64,000 bases of DNA, from assembly GCA_004143945.1 (NCBI GenBank), contig SEHB01000002.1:310001-374000 (forward strand), in the 5' to 3' direction. The notes beneath the pieces were generated by a model. It was given only the letters and a program-made list of their open reading frames with translations, made no database searches and had not been told where the DNA came from. Positions within the stretch are counted from its first letter, which is position 1. Each line of letters begins with the position of its first letter. The position numbers were made by a program, and so were the translations under genes. Positions 1 to 64,000 of this stretch are shown here, in pieces. Source of the DNA: Lysobacteraceae bacterium. GTDB taxonomy: Bacteria; Pseudomonadota; Gammaproteobacteria; Xanthomonadales; Rhodanobacteraceae.

Positions 1-2548
<2,548 letters not shown>

Positions 2549-2552
<4 letters not shown>

Positions 2553-3154
2553 ACGTCCTCGCGCATGCGTTGCTGGCCGCGCCGCGCGAGGACGAGATGT
2601 TCGGCAGCCTCGTCGCCGACTTCCACCCGCGCGGCGCGATCGACCCGTCGCTGCCACGTGGCGTGCGCAGCGGCCTCGTGCTGCATCGCTCGGTCGACGT
2701 GTACACCGACGCGCATCCGGAGGTGCGCGCCGCGCGCGCGCTGTTCGAGCCGCCGTTCCGGCGCTACGCGGGCATCCTCATCGACATCTGGTTCGACCAC
2801 CTGCTCGCGCGCGACTTCGCCGCGCATGCACCCTGGCCGCTGCGCGACTTCTCCGACACCGTGCAGCGCCTGTTGCGCGAACGCGAGTCGGAACTGCCGC
2901 CGCGCATGGGCGGCTTCGCGCGGTACATCGCGCGCAACGGGTTGCCCGCCGCCTACCGCGAGCCGGCGATGATCGAGCGCGTGCTGCACGGCATGGCCGG
3001 TCGCCTGTCGCGCGCGAACCCGCTCGCCGAGGCGTGGCCGGAACTGCTGTCACGCGAGGCCGCGTTGCAAGGACATTTCGAGCGCTTCTTTCCCGAGCTC
3101 GCCGCGTTCGCGCAGGGCGAGCTCGCGCGCATCGACGGCGGCATCGCGCGCTGA
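2549..3154 (+). CDS. acpH: Acyl carrier protein phosphodiesterase (AcpH family)
   Basis: Predicted to remove the 4'-phosphopantetheine arm from holo-ACP in the cytoplasm. The 201-residue product fits the family (about 190-200 aa). It starts MNVLAHALLA and keeps the conserved ADF, HR..D..TD, PEVRAAR and IDIWFDHLLAR elements, which I recognise from the E. coli enzyme. The start overlaps the kinase stop by four bases, so the two are probably co-transcribed. A hairpin follows at 3205-3226. An Sfp-type PPTase that performs the opposite reaction is encoded at 54055-54750. Confidence 0.85.
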
Positions 3155-3204
3155 CGATGGGGCGAACGCCCGCGTGGGGCAGCGGAATCGATCGCTGGAA
3201 CGCA

Positions 3205-3226
3205 GACGCCGCCCGAAGGCGGCGTC
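3205..3226. terminator. Hairpin between convergent acpH and cytochrome genes
   Basis: A perfect 9-bp stem (GACGCCGCC / GGCGGCGTC) encloses a stable CGAA tetraloop. It sits between the convergent ends of acpH (3154) and the cytochrome gene (3250), where a bidirectional terminator is expected. There is no long T-run on either side, so intrinsic termination is plausible but not certain. Confidence 0.5.
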
Positions 3227-3249
3227 CATTCGCACAGGCGTGCCGCGCG

Positions 3250-3780
3250 TTACTTGACCTGTTCGACCATCCACACGACCGTCGCGCGCATCTGCTCCTC
3301 GGTCAGCGCGGGATTGCCGCCCTTCGCGGGCATCACGCCGGTGCTGCCGGTGAAACCCTCGATCGCGTGCTTGAGCAAGGTGTCCATGCCCTGCGCGACG
3401 CGCGGCGCCCACGCGGCCTTGTCACTCAACTTCGGCGAGCCGGCGACACCGGCCTCGTGGCAGCTGTGGCAGAGCTGGCCGTAGATTTCCTTGCCGTCGG
3501 TGGTGCCGCCGTAGGCGACTTGGGAGGCAGCGGCCTTCGCCGCCGCCTCGGCTGCGGCGGCCATCGCCGCGCGCCCCGTGTCACCCGCGTAGACGCCACC
3601 GACCGGCGCGATGCGCTGCTCGACGATCTTCTGCTTGTCCGGATTCACCGGGGGCGGGTTGCGCCCGTAGATGAGCAGGGACAGCGCCCCGAGCAGGATC
3701 GCGACCACGACGAGGAAGCCGATCAGCATCGCGAAATGCTTCAGGAAGACCGCATCGGTCTTGGGAACGGGATTGGTCAC
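3250..3780 (-). CDS. Membrane-anchored c-type cytochrome (cytochrome c5 family)
   Basis: A single-haem electron carrier held in the inner membrane with its haem domain in the periplasm. The 176-aa product has an N-terminal membrane helix (about residues 17-38), an Ala-rich linker and a C-terminal domain with the haem site CHSCH and a distal Met in GVMPAKGGNP, as in the c5 family. I chose a GTG start at 3780 because GAGGTGG lies just upstream; longer in-frame extensions run back into the tRNA-associated repeats and are not credible. It probably feeds electrons to a terminal oxidase (inference). Confidence 0.85.
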   Translation of the reverse strand: MTNPVPKTDAVFLKHFAMLIGFLVVVAILLGALSLLIYGRNPPPVNPDKQKIVEQRIAPVGGVYAGDTGRAAMAAAAEAAAKAAASQVAYGGTTDGKEIYGQLCHSCHEAGVAGSPKLSDKAAWAPRVAQGMDTLLKHAIEGFTGSTGVMPAKGGNPALTEEQMRATVVWMVEQVK

Positions 3781-3875
3781 GAATCCACCTCGGGGAAGGC
3801 GTGCCCACGGTCGACCCACCCGTGAACGACGCAAAAAAGTCCCGGGATTATAGCGGCCGGCCCGCGGAGGCGGAA

Positions 3876-4205
3876 GGGTGAGCCGGGCGTTCGAGCGATG
3901 CCGCCGGGCATCGCGAGCCGGCGAACGCCCGCACACGGACGTGCGGGCCGGGCGTTGCGCCACGGACGGCTGCTCGCGACGCAACGTGTCGAAGATGGCG
4001 TGCGCGGCGGGATTCGAACCCACGACTCCAGCGTTCGGAGGGGTGAGCCGGACGTTCGAGCGATGCCGTCGGGCATCGCGAGCCGGCGAACGCCCGCACA
4101 CGGACGTGCGGGCCGGGCATTTCGCCATGGACGGCTGCGCGCGACGCAACGTGTCGAAGATGGCGCGCTCGGCGGGATTCGAACCCACGACCCCAGCCTT
4201 CGGAG
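3876..4205. repeat. Imperfect 165-bp tandem duplication covering the 3' half of tRNA-Arg
   Basis: Unit 1 (3876-4040) and unit 2 (4041-4205) align base for base at an offset of 165 with only scattered mismatches. Each unit holds about 120 bp of tRNA-downstream sequence with an 8-bp hairpin (GCCCGCAC / GTGCGGGC; 4092-4113 in unit 2, 3927-3948 in unit 1) plus about 45 bp of the tRNA 3' half including the CCA. Only unit 2 continues into an intact tRNA 5' half, so 3996-4040 is a non-functional half-tRNA remnant. No protein gene lies in 3781-4160. Confidence 0.85.
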
Positions 4206-4237
4206 GGCTGTACTCTATCCAGCTGAGCTACGAGCGC
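4161..4237 (-). tRNA. tRNA-Arg (anticodon CCG)
   Basis: Read on the minus strand, this 77-nt segment folds as a tRNA. It has a 7-bp acceptor (GCGCTCG / CGAGCGC), a D-arm with AGCTCAGCTGGATAGAG, an anticodon loop CTCCGAA (anticodon CCG, decoding CGG) on a 5-bp stem, a T-loop GGTTCGAATCC and an encoded CCA end. It lies alone between the amino-acid permease and the cytochrome gene, and its 3' half is duplicated downstream. Confidence 0.95.
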
Positions 4238-4304
4238 GTAAGACCGATTCTCTCACGAACCTGACGGCGCGCCCAAGCTCACGAGATTCCGGCGTAGCGC
4301 GCCC

Positions 4305-5741
4305 TCACCCCTCCCGCGCCAACCGGCTATGCCGGATCCCGTACGCGAAGTAGACGACGAGCCCGACCGCGACCCAGGCCAGGAACACGAGCCAGGTCAG
4401 CGCCGCGAGTTCGGTCAGCAGCCAGATCGAGAACCCGATGCCGACCACCGGGATCAGCGGCACCCACGGCGTGCGGAACGCGCGCGGCAGGTCGGGCTTG
4501 CGCCGGCGCAGCAGCACCACCGCCGAGCAGATCACGACGAAGGCCGAGAGCACGCCGATGTTGACGAGCTTGGCGACCTCGTCGAGCGGGAACAACCCGG
4601 CGACCAGCGCGGTGAACACGCCGAGCGCGAGCGTGGTCCGGTGCGGCGTGCCGTAGGTCGGATGCACTTTCGCGAACCAGCCCGGCAACAACCCGTCGCG
4701 CGCGAGCGCGAACCAGATGCGCGAGGCGGCGAGCATGAACGCGAAGATCACGCTGAGGATGCTCGCGATCGCGGTCACCGAGATCGCCGCGCCGATCCAC
4801 TTCATGCCGCGCGCCTGGAACGCTTCGGACACCGGCGCATCGTTGCCGAGCTGGGTGTAGGGCACCATGCCGGTCAGCACCAGCGTCATCGCGATGTAGA
4901 GCACCATCGAGATGCCGAGCGAGAGCAGGATCGCGCGCGGCAGGTCGCGCTGCGGGTTCTTCGCTTCCTCGGCCGCGGTGGTCAGCGTGTCGTAGCCGAA
5001 CACCGCGAAGAACACGACCGCGGCCGCGGTCACGACGCCCTGCATGCCGAAGTGACCGACGCCGTCGGCGTCGACGATGCGCTCGGGAACGAAAGGCGTC
5101 CAGTTGGCCGGATCCACGTGCGCGATGCCGACCGCGATCACCACGAGCACCGCGAGCACCTTGAACGCGACCACGACGGTGTTCGCGCGCGCGCCCCATT
5201 CGGTGCGCATCGTCAGCAACACCGCGACCGCCATCGCGACGAGCGCCGCGACGAGGTTGAACACGCGGCCATCGCCCGAATGCGGGGCGCCGCGCAAGGC
5301 CTCCGGCAGCTGCAGCCCGAATGCGTCGAGCAGGTTCAGCACGTAACCGGACCAGCCGCTCGCGACGGCCGCGACGATCAGCGCGTACTCGAGCAGCAGG
5401 TCCCAGCCGATCAACCATGCGACCAGTTCGCCGAGCGTCGCGTAGCTGTAGGTGTAGGCGCTGCCGGTGACCGGGATCAGCCCCGCGAACTCGGCGTAGC
5501 AGAGCGCGGCGGCCGCGCTCGCGATGCCTGCGATGATGAACGACAGCGCGACCGCGGGGCCCGCATTGGCGGCGGCCTGCTGGCCCGCGAGCACGAAGAT
5601 GCCGACGCCGATGATGCCGCCGAGCCCGATCGCGGTGAGCTGCCAGACCCCGAGCACGCGCCGGAAATCGCGGCGCGTGCCGAGTTCGGACTGCAGCTGT
5701 TCGACCGACTTGTGGCGCGTCAGTTGCGCGGTCAGGCTCAT
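4305..5741 (-). CDS. APC-superfamily amino acid permease (cationic amino acid transporter type)
   Basis: Imports amino acids across the inner membrane, probably by proton symport. The 478-aa product has about 12 hydrophobic segments. It carries the hallmark GLGGIIGVGIFVLAG of helix 1 and the helix 3 region with ALCYAEFAGLIPVTGSAYTY, as in the YfnA/CAT group. The start at 5741 follows GGGGAGAG at good spacing. The substrate cannot be read from sequence; Lys/Arg or broad neutral amino acids are typical for the group. Confidence 0.85.
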   Translation of the reverse strand: MSLTAQLTRHKSVEQLQSELGTRRDFRRVLGVWQLTAIGLGGIIGVGIFVLAGQQAAANAGPAVALSFIIAGIASAAAALCYAEFAGLIPVTGSAYTYSYATLGELVAWLIGWDLLLEYALIVAAVASGWSGYVLNLLDAFGLQLPEALRGAPHSGDGRVFNLVAALVAMAVAVLLTMRTEWGARANTVVVAFKVLAVLVVIAVGIAHVDPANWTPFVPERIVDADGVGHFGMQGVVTAAAVVFFAVFGYDTLTTAAEEAKNPQRDLPRAILLSLGISMVLYIAMTLVLTGMVPYTQLGNDAPVSEAFQARGMKWIGAAISVTAIASILSVIFAFMLAASRIWFALARDGLLPGWFAKVHPTYGTPHRTTLALGVFTALVAGLFPLDEVAKLVNIGVLSAFVVICSAVVLLRRRKPDLPRAFRTPWVPLIPVVGIGFSIWLLTELAALTWLVFLAWVAVGLVVYFAYGIRHSRLAREG

Positions 5742-5962
5742 GCGACGCTCTCCCCGGGAAAGCGCGGATCATAGCCGCAGCCGCGGCGATCGCTCAGCGG
5801 CGGTGCAGCACGCGGCCACGAGGGGAAGCCCGCGATCGCCTGCACCCGATGACTGACGCATCGACCCGGCGGGCTGCAGGAGCGCCGAGCGCGCGATCGG
5901 TGGACGTCGAAACCGCAGGCGAGGTGCGCGCGTGGATCAGGACGGCGGCGGCCGCGCGGCCG

Positions 5963-6343
5963 CTACGGAAGCCACGCACTGACCATCACGCGGTAGCCAT
6001 CCGGATCACGCAACGCGAACTCCATCGTTCCCGTATTCGGATTGCGCGCCGGTTCCTCGTCGAGCGCTGCGACGAGGCTGCGCGCGCTCGCGAGCGACTG
6101 CTCGTAGTCGTCGACGCGGAAGAACAGCAGCAGGCCGTTGCCGGGTCGCGCGGTGTCGGGGCTCGCGAGCGAGGGATGCTCGTGCGCGCCCCACGCATGC
6201 AGGCACAGCAGCACGGTGCCGTCCGCATCGAGCAGCTGGGCGAAATGGTCGTGCGCGGGCGCGCGCGCGGGCAGGCCGAGCAGCGACTGGTACCACGCGC
6301 AGCTCTTCGCGACGTCGGCAACCCCGATGATGGTCCAGGTGCG
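5963..6343 (-). pseudogene. VOC (glyoxalase/bleomycin-resistance-like) protein lacking a start codon
   Basis: The frame encodes about 126 residues of a vicinal-oxygen-chelate domain. It begins RTWTIIGVADVAKSCAWYQ and ends with the family-typical EFALRDPDGYRVMVSAWLP. The only canonical start in frame is a GTG at 6214, which would remove about a third of the domain. Above Arg-1 the frame stays open for about 30 codons with no ATG, GTG or TTG, then meets a TGA inside the neighbouring lipoprotein gene. The first few codons and the promoter therefore seem lost where lower-GC DNA begins (about 6344). A one-base frameshift that would connect to a TTG near 6357 is an alternative. I treat it as 5'-truncated. 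Confidence 0.6.
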
Positions 6344-6389
6344 TTTAATTGGCGCAATTCTCCAGCGGTCGGATCGAGTGGAAGTTCGA

Positions 6390-6902
6390 CTACTGCAGCT
6401 CGTCGCGTACTTCCTCCGCCATGTCCGCGATCATGCTGTCTGGCGAGCTGAAGTTTGTCTTGGAGGCGCGGACATCGCTATACGCTGCAGCGACTTCTCC
6501 GGTATCTACTCGTAATAGGCGCACGGACAGACCGGCACGATCAGGGCGGAACGTCATGGGTGCGACGCGGTAGAACTGGGTGACCTCGCCATTGATGACG
6601 AACGCCAATCCCTGTTCTTTGGCTGTATCCACTGCGACCGCGTCGGAAAGCTCCATTCGTGCGCCAACTGGTCTCGAAAGTAGGACCGCGCTGAATCCTT
6701 CTTCCGAAAATATGCGCGCGAAGATGGAGCCTGCGACGCCGCCGGAACCGTCGCAGTCCTCTTGAGAGTCGATGAGGCAGTCGCGGAATGGAACCACACC
6801 GACTTTGGCTCCGGGCGGTACGTCCGATTGCTTAACAAATTGGGGGTCGACTCCGCATGCGGAGAGGAACAGGCAGGCCGCGGCCACTGAAGTTCTTTTC
6901 AT
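6390..6902 (-). CDS. Putative lipoprotein of unknown function
   Basis: The 170-aa product starts at an ATG preceded by an excellent AGGAGGTGAA. It has a type II signal peptide with lipobox LSAC, so a lipid-anchored envelope protein is likely. The mature part has a pattern of short strands (AKVGVVPF, GFSAVLLSR, FVINGEVTQFYRV, LSVRLLRVDTGEVAAAYSD) that recalls small lipoproteins of the DUF4823/CsgG-like kind; this is a weak resemblance, not an assignment. GC content and codon use are visibly lower than in the neighbours, which suggests acquisition by transfer. Confidence 0.65.
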   Translation of the reverse strand: MKRTSVAAACLFLSACGVDPQFVKQSDVPPGAKVGVVPFRDCLIDSQEDCDGSGGVAGSIFARIFSEEGFSAVLLSRPVGARMELSDAVAVDTAKEQGLAFVINGEVTQFYRVAPMTFRPDRAGLSVRLLRVDTGEVAAAYSDVRASKTNFSSPDSMIADMAEEVRDELQ

Positions 6903-7016
6903 TTCACCTCCTCGATAAGCTGCTACTGCAGCGGTCGTCCAGACAGGTTTCATCGCCTCCAGATTGTCGATCCATTAGTCGTTCCACCCAGACGTCCCCC
7001 TTGCGCCTGCCGTAGG

Positions 7017-8660
7017 CTAGCGTGACTTGCTCGCGCGCCGCGCACCGAGCTCGGCCGGTGGCGCGAACGAGTCGGCGCGCGCGCAGTCCCAGAAGCGCTC
7101 GAACACGACGTGTCCCGCGGGCACGCCGTGCAGCAGCTCGCCGGGTTCGAGGAACGGATACAGCGACGCGAGCGAGCGCACCTGGTTCGCCGAGACGCGC
7201 CGGATCACGTGTTCGGGCCCGAGTTCGCACGGATGGCCGAGGCCGGTGGCCTGGATCAGTTCCTTGAGCGCATGCAGGGTGTTGCGATGGAACGCAGCGA
7301 CGCGCGCGGCCTTGTCGGGCACGTCGAGCTTCTTCCAGCGCCCCGCATCCTGCGTCGCGATGCCGGTCGGGCAGCGGTCGGTGTGGCAGCTCTGCGACTG
7401 GATGCAGCCGAGCGCGAACATGAAGCCGCGCGCCGCGTTGCACCAGTCGGCGCCGAGCGCGAGCGTGCGCGCGAGGTCGACCGCGGTGATGATCTTGCCG
7501 CTCGCGCCGATGCGCACCTGCTCGCGCAGGTCGAGCCCGACCAGCGTGTTGTGCACGAGCATCAGCGCCTCGCGCAGCGGCGCGCCGACATGGTCGAGGA
7601 ATTCCATCGGCGCCGCGCCGGTACCGCCCTCGCCGCCGTCGACGACGATGAAATCCGGCAGGATGCCGGTCGTCTGCATCGCCTTCGCGATGCCGAACCA
7701 TTCCCACGGATGGCCGATCGCGAGCTTGAAGCCGGTCGGCTTGCCGCCCGACAGCTCGCGCAGGCGCGCGACGAAGCGCAGCAGGCCTTCGGGTGTGTCG
7801 AATTCGGAATGGCGCGAGGGCGAGATGCAGTCCTCGCCCATCGGCACGCCGCGCGTGGCCGCGATCTCGGGACTCACCTTCGCCGCCGGCAGTACGCCGC
7901 CGTGGCCGGGCTTGGCCCCCTGCGAGAGCTTGATCTCGATGAGCTTGACCTGTTCGAGCGTCGCGCGCTCGACGAAGCGCTCCTCGCTGAACACGCCCGC
8001 GCGCGAACAGGCACCGAAATAGCCCGAGCCGAGTTCCCAGCAGATGTCGCCGCCGTTCTCGCGATGATAGGCCGACAGCGAACCTTCGCCGGTGTCGTGG
8101 TAGAAGCCGCCGCGGCGCGCGCCTTCGTTGAGCGCGCGCACCGCGTTCGGCGAGATCGAGCCGAAGCTCATCGCGGAGATGTTGAACACGCTGGCCGAGT
8201 ACGGTCGCGCGCACTGCGCGCCGCCAATCATGATGCGGAAGTCGGCGCTGTCGATCAGGTTCGGCGCGAGCGAGTGGTTGAGCCACTCGAAGCGTTCGGC
8301 GTACATGTCCTGCAGGCTGCCGAACGGGCGCACGTCGGGCGCGTCGAGCGAGCGCTGCTTCACGATGCCGCGCTGCGAATGCGAGAACGGCACCTGGTCG
8401 GTATCCGACTCGACCACGTACTGCCGCAGCATCGGCCGGAAGAACTCGAACAGGAAGCGCACGTGCACGCTGACCGGATAGTTGCGCCGCAGCGTCGAGC
8501 GCACCTGCACGAGGTCCGCGAGCCCGAGCGCGACCAGCGCGCCACTGGCCAGCGCGAGGATGCGCGCACCGATCCCGCTGTTCCAGGCTGCAAGCGCGCA
8601 CACGCAGGCGAGCACGCAGAGCGCGAAGGGCAGGTAGCGGGTCCACGGCAAACGGGGCAT
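7017..8660 (-). CDS. FMN-binding glutamate synthase family protein
   Basis: Related to the synthase domain of GltB but free-standing, with a predicted N-terminal membrane segment (about residues 8-45). The body contains conserved elements of the GltS FMN barrel: NISAMSFGSIS, GGFYHDTGEGSLS, GGKPTGFKLAIGHP, GGEGGTGAAPMEF and the cysteine cluster region CIQSQSCHTDRCPTGIATQ. Length is 547 aa from the chosen ATG at 8660; a longer frame begins at 8705 with no clear ribosome site. These proteins are often annotated as glutamate synthase, but the true reaction is not established. Confidence 0.85.
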   Translation of the reverse strand: MPRLPWTRYLPFALCVLACVCALAAWNSGIGARILALASGALVALGLADLVQVRSTLRRNYPVSVHVRFLFEFFRPMLRQYVVESDTDQVPFSHSQRGIVKQRSLDAPDVRPFGSLQDMYAERFEWLNHSLAPNLIDSADFRIMIGGAQCARPYSASVFNISAMSFGSISPNAVRALNEGARRGGFYHDTGEGSLSAYHRENGGDICWELGSGYFGACSRAGVFSEERFVERATLEQVKLIEIKLSQGAKPGHGGVLPAAKVSPEIAATRGVPMGEDCISPSRHSEFDTPEGLLRFVARLRELSGGKPTGFKLAIGHPWEWFGIAKAMQTTGILPDFIVVDGGEGGTGAAPMEFLDHVGAPLREALMLVHNTLVGLDLREQVRIGASGKIITAVDLARTLALGADWCNAARGFMFALGCIQSQSCHTDRCPTGIATQDAGRWKKLDVPDKAARVAAFHRNTLHALKELIQATGLGHPCELGPEHVIRRVSANQVRSLASLYPFLEPGELLHGVPAGHVVFERFWDCARADSFAPPAELGARRASKSR

Positions 8661-8745
8661 CGGCGAGATTCCGGCAGGCGCCGCGCGCGGGCGGACCGCC
8701 AGCATAACGGACGTCAGCGCGGGCGCTTGCCGCTAGACTGCCCGC

Positions 8746-10185
8746 ATGGAAGAGAACGAAGGCCCGAAACCACCGCGCAAGCGCGCGTCGGGCAGCAAGG
8801 CCGCCGATGCGGGGCCAGCCAAGCCGCGCGCGCGGCGCGCGTCCGGGACGCACGCCGCGGCGCCGCGCGCCGCGAAGCCGGCCGATCCCGCGGCGAATGT
8901 CTCGCCGCAGGCAGCGGTCTCCCGCACGCGCGAGCCCGCGCCGCGACGCACGCGCAAGAGTGCCGACGCGTCGCTGCCGTCCGCGGAAAAGGCGACGCCG
9001 CCGGTGCGAGCACGCGCGTCCCGCACGCCGCCGGTAGGCCGGCCGCCGCCGGCTCCGCGTTCCGCGACCGGCGCGCCAGCGCCGGTCGCGGGCCACGCCG
9101 AGCCACGGCCGCACCGCGTCGCGCCGAAGGCGCCGCCGGCCGCGGCAGGCGCTGCGTCATCGCGGGTCGATCCTCCATCGCGCGAGAGCACCCCCGCGGT
9201 GCCCTCGTTCGCGCGCACCCCGCTGCCACCGCCGCCGCGCGCGCCGTCGTCCGCGCATCCGGCCGACGCCTCGACGCGCTCGCTGCGCGTGATCGACGCG
9301 CTGCTCGCCCGCCTGCCACCGCCGCACCGCGCGCGCATCCGCGAGTACCTGGTCCTCATGCGCATGGACCGGCCGGTCGGGGCCCTGCTGCTGCTGTGGC
9401 CGACCTGGTGGGCGTTGTGGTTCGCGGCCGGCGATTTTCCGCCGGTCCGACCGCTCCTGGTCTTCACGCTCGGCGTATTCGTGATGCGCAGTGCGGGTTG
9501 CGTGATCAATGATTACGCCGACCACGCCTGGCTCGACGCACACGTCGAGCGCACGCGCGCGCGCCCGATGGCGGCCGGACGCGTTTCCAGGCGCGAGGCC
9601 CTGCTGCTGTTCGCCGGTCTGCTCGCGTTCGCGTTCGTGCTCGTGCTGTTCACCAACGCGCTGACGATCAAGCTGTCGTTCGTCGGCGCGGCGCTGGCGG
9701 CGCTGTATCCGTTCGCCAAGCGCGTGACGCACCTTGCGCAGGTCGTGCTCGGCGCCGCGTTCGGCTGGTCGATCCCGATGGCGTTCGCCGCGGTGACGGG
9801 AGCGCTGCCGCCGCTGTGCTGGCTGCTGTTCCTCGCCAACGTGCTGTTCTCGGTGATCTACGACACCGAGTACGCGATGGTCGACCGCGACGACGACCTG
9901 CGCGTCGGCGCGAAGTCGACCGCGATCCTGTTCGGCGACGCGGACCGCGCGATCATCGGCGTGCTGATGGCCACGTTCCTGCTCGCGATGACGCTCGCGG
10001 GCACGCGCGCGGAACTTGGCTGGCCGTGGTTCGCGGGCGTCGCGGTCGCCGCGGGCCTGTTCGGCTGGCAGCAATGGCTGATCCGCACGCGCGAGCGCGC
10101 GGCGTGCTTCGCCGCGTTTCGCAACAACAACGGGGTCGGCTTCGCGCTCTGGGTCGGCCTGCTGCTCGCGCTCGCGTTGCGCTAG
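8746..10185 (+). CDS. ubiA: 4-hydroxybenzoate polyprenyltransferase with long disordered N-terminal extension
   Basis: Attaches the polyprenyl tail to 4-hydroxybenzoate in ubiquinone synthesis, in the inner membrane. The C-terminal 300 residues are a normal UbiA: LMRMDRPVGALLLLWPTWWALW, the first Asp motif NDYADHAWLDAHVERTRARP, the second YDTEYAMVDRDDDL, and 8-9 membrane helices. Before it lie about 180 residues rich in Pro, Ala, Arg and Lys with no predicted fold, which is unusual for UbiA (usually about 290 aa). The whole frame is open from the ATG at 8746. A shorter start such as the GTG near 9289 is possible, but it lacks a clear ribosome site. Confidence 0.85.
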   Translation: MEENEGPKPPRKRASGSKAADAGPAKPRARRASGTHAAAPRAAKPADPAANVSPQAAVSRTREPAPRRTRKSADASLPSAEKATPPVRARASRTPPVGRPPPAPRSATGAPAPVAGHAEPRPHRVAPKAPPAAAGAASSRVDPPSRESTPAVPSFARTPLPPPPRAPSSAHPADASTRSLRVIDALLARLPPPHRARIREYLVLMRMDRPVGALLLLWPTWWALWFAAGDFPPVRPLLVFTLGVFVMRSAGCVINDYADHAWLDAHVERTRARPMAAGRVSRREALLLFAGLLAFAFVLVLFTNALTIKLSFVGAALAALYPFAKRVTHLAQVVLGAAFGWSIPMAFAAVTGALPPLCWLLFLANVLFSVIYDTEYAMVDRDDDLRVGAKSTAILFGDADRAIIGVLMATFLLAMTLAGTRAELGWPWFAGVAVAAGLFGWQQWLIRTRERAACFAAFRNNNGVGFALWVGLLLALALR

Positions 10186-10204
10186 TGCGCCACGCACGCG
10201 CGCT

Positions 10205-10945
10205 TCAGCGGGCCGGCGCGCGCGCGAGCACCCACGCATCCACGCGCGCGACGCCGTGACGGCGCAGCACCCATGCCGCCTCGCGCAGCGTCGCGCCGGT
10301 CGTCATCACGTCGTCCAACAGCGCGACGTGTGCGGGCAGCCGCGCATCCGGCGCGAGCTCGAACGCGGCGCGCAGGTTCTTGCGTCGCGCGGCCGCATCG
10401 AGCCCGGTCTGCGCCGGGGTCGCGCGCACGCGCCGCAGCAGGTCGTGGCGCAGCGCAATCCCGCTCGCGCGCGCGAGCGGGCGCGCGAGTTCGAGCGCCT
10501 GGTTGTAACCACGCTGGCCGAGCCGCGTGCGGTGCAGGGGTACGGGCACGATCAGCTGCGGGCGCGCGGGCGCGTCGGCTGCGAGTCGATCGACCATCAG
10601 TGACGCGAGCACGCGCCCCGCGGCGAGATCGGCGTGGAACTTGAAGCGCGCTTCGAGCAGATCGAGCGGGTGCGCATAGCGGAACGGCGCCCACGTCGCC
10701 GTGAACGGCGGCTCCGAGGCCAGGCATTCGCCGCAGGCCGGCGCGGGTGCCTCGAGCGGCAACGCGCAGCGCGGACAGGCGCACCGATTCACGGTCAGGT
10801 CCGCGCGGCAGCCCGCGCAGAGGTCGCGGCCGGGGGTGCCCGGCGCGCCGCAGAGCAGGCAGCGCGGCGGCCATGCGCGCCGTGCGACCCAGGTCGCGAT
10901 CCCGTCAACCGTCGCGCGTCGATCCAAGTTGACAGTCTCCTCCAT
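10205..10945 (-). CDS. comF: ComF family protein (amidophosphoribosyltransferase-like)
   Basis: The product, about 246 aa, is linked in other bacteria to DNA uptake in natural transformation. The N-terminus carries a zinc-finger-like set of cysteines ([28 protein letters not shown]). The C-terminal phosphoribosyltransferase domain has the PRPP loop [14 protein letters not shown] and the ComF motif [18 protein letters not shown]. The gene is divergent from bioB, a common Lysobacterales arrangement. The ATG at 10945 was chosen; a TTG further in, preceded by AGGAG, is an alternative. Confidence 0.85.
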
Positions 10946-11010
10946 GGCCCCGAGACTTTCCCGACGCCGCGTTCCTCGCCGCGTCGCCGCCACTTTACCC
11001 GGACCCGCGC

Positions 11011-12021
11011 ATGACTGCCCTTCGCCACGACTGGACCCGCGCCGAGGTGCTCGGCCTGCTCGAACTGCCGTTCGCCGACCTCGTGGCGCGCGCGCAGGCC
11101 GTGCACCGCGCGCACCACGATCCCAACGCGGTGCAGGTGTCGACCCTGCTCTCGATCAAGACCGGCGGCTGCCCGGAGGACTGCGCGTATTGTCCCCAGG
11201 CGGCCCGCTACGCCACCGGCGTCGAGGCCGAGAAGCTGATGTCGCTCGACGCGGTGCTCGCGAAGGCACGCGCGGCGAAGGCGGCCGGCGCGACGCGCTT
11301 CTGCATGGGCGCGGCCTGGCGTTCGCCCAAGGACCGCGACATTCCGAAGGTCGCCGCGATGATCGGGGCGGTCAAGTCGCTCGGCATGGAGACGTGCGCG
11401 ACGCTCGGCATGCTGAGCGAACCGCAGGCGCAGGCGCTCAAGGGCGCGGGGCTCGACTACTACAACCACAACCTCGACAGCGCACCCGAGTTCTACGACG
11501 AGATCATCCACACGCGCGTGTTCCAGGACCGGCTCGAAACGCTCGGCCACGTGCGCGAGGCCGGACTCAAGACCTGCTGCGGCGGCATCGTCGGCATGGG
11601 CGAATCGCGCGCGGAACGCGCCGGGCTGCTGCAGGCGCTCGCGAACCTGCCGGCGCATCCCGATTCGGTGCCGATCAACCGCCTCGTGCGCGTCGCCGGC
11701 ACGCCGCTGGCCGACGCGAAGGAACTGGACCCGTTCGAGTTCGTGCGCACGATCGCGGTCGCGCGCATCCTGATGCCCGCGTCGATGGTGCGCCTGTCCG
11801 CGGGCCGCGCGGAAATGAGCGACGAACTGCAGGCGCTGTGCTTCCTCGCGGGCGCGAACTCGATCTTCTACGGCGAGAAGCTCCTGACCACGGGCAATCC
11901 GGACACCGCGCGCGACCTCGCGCTGTTCGAGCGCCTCGGCATCCACGCGCTGCAGGTGGAAGCGGGGTCGACCACGGTTCACGCCGACATCGTGGAGTCC
12001 GGCATTGCGGCGTGCCTCTGA
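11011..12021 (+). CDS. bioB: Biotin synthase
   Basis: A radical-SAM enzyme that inserts sulfur into dethiobiotin, the last step of biotin synthesis. The 336-aa product has the [4Fe-4S] motif CPEDCAYC (about residues 52-59) and family blocks [29 protein letters not shown] and [16 protein letters not shown]. First gene of a biotin cluster on the plus strand, divergent from comF. I see no BirA-type operator in the 65-bp intergenic region. Confidence 0.95.
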
Positions 12022-12135
12022 TCCCGGTCGGTCGCGTCGCGCGCGAGCATCAGTACGCCGCGGCCTGGCGCGCGCATCGCGACCCGCGGGACCCCGCGGG
12101 GGCAGCGTCGAAGCCCGCCGATCGGACCGGCGCTG

Positions 12136-13377
12136 ATGCGCGAAGACCTGCTCGAGCGCCTCGCGCACGCGCAGGCTGCGCGCGCGCGCGACGCACTGCT
12201 GCGCCGTGTGCGCACGGTCGACTCGATCGAGGGCGCGCACGTCGTCGTCGATGGGCGGCGACTGCTGGACTTCGCGAGCAACGACTACCTCGGCCTCGCA
12301 CGGCATCCGCGCCTGGTCGAAGCGATGGTGCGCGCCGCGCGCGAATGGGGCGTCGGTGCATCGGCCGCACACCTGCTCGGCGGCCATCGCGAACCGCATG
12401 CGGCACTCGAAAGCGCGCTCGCGCGCTGGACCGGTCGCGAACGCGCACTGCTGTTCTCCACCGGCTACATGGCCAATCTCGGCGCCGTCTCGGCGCTGCT
12501 CGCGCGCGGGGACCTGTGCGTGCAGGACCGCCTCAACCACGCGAGCCTGCTCGACGCCGCGCGACTGGCCGGCTGCACGCTGCGCCGCTACGTGCATGCG
12601 GATGTCCACAGCGCCGCGCGTCAGCTCGCGACCGAAGCACGCGCGCCCGCTCTGCTCGCGACCGACGGCGTCTTCAGCATGGATGGCGACGTCGCGCCGC
12701 TGCGCGCGCTGGCGGCGCTCTGCAACGCGGAACGTGCCTGCCTCATGGTCGATGACGCGCACGGCCTCGGCGTGCTCGGTGCCGAAGGCGCGGGCAGCGT
12801 CGCGGAGGCCGAACTGTCGCAACGCGAGGTGCCGGTGCTCATGGGTACGCTGGGCAAGGCACTCGGCGTCGCGGGTGCATTCGTGGCCGGCAGCGCCGCG
12901 CTGATCGAAGCGCTCGTGCAGGGCGCGCGCAGCTTCGTCTACACGACCGCGATGCCGCCGGCGCTCGCGGCCGCGACCGTCGCCGCGATCGACACGGCGC
13001 GCTTCGAGGGCTGGCGACGCGATCGCCTGCGCGCGCTGATCGCGCATTTCCGCTCCGGCGCGGCCGCGCGCGGCATCGCGCTGTTCGAATCACGCACGCC
13101 GATCCAGCCGGTCGTGGTGGGCGACAGCGCGCGGGCGCTTGCGATATCCGAGCGGCTGCGCGACGCAGGCCTGCACGTGCCTGCGATCCGCCCGCCGACG
13201 GTTGCGCGCGGCCATGCGCGCCTGCGCGTCGCGTTGTCGGCGCAGCATGCGGAGTGCGAGGTCGAACGCCTGCTCGATGCACTCGCGCATGCGATGAACG
13301 CATCGGGTGCGCGCGACGAGACCGCGCTCGCGGCTGCGCGTGAATCCGATGCCTGCGTGGAGCGCGACGACGAGTGA
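12136..13377 (+). CDS. bioF: 8-amino-7-oxononanoate synthase
   Basis: A PLP enzyme that condenses pimeloyl-ACP with alanine. The product is 413 aa. Visible features are FASNDYLGLA, the substrate loop VGASAAHLLGGH, the PLP-stacking LNHASLLDAAR, VDDAHGLGVLG, and the Schiff-base lysine in TLGKALGVAGAFVAG. It begins 114 bp after bioB with no strong ribosome site, and its stop overlaps the bioH start, so bioF-bioH-bioC are translationally linked. The C-terminal about 20 residues after the family end are a charged tail. Confidence 0.93.
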   Translation: MREDLLERLAHAQAARARDALLRRVRTVDSIEGAHVVVDGRRLLDFASNDYLGLARHPRLVEAMVRAAREWGVGASAAHLLGGHREPHAALESALARWTGRERALLFSTGYMANLGAVSALLARGDLCVQDRLNHASLLDAARLAGCTLRRYVHADVHSAARQLATEARAPALLATDGVFSMDGDVAPLRALAALCNAERACLMVDDAHGLGVLGAEGAGSVAEAELSQREVPVLMGTLGKALGVAGAFVAGSAALIEALVQGARSFVYTTAMPPALAAATVAAIDTARFEGWRRDRLRALIAHFRSGAAARGIALFESRTPIQPVVVGDSARALAISERLRDAGLHVPAIRPPTVARGHARLRVALSAQHAECEVERLLDALAHAMNASGARDETALAAARESDACVERDDE

Positions 13378-14153
13378 ATCCGCATCCGACCCTGCACATC
13401 GAATCCACCGGCAGCGGCCCCGACCTCGTGCTCGTGCACGGCTGGGCCATGCACGGCGGCGTGTTCGCGTCGCTGGTGGACAGGCTGCAGGCGCATTTCC
13501 GCGTGCACGTGGTCGACCTTCCGGGCCATGGACTCAGTCGCGGCGAACCGCGCTTCGACGTCGCGGAGAGCGCACGCCGGATCGCCGCGGCGTGCCCGCG
13601 CGCGCTGTGGGTCGGCTGGTCGCTCGGTGGACTCGTCGCGCTCGAGGCCGCGCTGCGGACTCCGCCGCGCGTGCGCGGCGTCGCGCTGCTCGCGGCGAGT
13701 CCGCGCTTCGTCGCCGCGCCGGATTGGCCGCACGGCGTCGCCGCGAGCGTGTTCGCGGAGTTCGCGAGCGAGTTGCGCCTGCGCTACCGGCATGCGATCG
13801 AGCGCTTCGTCGCGCTGGAGACGATGGGCTCGCCGCACGCGCAGGCGGAGCTGCGCGAGCTCAAGGCGCGCGTGTTCGCGCGCGGCGAACCTGCAGTCGA
13901 TGCGCTCTGCGACGGACTCGCCGCGCTCGACACCACCGACCTGCGCGGCGCGCTCGCGCGCCTCGAGGTGCCGAGCCTGTGGATTGCGGGGCGACGCGAC
14001 CGGCTGGTGCCGCCCGCGTCGATGCAATGGTCCGCGCGCCAGTCCCCGCGGGGACGCTATCTCGAGTTGAACAGCGGCCACGCGCCGTTCCTCGAACATG
14101 CCGACGCGGTCACGGACGCGCTGGTCGCATTCGAACGGGAGCTGGCCGCATGA
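13374..14153 (+). CDS. bioH: Pimeloyl-[ACP] methyl ester esterase
   Basis: An alpha/beta hydrolase that removes the methyl ester protecting the pimeloyl chain made by the BioC route. The 259-aa product starts at a GTG overlapping the bioF stop. It shows the oxyanion strand LVLVHGWAMHGGVF, the nucleophile elbow GWSLGG, an acidic residue in AGRRDRLVP and the catalytic His in SGHAPFLEH. Position between bioF and bioC makes the specific call secure. Confidence 0.92.
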   Translation: MNPHPTLHIESTGSGPDLVLVHGWAMHGGVFASLVDRLQAHFRVHVVDLPGHGLSRGEPRFDVAESARRIAAACPRALWVGWSLGGLVALEAALRTPPRVRGVALLAASPRFVAAPDWPHGVAASVFAEFASELRLRYRHAIERFVALETMGSPHAQAELRELKARVFARGEPAVDALCDGLAALDTTDLRGALARLEVPSLWIAGRRDRLVPPASMQWSARQSPRGRYLELNSGHAPFLEHADAVTDALVAFERELAA

Positions 14154-15016
14154 GCGCAGGCCTCGACCAGTCGCACGTGCGGCGCGCGTTCGCGCGCGCG
14201 GCAGCGAGCTACGCCGAGCACGCGGTGCTCCAGCACGAAGTCGGCGAGCGCCTGCGCGAGCGACTCGAGCTTGCGCCGGCGCTCGCTCCGCGCCGGATCC
14301 TCGACGTCGGCTGCGGTCCCGCAGGCGGCGCGCCACTTCGGCGGCGCTATCCGCAGGCGCAGGTGATCGGCCTCGACCTCGCGCTGCCGATGCTGCTGGC
14401 CGCGCGTGGCGAAGCGCCCGCCTCCGGTTTCGTCTGCGCCGACGCGCAGGCACTGCCGCTCGCGGACGCGAGCATCGACCTCGTGCATTCGAGCCTGTGC
14501 CTGCAATGGTGCGAGGACCCGGGTCTCGCGATCGCCGAGTTCCGACGCGTGCTGCGGCCGGGCGGCCTGCTGCTGTTCTCGACCTTCGGGCCGGACACGC
14601 TGAAGGAACTGCGCGCCGCGTTCGCCGAGGTCGACGACCGGCCGCACGTGAGCCGCTTCGTCGACATGCACGACATCGGCGACGCGCTGCTCGTGAGCGG
14701 TTTCCGCGATCCCGTGCTCGAGCGTGAAGACTTCGTGCTGACCTACGCGGACCTGCCGCGGCTCATGCACGAACTGCGCGCGATCGGCGCCACCAACGCG
14801 GACTCGCGGCGCCAGCGCACGCTGACCGGCAAGGGCCGGCTGGTGCGCGCGGCCGCCGCGTACGAGCGGTACCGCGAGGACGGCGTCTTGCCGGCGACCT
14901 ACGAAGTGGTGTACGCGCATGCGTTCGCGCCGGAACCGGGGCAACCGCGGCGCACGCCGCAGGGCGACGTCGCGAGCTTTCCGCTCGAACGCCTGCGCGG
15001 CAGCCGCAGGCGCTGA
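14150..15016 (+). CDS. bioC: Malonyl-[ACP] O-methyltransferase
   Basis: A SAM-dependent methyltransferase that starts pimelate chain synthesis. The 288-aa product opens with the BioC signature VRRAFARAAASYAEHAVLQ. It has motif I ILDVGCGPAGG, the LVHSSLCLQWCEDP motif and LRPGGLLLFSTFGPDTLKEL. ATGA overlap with bioH. Together with bioB, bioF and bioH it gives the late pathway except bioA and bioD, which must lie elsewhere. Confidence 0.93.
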   Translation: MSAGLDQSHVRRAFARAAASYAEHAVLQHEVGERLRERLELAPALAPRRILDVGCGPAGGAPLRRRYPQAQVIGLDLALPMLLAARGEAPASGFVCADAQALPLADASIDLVHSSLCLQWCEDPGLAIAEFRRVLRPGGLLLFSTFGPDTLKELRAAFAEVDDRPHVSRFVDMHDIGDALLVSGFRDPVLEREDFVLTYADLPRLMHELRAIGATNADSRRQRTLTGKGRLVRAAAAYERYREDGVLPATYEVVYAHAFAPEPGQPRRTPQGDVASFPLERLRGSRRR

Positions 15017-15019
15017 GCG

Positions 15020-16012
15020 ATGTCGCCGCGCCGCATCGCACTGCTCGCGGTCCTGATTGCGCTGGCCTCGGCGCTGTTCTTCACCGCGACCTACGTGCTC
15101 AATCGCGCGATGGCGGTCGCGGGTGGGCACTGGGCCTGGTCGGCGGCGCTGCGGTACCTGCTGACGTTGCCGATGCTCGCGCTGGTGCTGCGCGTGCGCG
15201 GCGGCTTCGCGCCGGTGTGGGCGGCGCTGCGCGCGCATCCGTGGATCTGGCTCGGCTGGAGCGCGATCGGATTCACGCTGTTCTGCGTGCTGCTGACCTG
15301 GGCCGCGGAGCACGCGCCCGCGTGGCTCGTGGCCGGCACGTTCCAGCTCACGGTGATCGCGGGCATGCTGCTCGGGCCGCTGCTCTACAGGGACGAACGC
15401 GCGCGCCTGCCGCGCGCGGCGCTCGCGCTCGGCGTGCTGATCGTCGCGGGCGTCGCGCTGATGCAGGGCGCGCATTTCGGCGGCGACCTGCCGCGCTCGG
15501 CCTGGCTCGCGCTGTTCGCGGTCGGCACCTCGGCCTTCCTGTATCCGCTCGGCAACCGCGCGATCCTGCTGCACCTCGAACGCAGCGGCGAAGCACTCGA
15601 TGCGACCCAGCGCGTGTTCGGCATGACGCTCGCGAGCCAGCCGTTCTGGCTCGTGGTCGCGGTCTACGCGGGTGTCGTCGCAGGCGCGCCGTCGCCTTCG
15701 CAGGTGCTGCTCGCGGCCGGCGTCGCGCTGTCGGCCGGCACGATCGCGACGATCCTGTTCTTCCAGGCCACCGCGATGGTCAAGGACGATCCCGGCGCGC
15801 TCGGTGCGGTCGAGGCGATGCAGGCGGCCGAGCTGATCTTCTCGACCGTGCTCGGCGTCGTGTTCCTCGGCGAACCGGTGCCGCGCGGCTGGGCCGCGGT
15901 CGGCGCCTTGCTCGTGATTCTCGGGATCGCAGGACTCGGACTGCTCGTCGGCCGCCGCTCCGCTGGCGACGAACGCGCGACGCGCGCGTTGCGCACCGAT
16001 CGCGGCGCGTGA
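15020..16012 (+). CDS. DMT-superfamily transporter following the biotin genes
   Basis: The 330-aa membrane protein has about ten hydrophobic helices. Family features such as the GTFQLTVIAGMLLGPLLYRDE segment and GALGAVEAMQAAELIFSTVLGVVFLGEPVP place it in the drug/metabolite transporter superfamily, near the multidrug-efflux (PF13536-like) branch. It starts three bases after bioC stops, so it is almost certainly in the bio operon. E. coli biotin uptake uses a DMT-family protein (YigM), so a role in biotin or precursor transport is a reasonable inference; drug efflux is the alternative. Confidence 0.8.
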   Translation: MSPRRIALLAVLIALASALFFTATYVLNRAMAVAGGHWAWSAALRYLLTLPMLALVLRVRGGFAPVWAALRAHPWIWLGWSAIGFTLFCVLLTWAAEHAPAWLVAGTFQLTVIAGMLLGPLLYRDERARLPRAALALGVLIVAGVALMQGAHFGGDLPRSAWLALFAVGTSAFLYPLGNRAILLHLERSGEALDATQRVFGMTLASQPFWLVVAVYAGVVAGAPSPSQVLLAAGVALSAGTIATILFFQATAMVKDDPGALGAVEAMQAAELIFSTVLGVVFLGEPVPRGWAAVGALLVILGIAGLGLLVGRRSAGDERATRALRTDRGA

Positions 16013-16032
16013 AACGCGCTGAGCGCGCTGCG

Positions 16033-16683
16033 TCAGGCCGCGTGCAGCGGCGACACCAGTTCGGCGCCTTCGTCGGCCGCGATCGCGCGTGCGAGTTCGA
16101 AACCGAACAGCGACATCCGCAGCGGCGGGCGCGCCGCGAGCGTGCGCAGCCATGGCAGGCGCCGCAGCTGGAACGCGAACACGCGCGCGCGCCACGCGCC
16201 GCCGAGCCGGGCGAACGCACCCCGCAGGAACGCCGCATGGGGCTGCCAGTGCGGACCGGGCGCGCAGGCGCGCGTGACGCGGTCCGCCGTCATCTCGTCC
16301 CACGCGAGGTAATCGCTGTCGGGCAGCAGGAACATCTTCGCGAGCGTCGCACCGGCGTCGTCATCGAAGCACAGCCATTCGCGCGGACCGTTCGGCGTGA
16401 CCGCGCAGCGCGCGGTCACCGACGCGCAGCGCATCAGCGGCGCGAGCGCGGGGTGCTCGACCATCAGCACGCCGTGGCCCGCGCGGGTCGTGATCCGTGC
16501 CGCCGCGTGCGCTCGTCGTTCGAGCCAGAGCACCGGCCCGAGCCGCGGCAGCGCGTCGACGACCTGCAACGGGTCGATGCGTTGCAGACGCCCGTCCGGC
16601 CCGTCGCGCGTCGCACGAGGATCGCTCGCATCGCTGCACGCGGCCGGCGCGGTGACGAAGTCCGTGCCTGAGTCGTCGATCAT
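16033..16683 (-). CDS. Uncharacterised protein downstream of hemP
   Basis: The 216-aa cytoplasmic-looking protein has no membrane segment or signal peptide. I recognise no named domain; notable stretches are VLMVEHPALAPLMRC, LAKMFLLPDSDYLAWDEM and a basic, Trp-containing C-terminus. It lies 101 bp downstream of hemP on the same strand, so it is likely to share its Fur-controlled promoter, and a role in haem or iron handling is a contextual guess. It ends 20 bp from the convergent transporter gene. Confidence 0.65.
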   Translation of the reverse strand: MIDDSGTDFVTAPAACSDASDPRATRDGPDGRLQRIDPLQVVDALPRLGPVLWLERRAHAAARITTRAGHGVLMVEHPALAPLMRCASVTARCAVTPNGPREWLCFDDDAGATLAKMFLLPDSDYLAWDEMTADRVTRACAPGPHWQPHAAFLRGAFARLGGAWRARVFAFQLRRLPWLRTLAARPPLRMSLFGFELARAIAADEGAELVSPLHAA

Positions 16684-16784
16684 CGACGCGCGGCCCGGCT
16701 CTTCCGGCGCAGGCGAGCGACGGGCGCCTGTCCGGCACGCTCGCCGGGACCCTGATTGAATTGCATCGGGGACTGCATCGACGC

Positions 16785-16988
16785 CTACTTGGTCAGGATC
16801 AGCTTGTCGTTGCGCGTCAGGCGCAGGCGGTACGCCTCGGTGCCGTGCCGGATCAGGAGTTCGCGCGCTCCGCCGAGCAGACGCCGGCTGTCGACGCTCG
16901 GGGTCTCGAGGCGCGGCGCGGGGGGCGCGTGGTCATCGCGGGTCGGGGTGTACGGCGTGGTCGTGTCGAACATGGCGAAGTCCCGCAT
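16785..16988 (-). CDS. hemP: Hemin uptake protein HemP
   Basis: A small protein (67 aa) of the HemP/HmuP family, linked to haem uptake. In some bacteria HmuP is a transcriptional co-activator of haem receptor genes. The C-terminus is diagnostic: VDSRRLLGGARELLIRH, then YRLRLTRNDKLILTK. Two in-frame ATGs exist (16988 and 16973); the second has a GGGA at better spacing. A Fur box lies 17-35 bases upstream, so iron repression is expected. No TonB-dependent haem receptor is adjacent. Confidence 0.9.
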   Translation of the reverse strand: MRDFAMFDTTTPYTPTRDDHAPPAPRLETPSVDSRRLLGGARELLIRHGTEAYRLRLTRNDKLILTK

Positions 16989-17004
16989 CGGAGGTCGAGC
17001 AGAT

Positions 17005-17023
17005 GATAATGATTCTCATTACC
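17005..17023. promoter_or_regulatory. Fur box upstream of hemP
   Basis: GATAATGATTCTCATTACC matches the classic 19-bp Fur operator at 16 of 19 positions. It lies 17 bases before the hemP start and in a short AT-rich island in otherwise GC-rich DNA. It would make hemP, and probably the gene behind it, iron-repressed. The plus-strand Mn exporter leader starts about 80 bp away, so an effect on that promoter is possible but less likely. Confidence 0.85.
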
Positions 17024-17100
17024 GAGTCAACCTGCTTGGCGTGCCGCGGTCGGCCCGCGCAGGCGGCGCCCGCGTGCTGATAGACTGGGCGCGCTCCATC

Positions 17101-17178
17101 GGGGAGTAGCCGACCGCCGCGAACGCGCGCGGAACGCGCGTCAACATGCTTGGCCACCCTGGCCATGGCGCGCGTCGG
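17101..17178 (+). ncRNA. yybP-ykoY manganese riboswitch (core; approximate ends)
   Basis: The leader carries the conserved GGGGAGTAGCC (from 17101) and, after a variable GC-rich arm, GTCAACATGCTTGG (17140-17153), as in the E. coli mntP leader. CCGAC (17110-17114) can pair with GTCGG (17174-17178) to close the structure. A -10-like TAGACT lies at 17081-17086. The riboswitch is known to bind Mn2+ and turn on Mn export. It sits about 105 nt before the start of a GDT1-type transporter, which is the expected partner. The expression platform (GGAAGC / GCTTCC hairpin after 17177) is inferred. Confidence 0.85.
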
Positions 17179-17283
17179 AAGCACAGCGCTTCCAGTGGCA
17201 AGACCTTTGGTTCGTGCAGGCGACACCCGGGCCGGGATCGCGTGTGCGTACCACTGCGTCCATTGCCCGGCCCCGGAGTTCCC

Positions 17284-17841
17284 ATGCAGACCCTGCTCGT
17301 AGCGACCGCCGCGGTCGCGATCGCCGAGATCGGCGACAAGACCCAGTTGCTGTCGCTGATGCTTGCCGCGCGCTATCGACGACCGTGGCCGATCTGCCTC
17401 GGCATCCTCGTCGCGACCTTGCTCAACCATGCGCTGGCCGGCAGCGCGGGCGCGCTGATCGCCGGGTTGCTGTCGCCGCGCGTGCTCGAATGGCTGGTTG
17501 CCGCGAGCTTCTTCGCGGTCGCGGCGTGGACGCTGGTACCGGACAAGGTCGATGACGAAGCGGCCGGCCAGGGCGCGGGCCACGGCGTGCTGCTCGCGAC
17601 GACGTTCGCGTTCTTCCTCGCCGAGATGGGCGACAAGACGCAGGTCGCGACGGTCGTGCTCGCTGCGCAGTACGCGCCACTCTGGCAGGTCGTCGTCGGC
17701 ACGACGATCGGCATGCTGCTCGCGAACGTGCCGGTGGTCTGGTTCGGCGCGCGGTTCGCGGACCGCCTGCCGCTGCGCGCGGCGCGCATCGGCGCAGCGC
17801 TGCTGTTCGCGGCACTCGGAGCATGGATCCTGTTGCGGTGA
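17284..17841 (+). CDS. TMEM165/GDT1 (UPF0016) family manganese exporter
   Basis: The 185-aa membrane protein has six predicted helices in two homologous halves, each with the family motif: EIGDKTQLLSLML near the start and EMGDKTQVATVVL in the second half. Bacterial members (MneA in Vibrio) export Mn2+. The yybP-ykoY riboswitch in the leader strongly supports Mn2+ as substrate and ligand-induced expression. ATG at 17284 was chosen because the first motif begins only about 14 residues in. Convergent with the PII gene. Confidence 0.9.
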   Translation: MQTLLVATAAVAIAEIGDKTQLLSLMLAARYRRPWPICLGILVATLLNHALAGSAGALIAGLLSPRVLEWLVAASFFAVAAWTLVPDKVDDEAAGQGAGHGVLLATTFAFFLAEMGDKTQVATVVLAAQYAPLWQVVVGTTIGMLLANVPVVWFGARFADRLPLRAARIGAALLFAALGAWILLR

Positions 17842-17888
17842 AGGTGCGACAGCCCGGTGACCGAACGGCGGTCGTGCCCGGCCGGCGT

Positions 17889-18294
<406 letters not shown>

Positions 18295-18505
18295 ACGCGC
18301 TTCCGAATTCGCCGGCTGGCGCATCCGCGTGCAAGCCCTAGACTGGTCGGCACGGGAGAGAGCGTCGACGGAACGATGCTGCAGGGAGGCTCCGGTCGGT
18401 GGCGAGGCGCTTGCCTTCGCCACCGGCCGCCCCACGGAAGGCGCGTCGCCCGCTCCGCGGGCCGGCGCGCCGCATTGACCCGAACGTTGCTTCCGCGGTG
18501 AACCC

Positions 18506-18769
18506 ATGATCCACGCCCAGACCATCGAATCCCTCGCCCAACGCCTGTCCGCGCTCGTTCCACCCGGGCTGCGCGAGGCGCGCGAGGACCTCACGGCGAC
18601 GTTCCGCAGCGTGCTGCAGGCGGGACTGCGCGACCTCGACCTCGTCACGCGCGAGGAATTCGACGTGCAGCGCTGCGTGCTGCTGCGCACGCGAGAGAAG
18701 ATCGAGGAACTCGAACAGCAACTCATCGCGCTCGAGCGCGCGGTCGGAGCGGAATCGCCGAAGACCTGA
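18506..18769 (+). CDS. ubiK: Ubiquinone biosynthesis accessory factor UbiK
   Basis: A small (87 aa) coiled-coil protein of the YqiC/BMFP family that helps the Ubi complex make ubiquinone. It begins MIHAQTIESLAQRLSALVPPG and carries the conserved LVTREEFDVQRCVLLRTREKIEELEQQL coiled coil. It precedes yifB/comM, as in many Lysobacterales, and is divergent from glnB. Confidence 0.88.
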   Translation: MIHAQTIESLAQRLSALVPPGLREAREDLTATFRSVLQAGLRDLDLVTREEFDVQRCVLLRTREKIEELEQQLIALERAVGAESPKT

Positions 18770-18911
18770 CGCCGACGCGCAGCGCCGCGGGATGCGGCAT
18801 CACCCGTCGGCACGGAGGCCGCGGCATGCGCACGTATTGTTTCCCGGGACGCCTGCTGCCCTGCGCAGTTCACCCCATGGTGGGGCAGCGGGCCTTTTCC
18901 GGCGCCATCGC

Positions 18912-20417
18912 GTGAGCCTCGCGGTCGTCTACACGCGCGCACCCGACGGCATCGACGCACCGCTCGTGACCTGCGAGGTGCATCTCTCCGGCGGCCTCCC
19001 CTCGACCTCGATCGTCGGACTGCCCGAGACCGCGGTGAAGGAGGCACGCGACCGCGTGCGCGCCGCGATCCTCAATGCGCACATGGACTACCCGCACGGC
19101 CGCGTCACGGTGAGCCTCGCGCCGGCCGACCTGCCCAAGGACGGCGGTCGCTTCGACTTGCCGATCGCACTCGGCGTGCTCGCCGCGAACCGGCTGCTGC
19201 CGCGCCCTGCGCTCGACGATTGCGAATTCATCGGCGAGCTCGCATTGTCGGGCGAACTGCGCGCGGTGCGCGGCGTGCTGCCCGCGGTGCTGCAGGCGAC
19301 GCGTGACGGCCGCCGCGTGATCGTGCCGCGCGGCAACGGAGCGGAAGCCGCGCTGGTCGAAGGGGCCGACGTGCGCGTGGCCGGCTCGCTGCTCGAGGTC
19401 TGCGCGCACCTGTGCGGGCGTGCGAACCTCGCGCCCGCGACCGCCGCGGACGCGGGACCCGCGGCGGCCGATGCGAACGCCGCCGATCTCGCGGACGTGC
19501 GCGGCCAGCCGCAAGCACGGCGCGCACTCGAGATCGCAGCCGCGGGCGCGCACAACCTCTTGCTGGTCGGACCGCCGGGTACCGGCAAGACGATGCTCGC
19601 GAGTCGCCTGCCCGGCATCCTGCCTCCGCTCGGCGAGGACGAGGCGCTCGAGCTCGCCGCGGTGCGCTCGGTCGCGGGCCACGACACGCCGGTCGGCGCG
19701 TGGAAAGTCCGTGCGTTCCGCGCGCCTCACCACACCGCTTCCGCGGTTGCACTGGTCGGCGGCGGCTCGATTCCGCGCCCGGGCGAGATCTCGCTCGCGC
19801 ACCACGGCGTGCTGTTCCTCGATGAGCTGCCCGAATTCGACCGCCACGTGCTCGAAGTGCTGCGCGAGCCGCTCGAGTCGGGCCGCATCGCGATTTCGCG
19901 CGCGGCGCGCCAGGCCGAGTTCCCGGCTGCATTCCAGCTCGTCGCCGCGATGAATCCCTGCCCCTGCGGCCATGCGGGCGACAGCTCCGGCCGCTGCCGC
20001 TGCACGCCAGAGGCGATCGCGCGCTACCGCGCGCGCCTGTCGGGTCCGCTGCTCGACCGCATCGACCTCAAGCTCGAAGTGCCGCGCGTGCCGCAGGCGG
20101 AACTGCGTGGCGGACCCGGCGGCGAGTCGAGCGCGATGGTGCGGGCACGCGTCGTCGCCGCGCGCGCGCTGCAGCTCGCACGCGCGGGCAAGCCGAACGC
20201 GCGGCTCGGCAATCGCGAAGTCGAGCGCGACTGCGCGCTCGACGCTGCGCAGCACGCGCTGCTCGACCGCGCGACCGACCGCCTCGGCCTCTCCGCGCGC
20301 GCCTACCACCGCGTGCTGCGCGTCGCGCGCACGATCGCCGACCTCGCGGGCAGCGCACGCCTCGACGCCGCGCACCTCGCCGAGGCGATCCAGTACCGGC
20401 GACTGGACGCGAACTGA
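18912..20417 (+). CDS. comM: YifB/ComM family Mg-chelatase-like AAA+ ATPase
   Basis: A hexameric helicase that widens branch migration during natural transformation; in non-competent hosts its role is unclear. The 501-aa product has an N-terminal Lon-S5-like fold (LVTCEVHLSGGLPSTSIVGLPETAVKE), Walker A LVGPPGTGKTMLASRLPG, Walker B GVLFLDELPEFDR and the C-terminal Cys-rich MNPCPCGHAG. A GTG start at 18912 is chosen because the family begins at MSLAVVYTRA; the open frame extends further upstream. A comF gene 8 kb away suggests competence potential. Confidence 0.9.
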   Translation: MSLAVVYTRAPDGIDAPLVTCEVHLSGGLPSTSIVGLPETAVKEARDRVRAAILNAHMDYPHGRVTVSLAPADLPKDGGRFDLPIALGVLAANRLLPRPALDDCEFIGELALSGELRAVRGVLPAVLQATRDGRRVIVPRGNGAEAALVEGADVRVAGSLLEVCAHLCGRANLAPATAADAGPAAADANAADLADVRGQPQARRALEIAAAGAHNLLLVGPPGTGKTMLASRLPGILPPLGEDEALELAAVRSVAGHDTPVGAWKVRAFRAPHHTASAVALVGGGSIPRPGEISLAHHGVLFLDELPEFDRHVLEVLREPLESGRIAISRAARQAEFPAAFQLVAAMNPCPCGHAGDSSGRCRCTPEAIARYRARLSGPLLDRIDLKLEVPRVPQAELRGGPGGESSAMVRARVVAARALQLARAGKPNARLGNREVERDCALDAAQHALLDRATDRLGLSARAYHRVLRVARTIADLAGSARLDAAHLAEAIQYRRLDAN

Positions 20418-20768
20418 CCGCTGCTTCGCGGGTTTGACAGCGTTCGTGCCCCGGCGGCCCGGCGAAGCCTGTTGCGTGATGCGCGCCGGGCGATGCAAGC
20501 GAAGCGCGAAGGCCAAGGACGAAGGATCGAAACACGGAGCGCGCAGGGCACGCGAAGGATGGAAGCGCGAACGGACGAACGACCCTTTTTCTCCGTGTGC
20601 TCCGATTTGAAAGCTCTCCCGCTTCCGCTCCGGGTGCCCGAACCTGGCGAGCGCACGGGCGTCCGCGCTGACGCCCCCGCCGCGACGCGGTCAGGCGTCG
20701 AGCGATGTCGCGTCCTGCATGCGTCACGCAAGCGCCTGCGGCTATGATCGAAGCCGGAGCGTCGACCG
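20418..20768. other. Intergenic region between comM and the K+/H+ antiporter
   Basis: No convincing gene is present. It holds an inverted repeat ACACGGAG (20532-20539) / CTCCGTGT (20591-20598) around a 51-base loop followed, on the plus strand, by no T-run. A TATGAT at 20743-20748 could be the -10 of the downstream antiporter gene. Confidence 0.5.
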
Positions 20769-22547
20769 ATGAACGCGATCCACAACGTCTACTGGCTGCT
20801 CGCCGGCGCCGCTGCCCTGGTGCTGGTCGGCATCGCCTCGAGCCTGATCGCGCGCCGGTTCGGCGCGCCGTTGCTGCTCGTGTTCCTCGTGATCGGCATG
20901 CTCGCCGGCGCCGACGGCCCGGGCGGGATCCGCTTCGACGATTACGCCGGCGCCTACCAGCTCGGTTCGCTCGCGCTCGCGATCATCCTGTTCGACGGCG
21001 GCCTGCGCACGCGCCTGTCGGTCGTGCGCGCGGTGCTCGCGCCGACGTTGCTGCTCGCCACCGTCGGCGTGCTGCTGACCGCGCTGCTGAGCGGCGCCGC
21101 CGCGCGCTGGCTGCTCGACCTCGAATGGCCGGTCGCGTTCCTGATCGGATCGGTGGTCGCCTCGACCGACGCGGCCGCGGTGCTGTTCCTGCTGCGCGCG
21201 GGCGGGCTGCGCTTGCGCGAGCGCGTCGGCGCGACGCTCGAGATCGAATCCAGCGCAAACGACCCGGCCGCGATCCTGCTGACGATGCTGCTGGTGGAAT
21301 ACATGCTCGCGCCGCAGGGCCTGTCCGCGCTTGCGCTCGCGCAGGAGCTCGTCGTGCAGTTCGGGATCGGCGGCGCTGGCGGCGTGCTCGGGGGATTTGC
21401 GATCGCGCGCGGCCTCAACCGCCTGCCACTCGGCCATGCGTTGTCGCCATTGTTCGCGCTCGCCGCGGCCGTCTGGCTGTTCGGCGTCGTCGGCTACCTC
21501 GGCGGCAGCGGCTTCCTCGCGGTGTACGTGGCGGGACTCGTGGTCGGCAATCGCGTCTCCTCGGGTCTCGGCAACCTGCTCGGTACGCTGGATGCGGCGA
21601 CCTGGCTGTGCCAGATCGCGATGTTCCTCGTGCTCGGGCTGCTCGCCTCGCCGAGCCGCCTGTTCGATTTCCTGCTGCCCGCGCTCGGCATCGCCGCATT
21701 CCTGATGCTGGTCGGGCGGCCGCTCGCCGTACTCGCCTGCCTCGCGCCGCTGCGCCGCTTCGGCAAGCGCGAGATCGCGTTCATCTCGTGGATCGGGCTG
21801 CGCGGCGCCGTCGGCATCTTCCTCGCGTCGATCCCGATGCTCGCGCAACTGCCGGATGCGGCGCTGGTGTTCAACGTCGCGTTCGTGGTCGTGCTCGCCT
21901 CGCTGCTCGTGCAGGGCTGGACACTCGGGCTCGCCGCGCGCGTACTCGACGTCGCGCTGCCGCACCGCGAACGCGAGGTGCGACGCGTCGAGGTGAACCT
22001 GCCGGGCGCGCTCACGCGCGAGCTCGTCGGCTATCCGGTGTCGGCCGGCGCGCGCGTGCTCAGCGGTGCGCCGCTGCCCGCGTGGGCACCACTCACGCTG
22101 GTCGTGCGCGACGGCGGCATCCTGCCGCGAGACGCCGACGCCGCGTTGCACGCGGGCGACTACGCCTACCTGCTGACGCCGCCCGATCGCCTGCACCGGC
22201 TCGACTGGCTGTTCCTGCCGCCCGAGGAAGCCGGCGTTGCCGAGCGCGAGATGTTCGGCGAGTTCAGTTTCGATGCCGGCGTGCGCCTCGCCGACATCGG
22301 CGGCTTCTACGGCTTGCCGGTGCGCCAGCGCGATGCGCCGCTCACGCTTGGCGAACACTTCGCGCGCCGCTACGAGCACACGATCGAGGTCGGCGACGAG
22401 GTTCGCCTCGGTCCGGTGACGCTGGTCGCGCGCGAACTCGGCGATGACGGCGTCGCGCGCGTCGGGCTCAAGATCGCGCGCGGCAGCGCGATCATGCGGC
22501 GCAGCTGGCTCGGTACGCGCATGCTGCGCCTGCTCGGGCGACACTGA
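20769..22547 (+). CDS. Potassium/proton antiporter, CPA1 family (NhaP2/CvrA-like)
   Basis: An inner-membrane cation/proton exchanger (592 aa). The N-terminal about 390 residues have around 12-13 helices with CPA1 hallmarks: LFDGGLRTRLSVVR, the ASTDAAAVLFLL helix, IESSANDPAAILLT with the ion-binding ND pair, and WIGLRGAVGIFLA. The C-terminal cytoplasmic part has an RCK_C/TrkA-C-like segment and a CvrA-type tail. Length and layout match E. coli CvrA (NhaP2), which exports K+ and guards cell volume and pH. Confidence 0.88.
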   Translation: MNAIHNVYWLLAGAAALVLVGIASSLIARRFGAPLLLVFLVIGMLAGADGPGGIRFDDYAGAYQLGSLALAIILFDGGLRTRLSVVRAVLAPTLLLATVGVLLTALLSGAAARWLLDLEWPVAFLIGSVVASTDAAAVLFLLRAGGLRLRERVGATLEIESSANDPAAILLTMLLVEYMLAPQGLSALALAQELVVQFGIGGAGGVLGGFAIARGLNRLPLGHALSPLFALAAAVWLFGVVGYLGGSGFLAVYVAGLVVGNRVSSGLGNLLGTLDAATWLCQIAMFLVLGLLASPSRLFDFLLPALGIAAFLMLVGRPLAVLACLAPLRRFGKREIAFISWIGLRGAVGIFLASIPMLAQLPDAALVFNVAFVVVLASLLVQGWTLGLAARVLDVALPHREREVRRVEVNLPGALTRELVGYPVSAGARVLSGAPLPAWAPLTLVVRDGGILPRDADAALHAGDYAYLLTPPDRLHRLDWLFLPPEEAGVAEREMFGEFSFDAGVRLADIGGFYGLPVRQRDAPLTLGEHFARRYEHTIEVGDEVRLGPVTLVARELGDDGVARVGLKIARGSAIMRRSWLGTRMLRLLGRH

Positions 22548-22582
22548 AGGCCACTCCGGGCCGCGCGCGGGTCTGCCGCCGC

Positions 22583-23761
22583 TCAGCGACGGCGGTCGCC
22601 ATCCCAGACCTGCGCGAGCGGATCGAACTCGACCACCTCGCGTCGCGCCGCGCGCACGCCGAATCCGCAGACCGCGACCGCGTCCTCGGCCAGCGGGTCG
22701 AGCCCGAGCGCCTGCGTGATGTCGAGTTCGTTGATCGCCGCGGTCACGTAGGCAGCCAGCCCGAGCTCGGTCGCCGCGAGGTAGAGGTCCTGGGACACGT
22801 GCCCTGCTTCGAGCAGCAGCACGCGCCACGCCTTGGCATGGTTGCGGTATTTCCAGAACAGCCGATCGAAGCGCGCGACGATCACGAGCTGCGCCTGCGC
22901 CGAAGCGAAGTAGTCCTGGCCCGCGACGAAGCGCGCCGCGAGCGCGAGCGCCGCGGGCGCGTCGACCGCCGTGAGCGGTTCGAGCGCATGCGCGCTCGCG
23001 TGGTAGTGATAGAGCCCGGGCACGAGTCCTTCGACCGCGCGCACGAGCACGTAGGCCTCGAGCGCGTGCAGGCCGCCGCCCGAGGGATGCGCCTTCTTCA
23101 GCACGTGCACGCCGGGCAAGGCTTCGCTCGCGGCGTGGCAGCCGAGCGCGCGTTGCAGCAGCGCATCGAAGTCGGCGCGCGCGAGCTGCGCGTCGGGATC
23201 GAAGTTCCGGCACGTCGTGCGCGCGCGCAACAGCGCATCGAGCGGCGACGGCGCGCTCTTTGCGAGTGCGAGCCGCGCGGCCGGCAGGACGCGTTCGGGC
23301 TGGTGCGTCGGCGGTGGACCGAACTCCTCGACGAGTTCGGCCAGCGTGCGGTCGCGGGGCACGCGCGCGTCGTCGGCGACGTCGGCCGCCGACCAGCGCG
23401 TGAACGCGTGCGCGACCGCCGACAGCGGCTTCCAGTGCAGCGCGCGCACCGCGTCGTCGCGCGCGCGCGTCGCCGCATGCGCCCCGTCGTCGCCGATCAG
23501 CAGGCCCTTCGCGAGCAGGCGTTCGAGCAGTTCGGGCGTGGCCGCGGCCGCGAGTTCCGCGGCGCGCAGCCACGGCGTCTCTCCGATGCGCCCGAGCGCA
23601 GCGAGCTCGTCTTCGTCGATCTCGACCTCGTGGCCGAGGTGCGGGGCGAGCGCGATCCAGCGACAACGTGCGCGCACCGCGCTGCCGCCCGCGAGCAGGC
23701 CCGCGACGTCGAGCTCCAGCGTTTCGCGCGCCTCGAACAGCACGATCGCGCAGCGACGCAT
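22583..23761 (-). CDS. SagB-like putative peptide-maturation dehydrogenase, copy 1
   Basis: A flavin-dependent nitroreductase-fold protein (392 aa) of the SagB/ThcOx group, which oxidises modified residues in ribosomal peptides. Residues 1 to about 190 form an N-terminal region with a winged-helix-like stretch near 70-90 that might hold the peptide leader. The nitroreductase core has LLRARTTCRNFDP (FMN phosphate site), HPSGGGLHALEAYV, GLYHYH and LYLAATELGLAAYVTAAINE. The start at 23761 is supported by alignment to copy 2 (both begin with RRCAIV). Divergent from the peptide gene at 23867. I recall the family as putative peptide maturation dehydrogenase (TIGR04511), not checked. Confidence 0.8.
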   Translation of the reverse strand: MRRCAIVLFEARETLELDVAGLLAGGSAVRARCRWIALAPHLGHEVEIDEDELAALGRIGETPWLRAAELAAAATPELLERLLAKGLLIGDDGAHAATRARDDAVRALHWKPLSAVAHAFTRWSAADVADDARVPRDRTLAELVEEFGPPPTHQPERVLPAARLALAKSAPSPLDALLRARTTCRNFDPDAQLARADFDALLQRALGCHAASEALPGVHVLKKAHPSGGGLHALEAYVLVRAVEGLVPGLYHYHASAHALEPLTAVDAPAALALAARFVAGQDYFASAQAQLVIVARFDRLFWKYRNHAKAWRVLLLEAGHVSQDLYLAATELGLAAYVTAAINELDITQALGLDPLAEDAVAVCGFGVRAARREVVEFDPLAQVWDGDRRR

Positions 23762-23866
23762 CCGCGGCAAGGTATTCAAGCGGCGACCCGGTCGTGGCTG
23801 GAGTTGGGCCCTCGCACGCCATATGCTTGGGCGATACCGGATCCACCACGCGAAGGGAGAGGGCAC

Positions 23867-24118
23867 ATGGGCAAGGGCATCGCGACATCCGAACAACTGG
23901 ACAAACTGCTGGACCGCCTCGGTTCCGACGATGCGTTCCGCGAGAAATTCCTCGGCGATCCGGCCTCTGCGCTGGCCGAACACGGCGTCGAGGTCGACCC
24001 CGCTTCGGTGCCGGCGGTGCGCAACCTGCCATCGAAGGATGCGCTGCGCTCGCAACGCGACGCGATCAAGTCCAAGGTCGACGGCAAGCTCGGGATGGGC
24101 TGGTTCCTACTGAAGTAA
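23867..24118 (+). CDS. NHLP-like RiPP precursor peptide, copy 1
   Basis: A putative ribosomally made, modified peptide of 83 aa. A clear AGGGAGA lies just upstream of the ATG. The leader part shows the nitrile-hydratase-like pattern (DDAFREKFLGDPASALAEHG) shared with copy 2: DDAFR, then (D/N)P, AL and GV at fixed spacing. The C-terminal part ends KSKVDGKLGMGWFLLK and has no Cys or Thr, so thiazole-type chemistry has no Cys to act on. It is divergent from dehydrogenase 1, and its last 12 bases overlap the end of cyclase 1 on the other strand. Confidence 0.75.
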   Translation: MGKGIATSEQLDKLLDRLGSDDAFREKFLGDPASALAEHGVEVDPASVPAVRNLPSKDALRSQRDAIKSKVDGKLGMGWFLLK

Positions 24119-26758
24119 TTCACCGCGCAGACGGCGTGCCCGCTGCAGCAGCGGCGGGTCGCCTTCAGCGGATTTCCACGCCGCCAGCAGCCGGTCCAGC
24201 GCGGCGACCGCCGCATCCTTGCGGCCCGCTCCGCGTTCGAGCTCGGCGATGTCGAGCAGCGAGGCGTCGCTCGCGAGCAGGTTCGGTACCTGGCCTGCGA
24301 ATTCGGCGAGGTATTCCGCACTGGCACGGCCACGATGGTCCGCGAGCCAGCGCGCGGTCGCGAGCGCTTCGTCCGACTTGCCCGCGGCGCGATAGGCGCG
24401 TGCCAGCGCGACACGCGTCTGGTAGTAGGCACGGTCGTCGAGCAGTGCTTCGAGGCAGCTGGCCGTCGCCGTCGCGTCGCGCGTGATGCGCGATTCGCAG
24501 TCGGCGATGCGCCAGGGTTGTTCGAGGCTGTGGTAGCCGCTGTTCGCCGACGTGCGGGCGAGCGCGCCGAGCGCGCGCTCGGCGACGTTGCCCGCGCCGT
24601 TGCGCAGCGCGAGCATCGCGGCGAGTGCAAGATGGGTATGGCTGCCGAGGTCATGGCTCGTGGCGGCCATTTCGAGCCGGGCAAGTTCGGCGTCGACGAA
24701 GTCCGCGAGTCGCGCGCGCGCGTCCGGTTCGCCGGCCGCGAGCGCGATCGCGACGCGCGCGAGGCGCGCGCGCTGGCGTGTCGACTCGAGGTTCGCGCGC
24801 GCGGCGATGTCGGTCGCGGCGTCGGCCGCGCGTGCGGCCGATCCGAGCTGTCCGCGCACGACGTGCAGCGCCGCGGCACGCAGCTGCTTCTCCGCCTCGA
24901 AATACGGGAATCCGTTGGTCGGCTCGTCCGCGAGCGCCGTGGTCACGGACTCGAACTCGCGCGTCGCGAGCGCGAGGTTGACCGGATCGAGGTAGACCTG
25001 CGGGGTGCCGACCTGGCGCGCGGTCACGTAGCTCTTGCGCGCCTCCGCGTAAGCCTCCTGCGCGACCTGGACGTCGCCGAGGAACAGCCAGGCGTAGCCG
25101 CGCCGTGGATGCTGGCTGCTGGTGACGAGCTCGAACTGGCGCCGGGCCTGCGCGAGGTCGTTGTCGTACTGCCACAGCACCAGCGCGAGGTTCTGCGCGC
25201 CGGCGAGGTCGTCGGGGTACAGCCGCGCGAACAGCGACCACTTCTCGCGCATCTGCGCGGGCGTCGTGAACAGCGCGGCGTAGCCCTCGGCGAGCAGGCG
25301 CTCGCGCACGCTGAGGCGCTTGGGGTCGCGCGTCGCGTGGTCGACCGCCTCGCGCGCCTTCGCCTTCTGGCCTGTCGCGTAATAGATGTTCGCGAGCCCG
25401 AGCCAGGCCTGCGCGAACGCCGGATCGAGGTGGATCGCCTGGTTGAACAACGTGGCCGCCTCGCCGCCCTTGCCCGCGGCGATCGCCTGCAGGCCGATCG
25501 AATAGGCCTTCAGCGCATCGAGGTCGCGCGTGGTCGCCTCGGCCAGCGGCGTGCTGGTTTCGCCGATGCTCGCCATCGATTCGCCGAGGCGCCCGCGCAT
25601 CTTGCCGAGCAGTTCGTCGATGCCGGGCAAGACCGATTCGCTGCCGGCGCCGTCGACCGAATCACTGTAGACCGAAGCCTGCGTGTGCGGATCGATGATC
25701 TCGGCGGTCAGGCGCACGCGTCCGCCGACTTCGGCGATCGTCGGCAGCACCAGCGCGCGCGCGCCTTCTCGCAGTGCGATTTCCGATCCGGTCGCGCGAT
25801 CGACCGGCGTCGAGGCGGGATCGCGTTCCATGCGTTGCAGCGCCGCGTTGACCTGCAGCTCCGGCACCACGTTGACGTAGCGGGACTGCTCGAGGCCGAT
25901 CCGGAACGCGGCCTGCAGCGATTCGTCGAAGACCTGCTGGCCGGTCAGGTTCTTGAGATCCCCGAGCACGACCCAGTCGCGCTGCGCGAACGCGATCGCG
26001 GGCGCGGGTCGCGTGAGGTACCACACCGGTACCGCGACCAGCAGCAGCAGTGCGAACAGCTCGATGCCGATCGCGACGGGCCGGCGCCAGACCGGCATCT
26101 CGCGATGCGCCTTTCCGGACCAGGTCGGCGCGCGCAGCGGCGCGAACCCTTCCTCGCCGACCTCGAACACGGGCACGAGATCGGGCACGCCCTTGAAGCG
26201 GTAGCGTCCGTGCGTGCGCCAGCGCACGCGCGTGAGTGCTTCGCCGAGTTCACCCTGCGCGCGATGCGCGATGTCGTAGGCGGTACCCGACAGCAGGATC
26301 TGTCGCGGCAGCGCGAGCCCCATCAGGCGCGCGGCGACCGGCTTCACGAGCCCTTCGACTTCCACCGGCTTGGCGCCGCGCTCGATGTCGCCGATCTCGT
26401 TGTCCCAGACCACGACGTCGCCGACATGCACGCCGATGCGTGCGGCGAGGTCGACCTGCTCCTGCGCGCCGAGCGCAGCGAGTTCGCGCTGGTACGCGAG
26501 CGCGAACGCGACCGCCTGGATCGGCCGCTCGAAGATCAGCAGGAAGCCGTCGGTCTTGTCGATCTCCTTGCCGCCGTGCGAACGGATCAGCGCGCGCGCG
26601 AGGCGATCATGCTTGCGGAACAAGTCGGCCGCGCGCTGGTCGCCGAGTCGCTCGACCAGCGCGGTCGAGTCGACGAGGTCGCAGAGCACCAGCGTGCGCA
26701 ACACCGAGGTCGGGCTGCCATCCGGTTTCGCGATCGCGTTTGACGTGTCGGCAGTCAC
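24107..26758 (-). CDS. Class III cyclase with membrane helix and TPR domain, copy 1
   Basis: An 883-aa protein. Residues about 20-200 are a class III nucleotide cyclase domain (RTLVLCDLVDST with metal Asp, DKTDGFLLIF with the second Asp, GVHVGDVV). One membrane helix follows (about 240-265, IELFALLLLVAVPVWYL), then a TolB-like domain (DWVVLGDLKNLTG) and TPRs to the end. In the usual VNxAAR motif the Asn is replaced by Pro (KPVAARL), though Arg is kept, so activity may be altered. GTG at 26758 aligns with the start of copy 2; a TTG at 26782 is an alternative. It lies 85 bp after dehydrogenase 2 on the same strand. I recall the family as peptide modification system cyclase (TIGR04510), not checked. 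Confidence 0.8.
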   Translation of the reverse strand: MTADTSNAIAKPDGSPTSVLRTLVLCDLVDSTALVERLGDQRAADLFRKHDRLARALIRSHGGKEIDKTDGFLLIFERPIQAVAFALAYQRELAALGAQEQVDLAARIGVHVGDVVVWDNEIGDIERGAKPVEVEGLVKPVAARLMGLALPRQILLSGTAYDIAHRAQGELGEALTRVRWRTHGRYRFKGVPDLVPVFEVGEEGFAPLRAPTWSGKAHREMPVWRRPVAIGIELFALLLLVAVPVWYLTRPAPAIAFAQRDWVVLGDLKNLTGQQVFDESLQAAFRIGLEQSRYVNVVPELQVNAALQRMERDPASTPVDRATGSEIALREGARALVLPTIAEVGGRVRLTAEIIDPHTQASVYSDSVDGAGSESVLPGIDELLGKMRGRLGESMASIGETSTPLAEATTRDLDALKAYSIGLQAIAAGKGGEAATLFNQAIHLDPAFAQAWLGLANIYYATGQKAKAREAVDHATRDPKRLSVRERLLAEGYAALFTTPAQMREKWSLFARLYPDDLAGAQNLALVLWQYDNDLAQARRQFELVTSSQHPRRGYAWLFLGDVQVAQEAYAEARKSYVTARQVGTPQVYLDPVNLALATREFESVTTALADEPTNGFPYFEAEKQLRAAALHVVRGQLGSAARAADAATDIAARANLESTRQRARLARVAIALAAGEPDARARLADFVDAELARLEMAATSHDLGSHTHLALAAMLALRNGAGNVAERALGALARTSANSGYHSLEQPWRIADCESRITRDATATASCLEALLDDRAYYQTRVALARAYRAAGKSDEALATARWLADHRGRASAEYLAEFAGQVPNLLASDASLLDIAELERGAGRKDAAVAALDRLLAAWKSAEGDPPLLQRARRLRGELLQ

Positions 26759-26843
26759 CGGCCGTACAACCCCCTGCCCCAACCCCGCGCCATTCTGCGC
26801 CGTATGCGCAGGGCTCGCCAGTGCTGCGGCGCAACGCGCATGC

Positions 26844-28004
26844 TCAGGCGGCCGGCCATGCGACGCCGAGCGGATCGAATTCCACGTCGCGGCGTTCGGT
26901 GCCGCGCAGGCCGAACCCGCAGACCGCGAGTGGTCCCTGCTCGAGCGGATCGAGCCCGAACGCGTGCTCGATGTCGACTTCGTTGATCGCGGCGGTGATG
27001 AATGCGGCGAGCCCGAGTTCGGTCGCGGCGAGGTACATCGCCTGCGACAGGTGGCCGACGTCGAGGATCAGGGCGCGGTAGGCCTTCGCATGGCTGCGGT
27101 ATTTCCAGAAGTTGCGGCGGAAGCGGCTGGTCGGGATCACCATCACCGGAACGTCGACGAACCACGCCTGCGCGGCGACGAAGCGGCGCGCGAGGGCGGC
27201 GGCATCGGCTGCGGCGAGGCGGCGGATCGGCTCGAGCGCGTGCGCGACCGGGTGGTAGTGGTAGAGACCCGGTTCGACGCCCTCCACGCGTTGCACCAGC
27301 AGGTAGGCCTCGGTCGCATGCAGTCCGCCGGCCGAGGGCACGCCCTTCTTCAGCAACTGCACGCCGGGCGCGTAGTCGTCGACCGTGCGTGCGCCATAGG
27401 CGCGATACAACACCGAGGAGAACGCCTCGAGCCCGAGCACGTGCGCGCGATCGAAATTGCGGCAGGTCACGCGACGATCGAGCAGCGCATCGAGCGACGC
27501 GGGAACGGCCGCGGGCAGGGACTGCCTCTGCTGAGCCGGCGCGCGTTCGTGCACCGCGGGCGGCGCGGCGCCGAGCAGGTCGAGCAGGCTGCCCGTCGCG
27601 AGCTCGGTGAATTCCCGCTGCAGCGCTTCGGTGTCGACGCCGCTCCAGCGCGAGGCGTAATGCATCGTCGCCGCGGTCGCGTGCCAGTGCGTGTCGCGCA
27701 GCGCGCGGTCGCGCGCGTCGGCTTGGCTGTCTTCCTGCACAAGCAGCCCGTGCTCGAGCAGGACTTCGAGTTCGCCGCGTGCATGCTCGCGTTCGAGCTC
27801 GGCCAGCTCGCACCAGCGCGAGGGCGACAGCCGCAGCAGGAGCGCGGCCGCGTCATCGGGCAACACGACCTCGCGCGCGAGGTGCGGCGCGATCGCCACC
27901 TGCTCGAGCAGGTGGCGCAAGCCGTTGCCGCCGCCGGCGACCAGCGCGAGATCGAGCGCGAGTCGCTCGCGCGGCTCGACCACGACGATGGCACAGCGTC
28001 GCAC
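26844..28004 (-). CDS. SagB-like putative peptide-maturation dehydrogenase, copy 2
   Basis: Homologue of copy 1 (386 aa); the two align over their whole length, at roughly 45 % identity by eye. The core shows LLDRRVTCRNFD, GVPSAGGLHATEAYLLV, GLYHYHPVAHALEP and MYLAATELGLAAFITAAINEVD. The N-terminal region again begins RRCAIVVVEPRERL. A GTG at 28004 matches the copy 1 start. The peptide 2 gene diverges from it across about 210 bp, and cyclase 1 follows downstream. Confidence 0.8.
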   Translation of the reverse strand: MRRCAIVVVEPRERLALDLALVAGGGNGLRHLLEQVAIAPHLAREVVLPDDAAALLLRLSPSRWCELAELEREHARGELEVLLEHGLLVQEDSQADARDRALRDTHWHATAATMHYASRWSGVDTEALQREFTELATGSLLDLLGAAPPAVHERAPAQQRQSLPAAVPASLDALLDRRVTCRNFDRAHVLGLEAFSSVLYRAYGARTVDDYAPGVQLLKKGVPSAGGLHATEAYLLVQRVEGVEPGLYHYHPVAHALEPIRRLAAADAAALARRFVAAQAWFVDVPVMVIPTSRFRRNFWKYRSHAKAYRALILDVGHLSQAMYLAATELGLAAFITAAINEVDIEHAFGLDPLEQGPLAVCGFGLRGTERRDVEFDPLGVAWPAA

Positions 28005-28215
28005 TCGCAAGGGCAGGCTCCGGAAGCGGCGTGCGCGAGCGTAGCACGCTGTTTGCGCGGCCCCGGCCGCGGGCGCCCGCTGCGTCCGCTTGCGCGCGTG
28101 ATGCTGTAGTCTTGCGCGGCACGGCGCGGAGTCAGGGGCAAGGCGCCCGCCGGTTGCCGATCGGACCCGGGCGCACGCCGTGCATCCCTGCTTCGAACCG
28201 CCACTCGGGGGAGTC

Positions 28216-28533
28216 ATGAGCAACGATCTGGTGCTGCAGAAGGAAACCGCGCTGGTGCTGCTGCGCAAGCTTGCGGACGACGACGCATTCCGTTCCGCCT
28301 ACGAGCGCAATCCGGTCGAGGCATTGCGCACGGTCGGCGTGCCGGACGCGGTCCTGCAGGGCCTGCCGGCCGGGCATGCCTCACCGCTGAAGCTCGCGCC
28401 GAAGGAGACCTTCCGCGACGCGCTCTCCCAGCTCATCGACGACGCCGCGCAGGTGTGCATCTGCCAGACGCCGCCGCAGGTGAGCCTCTCGTTCGGCGGG
28501 CGCCCCGCTAAGGCTTCGTTCGAAGCGCGCTGA
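28216..28533 (+). CDS. Putative modified peptide (RiPP precursor), copy 2
   Basis: A putative precursor peptide of 105 aa with GGGGGAG before the ATG. The leader segment (DDDAFRSAYERNPVEALRTVGV) matches the pattern in copy 1. The core region differs: it holds a CxC motif (DDAAQVCICQTPPQVSLSFGG) and a tail of about 15 residues. This resembles the mod_pep family with a CYC motif that I remember from Xanthomonadaceae (TIGR04509), from memory only. Its last 26 bases overlap the 3' end of cyclase 2 on the other strand, repeating the arrangement of copy 1. Confidence 0.75.
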   Translation: MSNDLVLQKETALVLLRKLADDDAFRSAYERNPVEALRTVGVPDAVLQGLPAGHASPLKLAPKETFRDALSQLIDDAAQVCICQTPPQVSLSFGGRPAKASFEAR

Positions 28534-31150
28534 TCCGCGCCGCGAATGTCGGATCGGCGTTCGCGCCAGGCCATGCCGTTTCGAATGCGCGCAAGGCCGC
28601 GTCCGGGTCCTGCCCGAGCGCATGCTGCAGCTCGGCGGTGCGCAGCAGCGCGAGCGTCGATTGCGCGACGTTGTAGGGGATCATGACCGAGGTGCTGAAC
28701 TCGGCATAGGCGCGGCCGCGATGCGTCGCCAGCCACTGCGCGCGCGCGAGCGCAGCCTGCGCGTTGCCGGCCGCCGCGTGCGCCTCCATCAGCGCGACAT
28801 GCGCGAGCCAGGGTTCGCTGCCGTCGAGCGTCGGTTCGATCATCCGCACGGCCTCGCCCGGACTGCCGTCCACGCGCGCGGCTTCGGCCCGCACGACGGT
28901 CGCGAGCCGGCCGAGCACGGGGTATTCCGCGGCGGGGAACAGCGTCGCGACGCGCCCGGCTTCGTCGCGCGCGAGCGCCGCGTCACCCGCGCGCGCGGCG
29001 AGCCAGGCCGCGAACAGCAGCTGCGCCGCGACCGCAGGCCGGTCGGCCTCGGTCACGCTGCCGAGCTCGGTCGCGAGCGACGTCACCCGCGCGCGCAGGT
29101 CCGGCGTCGGTTCGCCGGGTGCTGCGACCAGCGTTCGCAACGACAGCACCATGCCGGCGAACTCGCGGGCACGCGGCGTCCCCGCGACACTCACGGTGCG
29201 CAGCGCACGATCGAACATGCGCCGCGCACTCGCCCAGTCGCCGCGATCGAACGCGATCGCGGCTTCGGCGAAGTCGCGCTCCGCATCCGCGCCCGGTGCA
29301 CCCGTCGACTGCACCTGCGCGAGCGTCGCGTCGACCCGCGCGAAGTCGCGCCGAGCGGCGTCGACGAGCAGGTAGTCGAGGTGCCAGGCGAAACCCGCCG
29401 AACGCGCCGCGGCGAAATGGCGTTCGGCTTCGGCGTAGCGCTCGTTGCCCAGGTGCAGCATGCCGAGCAGAAGTTCGGTGGCCGCCACGCGCGCATTCGG
29501 CGGCGCCGCCGCATGCTCGGCGATGCGCACGATCTCGTCGTCGTAGCGGTTCGCGTACAGCCAGCCGAAGTAGGCATGCAGGGCCGCACCGGTCGGGAAG
29601 TCCGGGTACAGCGTCGACAGCAGTTTCCACTTTTCCAGGGCGGCGCGCGGCGTGCGGCCGAGGCTCGCTTCCCAGGCATCGACGTAGAGCTGGTCGCGCG
29701 AGGTCAGGCGATCGCGCTGGCGCGCCGCGGTTCGCAGTTCGGCCAGCGCGCCTGCGCGGTTGTCGATCGCGAGCAGCGTGCGCGCGAGCCCGATGCGCGC
29801 GAGCGCGAAGTCGCCGTCGATCTCGAGCGCCTGCCGGTGCAACGCGAGCGCATCGCGGTACTTGCGCACGCCATAGGCATCCTCGGCCAGCGTGTAGGCG
29901 CGCAAGGCGTCGAGATTGCCGGTGGTGACCTTCTCCAGCGGCAGCGATTCCTTCGACACCGTCGCGAGCGCCTCGCCGAGCCGCAGGCGCAGCTTCTGGT
30001 TGACCTGGTCCAGCGACGGCAGCACCGAAGACTCGCCGACGCCGTCCGCGGATTCGGAGTAGACGGTCGTCTGTGTGTGCGGATCGACGACTTCCGCGGT
30101 GATGCGCACGCGGCCACCGATCTCGGCGACGGTCGGCAGGATCAGCGCGCGCGCGCCGTCGCGGATCGCGATTTCGGAACCGATCGCGCGGTCGATCCCG
30201 GTCGAGTCCGGGTCGCGCTGCATGCGCTTGACCGTCTCGCGCGTCTTCAGCGCGGACAGCACGTTGACATGACGCGATTGCTCGAGGCCGATGCGGAACG
30301 CGGTCGCGAGCGAATCGTCGAACGCGGTTTCGCCGGTCAGGTTCGCGAGATCACCGACGACCACCCAGTCGCGTTGCGCGAACGCGATCGCGGGTTCCGG
30401 CTTGAGCAGGTACCAGGCCGGCAACGCCAGCAGCATGAAGAGCGCCACCGCCTCGACCGCGAGCGTGGCCGGACGGCGCCAGAACGGCACTTCGCGATGC
30501 GCCTTGCCCGACCACGGCGGCGCCTTCAGCGGCGCGATGCCTTCCTCGCCGACCTCGAACACCGCGATCGGATCCGGGACGCCCTTGAATCGGTAGCGCC
30601 CGTGCGTGCGCCAGCGCACCTGCTCGAGCTGCGCGCCGAGTTCGCCCTGCGCGCGGTGCGCGAGCGCGTGCGCGACGCCGGACAGCAGGATCTGGTTGGG
30701 CAGCGCGAGCTGCATCAGGCGCGACGTGATCGGCTTGACCAGGCCTTCGACTTCGACCGGCTTGGCGCCCTTGGAGATGTCCTCGGGGCTGTTGTCCCAC
30801 GACACGATGTCGCCGACGTGGATGCCGACTCGCACCGCGAGCGCAGAGCCCTCCTGCAGGTTGAGCTCGCGCAGCGCGCGCAGGTACGCGAGTGCGAAGC
30901 CGACCGCCTGCACCGGGCGATCGAACATCAGCAGGAAACCGTCGGTCTTGTCGATCTCGCGCCCACCGTGCACCGGCAGCAGCGCGCGCGCGACGCGATC
31001 GTGGCGGCGCAGCAGTTCGGCGCCACGACGGTCGCCGAGACGCTGCACCAGCGCGGTCGAGTCGACGAGGTCGCACAGCACGAGCGTGCGCAGCAAGGCC
31101 GAGCTGGCGCTCGCTGCGCTGGTCGGAATCGATGGTGCGAGTGCATTCAT
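28508..31150 (-). CDS. Class III cyclase with membrane helix and TPR domain, copy 2
   Basis: An 880-aa paralogue of copy 1, very similar for the first about 430 residues (cyclase domain, membrane helix, TolB-like domain) and much less so in the TPR half. Cyclase signatures: RTLVLCDLVDST, EIDKTDGFLLMF, GIHVGDIV. The transition-state Asn is again a Pro (VKPITSRL) while the Arg is kept. The membrane helix is near residues 240-262. It probably makes or senses a cyclic nucleotide at the membrane and uses the TPRs for protein contact. It follows the cNMP-binding GGDEF gene by 78 bp on the same strand. Confidence 0.8.
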   Translation of the reverse strand: MNALAPSIPTSAASASSALLRTLVLCDLVDSTALVQRLGDRRGAELLRRHDRVARALLPVHGGREIDKTDGFLLMFDRPVQAVGFALAYLRALRELNLQEGSALAVRVGIHVGDIVSWDNSPEDISKGAKPVEVEGLVKPITSRLMQLALPNQILLSGVAHALAHRAQGELGAQLEQVRWRTHGRYRFKGVPDPIAVFEVGEEGIAPLKAPPWSGKAHREVPFWRRPATLAVEAVALFMLLALPAWYLLKPEPAIAFAQRDWVVVGDLANLTGETAFDDSLATAFRIGLEQSRHVNVLSALKTRETVKRMQRDPDSTGIDRAIGSEIAIRDGARALILPTVAEIGGRVRITAEVVDPHTQTTVYSESADGVGESSVLPSLDQVNQKLRLRLGEALATVSKESLPLEKVTTGNLDALRAYTLAEDAYGVRKYRDALALHRQALEIDGDFALARIGLARTLLAIDNRAGALAELRTAARQRDRLTSRDQLYVDAWEASLGRTPRAALEKWKLLSTLYPDFPTGAALHAYFGWLYANRYDDEIVRIAEHAAAPPNARVAATELLLGMLHLGNERYAEAERHFAAARSAGFAWHLDYLLVDAARRDFARVDATLAQVQSTGAPGADAERDFAEAAIAFDRGDWASARRMFDRALRTVSVAGTPRAREFAGMVLSLRTLVAAPGEPTPDLRARVTSLATELGSVTEADRPAVAAQLLFAAWLAARAGDAALARDEAGRVATLFPAAEYPVLGRLATVVRAEAARVDGSPGEAVRMIEPTLDGSEPWLAHVALMEAHAAAGNAQAALARAQWLATHRGRAYAEFSTSVMIPYNVAQSTLALLRTAELQHALGQDPDAALRAFETAWPGANADPTFAARISALRTKP

Positions 31151-31228
31151 CCCTGGTCGCTCCCAGTGCCGGCCCCTGCAGCCTGGCCGAATCGGAACGG
31201 CGGACGGCGCGGCCGCGCCGGCGGTGCC

Positions 31229-32299
31229 TCAGGCCACGCTGTGCAACGAACCGTGCGGCATCGCCTGCGCCGCCGCGAGGTGGTAGCCGTCGCCGCCGCG
31301 TCCCTTGCTTTCGTACAACGCAGCGTCGGCGTCGCTGTACCAGACCGCCCAGTCGGCGGTCTCCGAGCACAGGCTGCCGCCGATGCTGACCGTCACCGAC
31401 AATCCTTCATTGCAGCCGCTGAAACGCAACGCGCGCACCGCGCTGATGACCTGGGTGGCGCGCGCGCGCATCTCCTCCTCGCCCGTGACCTGCATCAGCA
31501 GCGCGAATTCGTCGCCGCCGAGGCGGCACGGCACGTCGGAAGAGGACGCCGCATTCTGCACTTCCTCGGCGATCGCGCGCAGGACCTGGTCGCCGACGAG
31601 GTGGCCGCAACGGTCGTTGATCTGCTTGAAACGGTCGAGGTCGACCAGCAGCAGCGCGAGTTCGGTGCCGGGCAGGCGGTGTTCGGACAAGCGCTCGAGG
31701 AACATGTAGAGCCCGCGCCTGTTGCACAGTCCCGACAGTTCGTCGGTCTGCACGAGGCGTTGCGCGGTCGACAGCTGCGTGCGGGTCTGGCGCAACGAGT
31801 CGAGCGTGACCATCAGGTCCTCGTTGCGTCGCTTGAGGCTCTGGATCAGCTGCTGCTCGCTCGCGACGAGGTAGGAGAACGAGCGGCGCATGAACTGCGC
31901 GAGCAGGCGCGGTTCGCTCGCGATCAATCCCTCGAACACTTCCTGGTCGATGATGCGCAGCCGCGCCGGCGTGAACGCGACCGCGTTCGCGACGCGCGTG
32001 TGGCTGCCGATGAACAGCACGAGCTCGCCGAAGAATTCGCGCGGCCCGATGATCTTGTCGGGCAGGCCGTCGCCGAACTCGAGCTGCACTTCGCCCGATT
32101 CGACGATGAACATCGCGCGGCCGAGTTCGCCGCGGCGGAAGATGATGTCGCCGGGTTCGACCGATCGGCTCGCGCCCGCGCGTGCGAACAGCGCGGCTTC
32201 GTCGTCGGAGAGATGCCGAGGCAGCAGCGCCGGTGCCGGCGGAACCGCTGTCAGCGCATGGGCGAGCTCGCTCGCCGAGCCTGGCTTGCCGCTGGACAC
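31229..32299 (-). CDS. Diguanylate cyclase with N-terminal cyclic-nucleotide-binding domain
   Basis: A predicted c-di-GMP synthase (356 aa) controlled by a cyclic nucleotide. Residues about 20-140 are a CRP-like cNMP-binding fold with the phosphate-binding cassette (PREFFGELVLFIGSHTRVANAVA). Then comes a helical linker and the GGDEF domain with intact active-site motif RLGGDEFALL, preceded by DLDRFKQINDRCGHLVGD. GTG at 32299 is chosen because AGGGGAGG sits 5 bases upstream; the open frame continues to 32437 without support. Lying directly before cyclase 2, it is the natural candidate effector for that cyclase. Confidence 0.85.
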   Translation of the reverse strand: MSSGKPGSASELAHALTAVPPAPALLPRHLSDDEAALFARAGASRSVEPGDIIFRRGELGRAMFIVESGEVQLEFGDGLPDKIIGPREFFGELVLFIGSHTRVANAVAFTPARLRIIDQEVFEGLIASEPRLLAQFMRRSFSYLVASEQQLIQSLKRRNEDLMVTLDSLRQTRTQLSTAQRLVQTDELSGLCNRRGLYMFLERLSEHRLPGTELALLLVDLDRFKQINDRCGHLVGDQVLRAIAEEVQNAASSSDVPCRLGGDEFALLMQVTGEEEMRARATQVISAVRALRFSGCNEGLSVTVSIGGSLCSETADWAVWYSDADAALYESKGRGGDGYHLAAAQAMPHGSLHSVA

Positions 32300-32547
32300 T
32301 CGAACCTCCCCTCTGGGGCCCGACCGGATGGCCGATGGTACCCCAGTTCGCGCGCGGCGGGCAGCGCACGGCCCGCCGCGCTGCGCGAATTCCCCTTGTG
32401 GGCATGTAGGAAAATTGCCACTCGAGGCACGCGGCACCAGGCGATTGCGTCCGGTCGCGGCGGTGCCATGCCGCGGTGCGGATCGCGGGTCCCGTCCGGC
32501 CTCCCGCGTCTACCCGACCTTCGCGTTGTGCCGTCCCGCAGCCCGCT

Positions 32548-33843
32548 TCAGGCCGCGCGCGTCGCCGTGAACTGCTCCTCTTCGGTCGAGCCCTTGAGCG
32601 CGACGGTCGAGGACTGGCCGCGCTGGATCGCCTGGGTCACCGCGTCGAAGTAGCCGGTGCCGACCTCGCGCTGGTGCTTGACCGCGGTGAAGCCGAGGTC
32701 GGCGGCCGCGAACTCCGCCTCCTGCAGTTCGACGAACGCGCTCATCTGGTTGCGCGCGTAGCCGTGTGCGAGCTTGAACATCGAGTAGTTCAGTGCGTGG
32801 AACCCGGCCAGCGTGATGAACTGGAAGCGGTAGCCGTAGGCCGCGAGTTCGCGCTGGAAGCGCGCGATCGTCGCGTCGTCGAGGTTCTTCTTCCAGTTGA
32901 AGCTCGGGCTGCAGTTGTAGGCGAGCAGCTTGTCCGGGAACTTCGCATGGATCGCCTCGGCGAACGCGCGTGCGAACGCGAGGTCCGGCTTGCCGGTTTC
33001 GCACCAGACGAGGTCCGCGTGCGGCGCGTACGCGAGTCCGCGGCTGATCGCCTGGTCCAGACCGTTGCGCGTGCGGTAGAAGCCCTCGACCGTGCGCTCG
33101 CCGGTCGTGAACGGCTGGTCGTTCGGATCGACGTCCGAGGTCAGCAGGTCGGCCGCTTCCGCGTCGGTGCGCGCGACCACGAGCGTCGGCACGCCGCAGA
33201 CGTCGGCCGCGAGGCGCGCGGCGTCGAGCTTCTCGATCGCCTCGCGCGTCGGCACCAGCACCTTGCCGCCCATGTGGCCGCACTTCTTGACGCTCGCGAG
33301 CTGGTCCTCGAAATGGACCGCGGCCGCGCCGGCTTCGATCATCGCCTTCATCAGCTCGAACGCGTTGAGCACGCCGCCGAATCCGGCTTCGGCATCGGCG
33401 ACGATCGGCTGCAGGTAGTCGATGCGGTCGTCGCCTTCGGCATGCGCGATCTGATCCGCGCGCAGCAGGGCGTTGTTGATGCGCTTGACCACCTGCGGCA
33501 CCGAGTTGGCCGGATACAGCGACTGGTCCGGGTACATCTCGCCCGCGATGTTGGCGTCCGCCGCGACCTGCCAGCCCGAGAGGTAGATCGCCTTGAGCCC
33601 GGCCTTGACCTGCTGCATCGCCTGGTTGCCGGTCAGCGCACCGAGTGCGTTGACGTAGGGCTCCCGCTGCAGCGCGGCCCAGAGCTTGTCGGCGCCGAGG
33701 CGCGCGAGCGAATGCTCGACGTGCACCGACCCGCGCAGGCGCACGACGTCGGCCGCGGTGTAGCCACGCGTGACGCCGGCCCAGCGCGGGTTGTCGGCCC
33801 AGTCGCGCTGGAGTTGGTCGGCGGTGGGAAGGGGCGTCGTCAT
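32548..33843 (-). CDS. aceA: Isocitrate lyase
   Basis: Cleaves isocitrate to glyoxylate and succinate in the glyoxylate shunt. The 431-aa product has the catalytic KKCGHMGGK motif (about residue 185-195), the substrate block NWKKNLDD and the early [23 protein letters not shown]. It lies downstream of aceB on the same strand, 127 bp apart, in the acetate/fatty-acid growth operon aceBA. No aceK follows. Confidence 0.95.
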
Positions 33844-33970
33844 GGCGGGGCTCCTGGGCTGTGGCGGGGGATTGGGACGCGTGGCGGAAGGCGTGGGGAT
33901 CAGTGGCCTGGGATCGATGGCGCGGGGTGGGTCGGTTCGGGCGAGGGCATGTGCTCGACCCTCTCGTCCC

Positions 33971-35563
33971 CTACCCCTCGAGCAGTGGATACGCGACGAG
34001 CGTCAGGAAGTCGGCGAGCTTCGGCGCGTGCGTGAGTTGGTCGAGCAACACAACCGCGGTGTCGAGCTGCGAACGGCCCGGCATCGACGTCGCGGCGAGC
34101 GCGTTGCGCGCGTCGGCGAGCGCGGACTCGAATGCGGCGGAATCGATCGCGCTGCCGTCGTCGAAGCGGGCCGCATGGCGCACCCATTGCCACAGCTGCG
34201 CGCGCGAGATTTCCGCGGTGGCGGCGTCTTCCATCAGGTGGTGGATCGGGACGCAGCCCTGGCCGTCGAGCCAGGCCGCGAGGTAGCGCAGGCAGATCAC
34301 GATGTTCGCGGCGAAGCCTTCGCGCGTGATCGTGCCGGCGCTCGGCGCGAGCAGCCGATCGCGATCGGCGACGACATCCGCGCGCGCGACCTGCAGCTGG
34401 TTCGGCGTCGGCATGTGCTCGTCGAACGCCGCCCGCGCGACCGCGACCAGCGCCGGATGCGCGACCCAGGTGCCGTCGTGGCCCGCGCGCACCTCGCGCA
34501 GCTTGTCCGCGCGCACCTTGGCGAGCGCGGCCTCGTTCGCGGCTGTGTCGTGGTTGATCGGGATCTGCGCGGCCATGCCGCCCATCGCGAACGCGCCGCG
34601 GCGATGGCAGGTTCGCACCAGCAACTGCGAATAGGCCTCGAGGAACGGTACGCCCATCGTTACCTGCGCGCGCTCGGGCAGCACGCGATCCGGATGCGCG
34701 CGCAGCGTCTTGATGTAGGAAAAGATGTAGTCCCAGCGACCGCAGTTGAGGCCGGTGATGCGCGTGCGCAGCGCATGCAGGATCTCGTCCATCTCGAACA
34801 CCGCCGGCAGCGTCTCGATCAGGACGGTCGCCTTGATCGCGCCGAGCGGCAGCCCGAGTTCGTGCTCGGCGTGCGCCATCACCTCGTCCCACAGCGCGGC
34901 CTCGCGGTGGCTTTCGAGCTTGGGCAGGTAGAAGTAGGGCCCGCGATCGCGTTCGTGCAGCGCGCGCGCGTTGTGGAACGCGAACAGGCCGAAGTCGAAC
35001 AGCGCGCCCGCGATCGGTGCACGGTCGACCTCGAGGTGGCGCTCGGGCAGGTGCCAGCCGCGCGGACGCACCATCAGAACGGCGGGGTCTGGCTGCACCG
35101 CGTACCGACGGCCCTGCTCCGACACGTACTCGATCGTGCCCTGCACCGCGTCGCGCAGGTTGAGCTGGCCGTCGAGCAGGTTCGCGAACGTCGGCGCGGT
35201 CGAGTCCTCGAAGTCGGCCATGAACACCTGCGCGCCTGAATTGAGCGCGTTGATGATCATCTTGCGGTCGACCGGACCCGTGATCTCGACGCGCCGGTGC
35301 TGCAACGCGGCCGGGATCGGCGCGACCTGCCAGTCCGATTCGCGCAGCGCGCGCGTCTCGGGAAGGAAGTCGGGCAGCGCGCCCGTGTCGAAGGCGGCCT
35401 GGCGTTCGGCGCGGCGCGCGAGCAGCGCGCGCCGCGCGGGATCGAAGCGGCGGTGCAGGCCGGCGAGGAACGCGAGCGGCTCGGGGGCGAGCACGCCCGC
35501 ATGGCCAGGCGCGAGCTCGGCAAGCACCTGTGCAAGCGCGGGGGTCGGCTGCGGAACGCTCAT
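33971..35563 (-). CDS. aceB: Malate synthase A
   Basis: Condenses glyoxylate with acetyl-CoA. The 530-aa product shows the family elements [39 protein letters not shown] and the C-terminal [18 protein letters not shown]. The ATG at 35563 is chosen (GGAG upstream); the frame is open about 16 codons further. Divergent from a LysR gene across 154 bp, which carries a dyad operator. Confidence 0.93.
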
Positions 35564-35612
35564 CGGCGACTCCGGTGTCACGGGCGACCAGACTAGGAGC
35601 GATCCTTCCACT

Positions 35613-35655
35613 TTGACAAAGCAAACGATTCAATGGAATCTATTGGTATTGTCAA
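35613..35655. promoter_or_regulatory. Dyad operator/promoter between aceB and the LysR gene
   Basis: TTGACAA (35613-35619) and its exact complement TTGTCAA (35649-35655) face each other across 29 bases, in an AT-rich patch unlike the surroundings. Inside is a smaller dyad CAAT / ATTG. Each arm contains a TTGACA that could serve as -35 for the gene it points away from. A LysR-type regulator commonly binds such paired sites in a divergent intergenic region. Confidence 0.6.
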
Positions 35656-35717
35656 TGCATGCGCAAGCGGCTGCCCCGCAAGGAAAATTGCGGAGCGGCG
35701 GCTCACTCGAGGCCGCG

Positions 35718-36725
35718 ATGGCGACACGCAAGGAGGGCAGGCCCAAGACGCGCCGACCTGCCGCTGGCGGCGGCGAACCCGTGCGCTTCTACTACAAGGG
35801 CAGTCGCCTCAAGCAGCTGCGCGCGTTCTGCATGATCGTCAAGCTCGGCACGCTGTCGCGCGCGGCCGAGGCGCTGTTCCTGTCGCAACCTTCGGTCAGC
35901 CTGCAGTTGCGCGCGCTCGAGCGCGAGCTCGGCAGCGAGCTGATCGAGCGTCGGCGACGCCGCGTCGCGCCGACGCGCGAAGGCCAGGCGCTGTACGAAC
36001 TCGCATTGCCGCTGGTCGAGGGACTGGATGAACTCGACCAGCGCTTCCGCGCGGTGCGCACCGGGCTCGCGGGCGGCGAACTCCACATCGCCGCAGGCAC
36101 TTCGACGATCCAGTACCTGCTGCCGGCGTTCGTCGCGGCGTTCCGCGCGCGCCATCCGGGCGTGAAGCTGCAGCTGCACAACGTGACCGGCAAGGACGGG
36201 CTCGCGCTGCTGCGCTCGGACCAGGTCGATTTCGCGGTGGGCTCGATGCTCGACGTGCCGAACGACCTCAGTTACGAGCCGGTGCAGTCCTACGACCCGT
36301 TCCTGATCACGCCGCCCGACCACCCGCTCGCGCGGCTGCGCGAGCTGACGCTCGCGGACCTGTCGCCGTACGGCCTGATCCTGCCGCCGCAACGCCTGAC
36401 CACCTACCGCCTCGTCGACCTGATCTTCCAGCAGCGCAAGGTGCCGTTCCAGGTCGCGATCGAGGTCGGCGGCTGGGAAGTCATCAAGCAGTACGTCGCG
36501 CTCGGCCTCGGCATCTCGATCGTGACCGGGATCTGCATCGACAAAGACGACCACGCCCGGCTCGCGGTGCGCAACATGGGCGCGTGGTTCCCGCAGCGCA
36601 GCTACGGCGTGGTCGTGCGCAAGGGCAAGTACCTCAGCAGCGAGGCGCGCGCATTCGTCGACCTGGTCCGACCCGGCCTGTTCACGCGCCGCGACTGGTT
36701 CGAGCCCGGCCACTCCGAGCGATGA
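35718..36725 (+). CDS. LysR-family transcriptional regulator of the glyoxylate shunt genes (probable)
   Basis: A 335-aa LTTR with an N-terminal helix-turn-helix (LKQLRAFCMIVKLGTLSRAAEALFLSQPSVSLQLRALERELG) and a C-terminal substrate-binding fold of CysB/CbbR type ending GYGVVVRKGKYLSS-like. The start at 35718 is chosen because an earlier in-frame ATG (35655) overlaps the TTGTCAA operator arm and lacks a ribosome site. Divergent orientation to aceB makes control of aceBA likely; the effector is unknown. Confidence 0.8.
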   Translation: MATRKEGRPKTRRPAAGGGEPVRFYYKGSRLKQLRAFCMIVKLGTLSRAAEALFLSQPSVSLQLRALERELGSELIERRRRRVAPTREGQALYELALPLVEGLDELDQRFRAVRTGLAGGELHIAAGTSTIQYLLPAFVAAFRARHPGVKLQLHNVTGKDGLALLRSDQVDFAVGSMLDVPNDLSYEPVQSYDPFLITPPDHPLARLRELTLADLSPYGLILPPQRLTTYRLVDLIFQQRKVPFQVAIEVGGWEVIKQYVALGLGISIVTGICIDKDDHARLAVRNMGAWFPQRSYGVVVRKGKYLSSEARAFVDLVRPGLFTRRDWFEPGHSER

Positions 36726-36747
36726 CCGCGGCGCGCATCGGCAACGC

Positions 36748-37926
36748 TCATCGATACTGCCGCAGATAGCGCGTCGCGAAGTGCTGCTTGAGCCAGTGCA
36801 TCGCGCGCATGCGCGGCAGCGCGAACGTGCGCGCCCCGCCGCGGTAGACGAGCATGCCCGCATCCAGCGTATCGACGATGCAGACGAGTTCGGTCCGAAA
36901 CCCGTGCGCGGCAGCCTGGCCGCGCAGTTCCGCCGCGATGTTGCGGGCGACCGCATCGGCCTGCAGGTCGGCCTGGTGCGCCTGCTTGGCCATCCACTCC
37001 GGGCCCGGATAGCTGCCCGCATCGCCGGCCACGTACACCTGTCGCAGCCCGCGCACGCGGCCGTGCCCGTCGGCCGCGACGAATCCGCCCTCGGAGCGCG
37101 GCAGGTCGCTCGCGTCGAGCCATGCGGGGCCGGTCAGTCCGGGCATGAACAGGATCAGGTCGGCGCTGATCTCGCCTCCCTCGGTCACGACGCGGCCGGG
37201 CTCGAAACGCACGGGCTTGTGCCCGAGCTGCGTCTCGATGCCGAGTGCGTGCATGCGCTCCAGCAGCCGGCGCACCGCGGACGGGCCGAGGCGCTGGCCC
37301 GGCTGCGTGGATGGATTGAAGAACACGAGCTTGAACGCGTCGCGCCGTCGCTGGCGGCGCAGCAAGGTGTCGATGCCGAACAGGAACTCGAACATCGGCC
37401 CGCCGCGCACCGCGCCGGGCTCTTTCGGATTGCTCGCGAAGCCGAACGCGATGGTGCCGCCGTCCATCGCCGCGAGGCGGTCGCGGATCGCTTCGGCAGA
37501 CGCGATGCCTTCGCACGGGATCAGCGCATGCTCGATCCCCGGCAGCGCGCGCAGGGTGCGCGCGCCGGTCGCGATGACGAGCACGTCGCTCGCGAGCTCG
37601 CCGCTGTCGGTGACCACCCGGCGTCCGCCATCCTGCACCTGCTGCACGCTGCCCTCGACCCAGTGCACGAACATGCGCTCGAAGAACGCCGCCAGCGGCA
37701 CGCGCAGGTCGTCGCCGCTTCGCGCGCCCGACGGCACCCAGACCAGGCTCGGCAGGTAGACCAGCTCGCGCCGCGGCGACACCACGGTGATGTCGGCGTC
37801 GACGCGCGAGGCGCGCAGCCGGCGGATCGCGGTGAGCGCGGCGAAGCCGCTGCCGAGGATCACGATGCGTGCGCGGCGCGCCGTTCCCGCGCCGAACGGG
37901 GGCGCACCCGGGGAGTCGATGCTCAT
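36748..37926 (-). CDS. SQR-like FAD-dependent oxidoreductase
   Basis: A two-dinucleotide-binding-domain flavoprotein (392 aa) related to sulfide:quinone oxidoreductase. It has the FAD site ARIVILGSGFAALTAIRRLR, VIATGAR, and the second FAD strand RQVYVAGDAGSYPGPEW. Only two cysteines are present (LIPCEG near 137, LVCIVDTL near 347), whereas classic SQRs have three, so the catalytic cycle may differ. It is the last gene of the operon with the RND pump, opposite a BigR-type regulator, which favours a role in sulfide or persulfide detoxification. Confidence 0.75.
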   Translation of the reverse strand: MSIDSPGAPPFGAGTARRARIVILGSGFAALTAIRRLRASRVDADITVVSPRRELVYLPSLVWVPSGARSGDDLRVPLAAFFERMFVHWVEGSVQQVQDGGRRVVTDSGELASDVLVIATGARTLRALPGIEHALIPCEGIASAEAIRDRLAAMDGGTIAFGFASNPKEPGAVRGGPMFEFLFGIDTLLRRQRRRDAFKLVFFNPSTQPGQRLGPSAVRRLLERMHALGIETQLGHKPVRFEPGRVVTEGGEISADLILFMPGLTGPAWLDASDLPRSEGGFVAADGHGRVRGLRQVYVAGDAGSYPGPEWMAKQAHQADLQADAVARNIAAELRGQAAAHGFRTELVCIVDTLDAGMLVYRGGARTFALPRMRAMHWLKQHFATRYLRQYR

Positions 37927-37978
37927 GATGGCGTTCCCTTGATCGCGGCCGGCATGGCGCGGCGGAATCGACGCGTCG

Positions 37979-40900
37979 TCATCCAGCGACCTGCTTGCGT
38001 CGGCGATGCAGCAGCAATGCGTAGTAGGCGAGCGGGATCACCACCAGCGTCAACAGGGTCGACACGAGGATGCCGGACACGAGCGAGATCGCGAGGCCGT
38101 TGAAGATCGGATCGTCGAGGATGAAGAACGCGCCGGCCATCGCGGCGAGCGCAGTCAGCGCAATCGGTTGCGCGCGCACCGCGCAGGCATCGACCACCGC
38201 GGCCTCGATCGTCCGCCCGCGCCGGATCTCGTGGTTGATGAAGTCGACCAGCAGGATCGAGTTGCGCACGATGATGCCCGCCAGCGCGATCATCCCGATC
38301 ATGCTGGTCGCGGTGAATTGCGCACCGAGCAGCGCGTGCCCGGGCATCACGCCGATCACGGTCAGCGGGATCGGGGCCATGATCACGAGTGGCACGAGGT
38401 AGTCGCGGAACCAGGCCACCACGAGCAGGTAGATCAGCAGCATGCCCGCGCCGTAGGCGATGCCCATGTCGCGGAAGGTCTCGTAGGTGATCTGCCACTC
38501 GCCGTCCCACTTGATCGCGAACGCGGCGGGGTCGCCGGGTTGGGAGATGAAGTGTTGCGCCAGTCGCTGCCCTTCGACCGCCTGCTCCGCCAACTGGGCG
38601 ACGAGATCGAACATGCCATACAGCGGACTGTCGATGCGACCGCTTTCGTCGCCCGTCACGTACACGACCGGCAGCATGTCCTTGTGCATGATCGCGTCGT
38701 CGCGGCGGGCGTGTTCCACCGCCACGAGTTCGGACAGCGGCACCAGTTGTCGATCGCCGCCGCGCACGCGCAGCGCGAGCACGCCCTCGAGCGTGGCCTG
38801 GTCGGCGACCGGCAGGCGCAACCGGATCGGACGCGGGTACTTCGAATTGCCGTCGATCACGTAGGTCGCATCGAGGCCGGAGAGGCCGGCGGAGATCGCC
38901 TCGGCGATGGCCGACTGCGATACGCCGAGGCGCGCGGCACGCACGCGATCGATCGAGAGGATCTCGCGCGCGGCGTCGGCTTCGATGCTGCTGTCGACGT
39001 CGACGATGCCCTCGATGGCGAGGAAGCGCTGCTCGAGCGCAAGACCGATCGCGCGCAGCCGGTCACGATCGGGGCCGTAGACCTCGGCCACGATCGGCGA
39101 GAGCACCGGGGGCCCCGGCGGTACTTCGACCACCTTCGCCGAAGCGCCATGCCGGCGCCCGACTGCGTCGACCAGCGGGCGCAGCGCGCCCGCGATCTCG
39201 TGGCTCTTGCGGCTGCGCGCGTGGCGGTCGACGAGGTTGACCTGCAGGTCCCCGACGTGGGCACCTGCACGCAGGTCATACTGGCGCACGAGGCCGTTGA
39301 AGTTGATCGGCGCGGCAGTGCCCGCATAGCCCTGGTAATGCAGCACCTCCGGCGTCGCGTCGAGCACCGCGGCGAGCTCGACCAGCAGCGCGTTGGTGTC
39401 TTCGAGCGTGCGTCCCTCGGGCGGATCGACGACGATCTGCAGCTCGGACTTGTTGTCGAACGGCAGCATCTTCATGACGACGAGCTCGAACAGCGCGAGG
39501 CTCGCGGCGAGCGCGACCAGCATGGCCATTGCCGCGAACAGCCCGCGGCGACGGCGCGCGCCGCTTTCGGCATCGAGGAACGGCCCGGTCACCTTTTCGA
39601 ACAGCCGGTGCAGCCCCTGCGCCACGCTGCCGGTTGCGTGGCCATGCTGCGGATCGTCGCTCGCGGGTTCGGGCGGATGCCGCCGCAGGAGTTTCAGCGA
39701 CAGCCAAGGGGTGACCACCAGCGCGACGACCAGCGACAGCAGCATGCCGACCGAGGCGTTGACCGGGATCGGGCGCATGTACGGTCCCATCAGGCCGCTC
39801 ACGAACGCCATCGGCATCAATGCGGCGATCACGGTGAAGGTGGCGAGGATCGTCGGGCCGCCGACCTCGTCGACCGCGGCCGGAATCGCGTCACGCAGCG
39901 CGACCCCACCCTGCGCCATGTGCCGGTGGATGTTCTCCACCACCACGATCGCGTCGTCGACGAGGATGCCGATCGAGAAGATCAACGCGAACAGCGACAC
40001 GCGATTGAGCGTGAAGCCCATCGCCCAAGAGGCGAACAGCGTGAGCGCGAGCGTGAGCACCACCGCGGTGCCGATCACGATCGCCTCGCGACGGCCGAGC
40101 GCGAACAGCACGAGCAGCACCACCGACAGCGTCGCGAACGCGAGCTTCTTGATCAGCGTCCAGGCCTTTTCGCTCGCGGTCAGGCCGTAGTCGCGCGTGG
40201 TCTCGACCTGGATCCCCTCCGGGATCAGTTGCCCGCGCAGCTCGGCGACGCGCCGCGACACCGCGCGCGTGATGTCGGACGCATTGCTGCCGGGCTTCTT
40301 CGCGATCGCGAGCGTCACGGCGGGCGCCATTCCCGTTGCGGGACCGCCGCGCCCGGGCGGTGCGCCATGCCAGACGTAGCTCGACGGAGCATCCGCGCTG
40401 TCGCTGATGCTCGCCACGTCCTGCAACCGCACCGGCTGCCCGCCTGCGACGCCGAGCACGAGGCCGGCGATCTCGTCGCGATCGGCGAGGAACTGCCCCG
40501 AGGTCACCTGCACGACGCCGTCGATGCCGACGCGATCGCCGGCGTGGCGCGCGAAGTTGGCAGTGCGCAGCGCGGTCGCGAGGTCGGTGACGGTGAGTTC
40601 GTGGCTCGCGAGCCGCGCGGGGTCGAGTGTCACGAGCACCGCGCGTTCGGGCGCTCCGATGGTCGCCACGTCGCGCGTACCCGGGATGCGCTTGAGTTCG
40701 GTTTCCAGCGTATGCGCGACCTCGGCGAGTGCCTGCGCACCGCGTTGCGGGTCGTCGGTCCACAGTGTCAGTGCCATCACCGGCACGTCGTCGATGCCCC
40801 GCGGCTTGACGATCGGCGCGCCGACGCCGAGGTTGGCCGGCATCCAGTCCTGGTTGCTGAATACCTTGTCGTAGAGGCGCACGAGCGCGGGCTCGCGCTT

Positions 40901-41233
40901 GACGCCGACTTCGAACTCGACCGTCAGCATGGCGAGTCCGGGCCGGCTGGTCGAGTAGGTGTGCCTGATCCCCTCGATCTCCGAAAGCGTCTGCTCGAGC
41001 GGATAGGCGACCATCTGCTCGACCTCGCGCGCATCCGCGCCGGGGAACGGCACGAACACGTTCGCCATCGTCACGTCGATCTGCGGCTCTTCCTCGCGTG
41101 GCGTGATCGCCACCGCGACGAGGCCGAGCAGGAGGCCCAGCAGCGCGAGGATCGGCGTCAACGGGTTGGCCTGGAAGCGCGCGGCGATGCGACCCGAGAG
41201 GCCGAGGCGCTTCGTGTCGTCGAGCGTGGCCAT
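37979..41233 (-). CDS. RND efflux transporter permease subunit
   Basis: A proton-driven inner-membrane pump (1084 aa) of the AcrB/MdtB superfamily. It has two periplasmic loops, about 12 helices, and the GILVDDAIVVVENIHRHM helix 4 motif with the proton-relay Asp pair. The N-terminus begins in the cytoplasm with LSGRIAARFQANPLTPILALLGLLLG, the form of the heavy-metal/CusA-like and MexK-like branches. It follows the adaptor gene with a 1-bp gap. No outer-membrane TolC partner is encoded here. Confidence 0.9.
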   Translation of the reverse strand: MATLDDTKRLGLSGRIAARFQANPLTPILALLGLLLGLVAVAITPREEEPQIDVTMANVFVPFPGADAREVEQMVAYPLEQTLSEIEGIRHTYSTSRPGLAMLTVEFEVGVKREPALVRLYDKVFSNQDWMPANLGVGAPIVKPRGIDDVPVMALTLWTDDPQRGAQALAEVAHTLETELKRIPGTRDVATIGAPERAVLVTLDPARLASHELTVTDLATALRTANFARHAGDRVGIDGVVQVTSGQFLADRDEIAGLVLGVAGGQPVRLQDVASISDSADAPSSYVWHGAPPGRGGPATGMAPAVTLAIAKKPGSNASDITRAVSRRVAELRGQLIPEGIQVETTRDYGLTASEKAWTLIKKLAFATLSVVLLVLFALGRREAIVIGTAVVLTLALTLFASWAMGFTLNRVSLFALIFSIGILVDDAIVVVENIHRHMAQGGVALRDAIPAAVDEVGGPTILATFTVIAALMPMAFVSGLMGPYMRPIPVNASVGMLLSLVVALVVTPWLSLKLLRRHPPEPASDDPQHGHATGSVAQGLHRLFEKVTGPFLDAESGARRRRGLFAAMAMLVALAASLALFELVVMKMLPFDNKSELQIVVDPPEGRTLEDTNALLVELAAVLDATPEVLHYQGYAGTAAPINFNGLVRQYDLRAGAHVGDLQVNLVDRHARSRKSHEIAGALRPLVDAVGRRHGASAKVVEVPPGPPVLSPIVAEVYGPDRDRLRAIGLALEQRFLAIEGIVDVDSSIEADAAREILSIDRVRAARLGVSQSAIAEAISAGLSGLDATYVIDGNSKYPRPIRLRLPVADQATLEGVLALRVRGGDRQLVPLSELVAVEHARRDDAIMHKDMLPVVYVTGDESGRIDSPLYGMFDLVAQLAEQAVEGQRLAQHFISQPGDPAAFAIKWDGEWQITYETFRDMGIAYGAGMLLIYLLVVAWFRDYLVPLVIMAPIPLTVIGVMPGHALLGAQFTATSMIGMIALAGIIVRNSILLVDFINHEIRRGRTIEAAVVDACAVRAQPIALTALAAMAGAFFILDDPIFNGLAISLVSGILVSTLLTLVVIPLAYYALLLHRRRKQVAG

Positions 41234-41234
41234 C

Positions 41235-42308
41235 TCAGCGCGCCGAGCGCGCCGCGATCAGCGCCTGCGCGGCGGCGACCGGATCGGCGGCAATGGTCTC
41301 GCCCGGATGCAGGCCCGAGATCACCTGCACGTTCGCGTCCGTGCGCTGGCCGAGCCGCAGCTGGCGCAGCGACAGGCGACCGTCGACCAGCACGTACACC
41401 GCGTTGACCTCGCCGCGACGCACGAGCGCCGAAACCGGCACGGTCGGGTAGGCCGTGCCCGCGAGCGCCGGGAACGCGACCTTCGCCGTCGTACCCGGCC
41501 GCGGCGCGGGTTCGAGTGGCGGCAGATGGACGCGCACCCGGACCGCGTGCGTACCCGGGTCGGCGCTCGGGAACACGGTCACGTCCGCTGCCTCGACGTT
41601 GCGGCCGTCGGCGAACGTGATGCGCGCGCGCGGCTGCGCGAGCATGTGCGCGGCCTCCGATTGCGGGAGGCTGAGCTCGATGCGCAATGCATCGGGCGAA
41701 AACAGCGTCATCAGCGGCTGGTTGACGACGACGCTCTCGCCGGGCTCCACCTCGCGGCTGACAACGACGCCGGCGTAGGGTGCGCGGATCGCGGTGTAGT
41801 CGACTTGCTGCTCCGACTCGGCGAGGCGGGCGCGAGCGGCATCCCGCGCCGCGACCGCGGAGTCGCGCAGCATCCTCGTCTGGTCGAGCTGCGCCCGCGA
41901 TACATGGCGCTGTCGGGACAGTTCGTCGTACCGGCGCCAGGTCGCATCGGCCTCGGCCACCGCCGCGTCAGCCGCACGCAACTGCGCGCGCGCGGTATCG
42001 ACGGCGGCCTGCTGCTCGATCGCGGTCAATCGCACCAGCAGGTCACCCGCAGCGACGCGGTCGTCGACATCGTGCCGGATCTCGGCGACGCGCCCCTGCG
42101 TCTGCGCCGACAGCGTGGCCTGCCGCACCGCTTCGACCACGCCCTCCCACGCGCGGCCGGCGGTCACCTCGGCTGGGACCACGAGCGTGTCGAGACCCTC
42201 GACCGCGGGGAGGGCCACGGCTTGCCGCGCGTCGCCGCAGGCCGCAAGCGCGCCGGCCAGAAGCCACGCGCCGACGAAGCGGCCGATCCTGCTTGCGAGT
42301 TTGCGCAT
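41235..42308 (-). CDS. RND periplasmic adaptor (membrane fusion protein)
   Basis: The HlyD-family adaptor (357 aa) links the pump to an outer-membrane channel. It has a lipoprotein-type signal (LLAGALAACGDA), a lipoyl/coiled-coil hairpin (TLSAQTQGRVAEIRHDVDDRVAAGDLLVRL; coiled coil rich in A/R/D) and a beta-barrel domain (YTAIRAPYAGVVVSREVEPGESV). ATG 42308 is preceded by AGGCGA. Order on the minus strand: YgaP-like protein, adaptor, pump, SQR-like protein. Confidence 0.88.
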   Translation of the reverse strand: MRKLASRIGRFVGAWLLAGALAACGDARQAVALPAVEGLDTLVVPAEVTAGRAWEGVVEAVRQATLSAQTQGRVAEIRHDVDDRVAAGDLLVRLTAIEQQAAVDTARAQLRAADAAVAEADATWRRYDELSRQRHVSRAQLDQTRMLRDSAVAARDAARARLAESEQQVDYTAIRAPYAGVVVSREVEPGESVVVNQPLMTLFSPDALRIELSLPQSEAAHMLAQPRARITFADGRNVEAADVTVFPSADPGTHAVRVRVHLPPLEPAPRPGTTAKVAFPALAGTAYPTVPVSALVRRGEVNAVYVLVDGRLSLRQLRLGQRTDANVQVISGLHPGETIAADPVAAAQALIAARSAR

Positions 42309-42316
42309 TGGTTCGC

Positions 42317-42520
42317 CTACCTGAATGCGCAGCCGTCGCGCAGGCCGAACCTGCGCATCAGCATCGCGGCGGGGCAGAAGCCGGTAAAGGCCGACTGCAG
42401 CAGGTTGGCACCGACGAACGCGGTCAGCCACAGCCACAGCGGCGAGACGAAATGCGCGAGCAAGAGGCTCGCGAGGATCATCGAGCCGGCGAAGGCGAGA
42501 ATGGCGCGGTCGAGGTTCAT
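42317..42520 (-). CDS. YgaP-family (DUF2892) small membrane protein
   Basis: A 67-aa protein with two membrane helices and the signature CPAAMLMRRFGLRDG of the DUF2892 family. In E. coli YgaP this unit is fused to a rhodanese. Freestanding copies often sit in sulfur-stress operons. GGAGAT precedes the ATG at 42520. It is the promoter-proximal gene of the pump operon, next to the BigR-like gene. Confidence 0.8.
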   Translation of the reverse strand: MNLDRAILAFAGSMILASLLLAHFVSPLWLWLTAFVGANLLQSAFTGFCPAAMLMRRFGLRDGCAFR

Positions 42521-42607
42521 GACGGGATCTCCGGGTTGGAAGTCACGATGGGAAACAGGCACGGACTTGCATGAATCGGGCGGGCCAGTTGACCTCACAT
42601 TAGCACT

Positions 42608-42621
42608 CGCTTATATTAGCG
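42608..42621. promoter_or_regulatory. Candidate operator of the BigR-like regulator
   Basis: CGCTTATATTAGCG is a near-perfect palindrome (CGCT-T-ATAT-T-AGCG) in an AT-rich patch in the divergent region between the YgaP-like start (42520) and the ArsR start (42694). ArsR-family repressors bind such dyads, so this is the likely site of autoregulation and repression of the pump operon. The assignment is by position and symmetry only. Confidence 0.5.
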
Positions 42622-42693
42622 TCAACTGATGCACATGGCGTCGCGATGCCGCACCCGGCGGACGCGTCGCGAGGGGCATTCGACGGAGACGGC

Positions 42694-43077
42694 ATGACGA
42701 TCAACAAGACGAATCGCAGCTTCGACCTTTCGGCGATGCAGGCGCATGCGGGCGACGCGGCCTTGCTGCTGAAGGCGTTGGCCAACGAGAAGCGCCTGCA
42801 GGTGCTGTGCCTGCTGGCCGAGTCGGAGCGCTCCGTCGGCGAGATCAACGACCTGCTCGACCTCAGCCAGTCGGCGCTTTCACAGCATCTAGCGGTGCTG
42901 CGCGAGGAAAACCTCGTGCGCACGCGGCGCGTCGCGCAGACGATCTACTACTCGCTGGCGCCGGGCCCTGCGGGTGCGGTGATGAAGACGCTGCACGGGA
43001 TCTATTGCGGGCGATCGGGCCCGCGCACGGTCAAGCGCGCGCAGACGCGCGCGACTCAGTTCAAGGGCGCGAGCTGA
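42694..43077 (+). CDS. bigR: ArsR-family repressor of BigR/SqrR/YgaV type
   Basis: A winged-helix ArsR protein (127 aa) with recognition helix LDLSQSALSQHLAVLREENLVRTRR. The two cysteines C39 (VLCLL) and C105 (HGIYC) are 66 residues apart, the same separation as the redox pair of BigR (C42/C108) and SqrR (C41/C107). That pair forms a tetrasulfide or disulfide on exposure to persulfide and releases DNA. GGAGA lies just before the ATG. It is divergent from the pump/SQR-like operon. Confidence 0.85.
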   Translation: MTINKTNRSFDLSAMQAHAGDAALLLKALANEKRLQVLCLLAESERSVGEINDLLDLSQSALSQHLAVLREENLVRTRRVAQTIYYSLAPGPAGAVMKTLHGIYCGRSGPRTVKRAQTRATQFKGAS

Positions 43078-43661
43078 CCGCGGCCGCGCAGGCGGCGCAG
43101 CACGCGCGCGATGAAGCGCGCGAGCTTGGGCAGCAGCCAGGCGAGCAGCAGCAGGAACAGCACGAGCAACACGAGGAACACGGCCGGTTGCGCGATCGCG
43201 AGCCAGAGGCCGCCGAGCACGAGGCCGTCCTCGCCGAGGCTTGCGCTCCAGTTCGAGAACGGCTCCGGCGAGGTGTTGATCGCCGCGCGGCTGCCGCTCT
43301 TGGCGAAGTGCGTCCCGCTGGTGACGAGGCCACCGACGATCGCGGCCGCGAGCTGTGCGGCCGGCGTCGCATCGCCCATCGCGCCCCAGGCGAGCAGCGC
43401 ACCGGCGGGAATGCGGATGAACGTGTGCAGTGCATCCCAGAGCGAATCGAATGCCGGGATCTTGTCGGCGAGGAACTCGCCGAGCGCCATCACCGCGGCG
43501 GCCGACAGCACCCAGGTGTGTTGCACGAGCGCGAGCGATTCGGGCAGTTCGAGCCAGCCCTGGCGCGCGAGCAGGCCGACCACGAGGATCGTCACGTAAA
43601 GGCGGATGCCGCTGGCCCAGGCGAGGCCGCCCGCGAGCGCGAGTTGCGACAAGGATTCCAT
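43056..43661 (-). CDS. DUF4126 membrane protein
   Basis: A 201-aa inner-membrane protein with several hydrophobic helices, close to DUF4126: ASGIRLYVTILVVGLLARQGW, WDALHTFIRIPAGALLAWGAM and ATPAAQLAAAIVGGLVTSGTHFAKSGSRAA. Function unknown. ATG at 43661 has GGAG upstream. Its 3' end overlaps that of the bigR gene by 22 bp on the opposite strand. Confidence 0.75.
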   Translation of the reverse strand: MESLSQLALAGGLAWASGIRLYVTILVVGLLARQGWLELPESLALVQHTWVLSAAAVMALGEFLADKIPAFDSLWDALHTFIRIPAGALLAWGAMGDATPAAQLAAAIVGGLVTSGTHFAKSGSRAAINTSPEPFSNWSASLGEDGLVLGGLWLAIAQPAVFLVLLVLFLLLLAWLLPKLARFIARVLRRLRGRGQLAPLN

Positions 43662-43786
43662 CCACACTCCGACCTGAATGCCCGCCACGATCGGCGCCGA
43701 TCCGCCGACCAGCGGTGACTCGCACCCGCTGCAATTTCTGCTAGCGTGGCAGCCTCTGCAAGCTTGCCACGTGCTCGGGGTTTGCC

Positions 43787-44056
43787 ATGGCCCGCTGGAT
43801 CATGCTCGGCCTGACGATACTCGGTTTCGCCATCGTGTTCACGACCCGCAGCTCGGGCCTGCTGCTGCTCGGGATCCTGCTCGGGCTCGGCGGTTTCGTG
43901 GGCTTCGTGTTCGCACTCGCGGCCGACCGCGTCTCGGCCAGCGCGCGCCCGGAGGCGACGATGGCCTCGGTCGACGACCTGCATGCGCTGCGGCGCCGCA
44001 TTCCGAAGCGTCCGACGCCGGCTGCGCCGAGGCCGCCCGTCGATCCGGCCCCCTGA
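43787..44056 (+). CDS. Small membrane protein of unknown function
   Basis: An 89-aa product with two hydrophobic helices (about 5-20 and 24-45), then a soluble tail ending in a Pro-rich stretch (RPTPAAPRPPVDPAP). The ATG at 43787 sits alone in a plus-strand interval with no strong ribosome site. No family is recognised. Composition and orientation support a real gene, but weakly. Confidence 0.55.
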   Translation: MARWIMLGLTILGFAIVFTTRSSGLLLLGILLGLGGFVGFVFALAADRVSASARPEATMASVDDLHALRRRIPKRPTPAAPRPPVDPAP

Positions 44057-44190
44057 GCGCCCCCGAACGCGCGTCGCCCCTCGTTCCTGAATCGATCCCG
44101 ATCGTTCGCCGCGCCGCCGCATGCGCGTTCAGCCCGCGCGGCGCAGAATCGCCGGGTCGCATTGCGCGACGTCCTTGAGGGAGGAACCGC

Positions 44191-44448
44191 GTGACTATCG
44201 AATCAATCATCATCTTCCTGATCGTCGGTGCAGTGGCGGGCTGGCTCGCGGGCCAGATCGTCAAGGGCCACGGCTTCGGGCTCGTCGGCAACATCGTGGT
44301 CGGCATCGTCGGCGCGTTCCTCGCCGGTTTCCTGCTGCCCATGGTCGGGTTCGCCATCGGTGGTGGCATCGTTGCGGCCATCATCAATGCGCTGATCGGA
44401 GCCGTGATCCTGCTGGTGCTGATCGGGCTGTTCAAGCGCGCCGCCTGA
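44191..44448 (+). CDS. GlsB/YeaQ/YmgE family stress-response membrane protein
   Basis: An 85-aa three-helix Gly-rich protein matching the transglycosylase-associated-protein family (GAVAGWLAGQIVKGHGFGLVGNIVVGIVGAF). A GTG start at 44191 has GGGAGGA upstream. Members are induced by envelope and osmotic stress in other bacteria. A strong bidirectional terminator follows. Confidence 0.85.
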   Translation: MTIESIIIFLIVGAVAGWLAGQIVKGHGFGLVGNIVVGIVGAFLAGFLLPMVGFAIGGGIVAAIINALIGAVILLVLIGLFKRAA

Positions 44449-44471
44449 CGTCGACGGCGGCAACGCAATGG

Positions 44472-44505
44472 AAAAAGGGCCGGATCGCACGATCCGGCCC
44501 TTTTT
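44472..44505. terminator. Strong bidirectional intrinsic terminator
   Basis: A 16-bp perfect stem (AAAAAGGGCCGGATCG / CGATCCGGCCCTTTTT) with a tiny loop has A-tracts on one side and T-tracts on the other. It therefore works in both directions between the convergent GlsB-like gene and the MHS transporter gene (end at 44535). Confidence 0.93.
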
Positions 44506-44534
44506 CGTTTCATCGACGCCGCGAAGCAGGGAGG

Positions 44535-46196
44535 TTACTTCGAGATGTCGACATCCTTGGTTTCACGCAGGAACAGCGTGCCGATCACCAGCGTCATCAC
44601 CGCGATCACGATCGGGTACCAGAGCCCGGAGTAGATGTTGCCGGTGAGGGCGACGAGCGCGAACGCGGTGGTCGGCAGGAACCCGCCGAACCACCCGTTG
44701 CCGATGTGGTACGGCAGGCTCATCGAGGTGTAGCGGATGCGAGTCGGGAACAACTCCACCAGCCATGCCGCGATCGGTCCGTACACCATCGTCACGTACA
44801 GCACGAGGATCGACAACAGCAGGATCAGCATCGGGGTGTTGATCCGCGCGGGATCGGCCTTCTCGGGGTAGCCGGCCGCGGTGAGCGCCTGCTTGAGGCT
44901 CGCGTTGAACGCGTCGGAGTCGGCCTTGAGCTTCGCCGCATCGACCCCGCCGCCTTCGAACGACGTCACTTCGATTGCGCCGACCTTCACCGACGCCACC
45001 GTGCCCGCTGCTGCCGCCTGGTTCGAATACGGCACGCCGCCCTTGGCCAGCGCGGACTTCACGATGTCGCACGACGTCGTGAACTTGCTGGTGCCGACCG
45101 GGTTGAACTGGAAGCTGCAGGTCGCCGGATCCGCCGTCACGACCACCGGGCTGGTGGCTGCGGCGGTCTCGATCGCGGGATTGCCGTAGTGCGTGAGTGC
45201 CTTGAAGATCGGGAAGTAGGTCAGGGCCGCGAGCAGGCAGCCGAGCATGATGATCGGCTTGCGGCCGATCTTGTCCGACAGCGCGCCGAACACGACGAAG
45301 AACGGCGTTCCGATCAGCAGCGCCGCCGCGATCAGCAGGTTGGCGGTGAACGCCTCGATCTTCAGCGTCTGGGTCAGGAAGAACAGGCTGTAGAACTGGC
45401 CCGCGTACCAGACCACCGCCTGGCCCGCGGTTGCGCCAAGCAGCGCGAGCAGCACGATCTTGCCATTCGACCAGTTGCCGAACGATTCGGTCAACGGCGC
45501 CTTCGACGCGCGGCCTTCGGCCTTCATCTGCTGGAACAGCGGCGATTCATTGAGCTGCAGGCGGATGTAGACCGAGATCGCGAGCAGCAGCGCCGAAATC
45601 AGGAACGGGATGCGCCAGCCCCAGGTATCGAACTCCGGGCCGAGCCAGGTGCGGCAGAGCAGGATCACGATCAGCGACAGGAACAGGCCGAACGTCGCGG
45701 TGATCTGGATGAAGCTCGTGTAGAGGCCGCGCTTGCCCGGTGGCGCATGCTCGGCGACATAGGTCGCCGCGCCGCCGTACTCGCCACCGAGCGCGAGGCC
45801 CTGCAGCAGGCGCAGCACGATCAGCGCGATCGGCGCGGCGACGCCGATCGAGGCGTAGGTCGGCAACAGGCCGACCAGGAAGGTCGACAGGCCCATGATC
45901 ACGATCGTGATCAGGAACGTGTACTTGCGCCCGATCAGGTCGCCGAGGCGACCGAAGAAGATCGCGCCGAACGGCCGCACCGCGAAGCCCGCCGCGAACG
46001 CGAGCAGCGCGAAGATGAAGCCGCTGGTCGGATTGAGGCCGGAGAAGAACTGCTTGGCGATGATCGCCGCGAGCGAACCGTACAGGTAGAAGTCGTACCA
46101 CTCGAACACGGTGCCGACGCTCGAGGCGATGATGACGCGCTTGTGGCCCGTGGTCAGCGGAGCGCCCGAGGGCGATGAAGCTGTGGTCGTTGCCAT
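44535..46196 (-). CDS. MFS transporter of the metabolite/H+ symporter family
   Basis: A 12-helix secondary transporter (553 aa) of the MHS (KgtP/ShiA/ProP-like) group: FEWYDFYLYGSLAAIIAKQFF, RPFGAIFFGRLGDLIGRKYTF, RLLQGLALGGEYGGAATYVAE. An insertion of about 110 residues between the later helices (rich in A, V, T with one Cys pair) likely forms a periplasmic loop. It is 10 bp downstream of the DcaP-like porin gene with AGGAGAG before the ATG. Near acs, so an organic-acid substrate such as acetate or a dicarboxylate is the inference. Confidence 0.8.
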   Translation of the reverse strand: MATTTASSPSGAPLTTGHKRVIIASSVGTVFEWYDFYLYGSLAAIIAKQFFSGLNPTSGFIFALLAFAAGFAVRPFGAIFFGRLGDLIGRKYTFLITIVIMGLSTFLVGLLPTYASIGVAAPIALIVLRLLQGLALGGEYGGAATYVAEHAPPGKRGLYTSFIQITATFGLFLSLIVILLCRTWLGPEFDTWGWRIPFLISALLLAISVYIRLQLNESPLFQQMKAEGRASKAPLTESFGNWSNGKIVLLALLGATAGQAVVWYAGQFYSLFFLTQTLKIEAFTANLLIAAALLIGTPFFVVFGALSDKIGRKPIIMLGCLLAALTYFPIFKALTHYGNPAIETAAATSPVVVTADPATCSFQFNPVGTSKFTTSCDIVKSALAKGGVPYSNQAAAAGTVASVKVGAIEVTSFEGGGVDAAKLKADSDAFNASLKQALTAAGYPEKADPARINTPMLILLLSILVLYVTMVYGPIAAWLVELFPTRIRYTSMSLPYHIGNGWFGGFLPTTAFALVALTGNIYSGLWYPIVIAVMTLVIGTLFLRETKDVDISK

Positions 46197-46206
46197 CGGT
46201 GCTCTC

Positions 46207-47583
46207 CTAGAACGAGTACTTGGTGGTGAACTGCAGTCGCGTCAGGTCGCCGTCGCGCCCGTCCTCGAGCTCGCGTTGGCCGAACATCAGCTCGGCGCCG
46301 ATGTCGAGCTTGGGATACGGCGAATACAGCAGGTTCGCGCGCCAGCTCTGCACGTTCTTGGTGACGCCACCACCGGTCAGCGCGAGGTCGTTGTCGTACT
46401 GGCTGCGCGCATAGATCAGGTTCGAGCGCAGTTTGGGCGTGAACGCGTGGCGCCAGCCGACGAAGCCCGCGAGGCCACCGATCGAATCGAGGTCCCCGTC
46501 GGCGTCGAGCATGCTGTCGCCGGTGACGCCGAGGCCGACGTAGCGGCTGAAGCCTTCGCCGACCGTGACCTGGTAGCGCAGGTCGTCGCTCGCGCCGATG
46601 ACCCACTTGCCGCCGACCGTGAGGGCACCCGCGAAGCTGCTGTCGTCGATCGCGGCCGCGTCCGCGGTCGCGTTGCGGTCGATGCGCAGCTCGCGCAGCA
46701 GGCCGCCGACGCCGAACGAACCCCAGTCGCCCTTCCAGCCGTAGCGCAGCGTCAGGTCCGGCAGTGCGCCGCGGTCGGACGCGATCGCGCCGCCACCGCC
46801 ATTCGGGATGATCGTGGTCTCCGGATTCTCGATCGCGACCGAGAAGCCCGCGTTGGTGTAGCGCAGCTGCGCCTGGCGCACGAACAGCACGCCATCGGTC
46901 GGACCGATGAAATCGACCGACTCCGGCAGCGCCGCGACGTCCATGAAGTTCGACCAGGTCTGGCCTGCGAGCCAGCCGTCCCAGTACGCGTACGCGTGGC
47001 GGACGGTCACGCCGTAGGTGTTGGTCGCGTTCTGGTTGCCGAGCGCGTTGCCGAAGAAATCCATCTCGAAGAACGCGCCGAGCTTGTGGCCGTCGTCGGT
47101 GACGGTGTCCACGCCGATGTTGAAGCGCGAGAACTTCGCATGCGCGTCGTAGTCGGTGCCCGAACCGCTGCCGCCGACCGGGATCTGGCTCGGCACGTAC
47201 AACGCGCGCCCGACCGCGCCGTCGGCGAGCTGGCCGTCGCCGGTGCGTGTCGCCATGAAGTCGGCCTTGACGAAACCGCCGACGCGGAACGTCGTGTTCG
47301 GATTCGCGGCCGGCGTGATCGTGGTTTCCTGGATGCGCGGCTTGCCGCCGACCGTTTCGGTCGCCTTCGGCAGCGGTGCCGAGGCCGCCACCGGCGTTGC
47401 CGGCGCCGGTGCCGCGCGTTGCGTGCGGACTTCGGCCATCAGGTCGCGCAGCTGGCGCTCCAGTTCGTCGATGCGCTGTTCGAGCGCGGCTTCGCGCGTT
47501 TCGCCCGCCTGGGCGTGCGCCGGCCCGAGGGCGACGACGAGTGCGAACGCCAATGCGGCATGTCGTGGTGTGCGGATCTTCAT
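46207..47583 (-). CDS. DcaP-like outer-membrane porin
   Basis: A trimeric beta-barrel channel (458 aa) of the DcaP family, which passes dicarboxylates and related acids. It has a signal peptide (ALVVALGPAHA), an N-terminal coiled coil (REAALEQRIDELERQLRDLMAEV) that extends into the periplasm, then VGGFVKADFMATR and barrel strands ending with LQFTTKYSF (C-terminal Phe). GGGAGG precedes the ATG at 47583. It is the first gene of an operon with the MHS transporter. Confidence 0.82.
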   Translation of the reverse strand: MKIRTPRHAALAFALVVALGPAHAQAGETREAALEQRIDELERQLRDLMAEVRTQRAAPAPATPVAASAPLPKATETVGGKPRIQETTITPAANPNTTFRVGGFVKADFMATRTGDGQLADGAVGRALYVPSQIPVGGSGSGTDYDAHAKFSRFNIGVDTVTDDGHKLGAFFEMDFFGNALGNQNATNTYGVTVRHAYAYWDGWLAGQTWSNFMDVAALPESVDFIGPTDGVLFVRQAQLRYTNAGFSVAIENPETTIIPNGGGGAIASDRGALPDLTLRYGWKGDWGSFGVGGLLRELRIDRNATADAAAIDDSSFAGALTVGGKWVIGASDDLRYQVTVGEGFSRYVGLGVTGDSMLDADGDLDSIGGLAGFVGWRHAFTPKLRSNLIYARSQYDNDLALTGGGVTKNVQSWRANLLYSPYPKLDIGAELMFGQRELEDGRDGDLTRLQFTTKYSF

Positions 47584-47747
47584 GACAACCCTCCCGTTGT
47601 GCCGGACGGACGTTCGCGGTATCGCGGGTCCGCGGCAATTCGCCAATGGTCGTGGTTGCGACCAAAGTCGAATAGTCGGAACCCGCGCGGGGTGGGCGTG
47701 GCACACTGGCGCACGCCGAGTGCACCACCGGGTGCCGGGGAGGAACC

Positions 47748-49688
<1,941 letters not shown>

Positions 49689-49689
49689 G

Positions 49690-49797
49690 CCGGGCATCGG
49701 GAATGGGTAAAAGGGAATCGATCGCGCAACCGGCACGCTGCGCCGGTCCCGCTTCGCCCTGGACCATTCCCCATTCCCCCTTCCCCATTTCCGGGCC
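49690..49797. repeat. GGGAATGGGG-type palindromic intergenic element, copy 1
   Basis: Between acs and the response regulator lies a G-rich arm (CGGGAATGGGTAAAAGGGAAT, about 49697-49717) and an inverted C-rich arm (49763-49795). A short unrelated centre (cgatcgcgcaaccggc...) separates them. The right arm abuts the start codon at 49798. A related element occupies 56793-56981. Confidence 0.65.
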
Positions 49798-50472
49798 ATG
49801 CGCGAAGTCCTGATCGCCGACGACCACCCGCTGTTCCGCGATGCGCTCAAGCGCGCGGTCGCGCAGGCGGTGCCGGACGCGCGCCTGATCGAGGTCGAGG
49901 ACGTCGCGTCTCTGCAGGTCGCGGTCGATGCGCATCCGGAACTCGAGCTGCTGCTGCTCGACTTGCAGATGCCGGGTGCGTCGGGTTTCTCCGCGCTCGT
50001 GCACATCCGCCACCAGCACCCGGGCCTGCCGATCGTCGTGGTGTCGGCGCACGAGCAGGGCGCGGTGATCCGACGCGCGATCGCACACGGTGCCTCGGGC
50101 TACATCCCGAAGTCGACGGCGGCGACGCAGATCGTCGAGGCGGTGTCGAAGGTGCTCGAAGGCGACCTCTGGGTGCCGCCGAGCGTGCGCGGCGCGGGCA
50201 GTCGGCTGCGCGAGGACGAGGCCAATGCCGCGGCGCAGGTGTCCGGGCTCACGCCGCAACAGTTCCGCGTGTTCGGCATGATCGCCGACGGCCTGCTCAA
50301 CAAGCAGATCGCCTACGAACTCGGCGTATCCGAGGCGACCGTGAAGGCGCACATGACCGCGATCATGCGCAAGCTCGGCGTGTCCAACCGCACCCAGGCC
50401 GCGCTGCTCGCGAGCCATCTCGCGATCGAAGCCGACGCGCTCGGACCCGACACCGAACCGGCGCGCGACTGA
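49798..50472 (+). CDS. crbR: LuxR-type response regulator (CrbR/ErdR-like)
   Basis: A 224-aa response regulator with receiver residues DD (8-9) and phosphoryl-acceptor D55 (LLLLDLQMPG), and a C-terminal helix-turn-helix (ELGVSEATVKAHMTAIMRKLGVSNR). Position between acs and an SSS-fused hybrid kinase matches the CrbS-CrbR acetate switch of Vibrio and Pseudomonas, where the regulator activates acs. It lacks a clear ribosome site, and its start touches the palindromic element. Confidence 0.85.
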   Translation: MREVLIADDHPLFRDALKRAVAQAVPDARLIEVEDVASLQVAVDAHPELELLLLDLQMPGASGFSALVHIRHQHPGLPIVVVSAHEQGAVIRRAIAHGASGYIPKSTAATQIVEAVSKVLEGDLWVPPSVRGAGSRLREDEANAAAQVSGLTPQQFRVFGMIADGLLNKQIAYELGVSEATVKAHMTAIMRKLGVSNRTQAALLASHLAIEADALGPDTEPARD

Positions 50473-50475
50473 CGC

Positions 50476-53400
50476 TCAGGGCGCGGAGGAGAGCGAGGCC
50501 TGTCGCCCCAGCTGCGAGACCAGCGCGCGCAGCGCGGCCGGCTTGACCGGCTTGCGCAACAGCGGATAACCGAGAGCGCGCGCGCGTTCGGCCAGCTCCG
50601 GGCTGGTGTCGGCGGTCAGGAGCGCGGCCGGCGGCGCCGGCGAGCACGCGGCGCGCAGAATGTCGAGTGCGGTGAGGCCGTCTTCGCCCGCATCGAGGTG
50701 GTAATCGACGAGCAGCAGGTCCGGACGCCGGGCGAGCAGCGCGTGCCGCGCGTCCGCGGGCGTCAGCGCGAGGTCGCAGGTGACGCCCCAGCGCGTCAGC
50801 AGCGCATGCATGCCCTCGAGGATCGTCGCGTCGTTGTCGAGGCAGAGTACGTGCAGGCCGCCGACGCGGACGTCGTCACCGCCCGCGGTGCGCTGGCTGG
50901 TCGGCGCAAGCGGCGGCGCGACGCTGCGCGCGACCTCCAGCGCGAACACGCTGCCGCGCCCGGCCACCGAACGCACCGTGATGCGATGCCCGAGCAGGCG
51001 CGCCATGCGGTCGCAGATCGAGAGGCCGAGGCCGAGCCCCTTCTCGCCCCACGGCGAGGCGTGGCTGCCGCGGTGGAATTCGTCGAACACGCTGCGCAGC
51101 TGCTCGGGCGGTATGCCCGGACCGCTGTCCCAGACTTCGATGCGCAGGTACGGGCCGGCGTGCCGTGCGCCGCAGACGACACCGCCGCTGCGCGTGTAGC
51201 GCAATGCATTGGCGAGGAAGTTCTGCAGGATCCGGCGCAGCAGCTGCGCGTCGCTGCGTACCCACGCGCGGCTCGGCACGATGCGAAGGCGCAGGCCGCG
51301 CGTCGCGGCGAGCACGCCGAACTGGTGCTGCAGGGTTTCGAACACGTCGGCGAGCGCGACGTCGGCGACCTCGACGCGGTACTTGCCCGCTTCGAGGCGC
51401 GAAGCTTCGAGCAAGGCTTCGAGCAGGTCCTCGGCCGCCTTGAACGAGGCGTCGATGCGTTCGGCCAGCACGCTGCTGTCCGGATCGAGCGCCTGGTGGC
51501 GCAGCGCGGAGGCGAACAGCCGCGCGGCATTCAGCGGCTGCAGCAGGTCGTGGCTCGCGGCCGCTAGGAAGCGCGTGCGCGACTGGTTGGCGGCCTCGGC
51601 CTGGCGCACCGCGCGGCGCTGCGCGACCAGCGCGAGTTCGAGTTCGCCGGTGCGCTGCACGACGCGTTGCTCGAGCGTCTCGTTGGCTTCGCGCAGCGCG
51701 TTCTCGACATGCTTGTAGGGCGTGATGTCGCTGAACGTCGTGAGGTAGCCGCCGCCCGGCAACGGATCGCCGCGCGTCTCGATCATGCGTCCATCGCTGC
51801 GCTCGCGCACGTAGACATGCGGCGTGCCGCGTCGCAGGTGGTGCATGCGCCGGCGCACCTGCAGCTCGGCCTCGCCCGGGCCGAGCAGGCCGCGCGCGGC
51901 GTTGTGGCGGATCAGGTCGGCGACCGGCCGACCGACGTACACGTAGCCCTCGGGGTAGTCGAACAGGTCGAGGTAGCGACGGTTCCACGCAACGATGCGC
52001 AGGTCGCGGTCGACCACGCTGATTCCCTGCGCCATGTTGTCGAACGTCACACTGAGGAGCTCGCGGTTGAAGCGCAATTCCTGCGACGCCTCGTCGAGCA
52101 GGGTCGCGGCTTCGGACAGGTCGAGGCCGGTTCCGCGCAGCGCGCTGGTCAGCATGCGCCGTGCCGAGGCCGCGCCGATCGCGCCCGCGAGCGCGCGCTC
52201 GGTGAACTGCACCAGCGCGCGATCGGCGATGCTCTCGGGCGTCAACGCGTACGCGCTCGCCTGAGCGTAGTCGGCGAACGCGCGCGCGGCGTTGCGCTCG
52301 CCGAGGATGCGTTCGGCGATCGCGACGAGATCGGCCACGCGCACGCGTCCGCCCCATTCGCCGACGCCACTCGCGCGCGACGCGAACGGGTCGAGGAAAC
52401 TCGCGGCGCGCAGGCGCTCCTCGACGCCGGGCCGGAAGCGCAGCGAAACGAACACGCAACCCGCGACATTGACCAGCAGCGACCAGAACGCGCCGTGCGT
52501 GACCGGGTCCCAGCCGCTCATCATGAACAGCGCGTGCGGCTTGAGCCAAGTCGCGCCGAAGGGACCGTCGGACACCCAGCCGGTCGACAGCCAGCCCGCG
52601 AGCGCGAGCGAGGGCAGCAGCAGGGTGTAGAGCCACATGCCGAAACCCGCGCAGAGGCCCGCGATCACGCCGACGCGGCTCGCGCCGCGCCAGTAGAGGC
52701 CGCAGACGATCGATGGCGCGAACTGCGCCACCGCCGCGAACGCGAGCAGGCCGATTGCGGCGAGGTTCTGCGAATGGGCGGTATTGCGGTAGTAGGTGAA
52801 TGCGAGCAGCGCGAGCAGCACGATCACCACGCGACGCATGCGCAGCACCAGCAGCGAGAGGTCGGCGCGCTGTTCCAGCCTGAGCGCGCGCACGCGCAGC
52901 AGCAGCGGCATCATGAGGTCGTTGCTGACCATCGTCGCCAGCGCGACCGAGGCGACGATGACCATGCCGGTCGCGGCGGAGAAGCCGCCGATGTAGGCGA
53001 ACACCCCGAGCAGGTGGTCGCCGTTGGCGAGTGGCAGCCACAGCAGCCAGGCGTCCGCCGCGACTTCCGCGCTACCCGCCGCGCGCGCGCCCGCGGCGAC
53101 GATCGGCAGCACCAGCGCCGAGATGATCAGCAGGTAGAGCGGGAACATCCAGCGCGCGCGGCGCAGGTCCGCGGGGTTCTCGCATTCGACCACCGCGACC
53201 TGGAACTGGCGCGGAAGGCAGAAGATCGCCGCCAGCGCGAGCCCGGTCTGCGCGAGGAAGCCGGTCGGCAGTCCCGACGCGGCCGCCGCTTCGAGCGGCG
53301 CGGTGAAGTCGGCGAGCCCGCCGCCCGCATGCAGCGCGTAGACCCCGACCGCGATGAATGCGGCCAGCTTGACGATCGACTCGACCGCGATCGCGAGCAT

Positions 53401-53967
53401 CATGCCGTGGTGGTGTTCGGTCGCGTCGATGCCGCGCGTGCCGAACAGGATCGAGAACACGGCGAGCAGCAGTGCGACGTACAACGCGCTGTCGCCGAGC
53501 CAGTTCGGATGCGTGCCGACCGCGCCGGTCAGCACGTCGAAACTCATCGAGACGGCCTTGAGCTGCAACGCGAGGTAGGGCACCGCGGCGGTCACCGCGA
53601 TCACCGTCACGAGCGCCGCGAGCGCGTGCGACTTGCCGAAGCGCGAGGCGATGAAGTCGGCGATCGAGGTGACGTTGCGTTCCTTCGCGACGAGCACGAG
53701 GCGCTCGAGCAGGCCGAAACCGAACACGAACAACAGGATCGGGCCGAGATAGATCGGCAGGTACGAGAGCCCGTCGCGCGCGGCGCTGCCGACCGCGCCG
53801 TAGAACGTCCATGACGAGCAGTAGACCGCGAGCGCGAGGCTGTAGACGATCGGTCGCAGCCATGCGCGCGCGGGATACAGCGGATGGCGGTCGCCGAAGT
53901 ACGCGATCGCGAACAACGCGGCCACGTAGGCCACCGACACGAACATCAGGAGCCAGCCGGGGATCAT
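50476..53967 (-). CDS. crbS: CrbS-type sensor: SSS transporter-like domain, PAS, hybrid histidine kinase
   Basis: An 1163-aa membrane sensor. Residues 1 to about 540 form a solute:sodium-symporter fold with some 12-13 helices. A PAS domain follows (FDNMAQGISVVDRDLRIVAWN), then coiled coil, HisKA (AAASHDLLQPLNAARL), HATPase_c (GLGLGLSICDRMARLLG) and a C-terminal receiver (LLLVDYHLDAGEDGLTALD). The start at 53967 has GGAGGAGG upstream. This is the architecture of CrbS, which controls acs; the gene is convergent with crbR, 3 bp apart. Confidence 0.9.
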   Translation of the reverse strand: MIPGWLLMFVSVAYVAALFAIAYFGDRHPLYPARAWLRPIVYSLALAVYCSSWTFYGAVGSAARDGLSYLPIYLGPILLFVFGFGLLERLVLVAKERNVTSIADFIASRFGKSHALAALVTVIAVTAAVPYLALQLKAVSMSFDVLTGAVGTHPNWLGDSALYVALLLAVFSILFGTRGIDATEHHHGMMLAIAVESIVKLAAFIAVGVYALHAGGGLADFTAPLEAAAASGLPTGFLAQTGLALAAIFCLPRQFQVAVVECENPADLRRARWMFPLYLLIISALVLPIVAAGARAAGSAEVAADAWLLWLPLANGDHLLGVFAYIGGFSAATGMVIVASVALATMVSNDLMMPLLLRVRALRLEQRADLSLLVLRMRRVVIVLLALLAFTYYRNTAHSQNLAAIGLLAFAAVAQFAPSIVCGLYWRGASRVGVIAGLCAGFGMWLYTLLLPSLALAGWLSTGWVSDGPFGATWLKPHALFMMSGWDPVTHGAFWSLLVNVAGCVFVSLRFRPGVEERLRAASFLDPFASRASGVGEWGGRVRVADLVAIAERILGERNAARAFADYAQASAYALTPESIADRALVQFTERALAGAIGAASARRMLTSALRGTGLDLSEAATLLDEASQELRFNRELLSVTFDNMAQGISVVDRDLRIVAWNRRYLDLFDYPEGYVYVGRPVADLIRHNAARGLLGPGEAELQVRRRMHHLRRGTPHVYVRERSDGRMIETRGDPLPGGGYLTTFSDITPYKHVENALREANETLEQRVVQRTGELELALVAQRRAVRQAEAANQSRTRFLAAASHDLLQPLNAARLFASALRHQALDPDSSVLAERIDASFKAAEDLLEALLEASRLEAGKYRVEVADVALADVFETLQHQFGVLAATRGLRLRIVPSRAWVRSDAQLLRRILQNFLANALRYTRSGGVVCGARHAGPYLRIEVWDSGPGIPPEQLRSVFDEFHRGSHASPWGEKGLGLGLSICDRMARLLGHRITVRSVAGRGSVFALEVARSVAPPLAPTSQRTAGGDDVRVGGLHVLCLDNDATILEGMHALLTRWGVTCDLALTPADARHALLARRPDLLLVDYHLDAGEDGLTALDILRAACSPAPPAALLTADTSPELAERARALGYPLLRKPVKPAALRALVSQLGRQASLSSAP

Positions 53968-54054
53968 CGCGCCTCCTCCACCCGCGTGCATTGTAGGCAC
54001 GACTGGCGCCATCCCGCCCTTGACGCCGCACGCGTCCGCGCCAAGCATGGCGGC

Positions 54055-54750
54055 ATGACCGCGCCGGCGCCGATCCGATTCTCCGCTGCCCCCGCGCAGG
54101 CGCCCGCGCTCGGCGATGAGGTGCATGTCTGGCACCTCGGCCACGCGGGCACGCGCCCGGCCGAGGTCGCGGTGCACGCGCGCGCAGCGCTGGACGCCCT
54201 GCTATGCATGTACGCGGGGCTCGCCTGCGCGCCGGCGATCGAGCGCGGCGCGCAGGGCAAGCCGTTCGCACCCGCGCTCGGCGACTTCGAGTTCAACCTG
54301 AGCCACGCCGGTTGCGACGTGCTCCTCGCGTTCGCGCGTGGCCAGGCAGTCGGCGTCGATCTCGAGCGCGTCGACCGGCGCGTCGCCCTCGATGCGATCG
54401 CGCAGCGCCACTTCTCATCGGCCGAGGCGCGCGCACTCGCCCGGCTCGAGCCGGGGCCGCGGCGCGAGCGGTTCCTGGAGCTGTGGACGCGCAAGGAAGC
54501 GGTGCTGAAGGCGCTCGGTGAGGGCCTGTCGTTCGGGCTCGCGCGCGTCGAATTCGGCCTCGATGCGGACGCGCGCGTCGGCGCCCTGCGGGGGCCGCTC
54601 GCGCATCCGCACTGGCAGCTGCACGCTCTCGCGCCGGCCAGCGGGCTGGTCGGGACGCTCGCCTGGCGCGGCGCGCCGCGGCCGGTGCGCGCATTCGTGC
54701 TGCCGCACGCGCGGCTTGCGACGTTCGCGCACGCGCGGACGTCCTTGTGA
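54055..54750 (+). CDS. Sfp-type 4'-phosphopantetheinyl transferase
   Basis: Adds the phosphopantetheine arm to carrier proteins (231 aa). Motifs: FNLSHAGCDVLLAF, GVDLERVDRR (Mg-binding D/E) and WTRKEAVLKALGEGLSFGL. Like Sfp it can serve ACP or peptide-synthetase domains. Its stop overlaps the sigma-factor start (GTGA). The opposing enzyme AcpH is at 2549. Confidence 0.87.
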   Translation: MTAPAPIRFSAAPAQAPALGDEVHVWHLGHAGTRPAEVAVHARAALDALLCMYAGLACAPAIERGAQGKPFAPALGDFEFNLSHAGCDVLLAFARGQAVGVDLERVDRRVALDAIAQRHFSSAEARALARLEPGPRRERFLELWTRKEAVLKALGEGLSFGLARVEFGLDADARVGALRGPLAHPHWQLHALAPASGLVGTLAWRGAPRPVRAFVLPHARLATFAHARTSL

Positions 54751-55349
54751 GCACGATGGCAGACGGACAGACCCCCATGGCGGACGGCTCCCGCGCAGTC
54801 GCGGGCTTCGGCCAGGCGCTCGACCGCATCACGCTCGAACGCGCGAGGCGTGGCGACATGGCGGCGTTCGCGGCGATCTACCAGCGTTTCGGCGGCGCCT
54901 GCTACACGCTCGCGCTGCGCGTGCTCGGCGAGCCTGCGGCGGCCGAGGACATCGTGCAGGACGTGTTCCTGAAGATGTTCGCGACGTTGCGCGGCTACCG
55001 CGGCGACGCGCCGTTCGGCGCCTGGCTCAAGCGCATGACCGCGAACGCGACGATCGACGTGGTGCGCGCTCGGCAGCGCTTCCGCGGTGATGATGCGGAG
55101 GCGCTGTTCGAAGCGATGCCGGTTGCGGCATCGGCAGCCGAGGATCGGGCCGATGCATGGTCGCTGCTCGCGCGCTTGCCCGAGAGGGCGCGCGCGGTGG
55201 TGATCCTGCACGAGGTCGAGGGATATACGCACCGCGAGCTGGCCGAGCTGTTCGGGCAGAGCGAGAGCTGGTCGAAATCGATCCTCGCGCGCGCGCTGAA
55301 ACGTCTGGGCAACGATGACGGCTCCGCGATCGCGGAGTTCGATCCATGA
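54747..55349 (+). CDS. ECF-type RNA polymerase sigma factor
   Basis: A sigma-70 region 2/4 protein (200 aa). Region 2: GDMAAFAAIYQRFGGACYTLALRVLGEPAAAEDIVQDVFLKMFATL; region 4: LPERARAVVILHEVEGYTHRELAELFGQSESWSKSILARALKRL. The GTG at 54747 overlaps the PPTase stop. ATGs at 54756 and 54777 are alternatives, the latter nearer the usual domain start. The next gene is probably its membrane regulator. Confidence 0.85.
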   Translation: MSTMADGQTPMADGSRAVAGFGQALDRITLERARRGDMAAFAAIYQRFGGACYTLALRVLGEPAAAEDIVQDVFLKMFATLRGYRGDAPFGAWLKRMTANATIDVVRARQRFRGDDAEALFEAMPVAASAAEDRADAWSLLARLPERARAVVILHEVEGYTHRELAELFGQSESWSKSILARALKRLGNDDGSAIAEFDP

Positions 55350-55362
55350 TGGAGTGCGTGGC

Positions 55363-55818
55363 ATGAGGCAGGGCGTGGATTTTTCGAGGCTGCCGGAGTT
55401 CACCCCGGATCCGGCAGTGTGGGCGCGCATCAGCGCGGCGCAGGTGGCGCGCCAGCGACGTCGCCGCGGGCTGTTCGGTGCGGGCGGCGCGGCCGTCGCA
55501 GCGGCACTGTTCGCGGCGGTGATCGCGCTCCCGCGCGCGCCGGCACCGGATGCGCGCATCGACGCGGTGGCTGCGGGTGAACGCGAGTCGCGCGTGCTCG
55601 AGGCCGAGTGGTTGCGCGTGGCGGCCGATGCGCGCCCGCTGCCGACCGCGCGCCTGCGCGCGATCGATGCGGCGCTGCAATCGGCGTACGACCGCGGCGC
55701 GCGCGCCGAGGAAGTCGCGCCGCTCTGGCAACAGCGCAACCAGGCGCTGCGCGGCCTGCTGGTTCGCGCGCAGGACGGCACGACCGTCGAAGCGGTCGCG
55801 ACGCTCACCCGGATCTGA
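55363..55818 (+). CDS. Small membrane protein, possible anti-sigma factor
   Basis: A 151-aa product with one membrane helix (about 39-57, GLFGAGGAAVAAALFAAVIAL). The N-terminal cytoplasmic stretch starts MRQGVDFSRLPEFTPDPAVWARI; the C-terminal part would be periplasmic and helical. It follows the ECF sigma gene by 13 bp, the typical anti-sigma position, but I see no zinc-type anti-sigma motif. Function therefore rests on context. Confidence 0.6.
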   Translation: MRQGVDFSRLPEFTPDPAVWARISAAQVARQRRRRGLFGAGGAAVAAALFAAVIALPRAPAPDARIDAVAAGERESRVLEAEWLRVAADARPLPTARLRAIDAALQSAYDRGARAEEVAPLWQQRNQALRGLLVRAQDGTTVEAVATLTRI

Positions 55819-55847
55819 ATCGGACAAGATCGATGTACGGAGAAACC

Positions 55848-56792
55848 ATGAAGACCCCCACGATGTATTCCACGCGTCCGGCCGGTGCACTGGCCCTGCT
55901 GGTCGCACTCGCGTGCGGCGCCGCCGTGCCCGCGTCCGCTTCCGATGCGCAGGTCGAGCAGCGCCTGCGCGGCGAACTCGATGCGATCATGACCGAGTTG
56001 ATCCAGAGCGGCGCGTTCGACGGGGGCGGCTCGCTGGAAGTCGGTACGCCCGCGCGGCGCGTCGCGGACCTCGGCCTGCTCGTCGACAGCGCGCACGCCG
56101 ACGAGAGCGGATTGCGCGTGCTCGCGGTGACGCCCGGTGGCGGTGCCGAGCGCATCGGCCTGCGTGCTGGCGACACGCTGCTCGCGCTCAACGGCACGTC
56201 GCTCGCGCGTGCCGACGGCGGCGCGACCTTGCGTCGGAGCGTCGACGCATTGCCCGACGGCAGCCCGCTTGCGTTCTACGTGCGGCGCGAGGGCACGACG
56301 CAGACGCTGTCGGGCCCTATGCGCAGCATCGAACTGCCGCCGATGCGGCTCACGGTCGGTTCCGGCACGCAGCTCGCGGCCGCCGCGCCCGCGGCGCGCG
56401 CCGATGGTCGCCGCGACGATGCGCTCGATGGTTGCGGGCGCATCAGCGATTTCGACACCGCGCCGAGGCAGCAGGACCTGCACGCGGCGAAGATCATCAG
56501 CATCGACGGGACCACGCCGGGCCCGGCCGGCGCGAAGTCGTATCGCGTGGCGCCCGGCCCGCATGTCGTCAAGGTCGCCGAGGACATCGAAAGCCGCTAT
56601 CTCGGCTTCAGCGACCGCGCGCGCGCGTCGGGCCTCGCGACGCAGCGCTACAAGACGCTGACGATCGAGGTCGTTCCCGACACGACGACGCTTGTCGCGG
56701 CGCGCCTGGTGCCCGAACAGCGCGACAACCCGAGCGGCGGCGCCTACTGGGAGCCGGTTGCCTGGAAGCAGGTGGCGGAGGGGTGTGATTGA
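55848..56792 (+). CDS. PDZ-domain periplasmic protein
   Basis: A 314-aa secreted or periplasmic protein with a signal peptide (ALALLVALACGAAVPASA), then a PDZ domain (ADESGLRVLAVTPGGGAERIGLRAGDTLLALNGTSL) and a C-terminal domain of unknown fold with two Cys residues. GGAGA lies before the ATG at 55848; an earlier ATG at 55833 has no such site. The third gene of the PPTase-sigma-regulator unit, it is a likely target or partner of the envelope-stress sigma. Confidence 0.72.
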   Translation: MKTPTMYSTRPAGALALLVALACGAAVPASASDAQVEQRLRGELDAIMTELIQSGAFDGGGSLEVGTPARRVADLGLLVDSAHADESGLRVLAVTPGGGAERIGLRAGDTLLALNGTSLARADGGATLRRSVDALPDGSPLAFYVRREGTTQTLSGPMRSIELPPMRLTVGSGTQLAAAAPAARADGRRDDALDGCGRISDFDTAPRQQDLHAAKIISIDGTTPGPAGAKSYRVAPGPHVVKVAEDIESRYLGFSDRARASGLATQRYKTLTIEVVPDTTTLVAARLVPEQRDNPSGGAYWEPVAWKQVAEGCD

Positions 56793-56981
56793 GCGGGGAA
56801 TAGGGAAGCGGGAATAGGGAATGGATGTGGAACGGCGGATGGTGGAGCGCTGCAGGTCCTGCGCGCTGCGACCTTTTGGTTCCGCTCCTGATGGACGAGA
56901 GGATTCGCGCTCCGGTGTGCAAGGGGCCAGCGGGCCCGTATGCTTTGGCCATTCCCTGGTCCCCATTCCCCAGTCCCTGCC
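56793..56981. repeat. GGGAATGGGG-type palindromic intergenic element, copy 2
   Basis: After the PDZ gene stop a G-rich arm (GGGGAATAGGGAAGCGGGAA at about 56796-56815) is mirrored by CCATTCCCTGGTCCCCATTC at about 56950-56969. About 110 bp with no clear gene lies between. The right arm abuts the pdxJ start at 56982, as copy 1 does for the response regulator. Confidence 0.65.
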
Positions 56982-57725
56982 GTGACAGCGCTCAGCGTCA
57001 ACGTCAACAAGGTCGCGGTGCTGCGCAACTCGCGCGGTCATGCGTGGCCGGATCCGGTCGTCGCCGCGCGTGTCGCGGTCGAGGCAGGTTGCCATGGGGT
57101 CACCGTGCATCCGCGGCCGGACCAGCGGCATATCCGCGTCGACGACGTCGATCGCATCGCGCGCGTGCTCGGCGGCGTCGAGTACAACCTCGAGGGCAAT
57201 CCGTTCGCGCCTGCGCGTGGAGGCTATCCGGGCTTCGTCAAGCTCGTGCGGCGCGTGCGCCCCGCGCAGGCGACGCTGGTCCCCGACGACGACCAGCAAC
57301 TGACGTCCGATCACGGCTTCGACCTCGTGCGCGACGTGGCGCGGCTCGCACCCGTGGTGCGCGAGCTCAAGGCACTCGGGTGTCGCGTCAGCGTGTTCGT
57401 CGACGCGGGCTGCGACGGCCTCGAGCGCCTCGCGGAGATCGGCGCGGACCGCATCGAGATCTACACCGAACCCTATGCGGCCGCGTTCGCGCGCGGCGAT
57501 CACGCGGCCGCACTGGCGGACTGCGTGCGCAGCGCGGAACGCGCGCGCGCGGTCGGCCTCGGCGTCAATGCGGGCCACGACCTCGACCAGCACAACCTCG
57601 GCGCATTGAAGCGCGCGATTCCGTTCCTCGCCGAGGTGTCGATCGGGCACGCGCTGTTCGCCGAAGCGCTCTACGAAGGCCTTGCGCTGACCGTGCGCAA
57701 CTACCTCGCGATCCTCGCCGACTGA
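56982..57725 (+). CDS. pdxJ: Pyridoxine 5'-phosphate synthase
   Basis: Forms pyridoxine 5'-phosphate in the DXP-dependent vitamin B6 route (247 aa). Visible: [14 protein letters not shown], the [12 protein letters not shown] motif with active-site His, [27 protein letters not shown] and the [13 protein letters not shown] end. A GTG at 56982 is chosen, since the family begins there. It is convergent with exbD2, matching the Xanthomonas gene order. Confidence 0.93.
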
Positions 57726-57774
57726 GGTCGGCGACGCCGCGCGGTCGCGGCGCCGCCCTCGACGACACCGGTAC

Positions 57775-58185
57775 CTACGGCACGGCGCGCACGCCCTGCA
57801 CGCGGATCGCGGCAAGCCCGCTGTCCTGCGCGAGCACCAGCGTGGCCAGCATGTCCTCGTAGCGGACGTCCGCGTCGGGCCTGAGGTCGAGCAGGCCCGG
57901 TTCGGTCGCGCGCGCGGCATCGGCCAGCGCGGCCGACAGTTGCGCGCGGCTCACCGCGACACCATCGAGATAGAGTTCGCCCGTGGATTTGAGCGTCAGT
58001 CGCAGCTCGCGCGGCGGTGGCGCGCCGCCATCGGTCGAGGCAAGGGGCAGGATCACGCGCCCGGTCGTGAGCGGCGTGGTCAGCATGAGGATCATCAGCA
58101 GAACCAGCAGCACGTCGATCAGCGGCGTGACATTGATCGAGGCCTGGGCGGCGAACGCATCGGAGCGGAGCGCATCGGTCGACAT
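57775..58185 (-). CDS. exbD2: Second ExbD-like biopolymer transport protein
   Basis: A 136-aa single-helix protein of the ExbD/TolR family (QASINVTPLIDVLLVLLMILMLTTPLT), with the conserved membrane Asp. Its periplasmic part is shorter and less similar to the first ExbD. It lies 160 bp after exbD, separated by a strong hairpin at 58295-58320. In Xanthomonas a second exbD follows the ton genes in the same order and is not needed for all ferric uptake. Confidence 0.88.
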   Translation of the reverse strand: MSTDALRSDAFAAQASINVTPLIDVLLVLLMILMLTTPLTTGRVILPLASTDGGAPPPRELRLTLKSTGELYLDGVAVSRAQLSAALADAARATEPGLLDLRPDADVRYEDMLATLVLAQDSGLAAIRVQGVRAVP

Positions 58186-58294
58186 CGTCGTCTCCTGCGA
58201 CGCGGGTGGTTGCCCGCGAGATCAGGCTACGCCTGCTGCGCCGCCGCCGGCAACTGCCAGCGCAGCGGCGTGGCTCCGAAGGATCCACACAAGC

Positions 58295-58320
58295 GAACGG
58301 CGCCGCGTTGCCGCGGCGCC
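58295..58320 (-). terminator. Stem-loop between exbD and exbD2
   Basis: An 11-bp perfect stem (ACGGCGCCGCG / CGCGGCGCCGT) with a TTGC loop follows exbD in its own direction, 26 bp after the stop. No T-run follows. It could attenuate or stabilise the tonB-exbB-exbD message and reduce expression of exbD2. Confidence 0.6.
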
Positions 58321-58345
58321 GTCGGGTTCGACACGCTGGTCGGGC

Positions 58346-58765
58346 TTACTCCCCGCCTGCGCCCGTCGTGATGAATCCGATCTTGACCATGCCGGCGACC
58401 TTCGCGTCGGCCATCACGGTCGCGATCTTCTGGTACTGCGTCGTCTTGTCCGCGCGGATCTGCAGCTCCGGCTGCGGGCTCTTCTGCGCGGCGACGCGCA
58501 GCTGTGCCTGCAGGATCGCCTCGGTGACCGGCTCGTCGTTCCAGAACAGGTCGCCGTTCTCCTTGACCGCGAGGTCGATCGGATCCGGAGGATTGGTGTC
58601 CTGCGTATTCGGATTCGCCTGCGGCAGGTCGATGCGGATCTTGTGCGACATCAGCGGCGCCGTGATCATGAAGATGATCAGCAGCACCAGCATCACGTCG
58701 ACGAGCGGCGTGACGTTGATTTCCGCCATCGGGCCGCCGCCCGAACCACCCGAGCTCATTGCCAT
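58346..58765 (-). CDS. exbD: Biopolymer transport protein ExbD
   Basis: The TonB-system energiser subunit (139 aa): one N-terminal helix with the essential Asp (MAEINVTPLVDVMLVLLIIFMITAPL) and a periplasmic domain (RIDLPQANPNTQDTNPPDPIDLAVKENG). It overlaps nothing but sits 3 bp after exbB. Start at 58765. Confidence 0.93.
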   Translation of the reverse strand: MAMSSGGSGGGPMAEINVTPLVDVMLVLLIIFMITAPLMSHKIRIDLPQANPNTQDTNPPDPIDLAVKENGDLFWNDEPVTEAILQAQLRVAAQKSPQPELQIRADKTTQYQKIATVMADAKVAGMVKIGFITTGAGGE

Positions 58766-58768
58766 GGC

Positions 58769-59566
58769 TTACTTCCTCGCGGCGGCGACCGGGACTGCGC
58801 CACCATCGACGCGCGAACCGGTCGCGAAGAAATCGTGCAGGTCATGCGCGAATTCGTCGAAGCGCGCGTAGATCACGCGGTTCTGGCGCACGAAGAAGTT
58901 GTACGCGAGCACCGCGGGAATCGCGACGAACAGGCCGAACGCGGTCATGATCAGCGCCTCGCCGACCGGACCCGCGACCGCTTCCATCGACGCATTGCCC
59001 GACGCGGCGATCTTGATCAGCGCGTGGTAGATGCCCCAGACGGTACCGAGCAGGCCGACGAACGGGGCCGACGAACCGACCGTGGCGAGCACGGTCATGC
59101 CGCCCTCGAGGCGCAGGCTTTCGCGAGCGACGGCCTGGCGCAGCGCGCGGTCGATGAACTCCGAACGGTTCAGCGCCTCGACGAGGCGGCTGCCTTCGTT
59201 GCGCTGGTGGTGCGCGGCGGCCTGCGCGGCATCGAGCGCGATCTTCGAGAACGGTTCGCCCTTGGGCTGGTCCTCGAGGAAGCGCACGGCGTCCTGCGCC
59301 GACGGCGTGTCCCAGAACGTGTTGATGACCTTTTCCATGCGCGCACGGATCATCGAGTTGCGCAGGAAGTTGGCGACGATGAAGTAGATCGACGCGATCG
59401 ACATCACGCAGAGCGTGATGAACACGATCCAGCCCAGGACGTCGAAGTTCTGGATCAGGTCGGCGAAGCCCATCTGGCTCATCGCGGCGGCGTTGTTGCC
59501 GCCGCCCGGCGCCGGAATGACAGCTGGCTGAGCCGCTGCGGGGGTCTGAGAGGCATCTTGCTGCAT
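58769..59566 (-). CDS. exbB: MotA/TolQ/ExbB proton channel protein ExbB
   Basis: A 265-aa membrane protein with three helices and the family GLLGTVWGIYHALIKIAASGNASMEAVAGPVGEALIMTAFGLFVAIPAVLAYN. Forms the proton channel with ExbD that powers TonB. The N-terminus is a low-complexity Gln/Ala/Pro stretch. Part of tonB-exbB-exbD-exbD2. Confidence 0.93.
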   Translation of the reverse strand: MQQDASQTPAAAQPAVIPAPGGGNNAAAMSQMGFADLIQNFDVLGWIVFITLCVMSIASIYFIVANFLRNSMIRARMEKVINTFWDTPSAQDAVRFLEDQPKGEPFSKIALDAAQAAAHHQRNEGSRLVEALNRSEFIDRALRQAVARESLRLEGGMTVLATVGSSAPFVGLLGTVWGIYHALIKIAASGNASMEAVAGPVGEALIMTAFGLFVAIPAVLAYNFFVRQNRVIYARFDEFAHDLHDFFATGSRVDGGAVPVAAARK

Positions 59567-59575
59567 GGCTCTACC

Positions 59576-60127
59576 TTAATTAGACAGATTGAACTCGATC
59601 GGAACCAAGGCATACCCACGGCTGGGTTTGCCACCCTTTGAACCCGGATTGAACTTCCAGGTCTTCACTGCAGTGATCGCGGCCTGATCGAGCAGCCGCG
59701 AACCGCTGGATTTTTCGACCGTGACGTCTTCCGGCGTGCCGTCGAGGCCGACCAGGACCTTCAGGATCACCTTGCCCTGCTGGCGCTGTCGCACCGCCTG
59801 CGGCGGATACTTCGGCGGGCGCATCCTACGGTAGCTGATGTTTTCGCTCGGCGCGATGTCGGCCGGCGGCGCCGGCGGTGCCGGTGGCGCCGGAGGCGGA
59901 GCCGGGACCGACATCGGCGAAGCCTCTTCGGTCACGACAGGCGGCGGCGGCTCGATGAACTCGACCGTGACCTTGCGGTCGATCGCCTTGTCCTTCGGCG
60001 GCGGCGGTGCGACCGGTGCCATCATCATCGCGAACGCGAATGCATGCAGCGCGAACGCACTTGCGAACGCAGTGACGCGCCGCCAGCTGAACGAAGAGTC
60101 GCCGCCAGATTGGTAGGTATCAGCCAT
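59576..60127 (-). CDS. tonB: TonB energy transducer
   Basis: A 183-aa protein that spans the periplasm and drives TonB-dependent receptors. It has a membrane helix near residues 17-38, a Pro-rich spacer (KDKAIDRKVTVEFIEPPPPVV, then APPPAPPAPPAPP) and a C-terminal TonB domain (YPPQAVRQRQQGKVILKVLVGLDGTPEDVTVEKSSG). First gene of the operon; ATG at 60127. Confidence 0.93.
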   Translation of the reverse strand: MADTYQSGGDSSFSWRRVTAFASAFALHAFAFAMMMAPVAPPPPKDKAIDRKVTVEFIEPPPPVVTEEASPMSVPAPPPAPPAPPAPPADIAPSENISYRRMRPPKYPPQAVRQRQQGKVILKVLVGLDGTPEDVTVEKSSGSRLLDQAAITAVKTWKFNPGSKGGKPSRGYALVPIEFNLSN

Positions 60128-60409
60128 CAGTGTTGACCAACGAGAGTGTGTCTGTGCGGCTGCGCGGGCAGCGCCGTCGATTCAAGCCCCGGTTCCCCCA
60201 GGGGGCCTGAGCGCGGTGAGCGGGGCACGGTACAACACACCGTGTCCCGCGACAAGCGGCGCGACCGCGCCGGACGTACGTGATCATGACGTTGTGTTTC
60301 GAACCTTGCGCACCGGCTTTGCACAAGCGTGCAATTCGCGCCCGCGGTCGGCAGGTTCGCATCGCTTGCGCGCGCGTCCGTCCGTGCAAGGCGTCGACCG
60401 GACGTCGAT

Positions 60410-61684
60410 TCAGGGCTTCTTGCCACGCTTGATCTTCACGCCGCCGGTGGCCGCCTTGATGCGCTGGTCGGCCATGACCTTGGTGCTCGGAAACGCCTGT
60501 GCCTTGCGCCAGTCCGCGAGTGCGCCGGCGTCCTGGCCGAGGTCGTTCTTCGCGTCGCCGCGCAGCAGGTAGGCCTCGCCCTCCTGGCGCAGGCCGCCGC
60601 GCGAGATCGCGCGGTCGAGCGCGGCGATCGCGTCGGCCGACTTCTCGCCGTAATAGAGGAGATACCCGAGCTGGTAGTCGACGTTGCCGTCCTGTCCGAG
60701 CGGCGCGGCCTTGGTGTAGCCCTCGATCGCGCAGGCGTCGTCCTCGGCCTGGCTGCAGACGTCGCCCATGAGCTTGTAGTTGTCGTAGTTCTGCGCGATC
60801 ACGCCCTTGGAGAAGCCTTCCTTCATCAGGCCCGCCGCTTCCTTCGGGTTCTCGGCATTCGCGTAGAGCTTGGCGAGCTGCGTGTAGTCTTCGCCCGTCG
60901 AGATGAGTCCCTGCGACTTCGCGCGCGCGAGCACTTCGAGCGCCTGCGGCAACTTGTCGCCCTGGATGTAGATCGTCGCGAGCTGGTTCACGAGCTTCTT
61001 GTCGTTCGGCGTCTTCGCGAGCTGCTCCTGCACGATCCTCGCGGCCTCGTCGTACTGGTCGAGCTCGAAGTAGCTGGCCATCAGGATCTGCGTCCAGCTC
61101 TCGTTGAGCGTGTCGGTCATCGAGATCGCCTTCTTCATCGTGTCGATCGCGGGCTGGAACTGGTCGAGGCGATAGTGCACGTTCGCCTTCAGCGCGAGTT
61201 CGTCGGCGGTCTGCTTGCCGGTGAGCTTTTCCCATTCCGCGAGCGTGGCGAGTGCGTCCTGGTACTTCTCTTCCTGCACCTGCGTCTGCGCGAGCGCGTA
61301 GACGAGCTGGAACTGCCCGTCGTTCGGCAGCGCGTCGAGCGCGATCGCGGCCTTGTATTCGCTGATCGCCTGCTCGCCCTGCTCGCGGTCCCAGTGGATC
61401 TGCGCCATCAGCTGGTGCGCGAACGCGAGTGCGTACTTGCTCGCCTTGCCGTCGTCGAGCACCTTGCGGATCAGCGGTTCGGCTTCTTCGGCATTGCCTT
61501 CGTTGACGAGGTCGGTCGCCTTGTTGAGGCTCTTCTGGTCGCGCTCGGACATGCTGACCTTAGGATCCTTGCGCGTCGCGTCGGGATACTCGTTGGCCTT
61601 CTTGTCCTTGGCGGCGGCGAGCGCCGAACCGAATGCGAGCCCGGCGAGGCACAGGATCGCGAGGAACCACTTCGTGAGCTTCAT
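60410..61684 (-). CDS. Secreted/periplasmic TPR protein next to the ton operon
   Basis: A 424-aa protein with a signal peptide (LTKWFLAILCLAGLAFGSALA) and a long row of TPR-like helices (e.g. NEGNAEEAEPLIRKVLDDGK, QEQLAKTPNDKKLVNQLATIY). The basic C-terminus ends KIKRGKKP. AAGGGG precedes the ATG at 61684. It lies between gyrB and tonB, a position held by a TPR protein in related genomes. Function unknown; helper of TonB-dependent uptake is a guess. No gene lies in 60128-60409. Confidence 0.85.
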   Translation of the reverse strand: MKLTKWFLAILCLAGLAFGSALAAAKDKKANEYPDATRKDPKVSMSERDQKSLNKATDLVNEGNAEEAEPLIRKVLDDGKASKYALAFAHQLMAQIHWDREQGEQAISEYKAAIALDALPNDGQFQLVYALAQTQVQEEKYQDALATLAEWEKLTGKQTADELALKANVHYRLDQFQPAIDTMKKAISMTDTLNESWTQILMASYFELDQYDEAARIVQEQLAKTPNDKKLVNQLATIYIQGDKLPQALEVLARAKSQGLISTGEDYTQLAKLYANAENPKEAAGLMKEGFSKGVIAQNYDNYKLMGDVCSQAEDDACAIEGYTKAAPLGQDGNVDYQLGYLLYYGEKSADAIAALDRAISRGGLRQEGEAYLLRGDAKNDLGQDAGALADWRKAQAFPSTKVMADQRIKAATGGVKIKRGKKP

Positions 61685-61824
61685 GTCGTACCCCTTGAAC
61701 ATACGAAGAGCGTCGCAGTTTGGCTCGCGACGAAAAAAGAGGGGCGAGGTTAACGCCGCGTCCGTGAACGGCACAAGCACGCGGCCTGCGCCACGTTGCT
61801 GCAGCGCAGCAGCGTGGTGGCCGC

Positions 61825-64000
<2,176 letters not shown>

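What the first reader, a model, noticed from the sequence alone, without database searches (positions are those of the whole stretch)
22583..31150. Two tandem copies of a dehydrogenase/peptide/cyclase cassette: a predicted, uncharacterised RiPP system
Seen in sequence: dehydrogenase 1 (22583-23761), peptide 1 (23867-24118) and cyclase 1 (24107-26758) are repeated as dehydrogenase 2 (26844-28004), peptide 2 (28216-28533) and cyclase 2 (28508-31150), in the same order and orientation. Paralogue pairs align over most of their length, yet have diverged enough to be old. Established: SagB-like enzymes mature ribosomal peptides, and NHLP-type leaders occur on such peptides; I recall automated database families for these three proteins in Lysobacterales. 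Inference: a working peptide-modification locus whose product and chemistry are unknown, duplicated so each copy may make a different peptide.
Basis: partly seen in the sequence, partly recalled or inferred. Interest (0 to 1): 0.92.

Follow-up and report, generated by a model that had tools for sequence, protein, structure and literature searches.

The report
Swappable peptide-signal and receptor gene module
Two neighbouring gene sets each encode a small peptide, an enzyme that probably modifies it, and a membrane receptor built to make the messenger cyclic GMP; in related bacteria the peptide, the enzyme and the receptor's sensing half are exchanged as one unit, which suggests a private peptide-signalling code.

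Summary
In detail: two tandem cassettes, each with a SagB/ThcOx-type dehydrogenase (TIGR04511), an NHLP-related peptide on the opposite strand (TIGR04509) and a "cyclase" (TIGR04510). One large correction: the cyclase is a class III nucleotide cyclase with a TPR sensor half, of the same family and gene context as Xanthomonas campestris XC_0250, a proven guanylate cyclase; the next gene (31229-32437) matches its cGMP-activated diguanylate cyclase XC_0249. In 299 genomes of the order, dehydrogenase and cyclase occur together in 80 (81 have each). The window genome has no YcaO hit, so ordinary azole chemistry is unlikely. The new finding is allelism. Among 344 locus pairs whose XC_0249-like proteins are at least 90% identical, peptide, dehydrogenase and receptor TPR part are all different in 231, all alike in 111, intermediate in 2, and never mismatched, while the cyclase's catalytic half stays similar (median 95%, lowest 68%). 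Divergence begins after the catalytic domain, often at the membrane helix. This resembles the agr/ComQXP pherotype pattern (recalled). Best reading: each cassette makes a modified peptide read by its own receptor, feeding cGMP and then c-di-GMP. That the peptide is the ligand, and how it would reach the sensor, is inferred, not shown.

The parts
22583..23761 (-). DH1: SagB/ThcOx-type dehydrogenase, 392 aa; N-terminal part with three strands then three helices (residues 8-85, one short helix between strands 1 and 2), then nitroreductase domain (about 173-385)
23867..24118 (+). peptide 1, 83 aa, NHLP-related precursor, tail ...GMGWFLLK
   Evidence: TIGR04509 61 bits, NF038399 45 bits; 81% identical to both D. 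fugitiva records L114 and L115
24107..26758 (-). cyc1: receptor-type class III nucleotide cyclase with TPR sensor half, 883 aa
   Evidence: TIGR04510 802 bits; sister to a G279 copy, support 100
26844..28004 (-). DH2: SagB/ThcOx-type dehydrogenase, 386 aa
   Evidence: TIGR04511 468 bits, TIGR03605 121 bits
28216..28533 (+). peptide 2, 105 aa, NHLP-related precursor, different tail from peptide 1
   Evidence: TIGR04509 48.5 bits
28508..31150 (-). cyc2: receptor-type class III nucleotide cyclase with TPR sensor half, 880 aa
30545..31096 (-). cyc2 catalytic domain (residues 19-202): the half that stays similar between types in relatives
   Evidence: model m4f3807e0e075; invariant D27, D70, R144; mean identity 0.92 between types
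30404..30472 (-). cyc2 helix 227-249, read by eye as the membrane span; divergence between types often begins here
   Evidence: helix in the model; change point median residue 235 over 231 pairs; no membrane predictor was run
28511..30379 (-). cyc2 sensor half (residues 258-880): alpha/beta domain and TPR array, presumed periplasmic
   Evidence: identity 0.51 (258-400) and 0.27 (401-880) between types against 0.90 and 0.82 within
31229..32437 (-). cNMP-binding + GGDEF protein of the XC_0249 type; one copy, upstream of both cyclases
   Evidence: PF00027 59.5 and PF00990 121 bits; best PDB match 5h5o cNMP domain; in 72 of 81 loci
32548..33843 (-). isocitrate lyase (aceA), conserved neighbour
   Evidence: PF00463; found in 66 of 81 loci
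33971..35611 (-). malate synthase (aceB), conserved neighbour
   Evidence: PF01274; found in 66 of 81 loci

Best explanation
Each cassette is a self-contained peptide-signal/receptor module plugged into a cGMP to c-di-GMP pathway. The NHLP-related precursor is bound through its leader by the N-terminal part of the SagB-type flavoenzyme, which oxidises its short C-terminal tail without a YcaO partner. The mature peptide is the ligand of the sensor half of the membrane guanylate cyclase next door. Binding changes cGMP synthesis by the cytoplasmic half, and cGMP acts on the single cNMP-GGDEF protein upstream. Precursor, enzyme and sensor half must match, so they are inherited and exchanged as one allelic block, while catalytic half and GGDEF partner are shared. 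This genome keeps two such modules on one output. Shown here: families, synteny, co-occurrence, block-wise allelism and its concordance. Shown by others in X. campestris: cGMP synthesis and cGMP-stimulated c-di-GMP synthesis. Inferred: leader binding, the oxidation, peptide binding to the sensor, export, and the sign of the effect.
For: Family assignment. cNMP-GGDEF gene on the cyclase strand in 72 of 81 loci, within 600 bases upstream in 71 of those 72. DH and cyclase together in 80 of 299 genomes, 81 having each. In Xanthomonas the same 29 of 35 genomes have the XC_0249 domain and the cyclase, and DH is found in all 29, over cut-off in 28. Pairs with cNMP-GGDEF identity of at least 0.90: 231 of 344 different in peptide, TPR part and DH, 111 alike in all, 2 intermediate, 0 mismatched. 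G243/G175: flanks of 97.3% and 98.6% DNA identity, no listed alignment from inside the cyclase gene to 250 bases past the DH. Partial Mantel over 51 loci: cNMP-GGDEF with catalytic half 0.71, sensor half 0.35; DH with sensor half 0.70, catalytic half 0.35; peptide tail with DH 0.64-0.71, sensor half 0.51, catalytic half 0.18. DH and peptide lie beside a different receptor, a hybrid histidine kinase, in 10 of 11 Duganella/Rugamonas-type loci. No YcaO hit at E 1e-10 in the window genome or in 74 of 81 cassette genomes. XC_0250/XC_0249 biochemistry: PMC3770947, parts 1-3 of 4 of the text seen.
Against: No exporter, protease or signal sequence is known for the peptide; I made no dedicated search for them, and none of the neighbours annotated here is one. 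The single predicted helix would put the sensor half in the periplasm, so the peptide would have to get there. Physical order (GGDEF, catalytic half, sensor half, peptide, DH) means that linkage and recombination could give part of the correlations; the peptide tail also correlates with cNMP-GGDEF (0.30). The catalytic half is not equally constant everywhere: lowest identity 0.68, and before the change point 12 of 21 disjoint pairs have 0.92 or more, the other nine 0.60-0.86. G278 has the GGDEF-cyclase pair without DH or peptide. In PMC3770947 the isolated cyclase domain was active in vitro and restored biofilm, so the sensor is not needed for activity. The pairs are not independent (53 loci). 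Binding is untested.
Confidence: 0.6

Rival explanations
1. Peptide antagonist with receptor-type immunity: the modified peptide is a narrow bacteriocin or kin-discrimination agent, and the matching sensor half detects or neutralises it; the types are kept apart by competition between strains.
For: Discrete, concordant types within groups of related genomes are also the pattern of toxin-immunity pairs; RiPPs are often antimicrobial (general knowledge).
Against: The partner is a nucleotide cyclase with conserved metal-binding residues and a linked output protein, unlike a typical immunity protein; in X. campestris loss of the cyclase lowers cGMP, biofilm and virulence. No exporter is known for the peptide (not searched for).
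Confidence: 0.13
2. Intracellular regulator: the peptide-DH pair is a cytoplasmic redox sensor or peptide cofactor that touches the receptor's membrane region from inside and never leaves the cell.
For: No known exporter or signal sequence; the change point often starts in the membrane helix; the place beside aceA/aceB would suit a metabolic cue.
Against: The most type-specific part is the distal TPR array (identity 0.27 between types, 0.82 within), which should be periplasmic if the helix is a membrane span.
Confidence: 0.15
3. Linked but unrelated: a RiPP locus with its own product that merely lies between conserved genes; block swapping reflects recombination between conserved flanks, not molecular matching.
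For: The block is embedded between conserved stretches on both sides, which would help replacement.
Against: The variable block begins inside the cyclase gene, after the catalytic domain, in 21 of 21 disjoint pairs (residue 203 or later) instead of at a gene border; no mismatch in 344 pairs; a second receptor type is linked elsewhere.
Confidence: 0.08
4. Ordinary TOMM biosynthesis: the SagB homologue oxidises azolines made by a YcaO cyclodehydratase.
For: McbC and ThcOx relatives do this (general knowledge); 104 of 108 precursors have Ser or Thr in the last 22 residues.
Against: No YcaO hit at E 1e-10 in the window genome or in 74 of 81 cassette genomes; only 35 of 108 precursors have Cys in the last 22 residues.
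Confidence: 0.03

Closest known systems
XC_0250/XC_0249 cGMP to c-di-GMP pathway of Xanthomonas campestris (PMC3770947)
   Same: Class III cyclase with TPR part next to a cNMP-GGDEF protein; residues matching F73, E90, H98 and E146 of XC_0249 are kept in the window protein
   Different: The main text of that paper has no mention of a peptide, operon or XC_0251; N145 is Ser in the window; two cyclases share one GGDEF protein here
NCBIfam trio TIGR04509/TIGR04510/TIGR04511
   Same: All six proteins are members
   Different: The family names imply that the cyclase serves peptide modification; the evidence here makes it the receptor and output enzyme
SagB / McbC / ThcOx azoline dehydrogenases
   Same: Nitroreductase fold, WKY stretch as in CyaGox, precursor peptide nearby
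   Different: No YcaO in most cassette genomes; Cys in the tail of only 35 of 108 precursors
agr and ComQXPA pherotype systems (recalled)
   Same: Processing enzyme, peptide and sensor half vary as a block while the output half is kept
   Different: Flavin dehydrogenase instead of AgrB/ComQ, NHLP-related precursor, guanylate cyclase instead of histidine kinase, Gram-negative hosts; secretion not shown
Pycsar anti-phage cyclase systems
   Same: Class III cyclase plus cNMP-binding protein; weak PycC matches
   Different: Scores of 14-23 bits only; receptor-type cyclase and GGDEF output instead of a soluble cyclase and a killing effector (recalled)

Membership tests
NCBIfam TIGR04511 peptide maturation dehydrogenase | Score over curated cut-off 240 bits | tested here: met
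   473 and 468 bits
NCBIfam TIGR04509 NHLP-related peptide | Score over curated cut-off 34 bits | tested here: met
   61 and 48.5 bits
NCBIfam TIGR04510 cyclase | Score over curated cut-off 400 bits | tested here: met
   802 and 850 bits
SagB/ThcOx dehydrogenases | SagB family score and nitroreductase fold | tested here: met
SagB/ThcOx dehydrogenases | Lys-Tyr pair by the flavin (its role is recalled, not from a call) | tested here: met
   K304 and Y305 invariant in 40 of 40; in 62 sequences Y305 invariant, K304 in at least 90%; WKY stretch also in CyaGox
SagB/ThcOx dehydrogenases | Binds FMN and oxidises a peptide | not testable with these tools
   needs protein work
TOMM biosynthesis | YcaO cyclodehydratase partner | tested here: not met
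   No hit at E 1e-10 in the window genome; 7 of 81 cassette genomes have one anywhere
Classical NHLP leader (TIGR03793) | Score over 50.9 bits | tested here: not met
   Peptide 1 scores 21.8; peptide 2 not listed at E 0.01
Classical NHLP/Nif11 precursors | Conserved GG-type cleavage site (recalled) | tested here: not met
   GG anywhere after residue 30 in 21 of 108 precursors
XC_0250-type receptor guanylate cyclase | Class III fold with both metal-binding Asp | tested here: met
XC_0250-type receptor guanylate cyclase | Makes cGMP from GTP | not testable with these tools
   known for XC_0250 only
XC_0249-type effector | cNMP domain plus GGDEF, gene beside the cyclase | tested here: met
XC_0249-type effector | cGMP contacts F73, E90, H98, N145, E146 | tested here: inconclusive
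   Four of five kept in the window and invariant in 29 of 29; N145 is Ser in the window
agr/ComQXPA-like pherotype module | Processing enzyme, peptide and sensor half vary together, output half kept | tested here: met
   tested between related species, not within one species; output half median identity 0.95, lowest 0.68
agr/ComQXPA-like pherotype module | Peptide is secreted and acts on its own receptor | not testable with these tools
   needs experiment, so not filed as a member
Pycsar | PycC and effector models of PADLOC | tested here: inconclusive
   PycC 14-17 bits for cyc1, none at E 0.01 for cyc2; 23 bits or less for the GGDEF protein

The most novel reading that the evidence does not exclude
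A new class of bacterial cell-cell signalling: a flavoenzyme-modified ribosomal peptide acts as pheromone for a receptor guanylate cyclase, giving strains discrete, exchangeable pherotypes that control cGMP and c-di-GMP; Duganella-type bacteria use the same enzyme-peptide pair with a histidine-kinase receptor, so the signal module is portable between receptor classes. The window genome carries two pherotypes on one output.
Probability: 0.42. Interest if true: 0.95.

Novelty: new variant of a known kind. Interest (0 to 1): 0.86.

Why it matters
The parts I read of the paper that described the Xanthomonas cGMP to c-di-GMP pathway name no input signal and call the TPR part uncharacterised, and the NCBIfam trio bears only putative names. 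Joining the two gives both an answer that can be tested with a few genes. If right, it adds a peptide-gated guanylate cyclase and a portable, type-specific RiPP signal to bacterial communication, explains why a conserved metabolic neighbourhood carries a highly polymorphic block, and offers a YcaO-free SagB chemistry to find.

Tried and rejected
TOMM reading: rejected as the general function because no YcaO was found at E 1e-10 in the window genome and 74 of 81 cassette genomes.

Peptide-cyclase reading of TIGR04510: rejected; the domain is a class III nucleotide cyclase by sequence and predicted structure.

Recent local duplication: rejected; each window copy is sister to a copy of G279. Whether the second cassette arose by old duplication or by acquisition is not resolved.

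RiPP recognition element in the DH N-terminus: the order of strands and helices fits, but no such Pfam family was listed for 62 members, and most fold-search rows covered only residues 163-392; kept as inference. I first read nucleotide alignments as sharing the DH catalytic half between types; protein identities (0.51 between types against 0.88 within; a large step inside DH in only 18 of 231 pairs) do not bear that out, so the whole DH is counted in the block.

Anti-phage system: PADLOC gave only weak PycC-like and effector matches. Wider spread: of 364 genomes of the class, 4 pass the DH cut-off, all of the window's order. Literature: no hit for the three accessions; the phrase 'peptide maturation dehydrogenase' in one paper, about another system; PMC10333796 was searched for terms and of PMC12455567 only the abstract and outline were seen. 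Of the six papers naming XC_0249 or XC_0250 I read only PMC3770947.

Not done: no search for exporters or proteases, no signal-peptide or membrane-helix predictor, no residue-level structural superposition, no peptide search (TIGR04509) in the 35 Xanthomonas genomes.

Rows dropped before counts: one search used 51 single-cassette loci with aceA, aceB and cNMP-GGDEF present and left out four near-identical loci and the window; one search used 26 of 28 Xanthomonas loci (DH truncated or split in L226 and L225), with G321 (in pieces) not fetched; searches used loci with one DH, one cyclase and a cNMP-GGDEF gene; one search left out one duplicate locus, DH rows of 330 aa or less and cyclases under 780 aa. 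In one search the types were defined from peptide tails, so the tail's own identities there are circular; one search uses thresholds instead.
Full report
What is there. The window (contig C25 of a 3.67 Mb genome) holds two cassettes at the stated places. On the - strand each reads cyclase, then dehydrogenase; the peptide lies between them on the + strand, convergent with the cyclase (overlaps of 12 and 26 bases) and divergent from the dehydrogenase. All six proteins pass the curated cut-offs of TIGR04511, TIGR04509 and TIGR04510. The genus is most likely Dokdonella: the same-genus genome G279 has its cassettes on a contig of 971,959 bases, the length of the D. fugitiva RH2WT43 contig.

Its partner. 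The gene at 31229-32437 carries a cNMP-binding and a GGDEF domain. Its best PDB match, 5h5o, is a cNMP domain in which F51, E68, H76, N123 and E124 fall on the XC_0249 residues F73, E90, H98, N145 and E146 with one constant offset of 22 (residues), so I take it to be that protein. The window protein keeps four of these five and has Ser for N145; the four are invariant in 29 of 29 sequences. In X. campestris XC_0250 makes cGMP, and cGMP raises c-di-GMP synthesis by XC_0249 (PMC3770947, parts 1-3 of 4 seen). The six positions mutated there fall on cyc2 positions 40, 70, 72, 149, 156 and 160 with an offset of one; five carry the same residue in cyc2, the sixth is Phe in cyc2 and Leu in 47 of 83 relatives. 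Many Xanthomonas relatives have an 887-codon frame against 886 residues for XC_0250. X. campestris itself was not identified among the genomes held (best identity 97%), so orthology rests on family, synteny and these fits. The paper's main text has no mention of a peptide, an operon or XC_0251.

How general it is. In 299 genomes of the order each of the three families is over cut-off in 81; all three in 79; DH and cyclase together in 80. XC_0249-type proteins (178 bits or more; next best 112) occur in 85, 80 of them with the cyclase over cut-off. Exceptions: G278 has the GGDEF-cyclase pair without DH or peptide; G106, G111, G233 and G256 have the GGDEF protein without the others; G091 has the cassette without it; G259 has a cyclase cut by a contig end, G275 a peptide under cut-off, G292 a peptide match without an intact DH. 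Around 80 relative loci plus the window the cNMP-GGDEF gene is found in 72 of 81, always on the cyclase strand, within 600 bases upstream in 71; aceA and aceB in 66, LysR in 63; some loci end at contig borders. By my reading of the table the window's gene order holds in 70 of 81; L106-L112 have the DH flipped, and L064, L090, L091 and L094 differ otherwise. Within Xanthomonas the same 29 of 35 genomes have the XC_0249 domain and the cyclase. DH is over cut-off in 28 of these, two of them in pieces (G305, G321), and truncated in the 29th (G325). The other six lack cNMP domain, cyclase and DH, apart from DH remnants in G292; peptides were not searched in that set.

The allelic block. Xanthomonas precursors fall into six tail types over 28 loci (A 15, C 6, B 4, three single ones). 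Over 26 loci the mean amino-acid identity within and between types is 0.96/0.96 for isocitrate lyase, 0.95/0.92 for cNMP-GGDEF and 0.95/0.92 for the cyclase's catalytic half, but 0.81/0.28 for the TPR part, 0.78/0.32 for the peptide leader, and 0.79/0.36 and 0.85/0.50 for the two parts of the DH. At DNA level G243 (type C) and G175 (type D) share 97.3% over 7.5 kb and 98.6% over 8.3 kb, with no listed alignment from inside the cyclase gene to 250 bases past the DH. Over all usable loci, 344 pairs from 53 loci have cNMP-GGDEF identity of at least 0.90: in 231 peptide, TPR part and DH are all different, in 111 all alike, in 2 intermediate, and none is mismatched. The catalytic half has median identity 0.95 and lowest 0.68 there. 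The cyclase change point has its median at residue 235 over the 231 pairs (0.89 before, 0.31 after) and lies at 203-470 in the 21 disjoint pairs; before it 12 of these 21 have 0.92 or more identity, the other nine 0.60-0.86, so the step is sharp in most but not in all. Seven of nine clusters with closely similar GGDEF proteins hold two or more types, and three types occur in more than one cluster. The pairs are not independent.

Independent angle. Partial Mantel correlations over 51 loci, with aceA/aceB distance as control, pair the cNMP-GGDEF protein with the catalytic half (0.71) more than the sensor half (0.35), and the DH with the sensor half (0.70) more than the catalytic half (0.35); the peptide tail follows the DH (0.64-0.71) and the sensor half (0.51), less the cNMP-GGDEF protein (0.30) and the catalytic half (0.18); the leader behaves alike (0.50-0.53, 0.49, 0.19, 0.13). 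Gene order could produce part of this. The agr and ComQXP systems, as I recall them, show the same split receptor.

A second receptor. In 10 of 11 Duganella, Rugamonas and related loci (Oxalobacteraceae, family partly recalled) the DH and peptide lie next to a hybrid histidine kinase, and no TIGR04510 cyclase is in the stretch held. Its propeller sensor was seen by Pfam in the two examined (L159, L128); the others align over nearly the whole protein. The eleventh (L177) has no detected peptide, and its kinase frame shows no propeller. So the enzyme-peptide pair is portable and is found with two kinds of membrane receptor.

Chemistry. The DH model (pLDDT 93) resembles ThcOx and McbC, and the WKY stretch is shared with CyaGox. 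No YcaO was found at E 1e-10 in the window genome or in 74 of 81 cassette genomes, so the usual azoline substrate is unlikely. Cys occurs in the last 22 residues of 35 of 108 precursors, Ser or Thr in 104. The product remains unknown.

The two window copies. cyc1 and cyc2 share 73% in the catalytic half and 35% in the TPR part; DH1/DH2 47%; peptides 31%. Copy 1 is well kept in D. fugitiva (peptide 81%); copy 2 is more variable: between two records named D. fugitiva copy 2 shows 0.54, 0.65 and 0.72 identity (cyclase, peptide, DH) against 0.85, 0.93 and 0.90 for copy 1. One GGDEF protein lies upstream of both.

What is against it. No exporter, protease or signal sequence is known for the peptide, though none was searched for; the isolated cyclase domain is active and restores biofilm in X. 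campestris; linkage is a confounder; no binding or chemistry is shown. Literature searches (open-licence papers, listings partly capped) showed no report that joins the peptide or dehydrogenase with the cGMP pathway, which does not prove that none exists.

Verdict. Members of known families; the link to cGMP signalling and the swappable signal-receptor block are, as far as these searches go, new. Confidence in the ligand-receptor reading 0.6; the facts mended on re-checking did not require a change.

Noticed in passing
L062:10435-12360 and L063:10666-12591: A second TIGR04510-like gene after the DH that lacks the catalytic domain (641 aa, sensor half only); possibly a decoy or a leftover of a swap.
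   Followed up: no
L094 (G237), 3907-18462: An expanded locus with five DH matches (one a fragment) and ten precursor genes around one full cyclase; the cNMP-GGDEF gene lies roughly 180 kb away.
   Followed up: partly
L064 (G091), 6723-8581: Five nearly identical precursor genes in tandem upstream of the DH, with the cyclase after the DH and no cNMP-GGDEF gene found in the genome.
   Followed up: no
L106-L112: A separate DH class on the peptide's strand (flipped) with short-tailed precursors; together with two DHs of L094 a branch with support 100/100 in the DH tree.
   Followed up: partly
L160:6404-8197 (record named Streptomyces antimicrobicus): A DH and a precursor resembling type A in a Streptomyces record, without cyclase in the stretch held; transfer or contamination not decided.
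   Followed up: no
window 28508-31150, residues D27, D40, D70: PMC3770947 names D41 and D71 of XC_0250 as metal ligands. With the offset of one these are D40 and D70 here, while the Asp aligned with the first metal site of Ma1120 is D27 (site recalled), so the published assignment may be shifted.
   Followed up: partly
G292, G321, G305, G325 (Xanthomonas): Dehydrogenase genes that look broken, split or cut off; in G292 no cyclase or close XC_0249 relative was found.
   Followed up: no
window 18792-22547: Other flank: a ChlI/ComM-type protein and a sodium/proton exchanger; 36 of 80 relative loci also hold a relative of the first.
   Followed up: no
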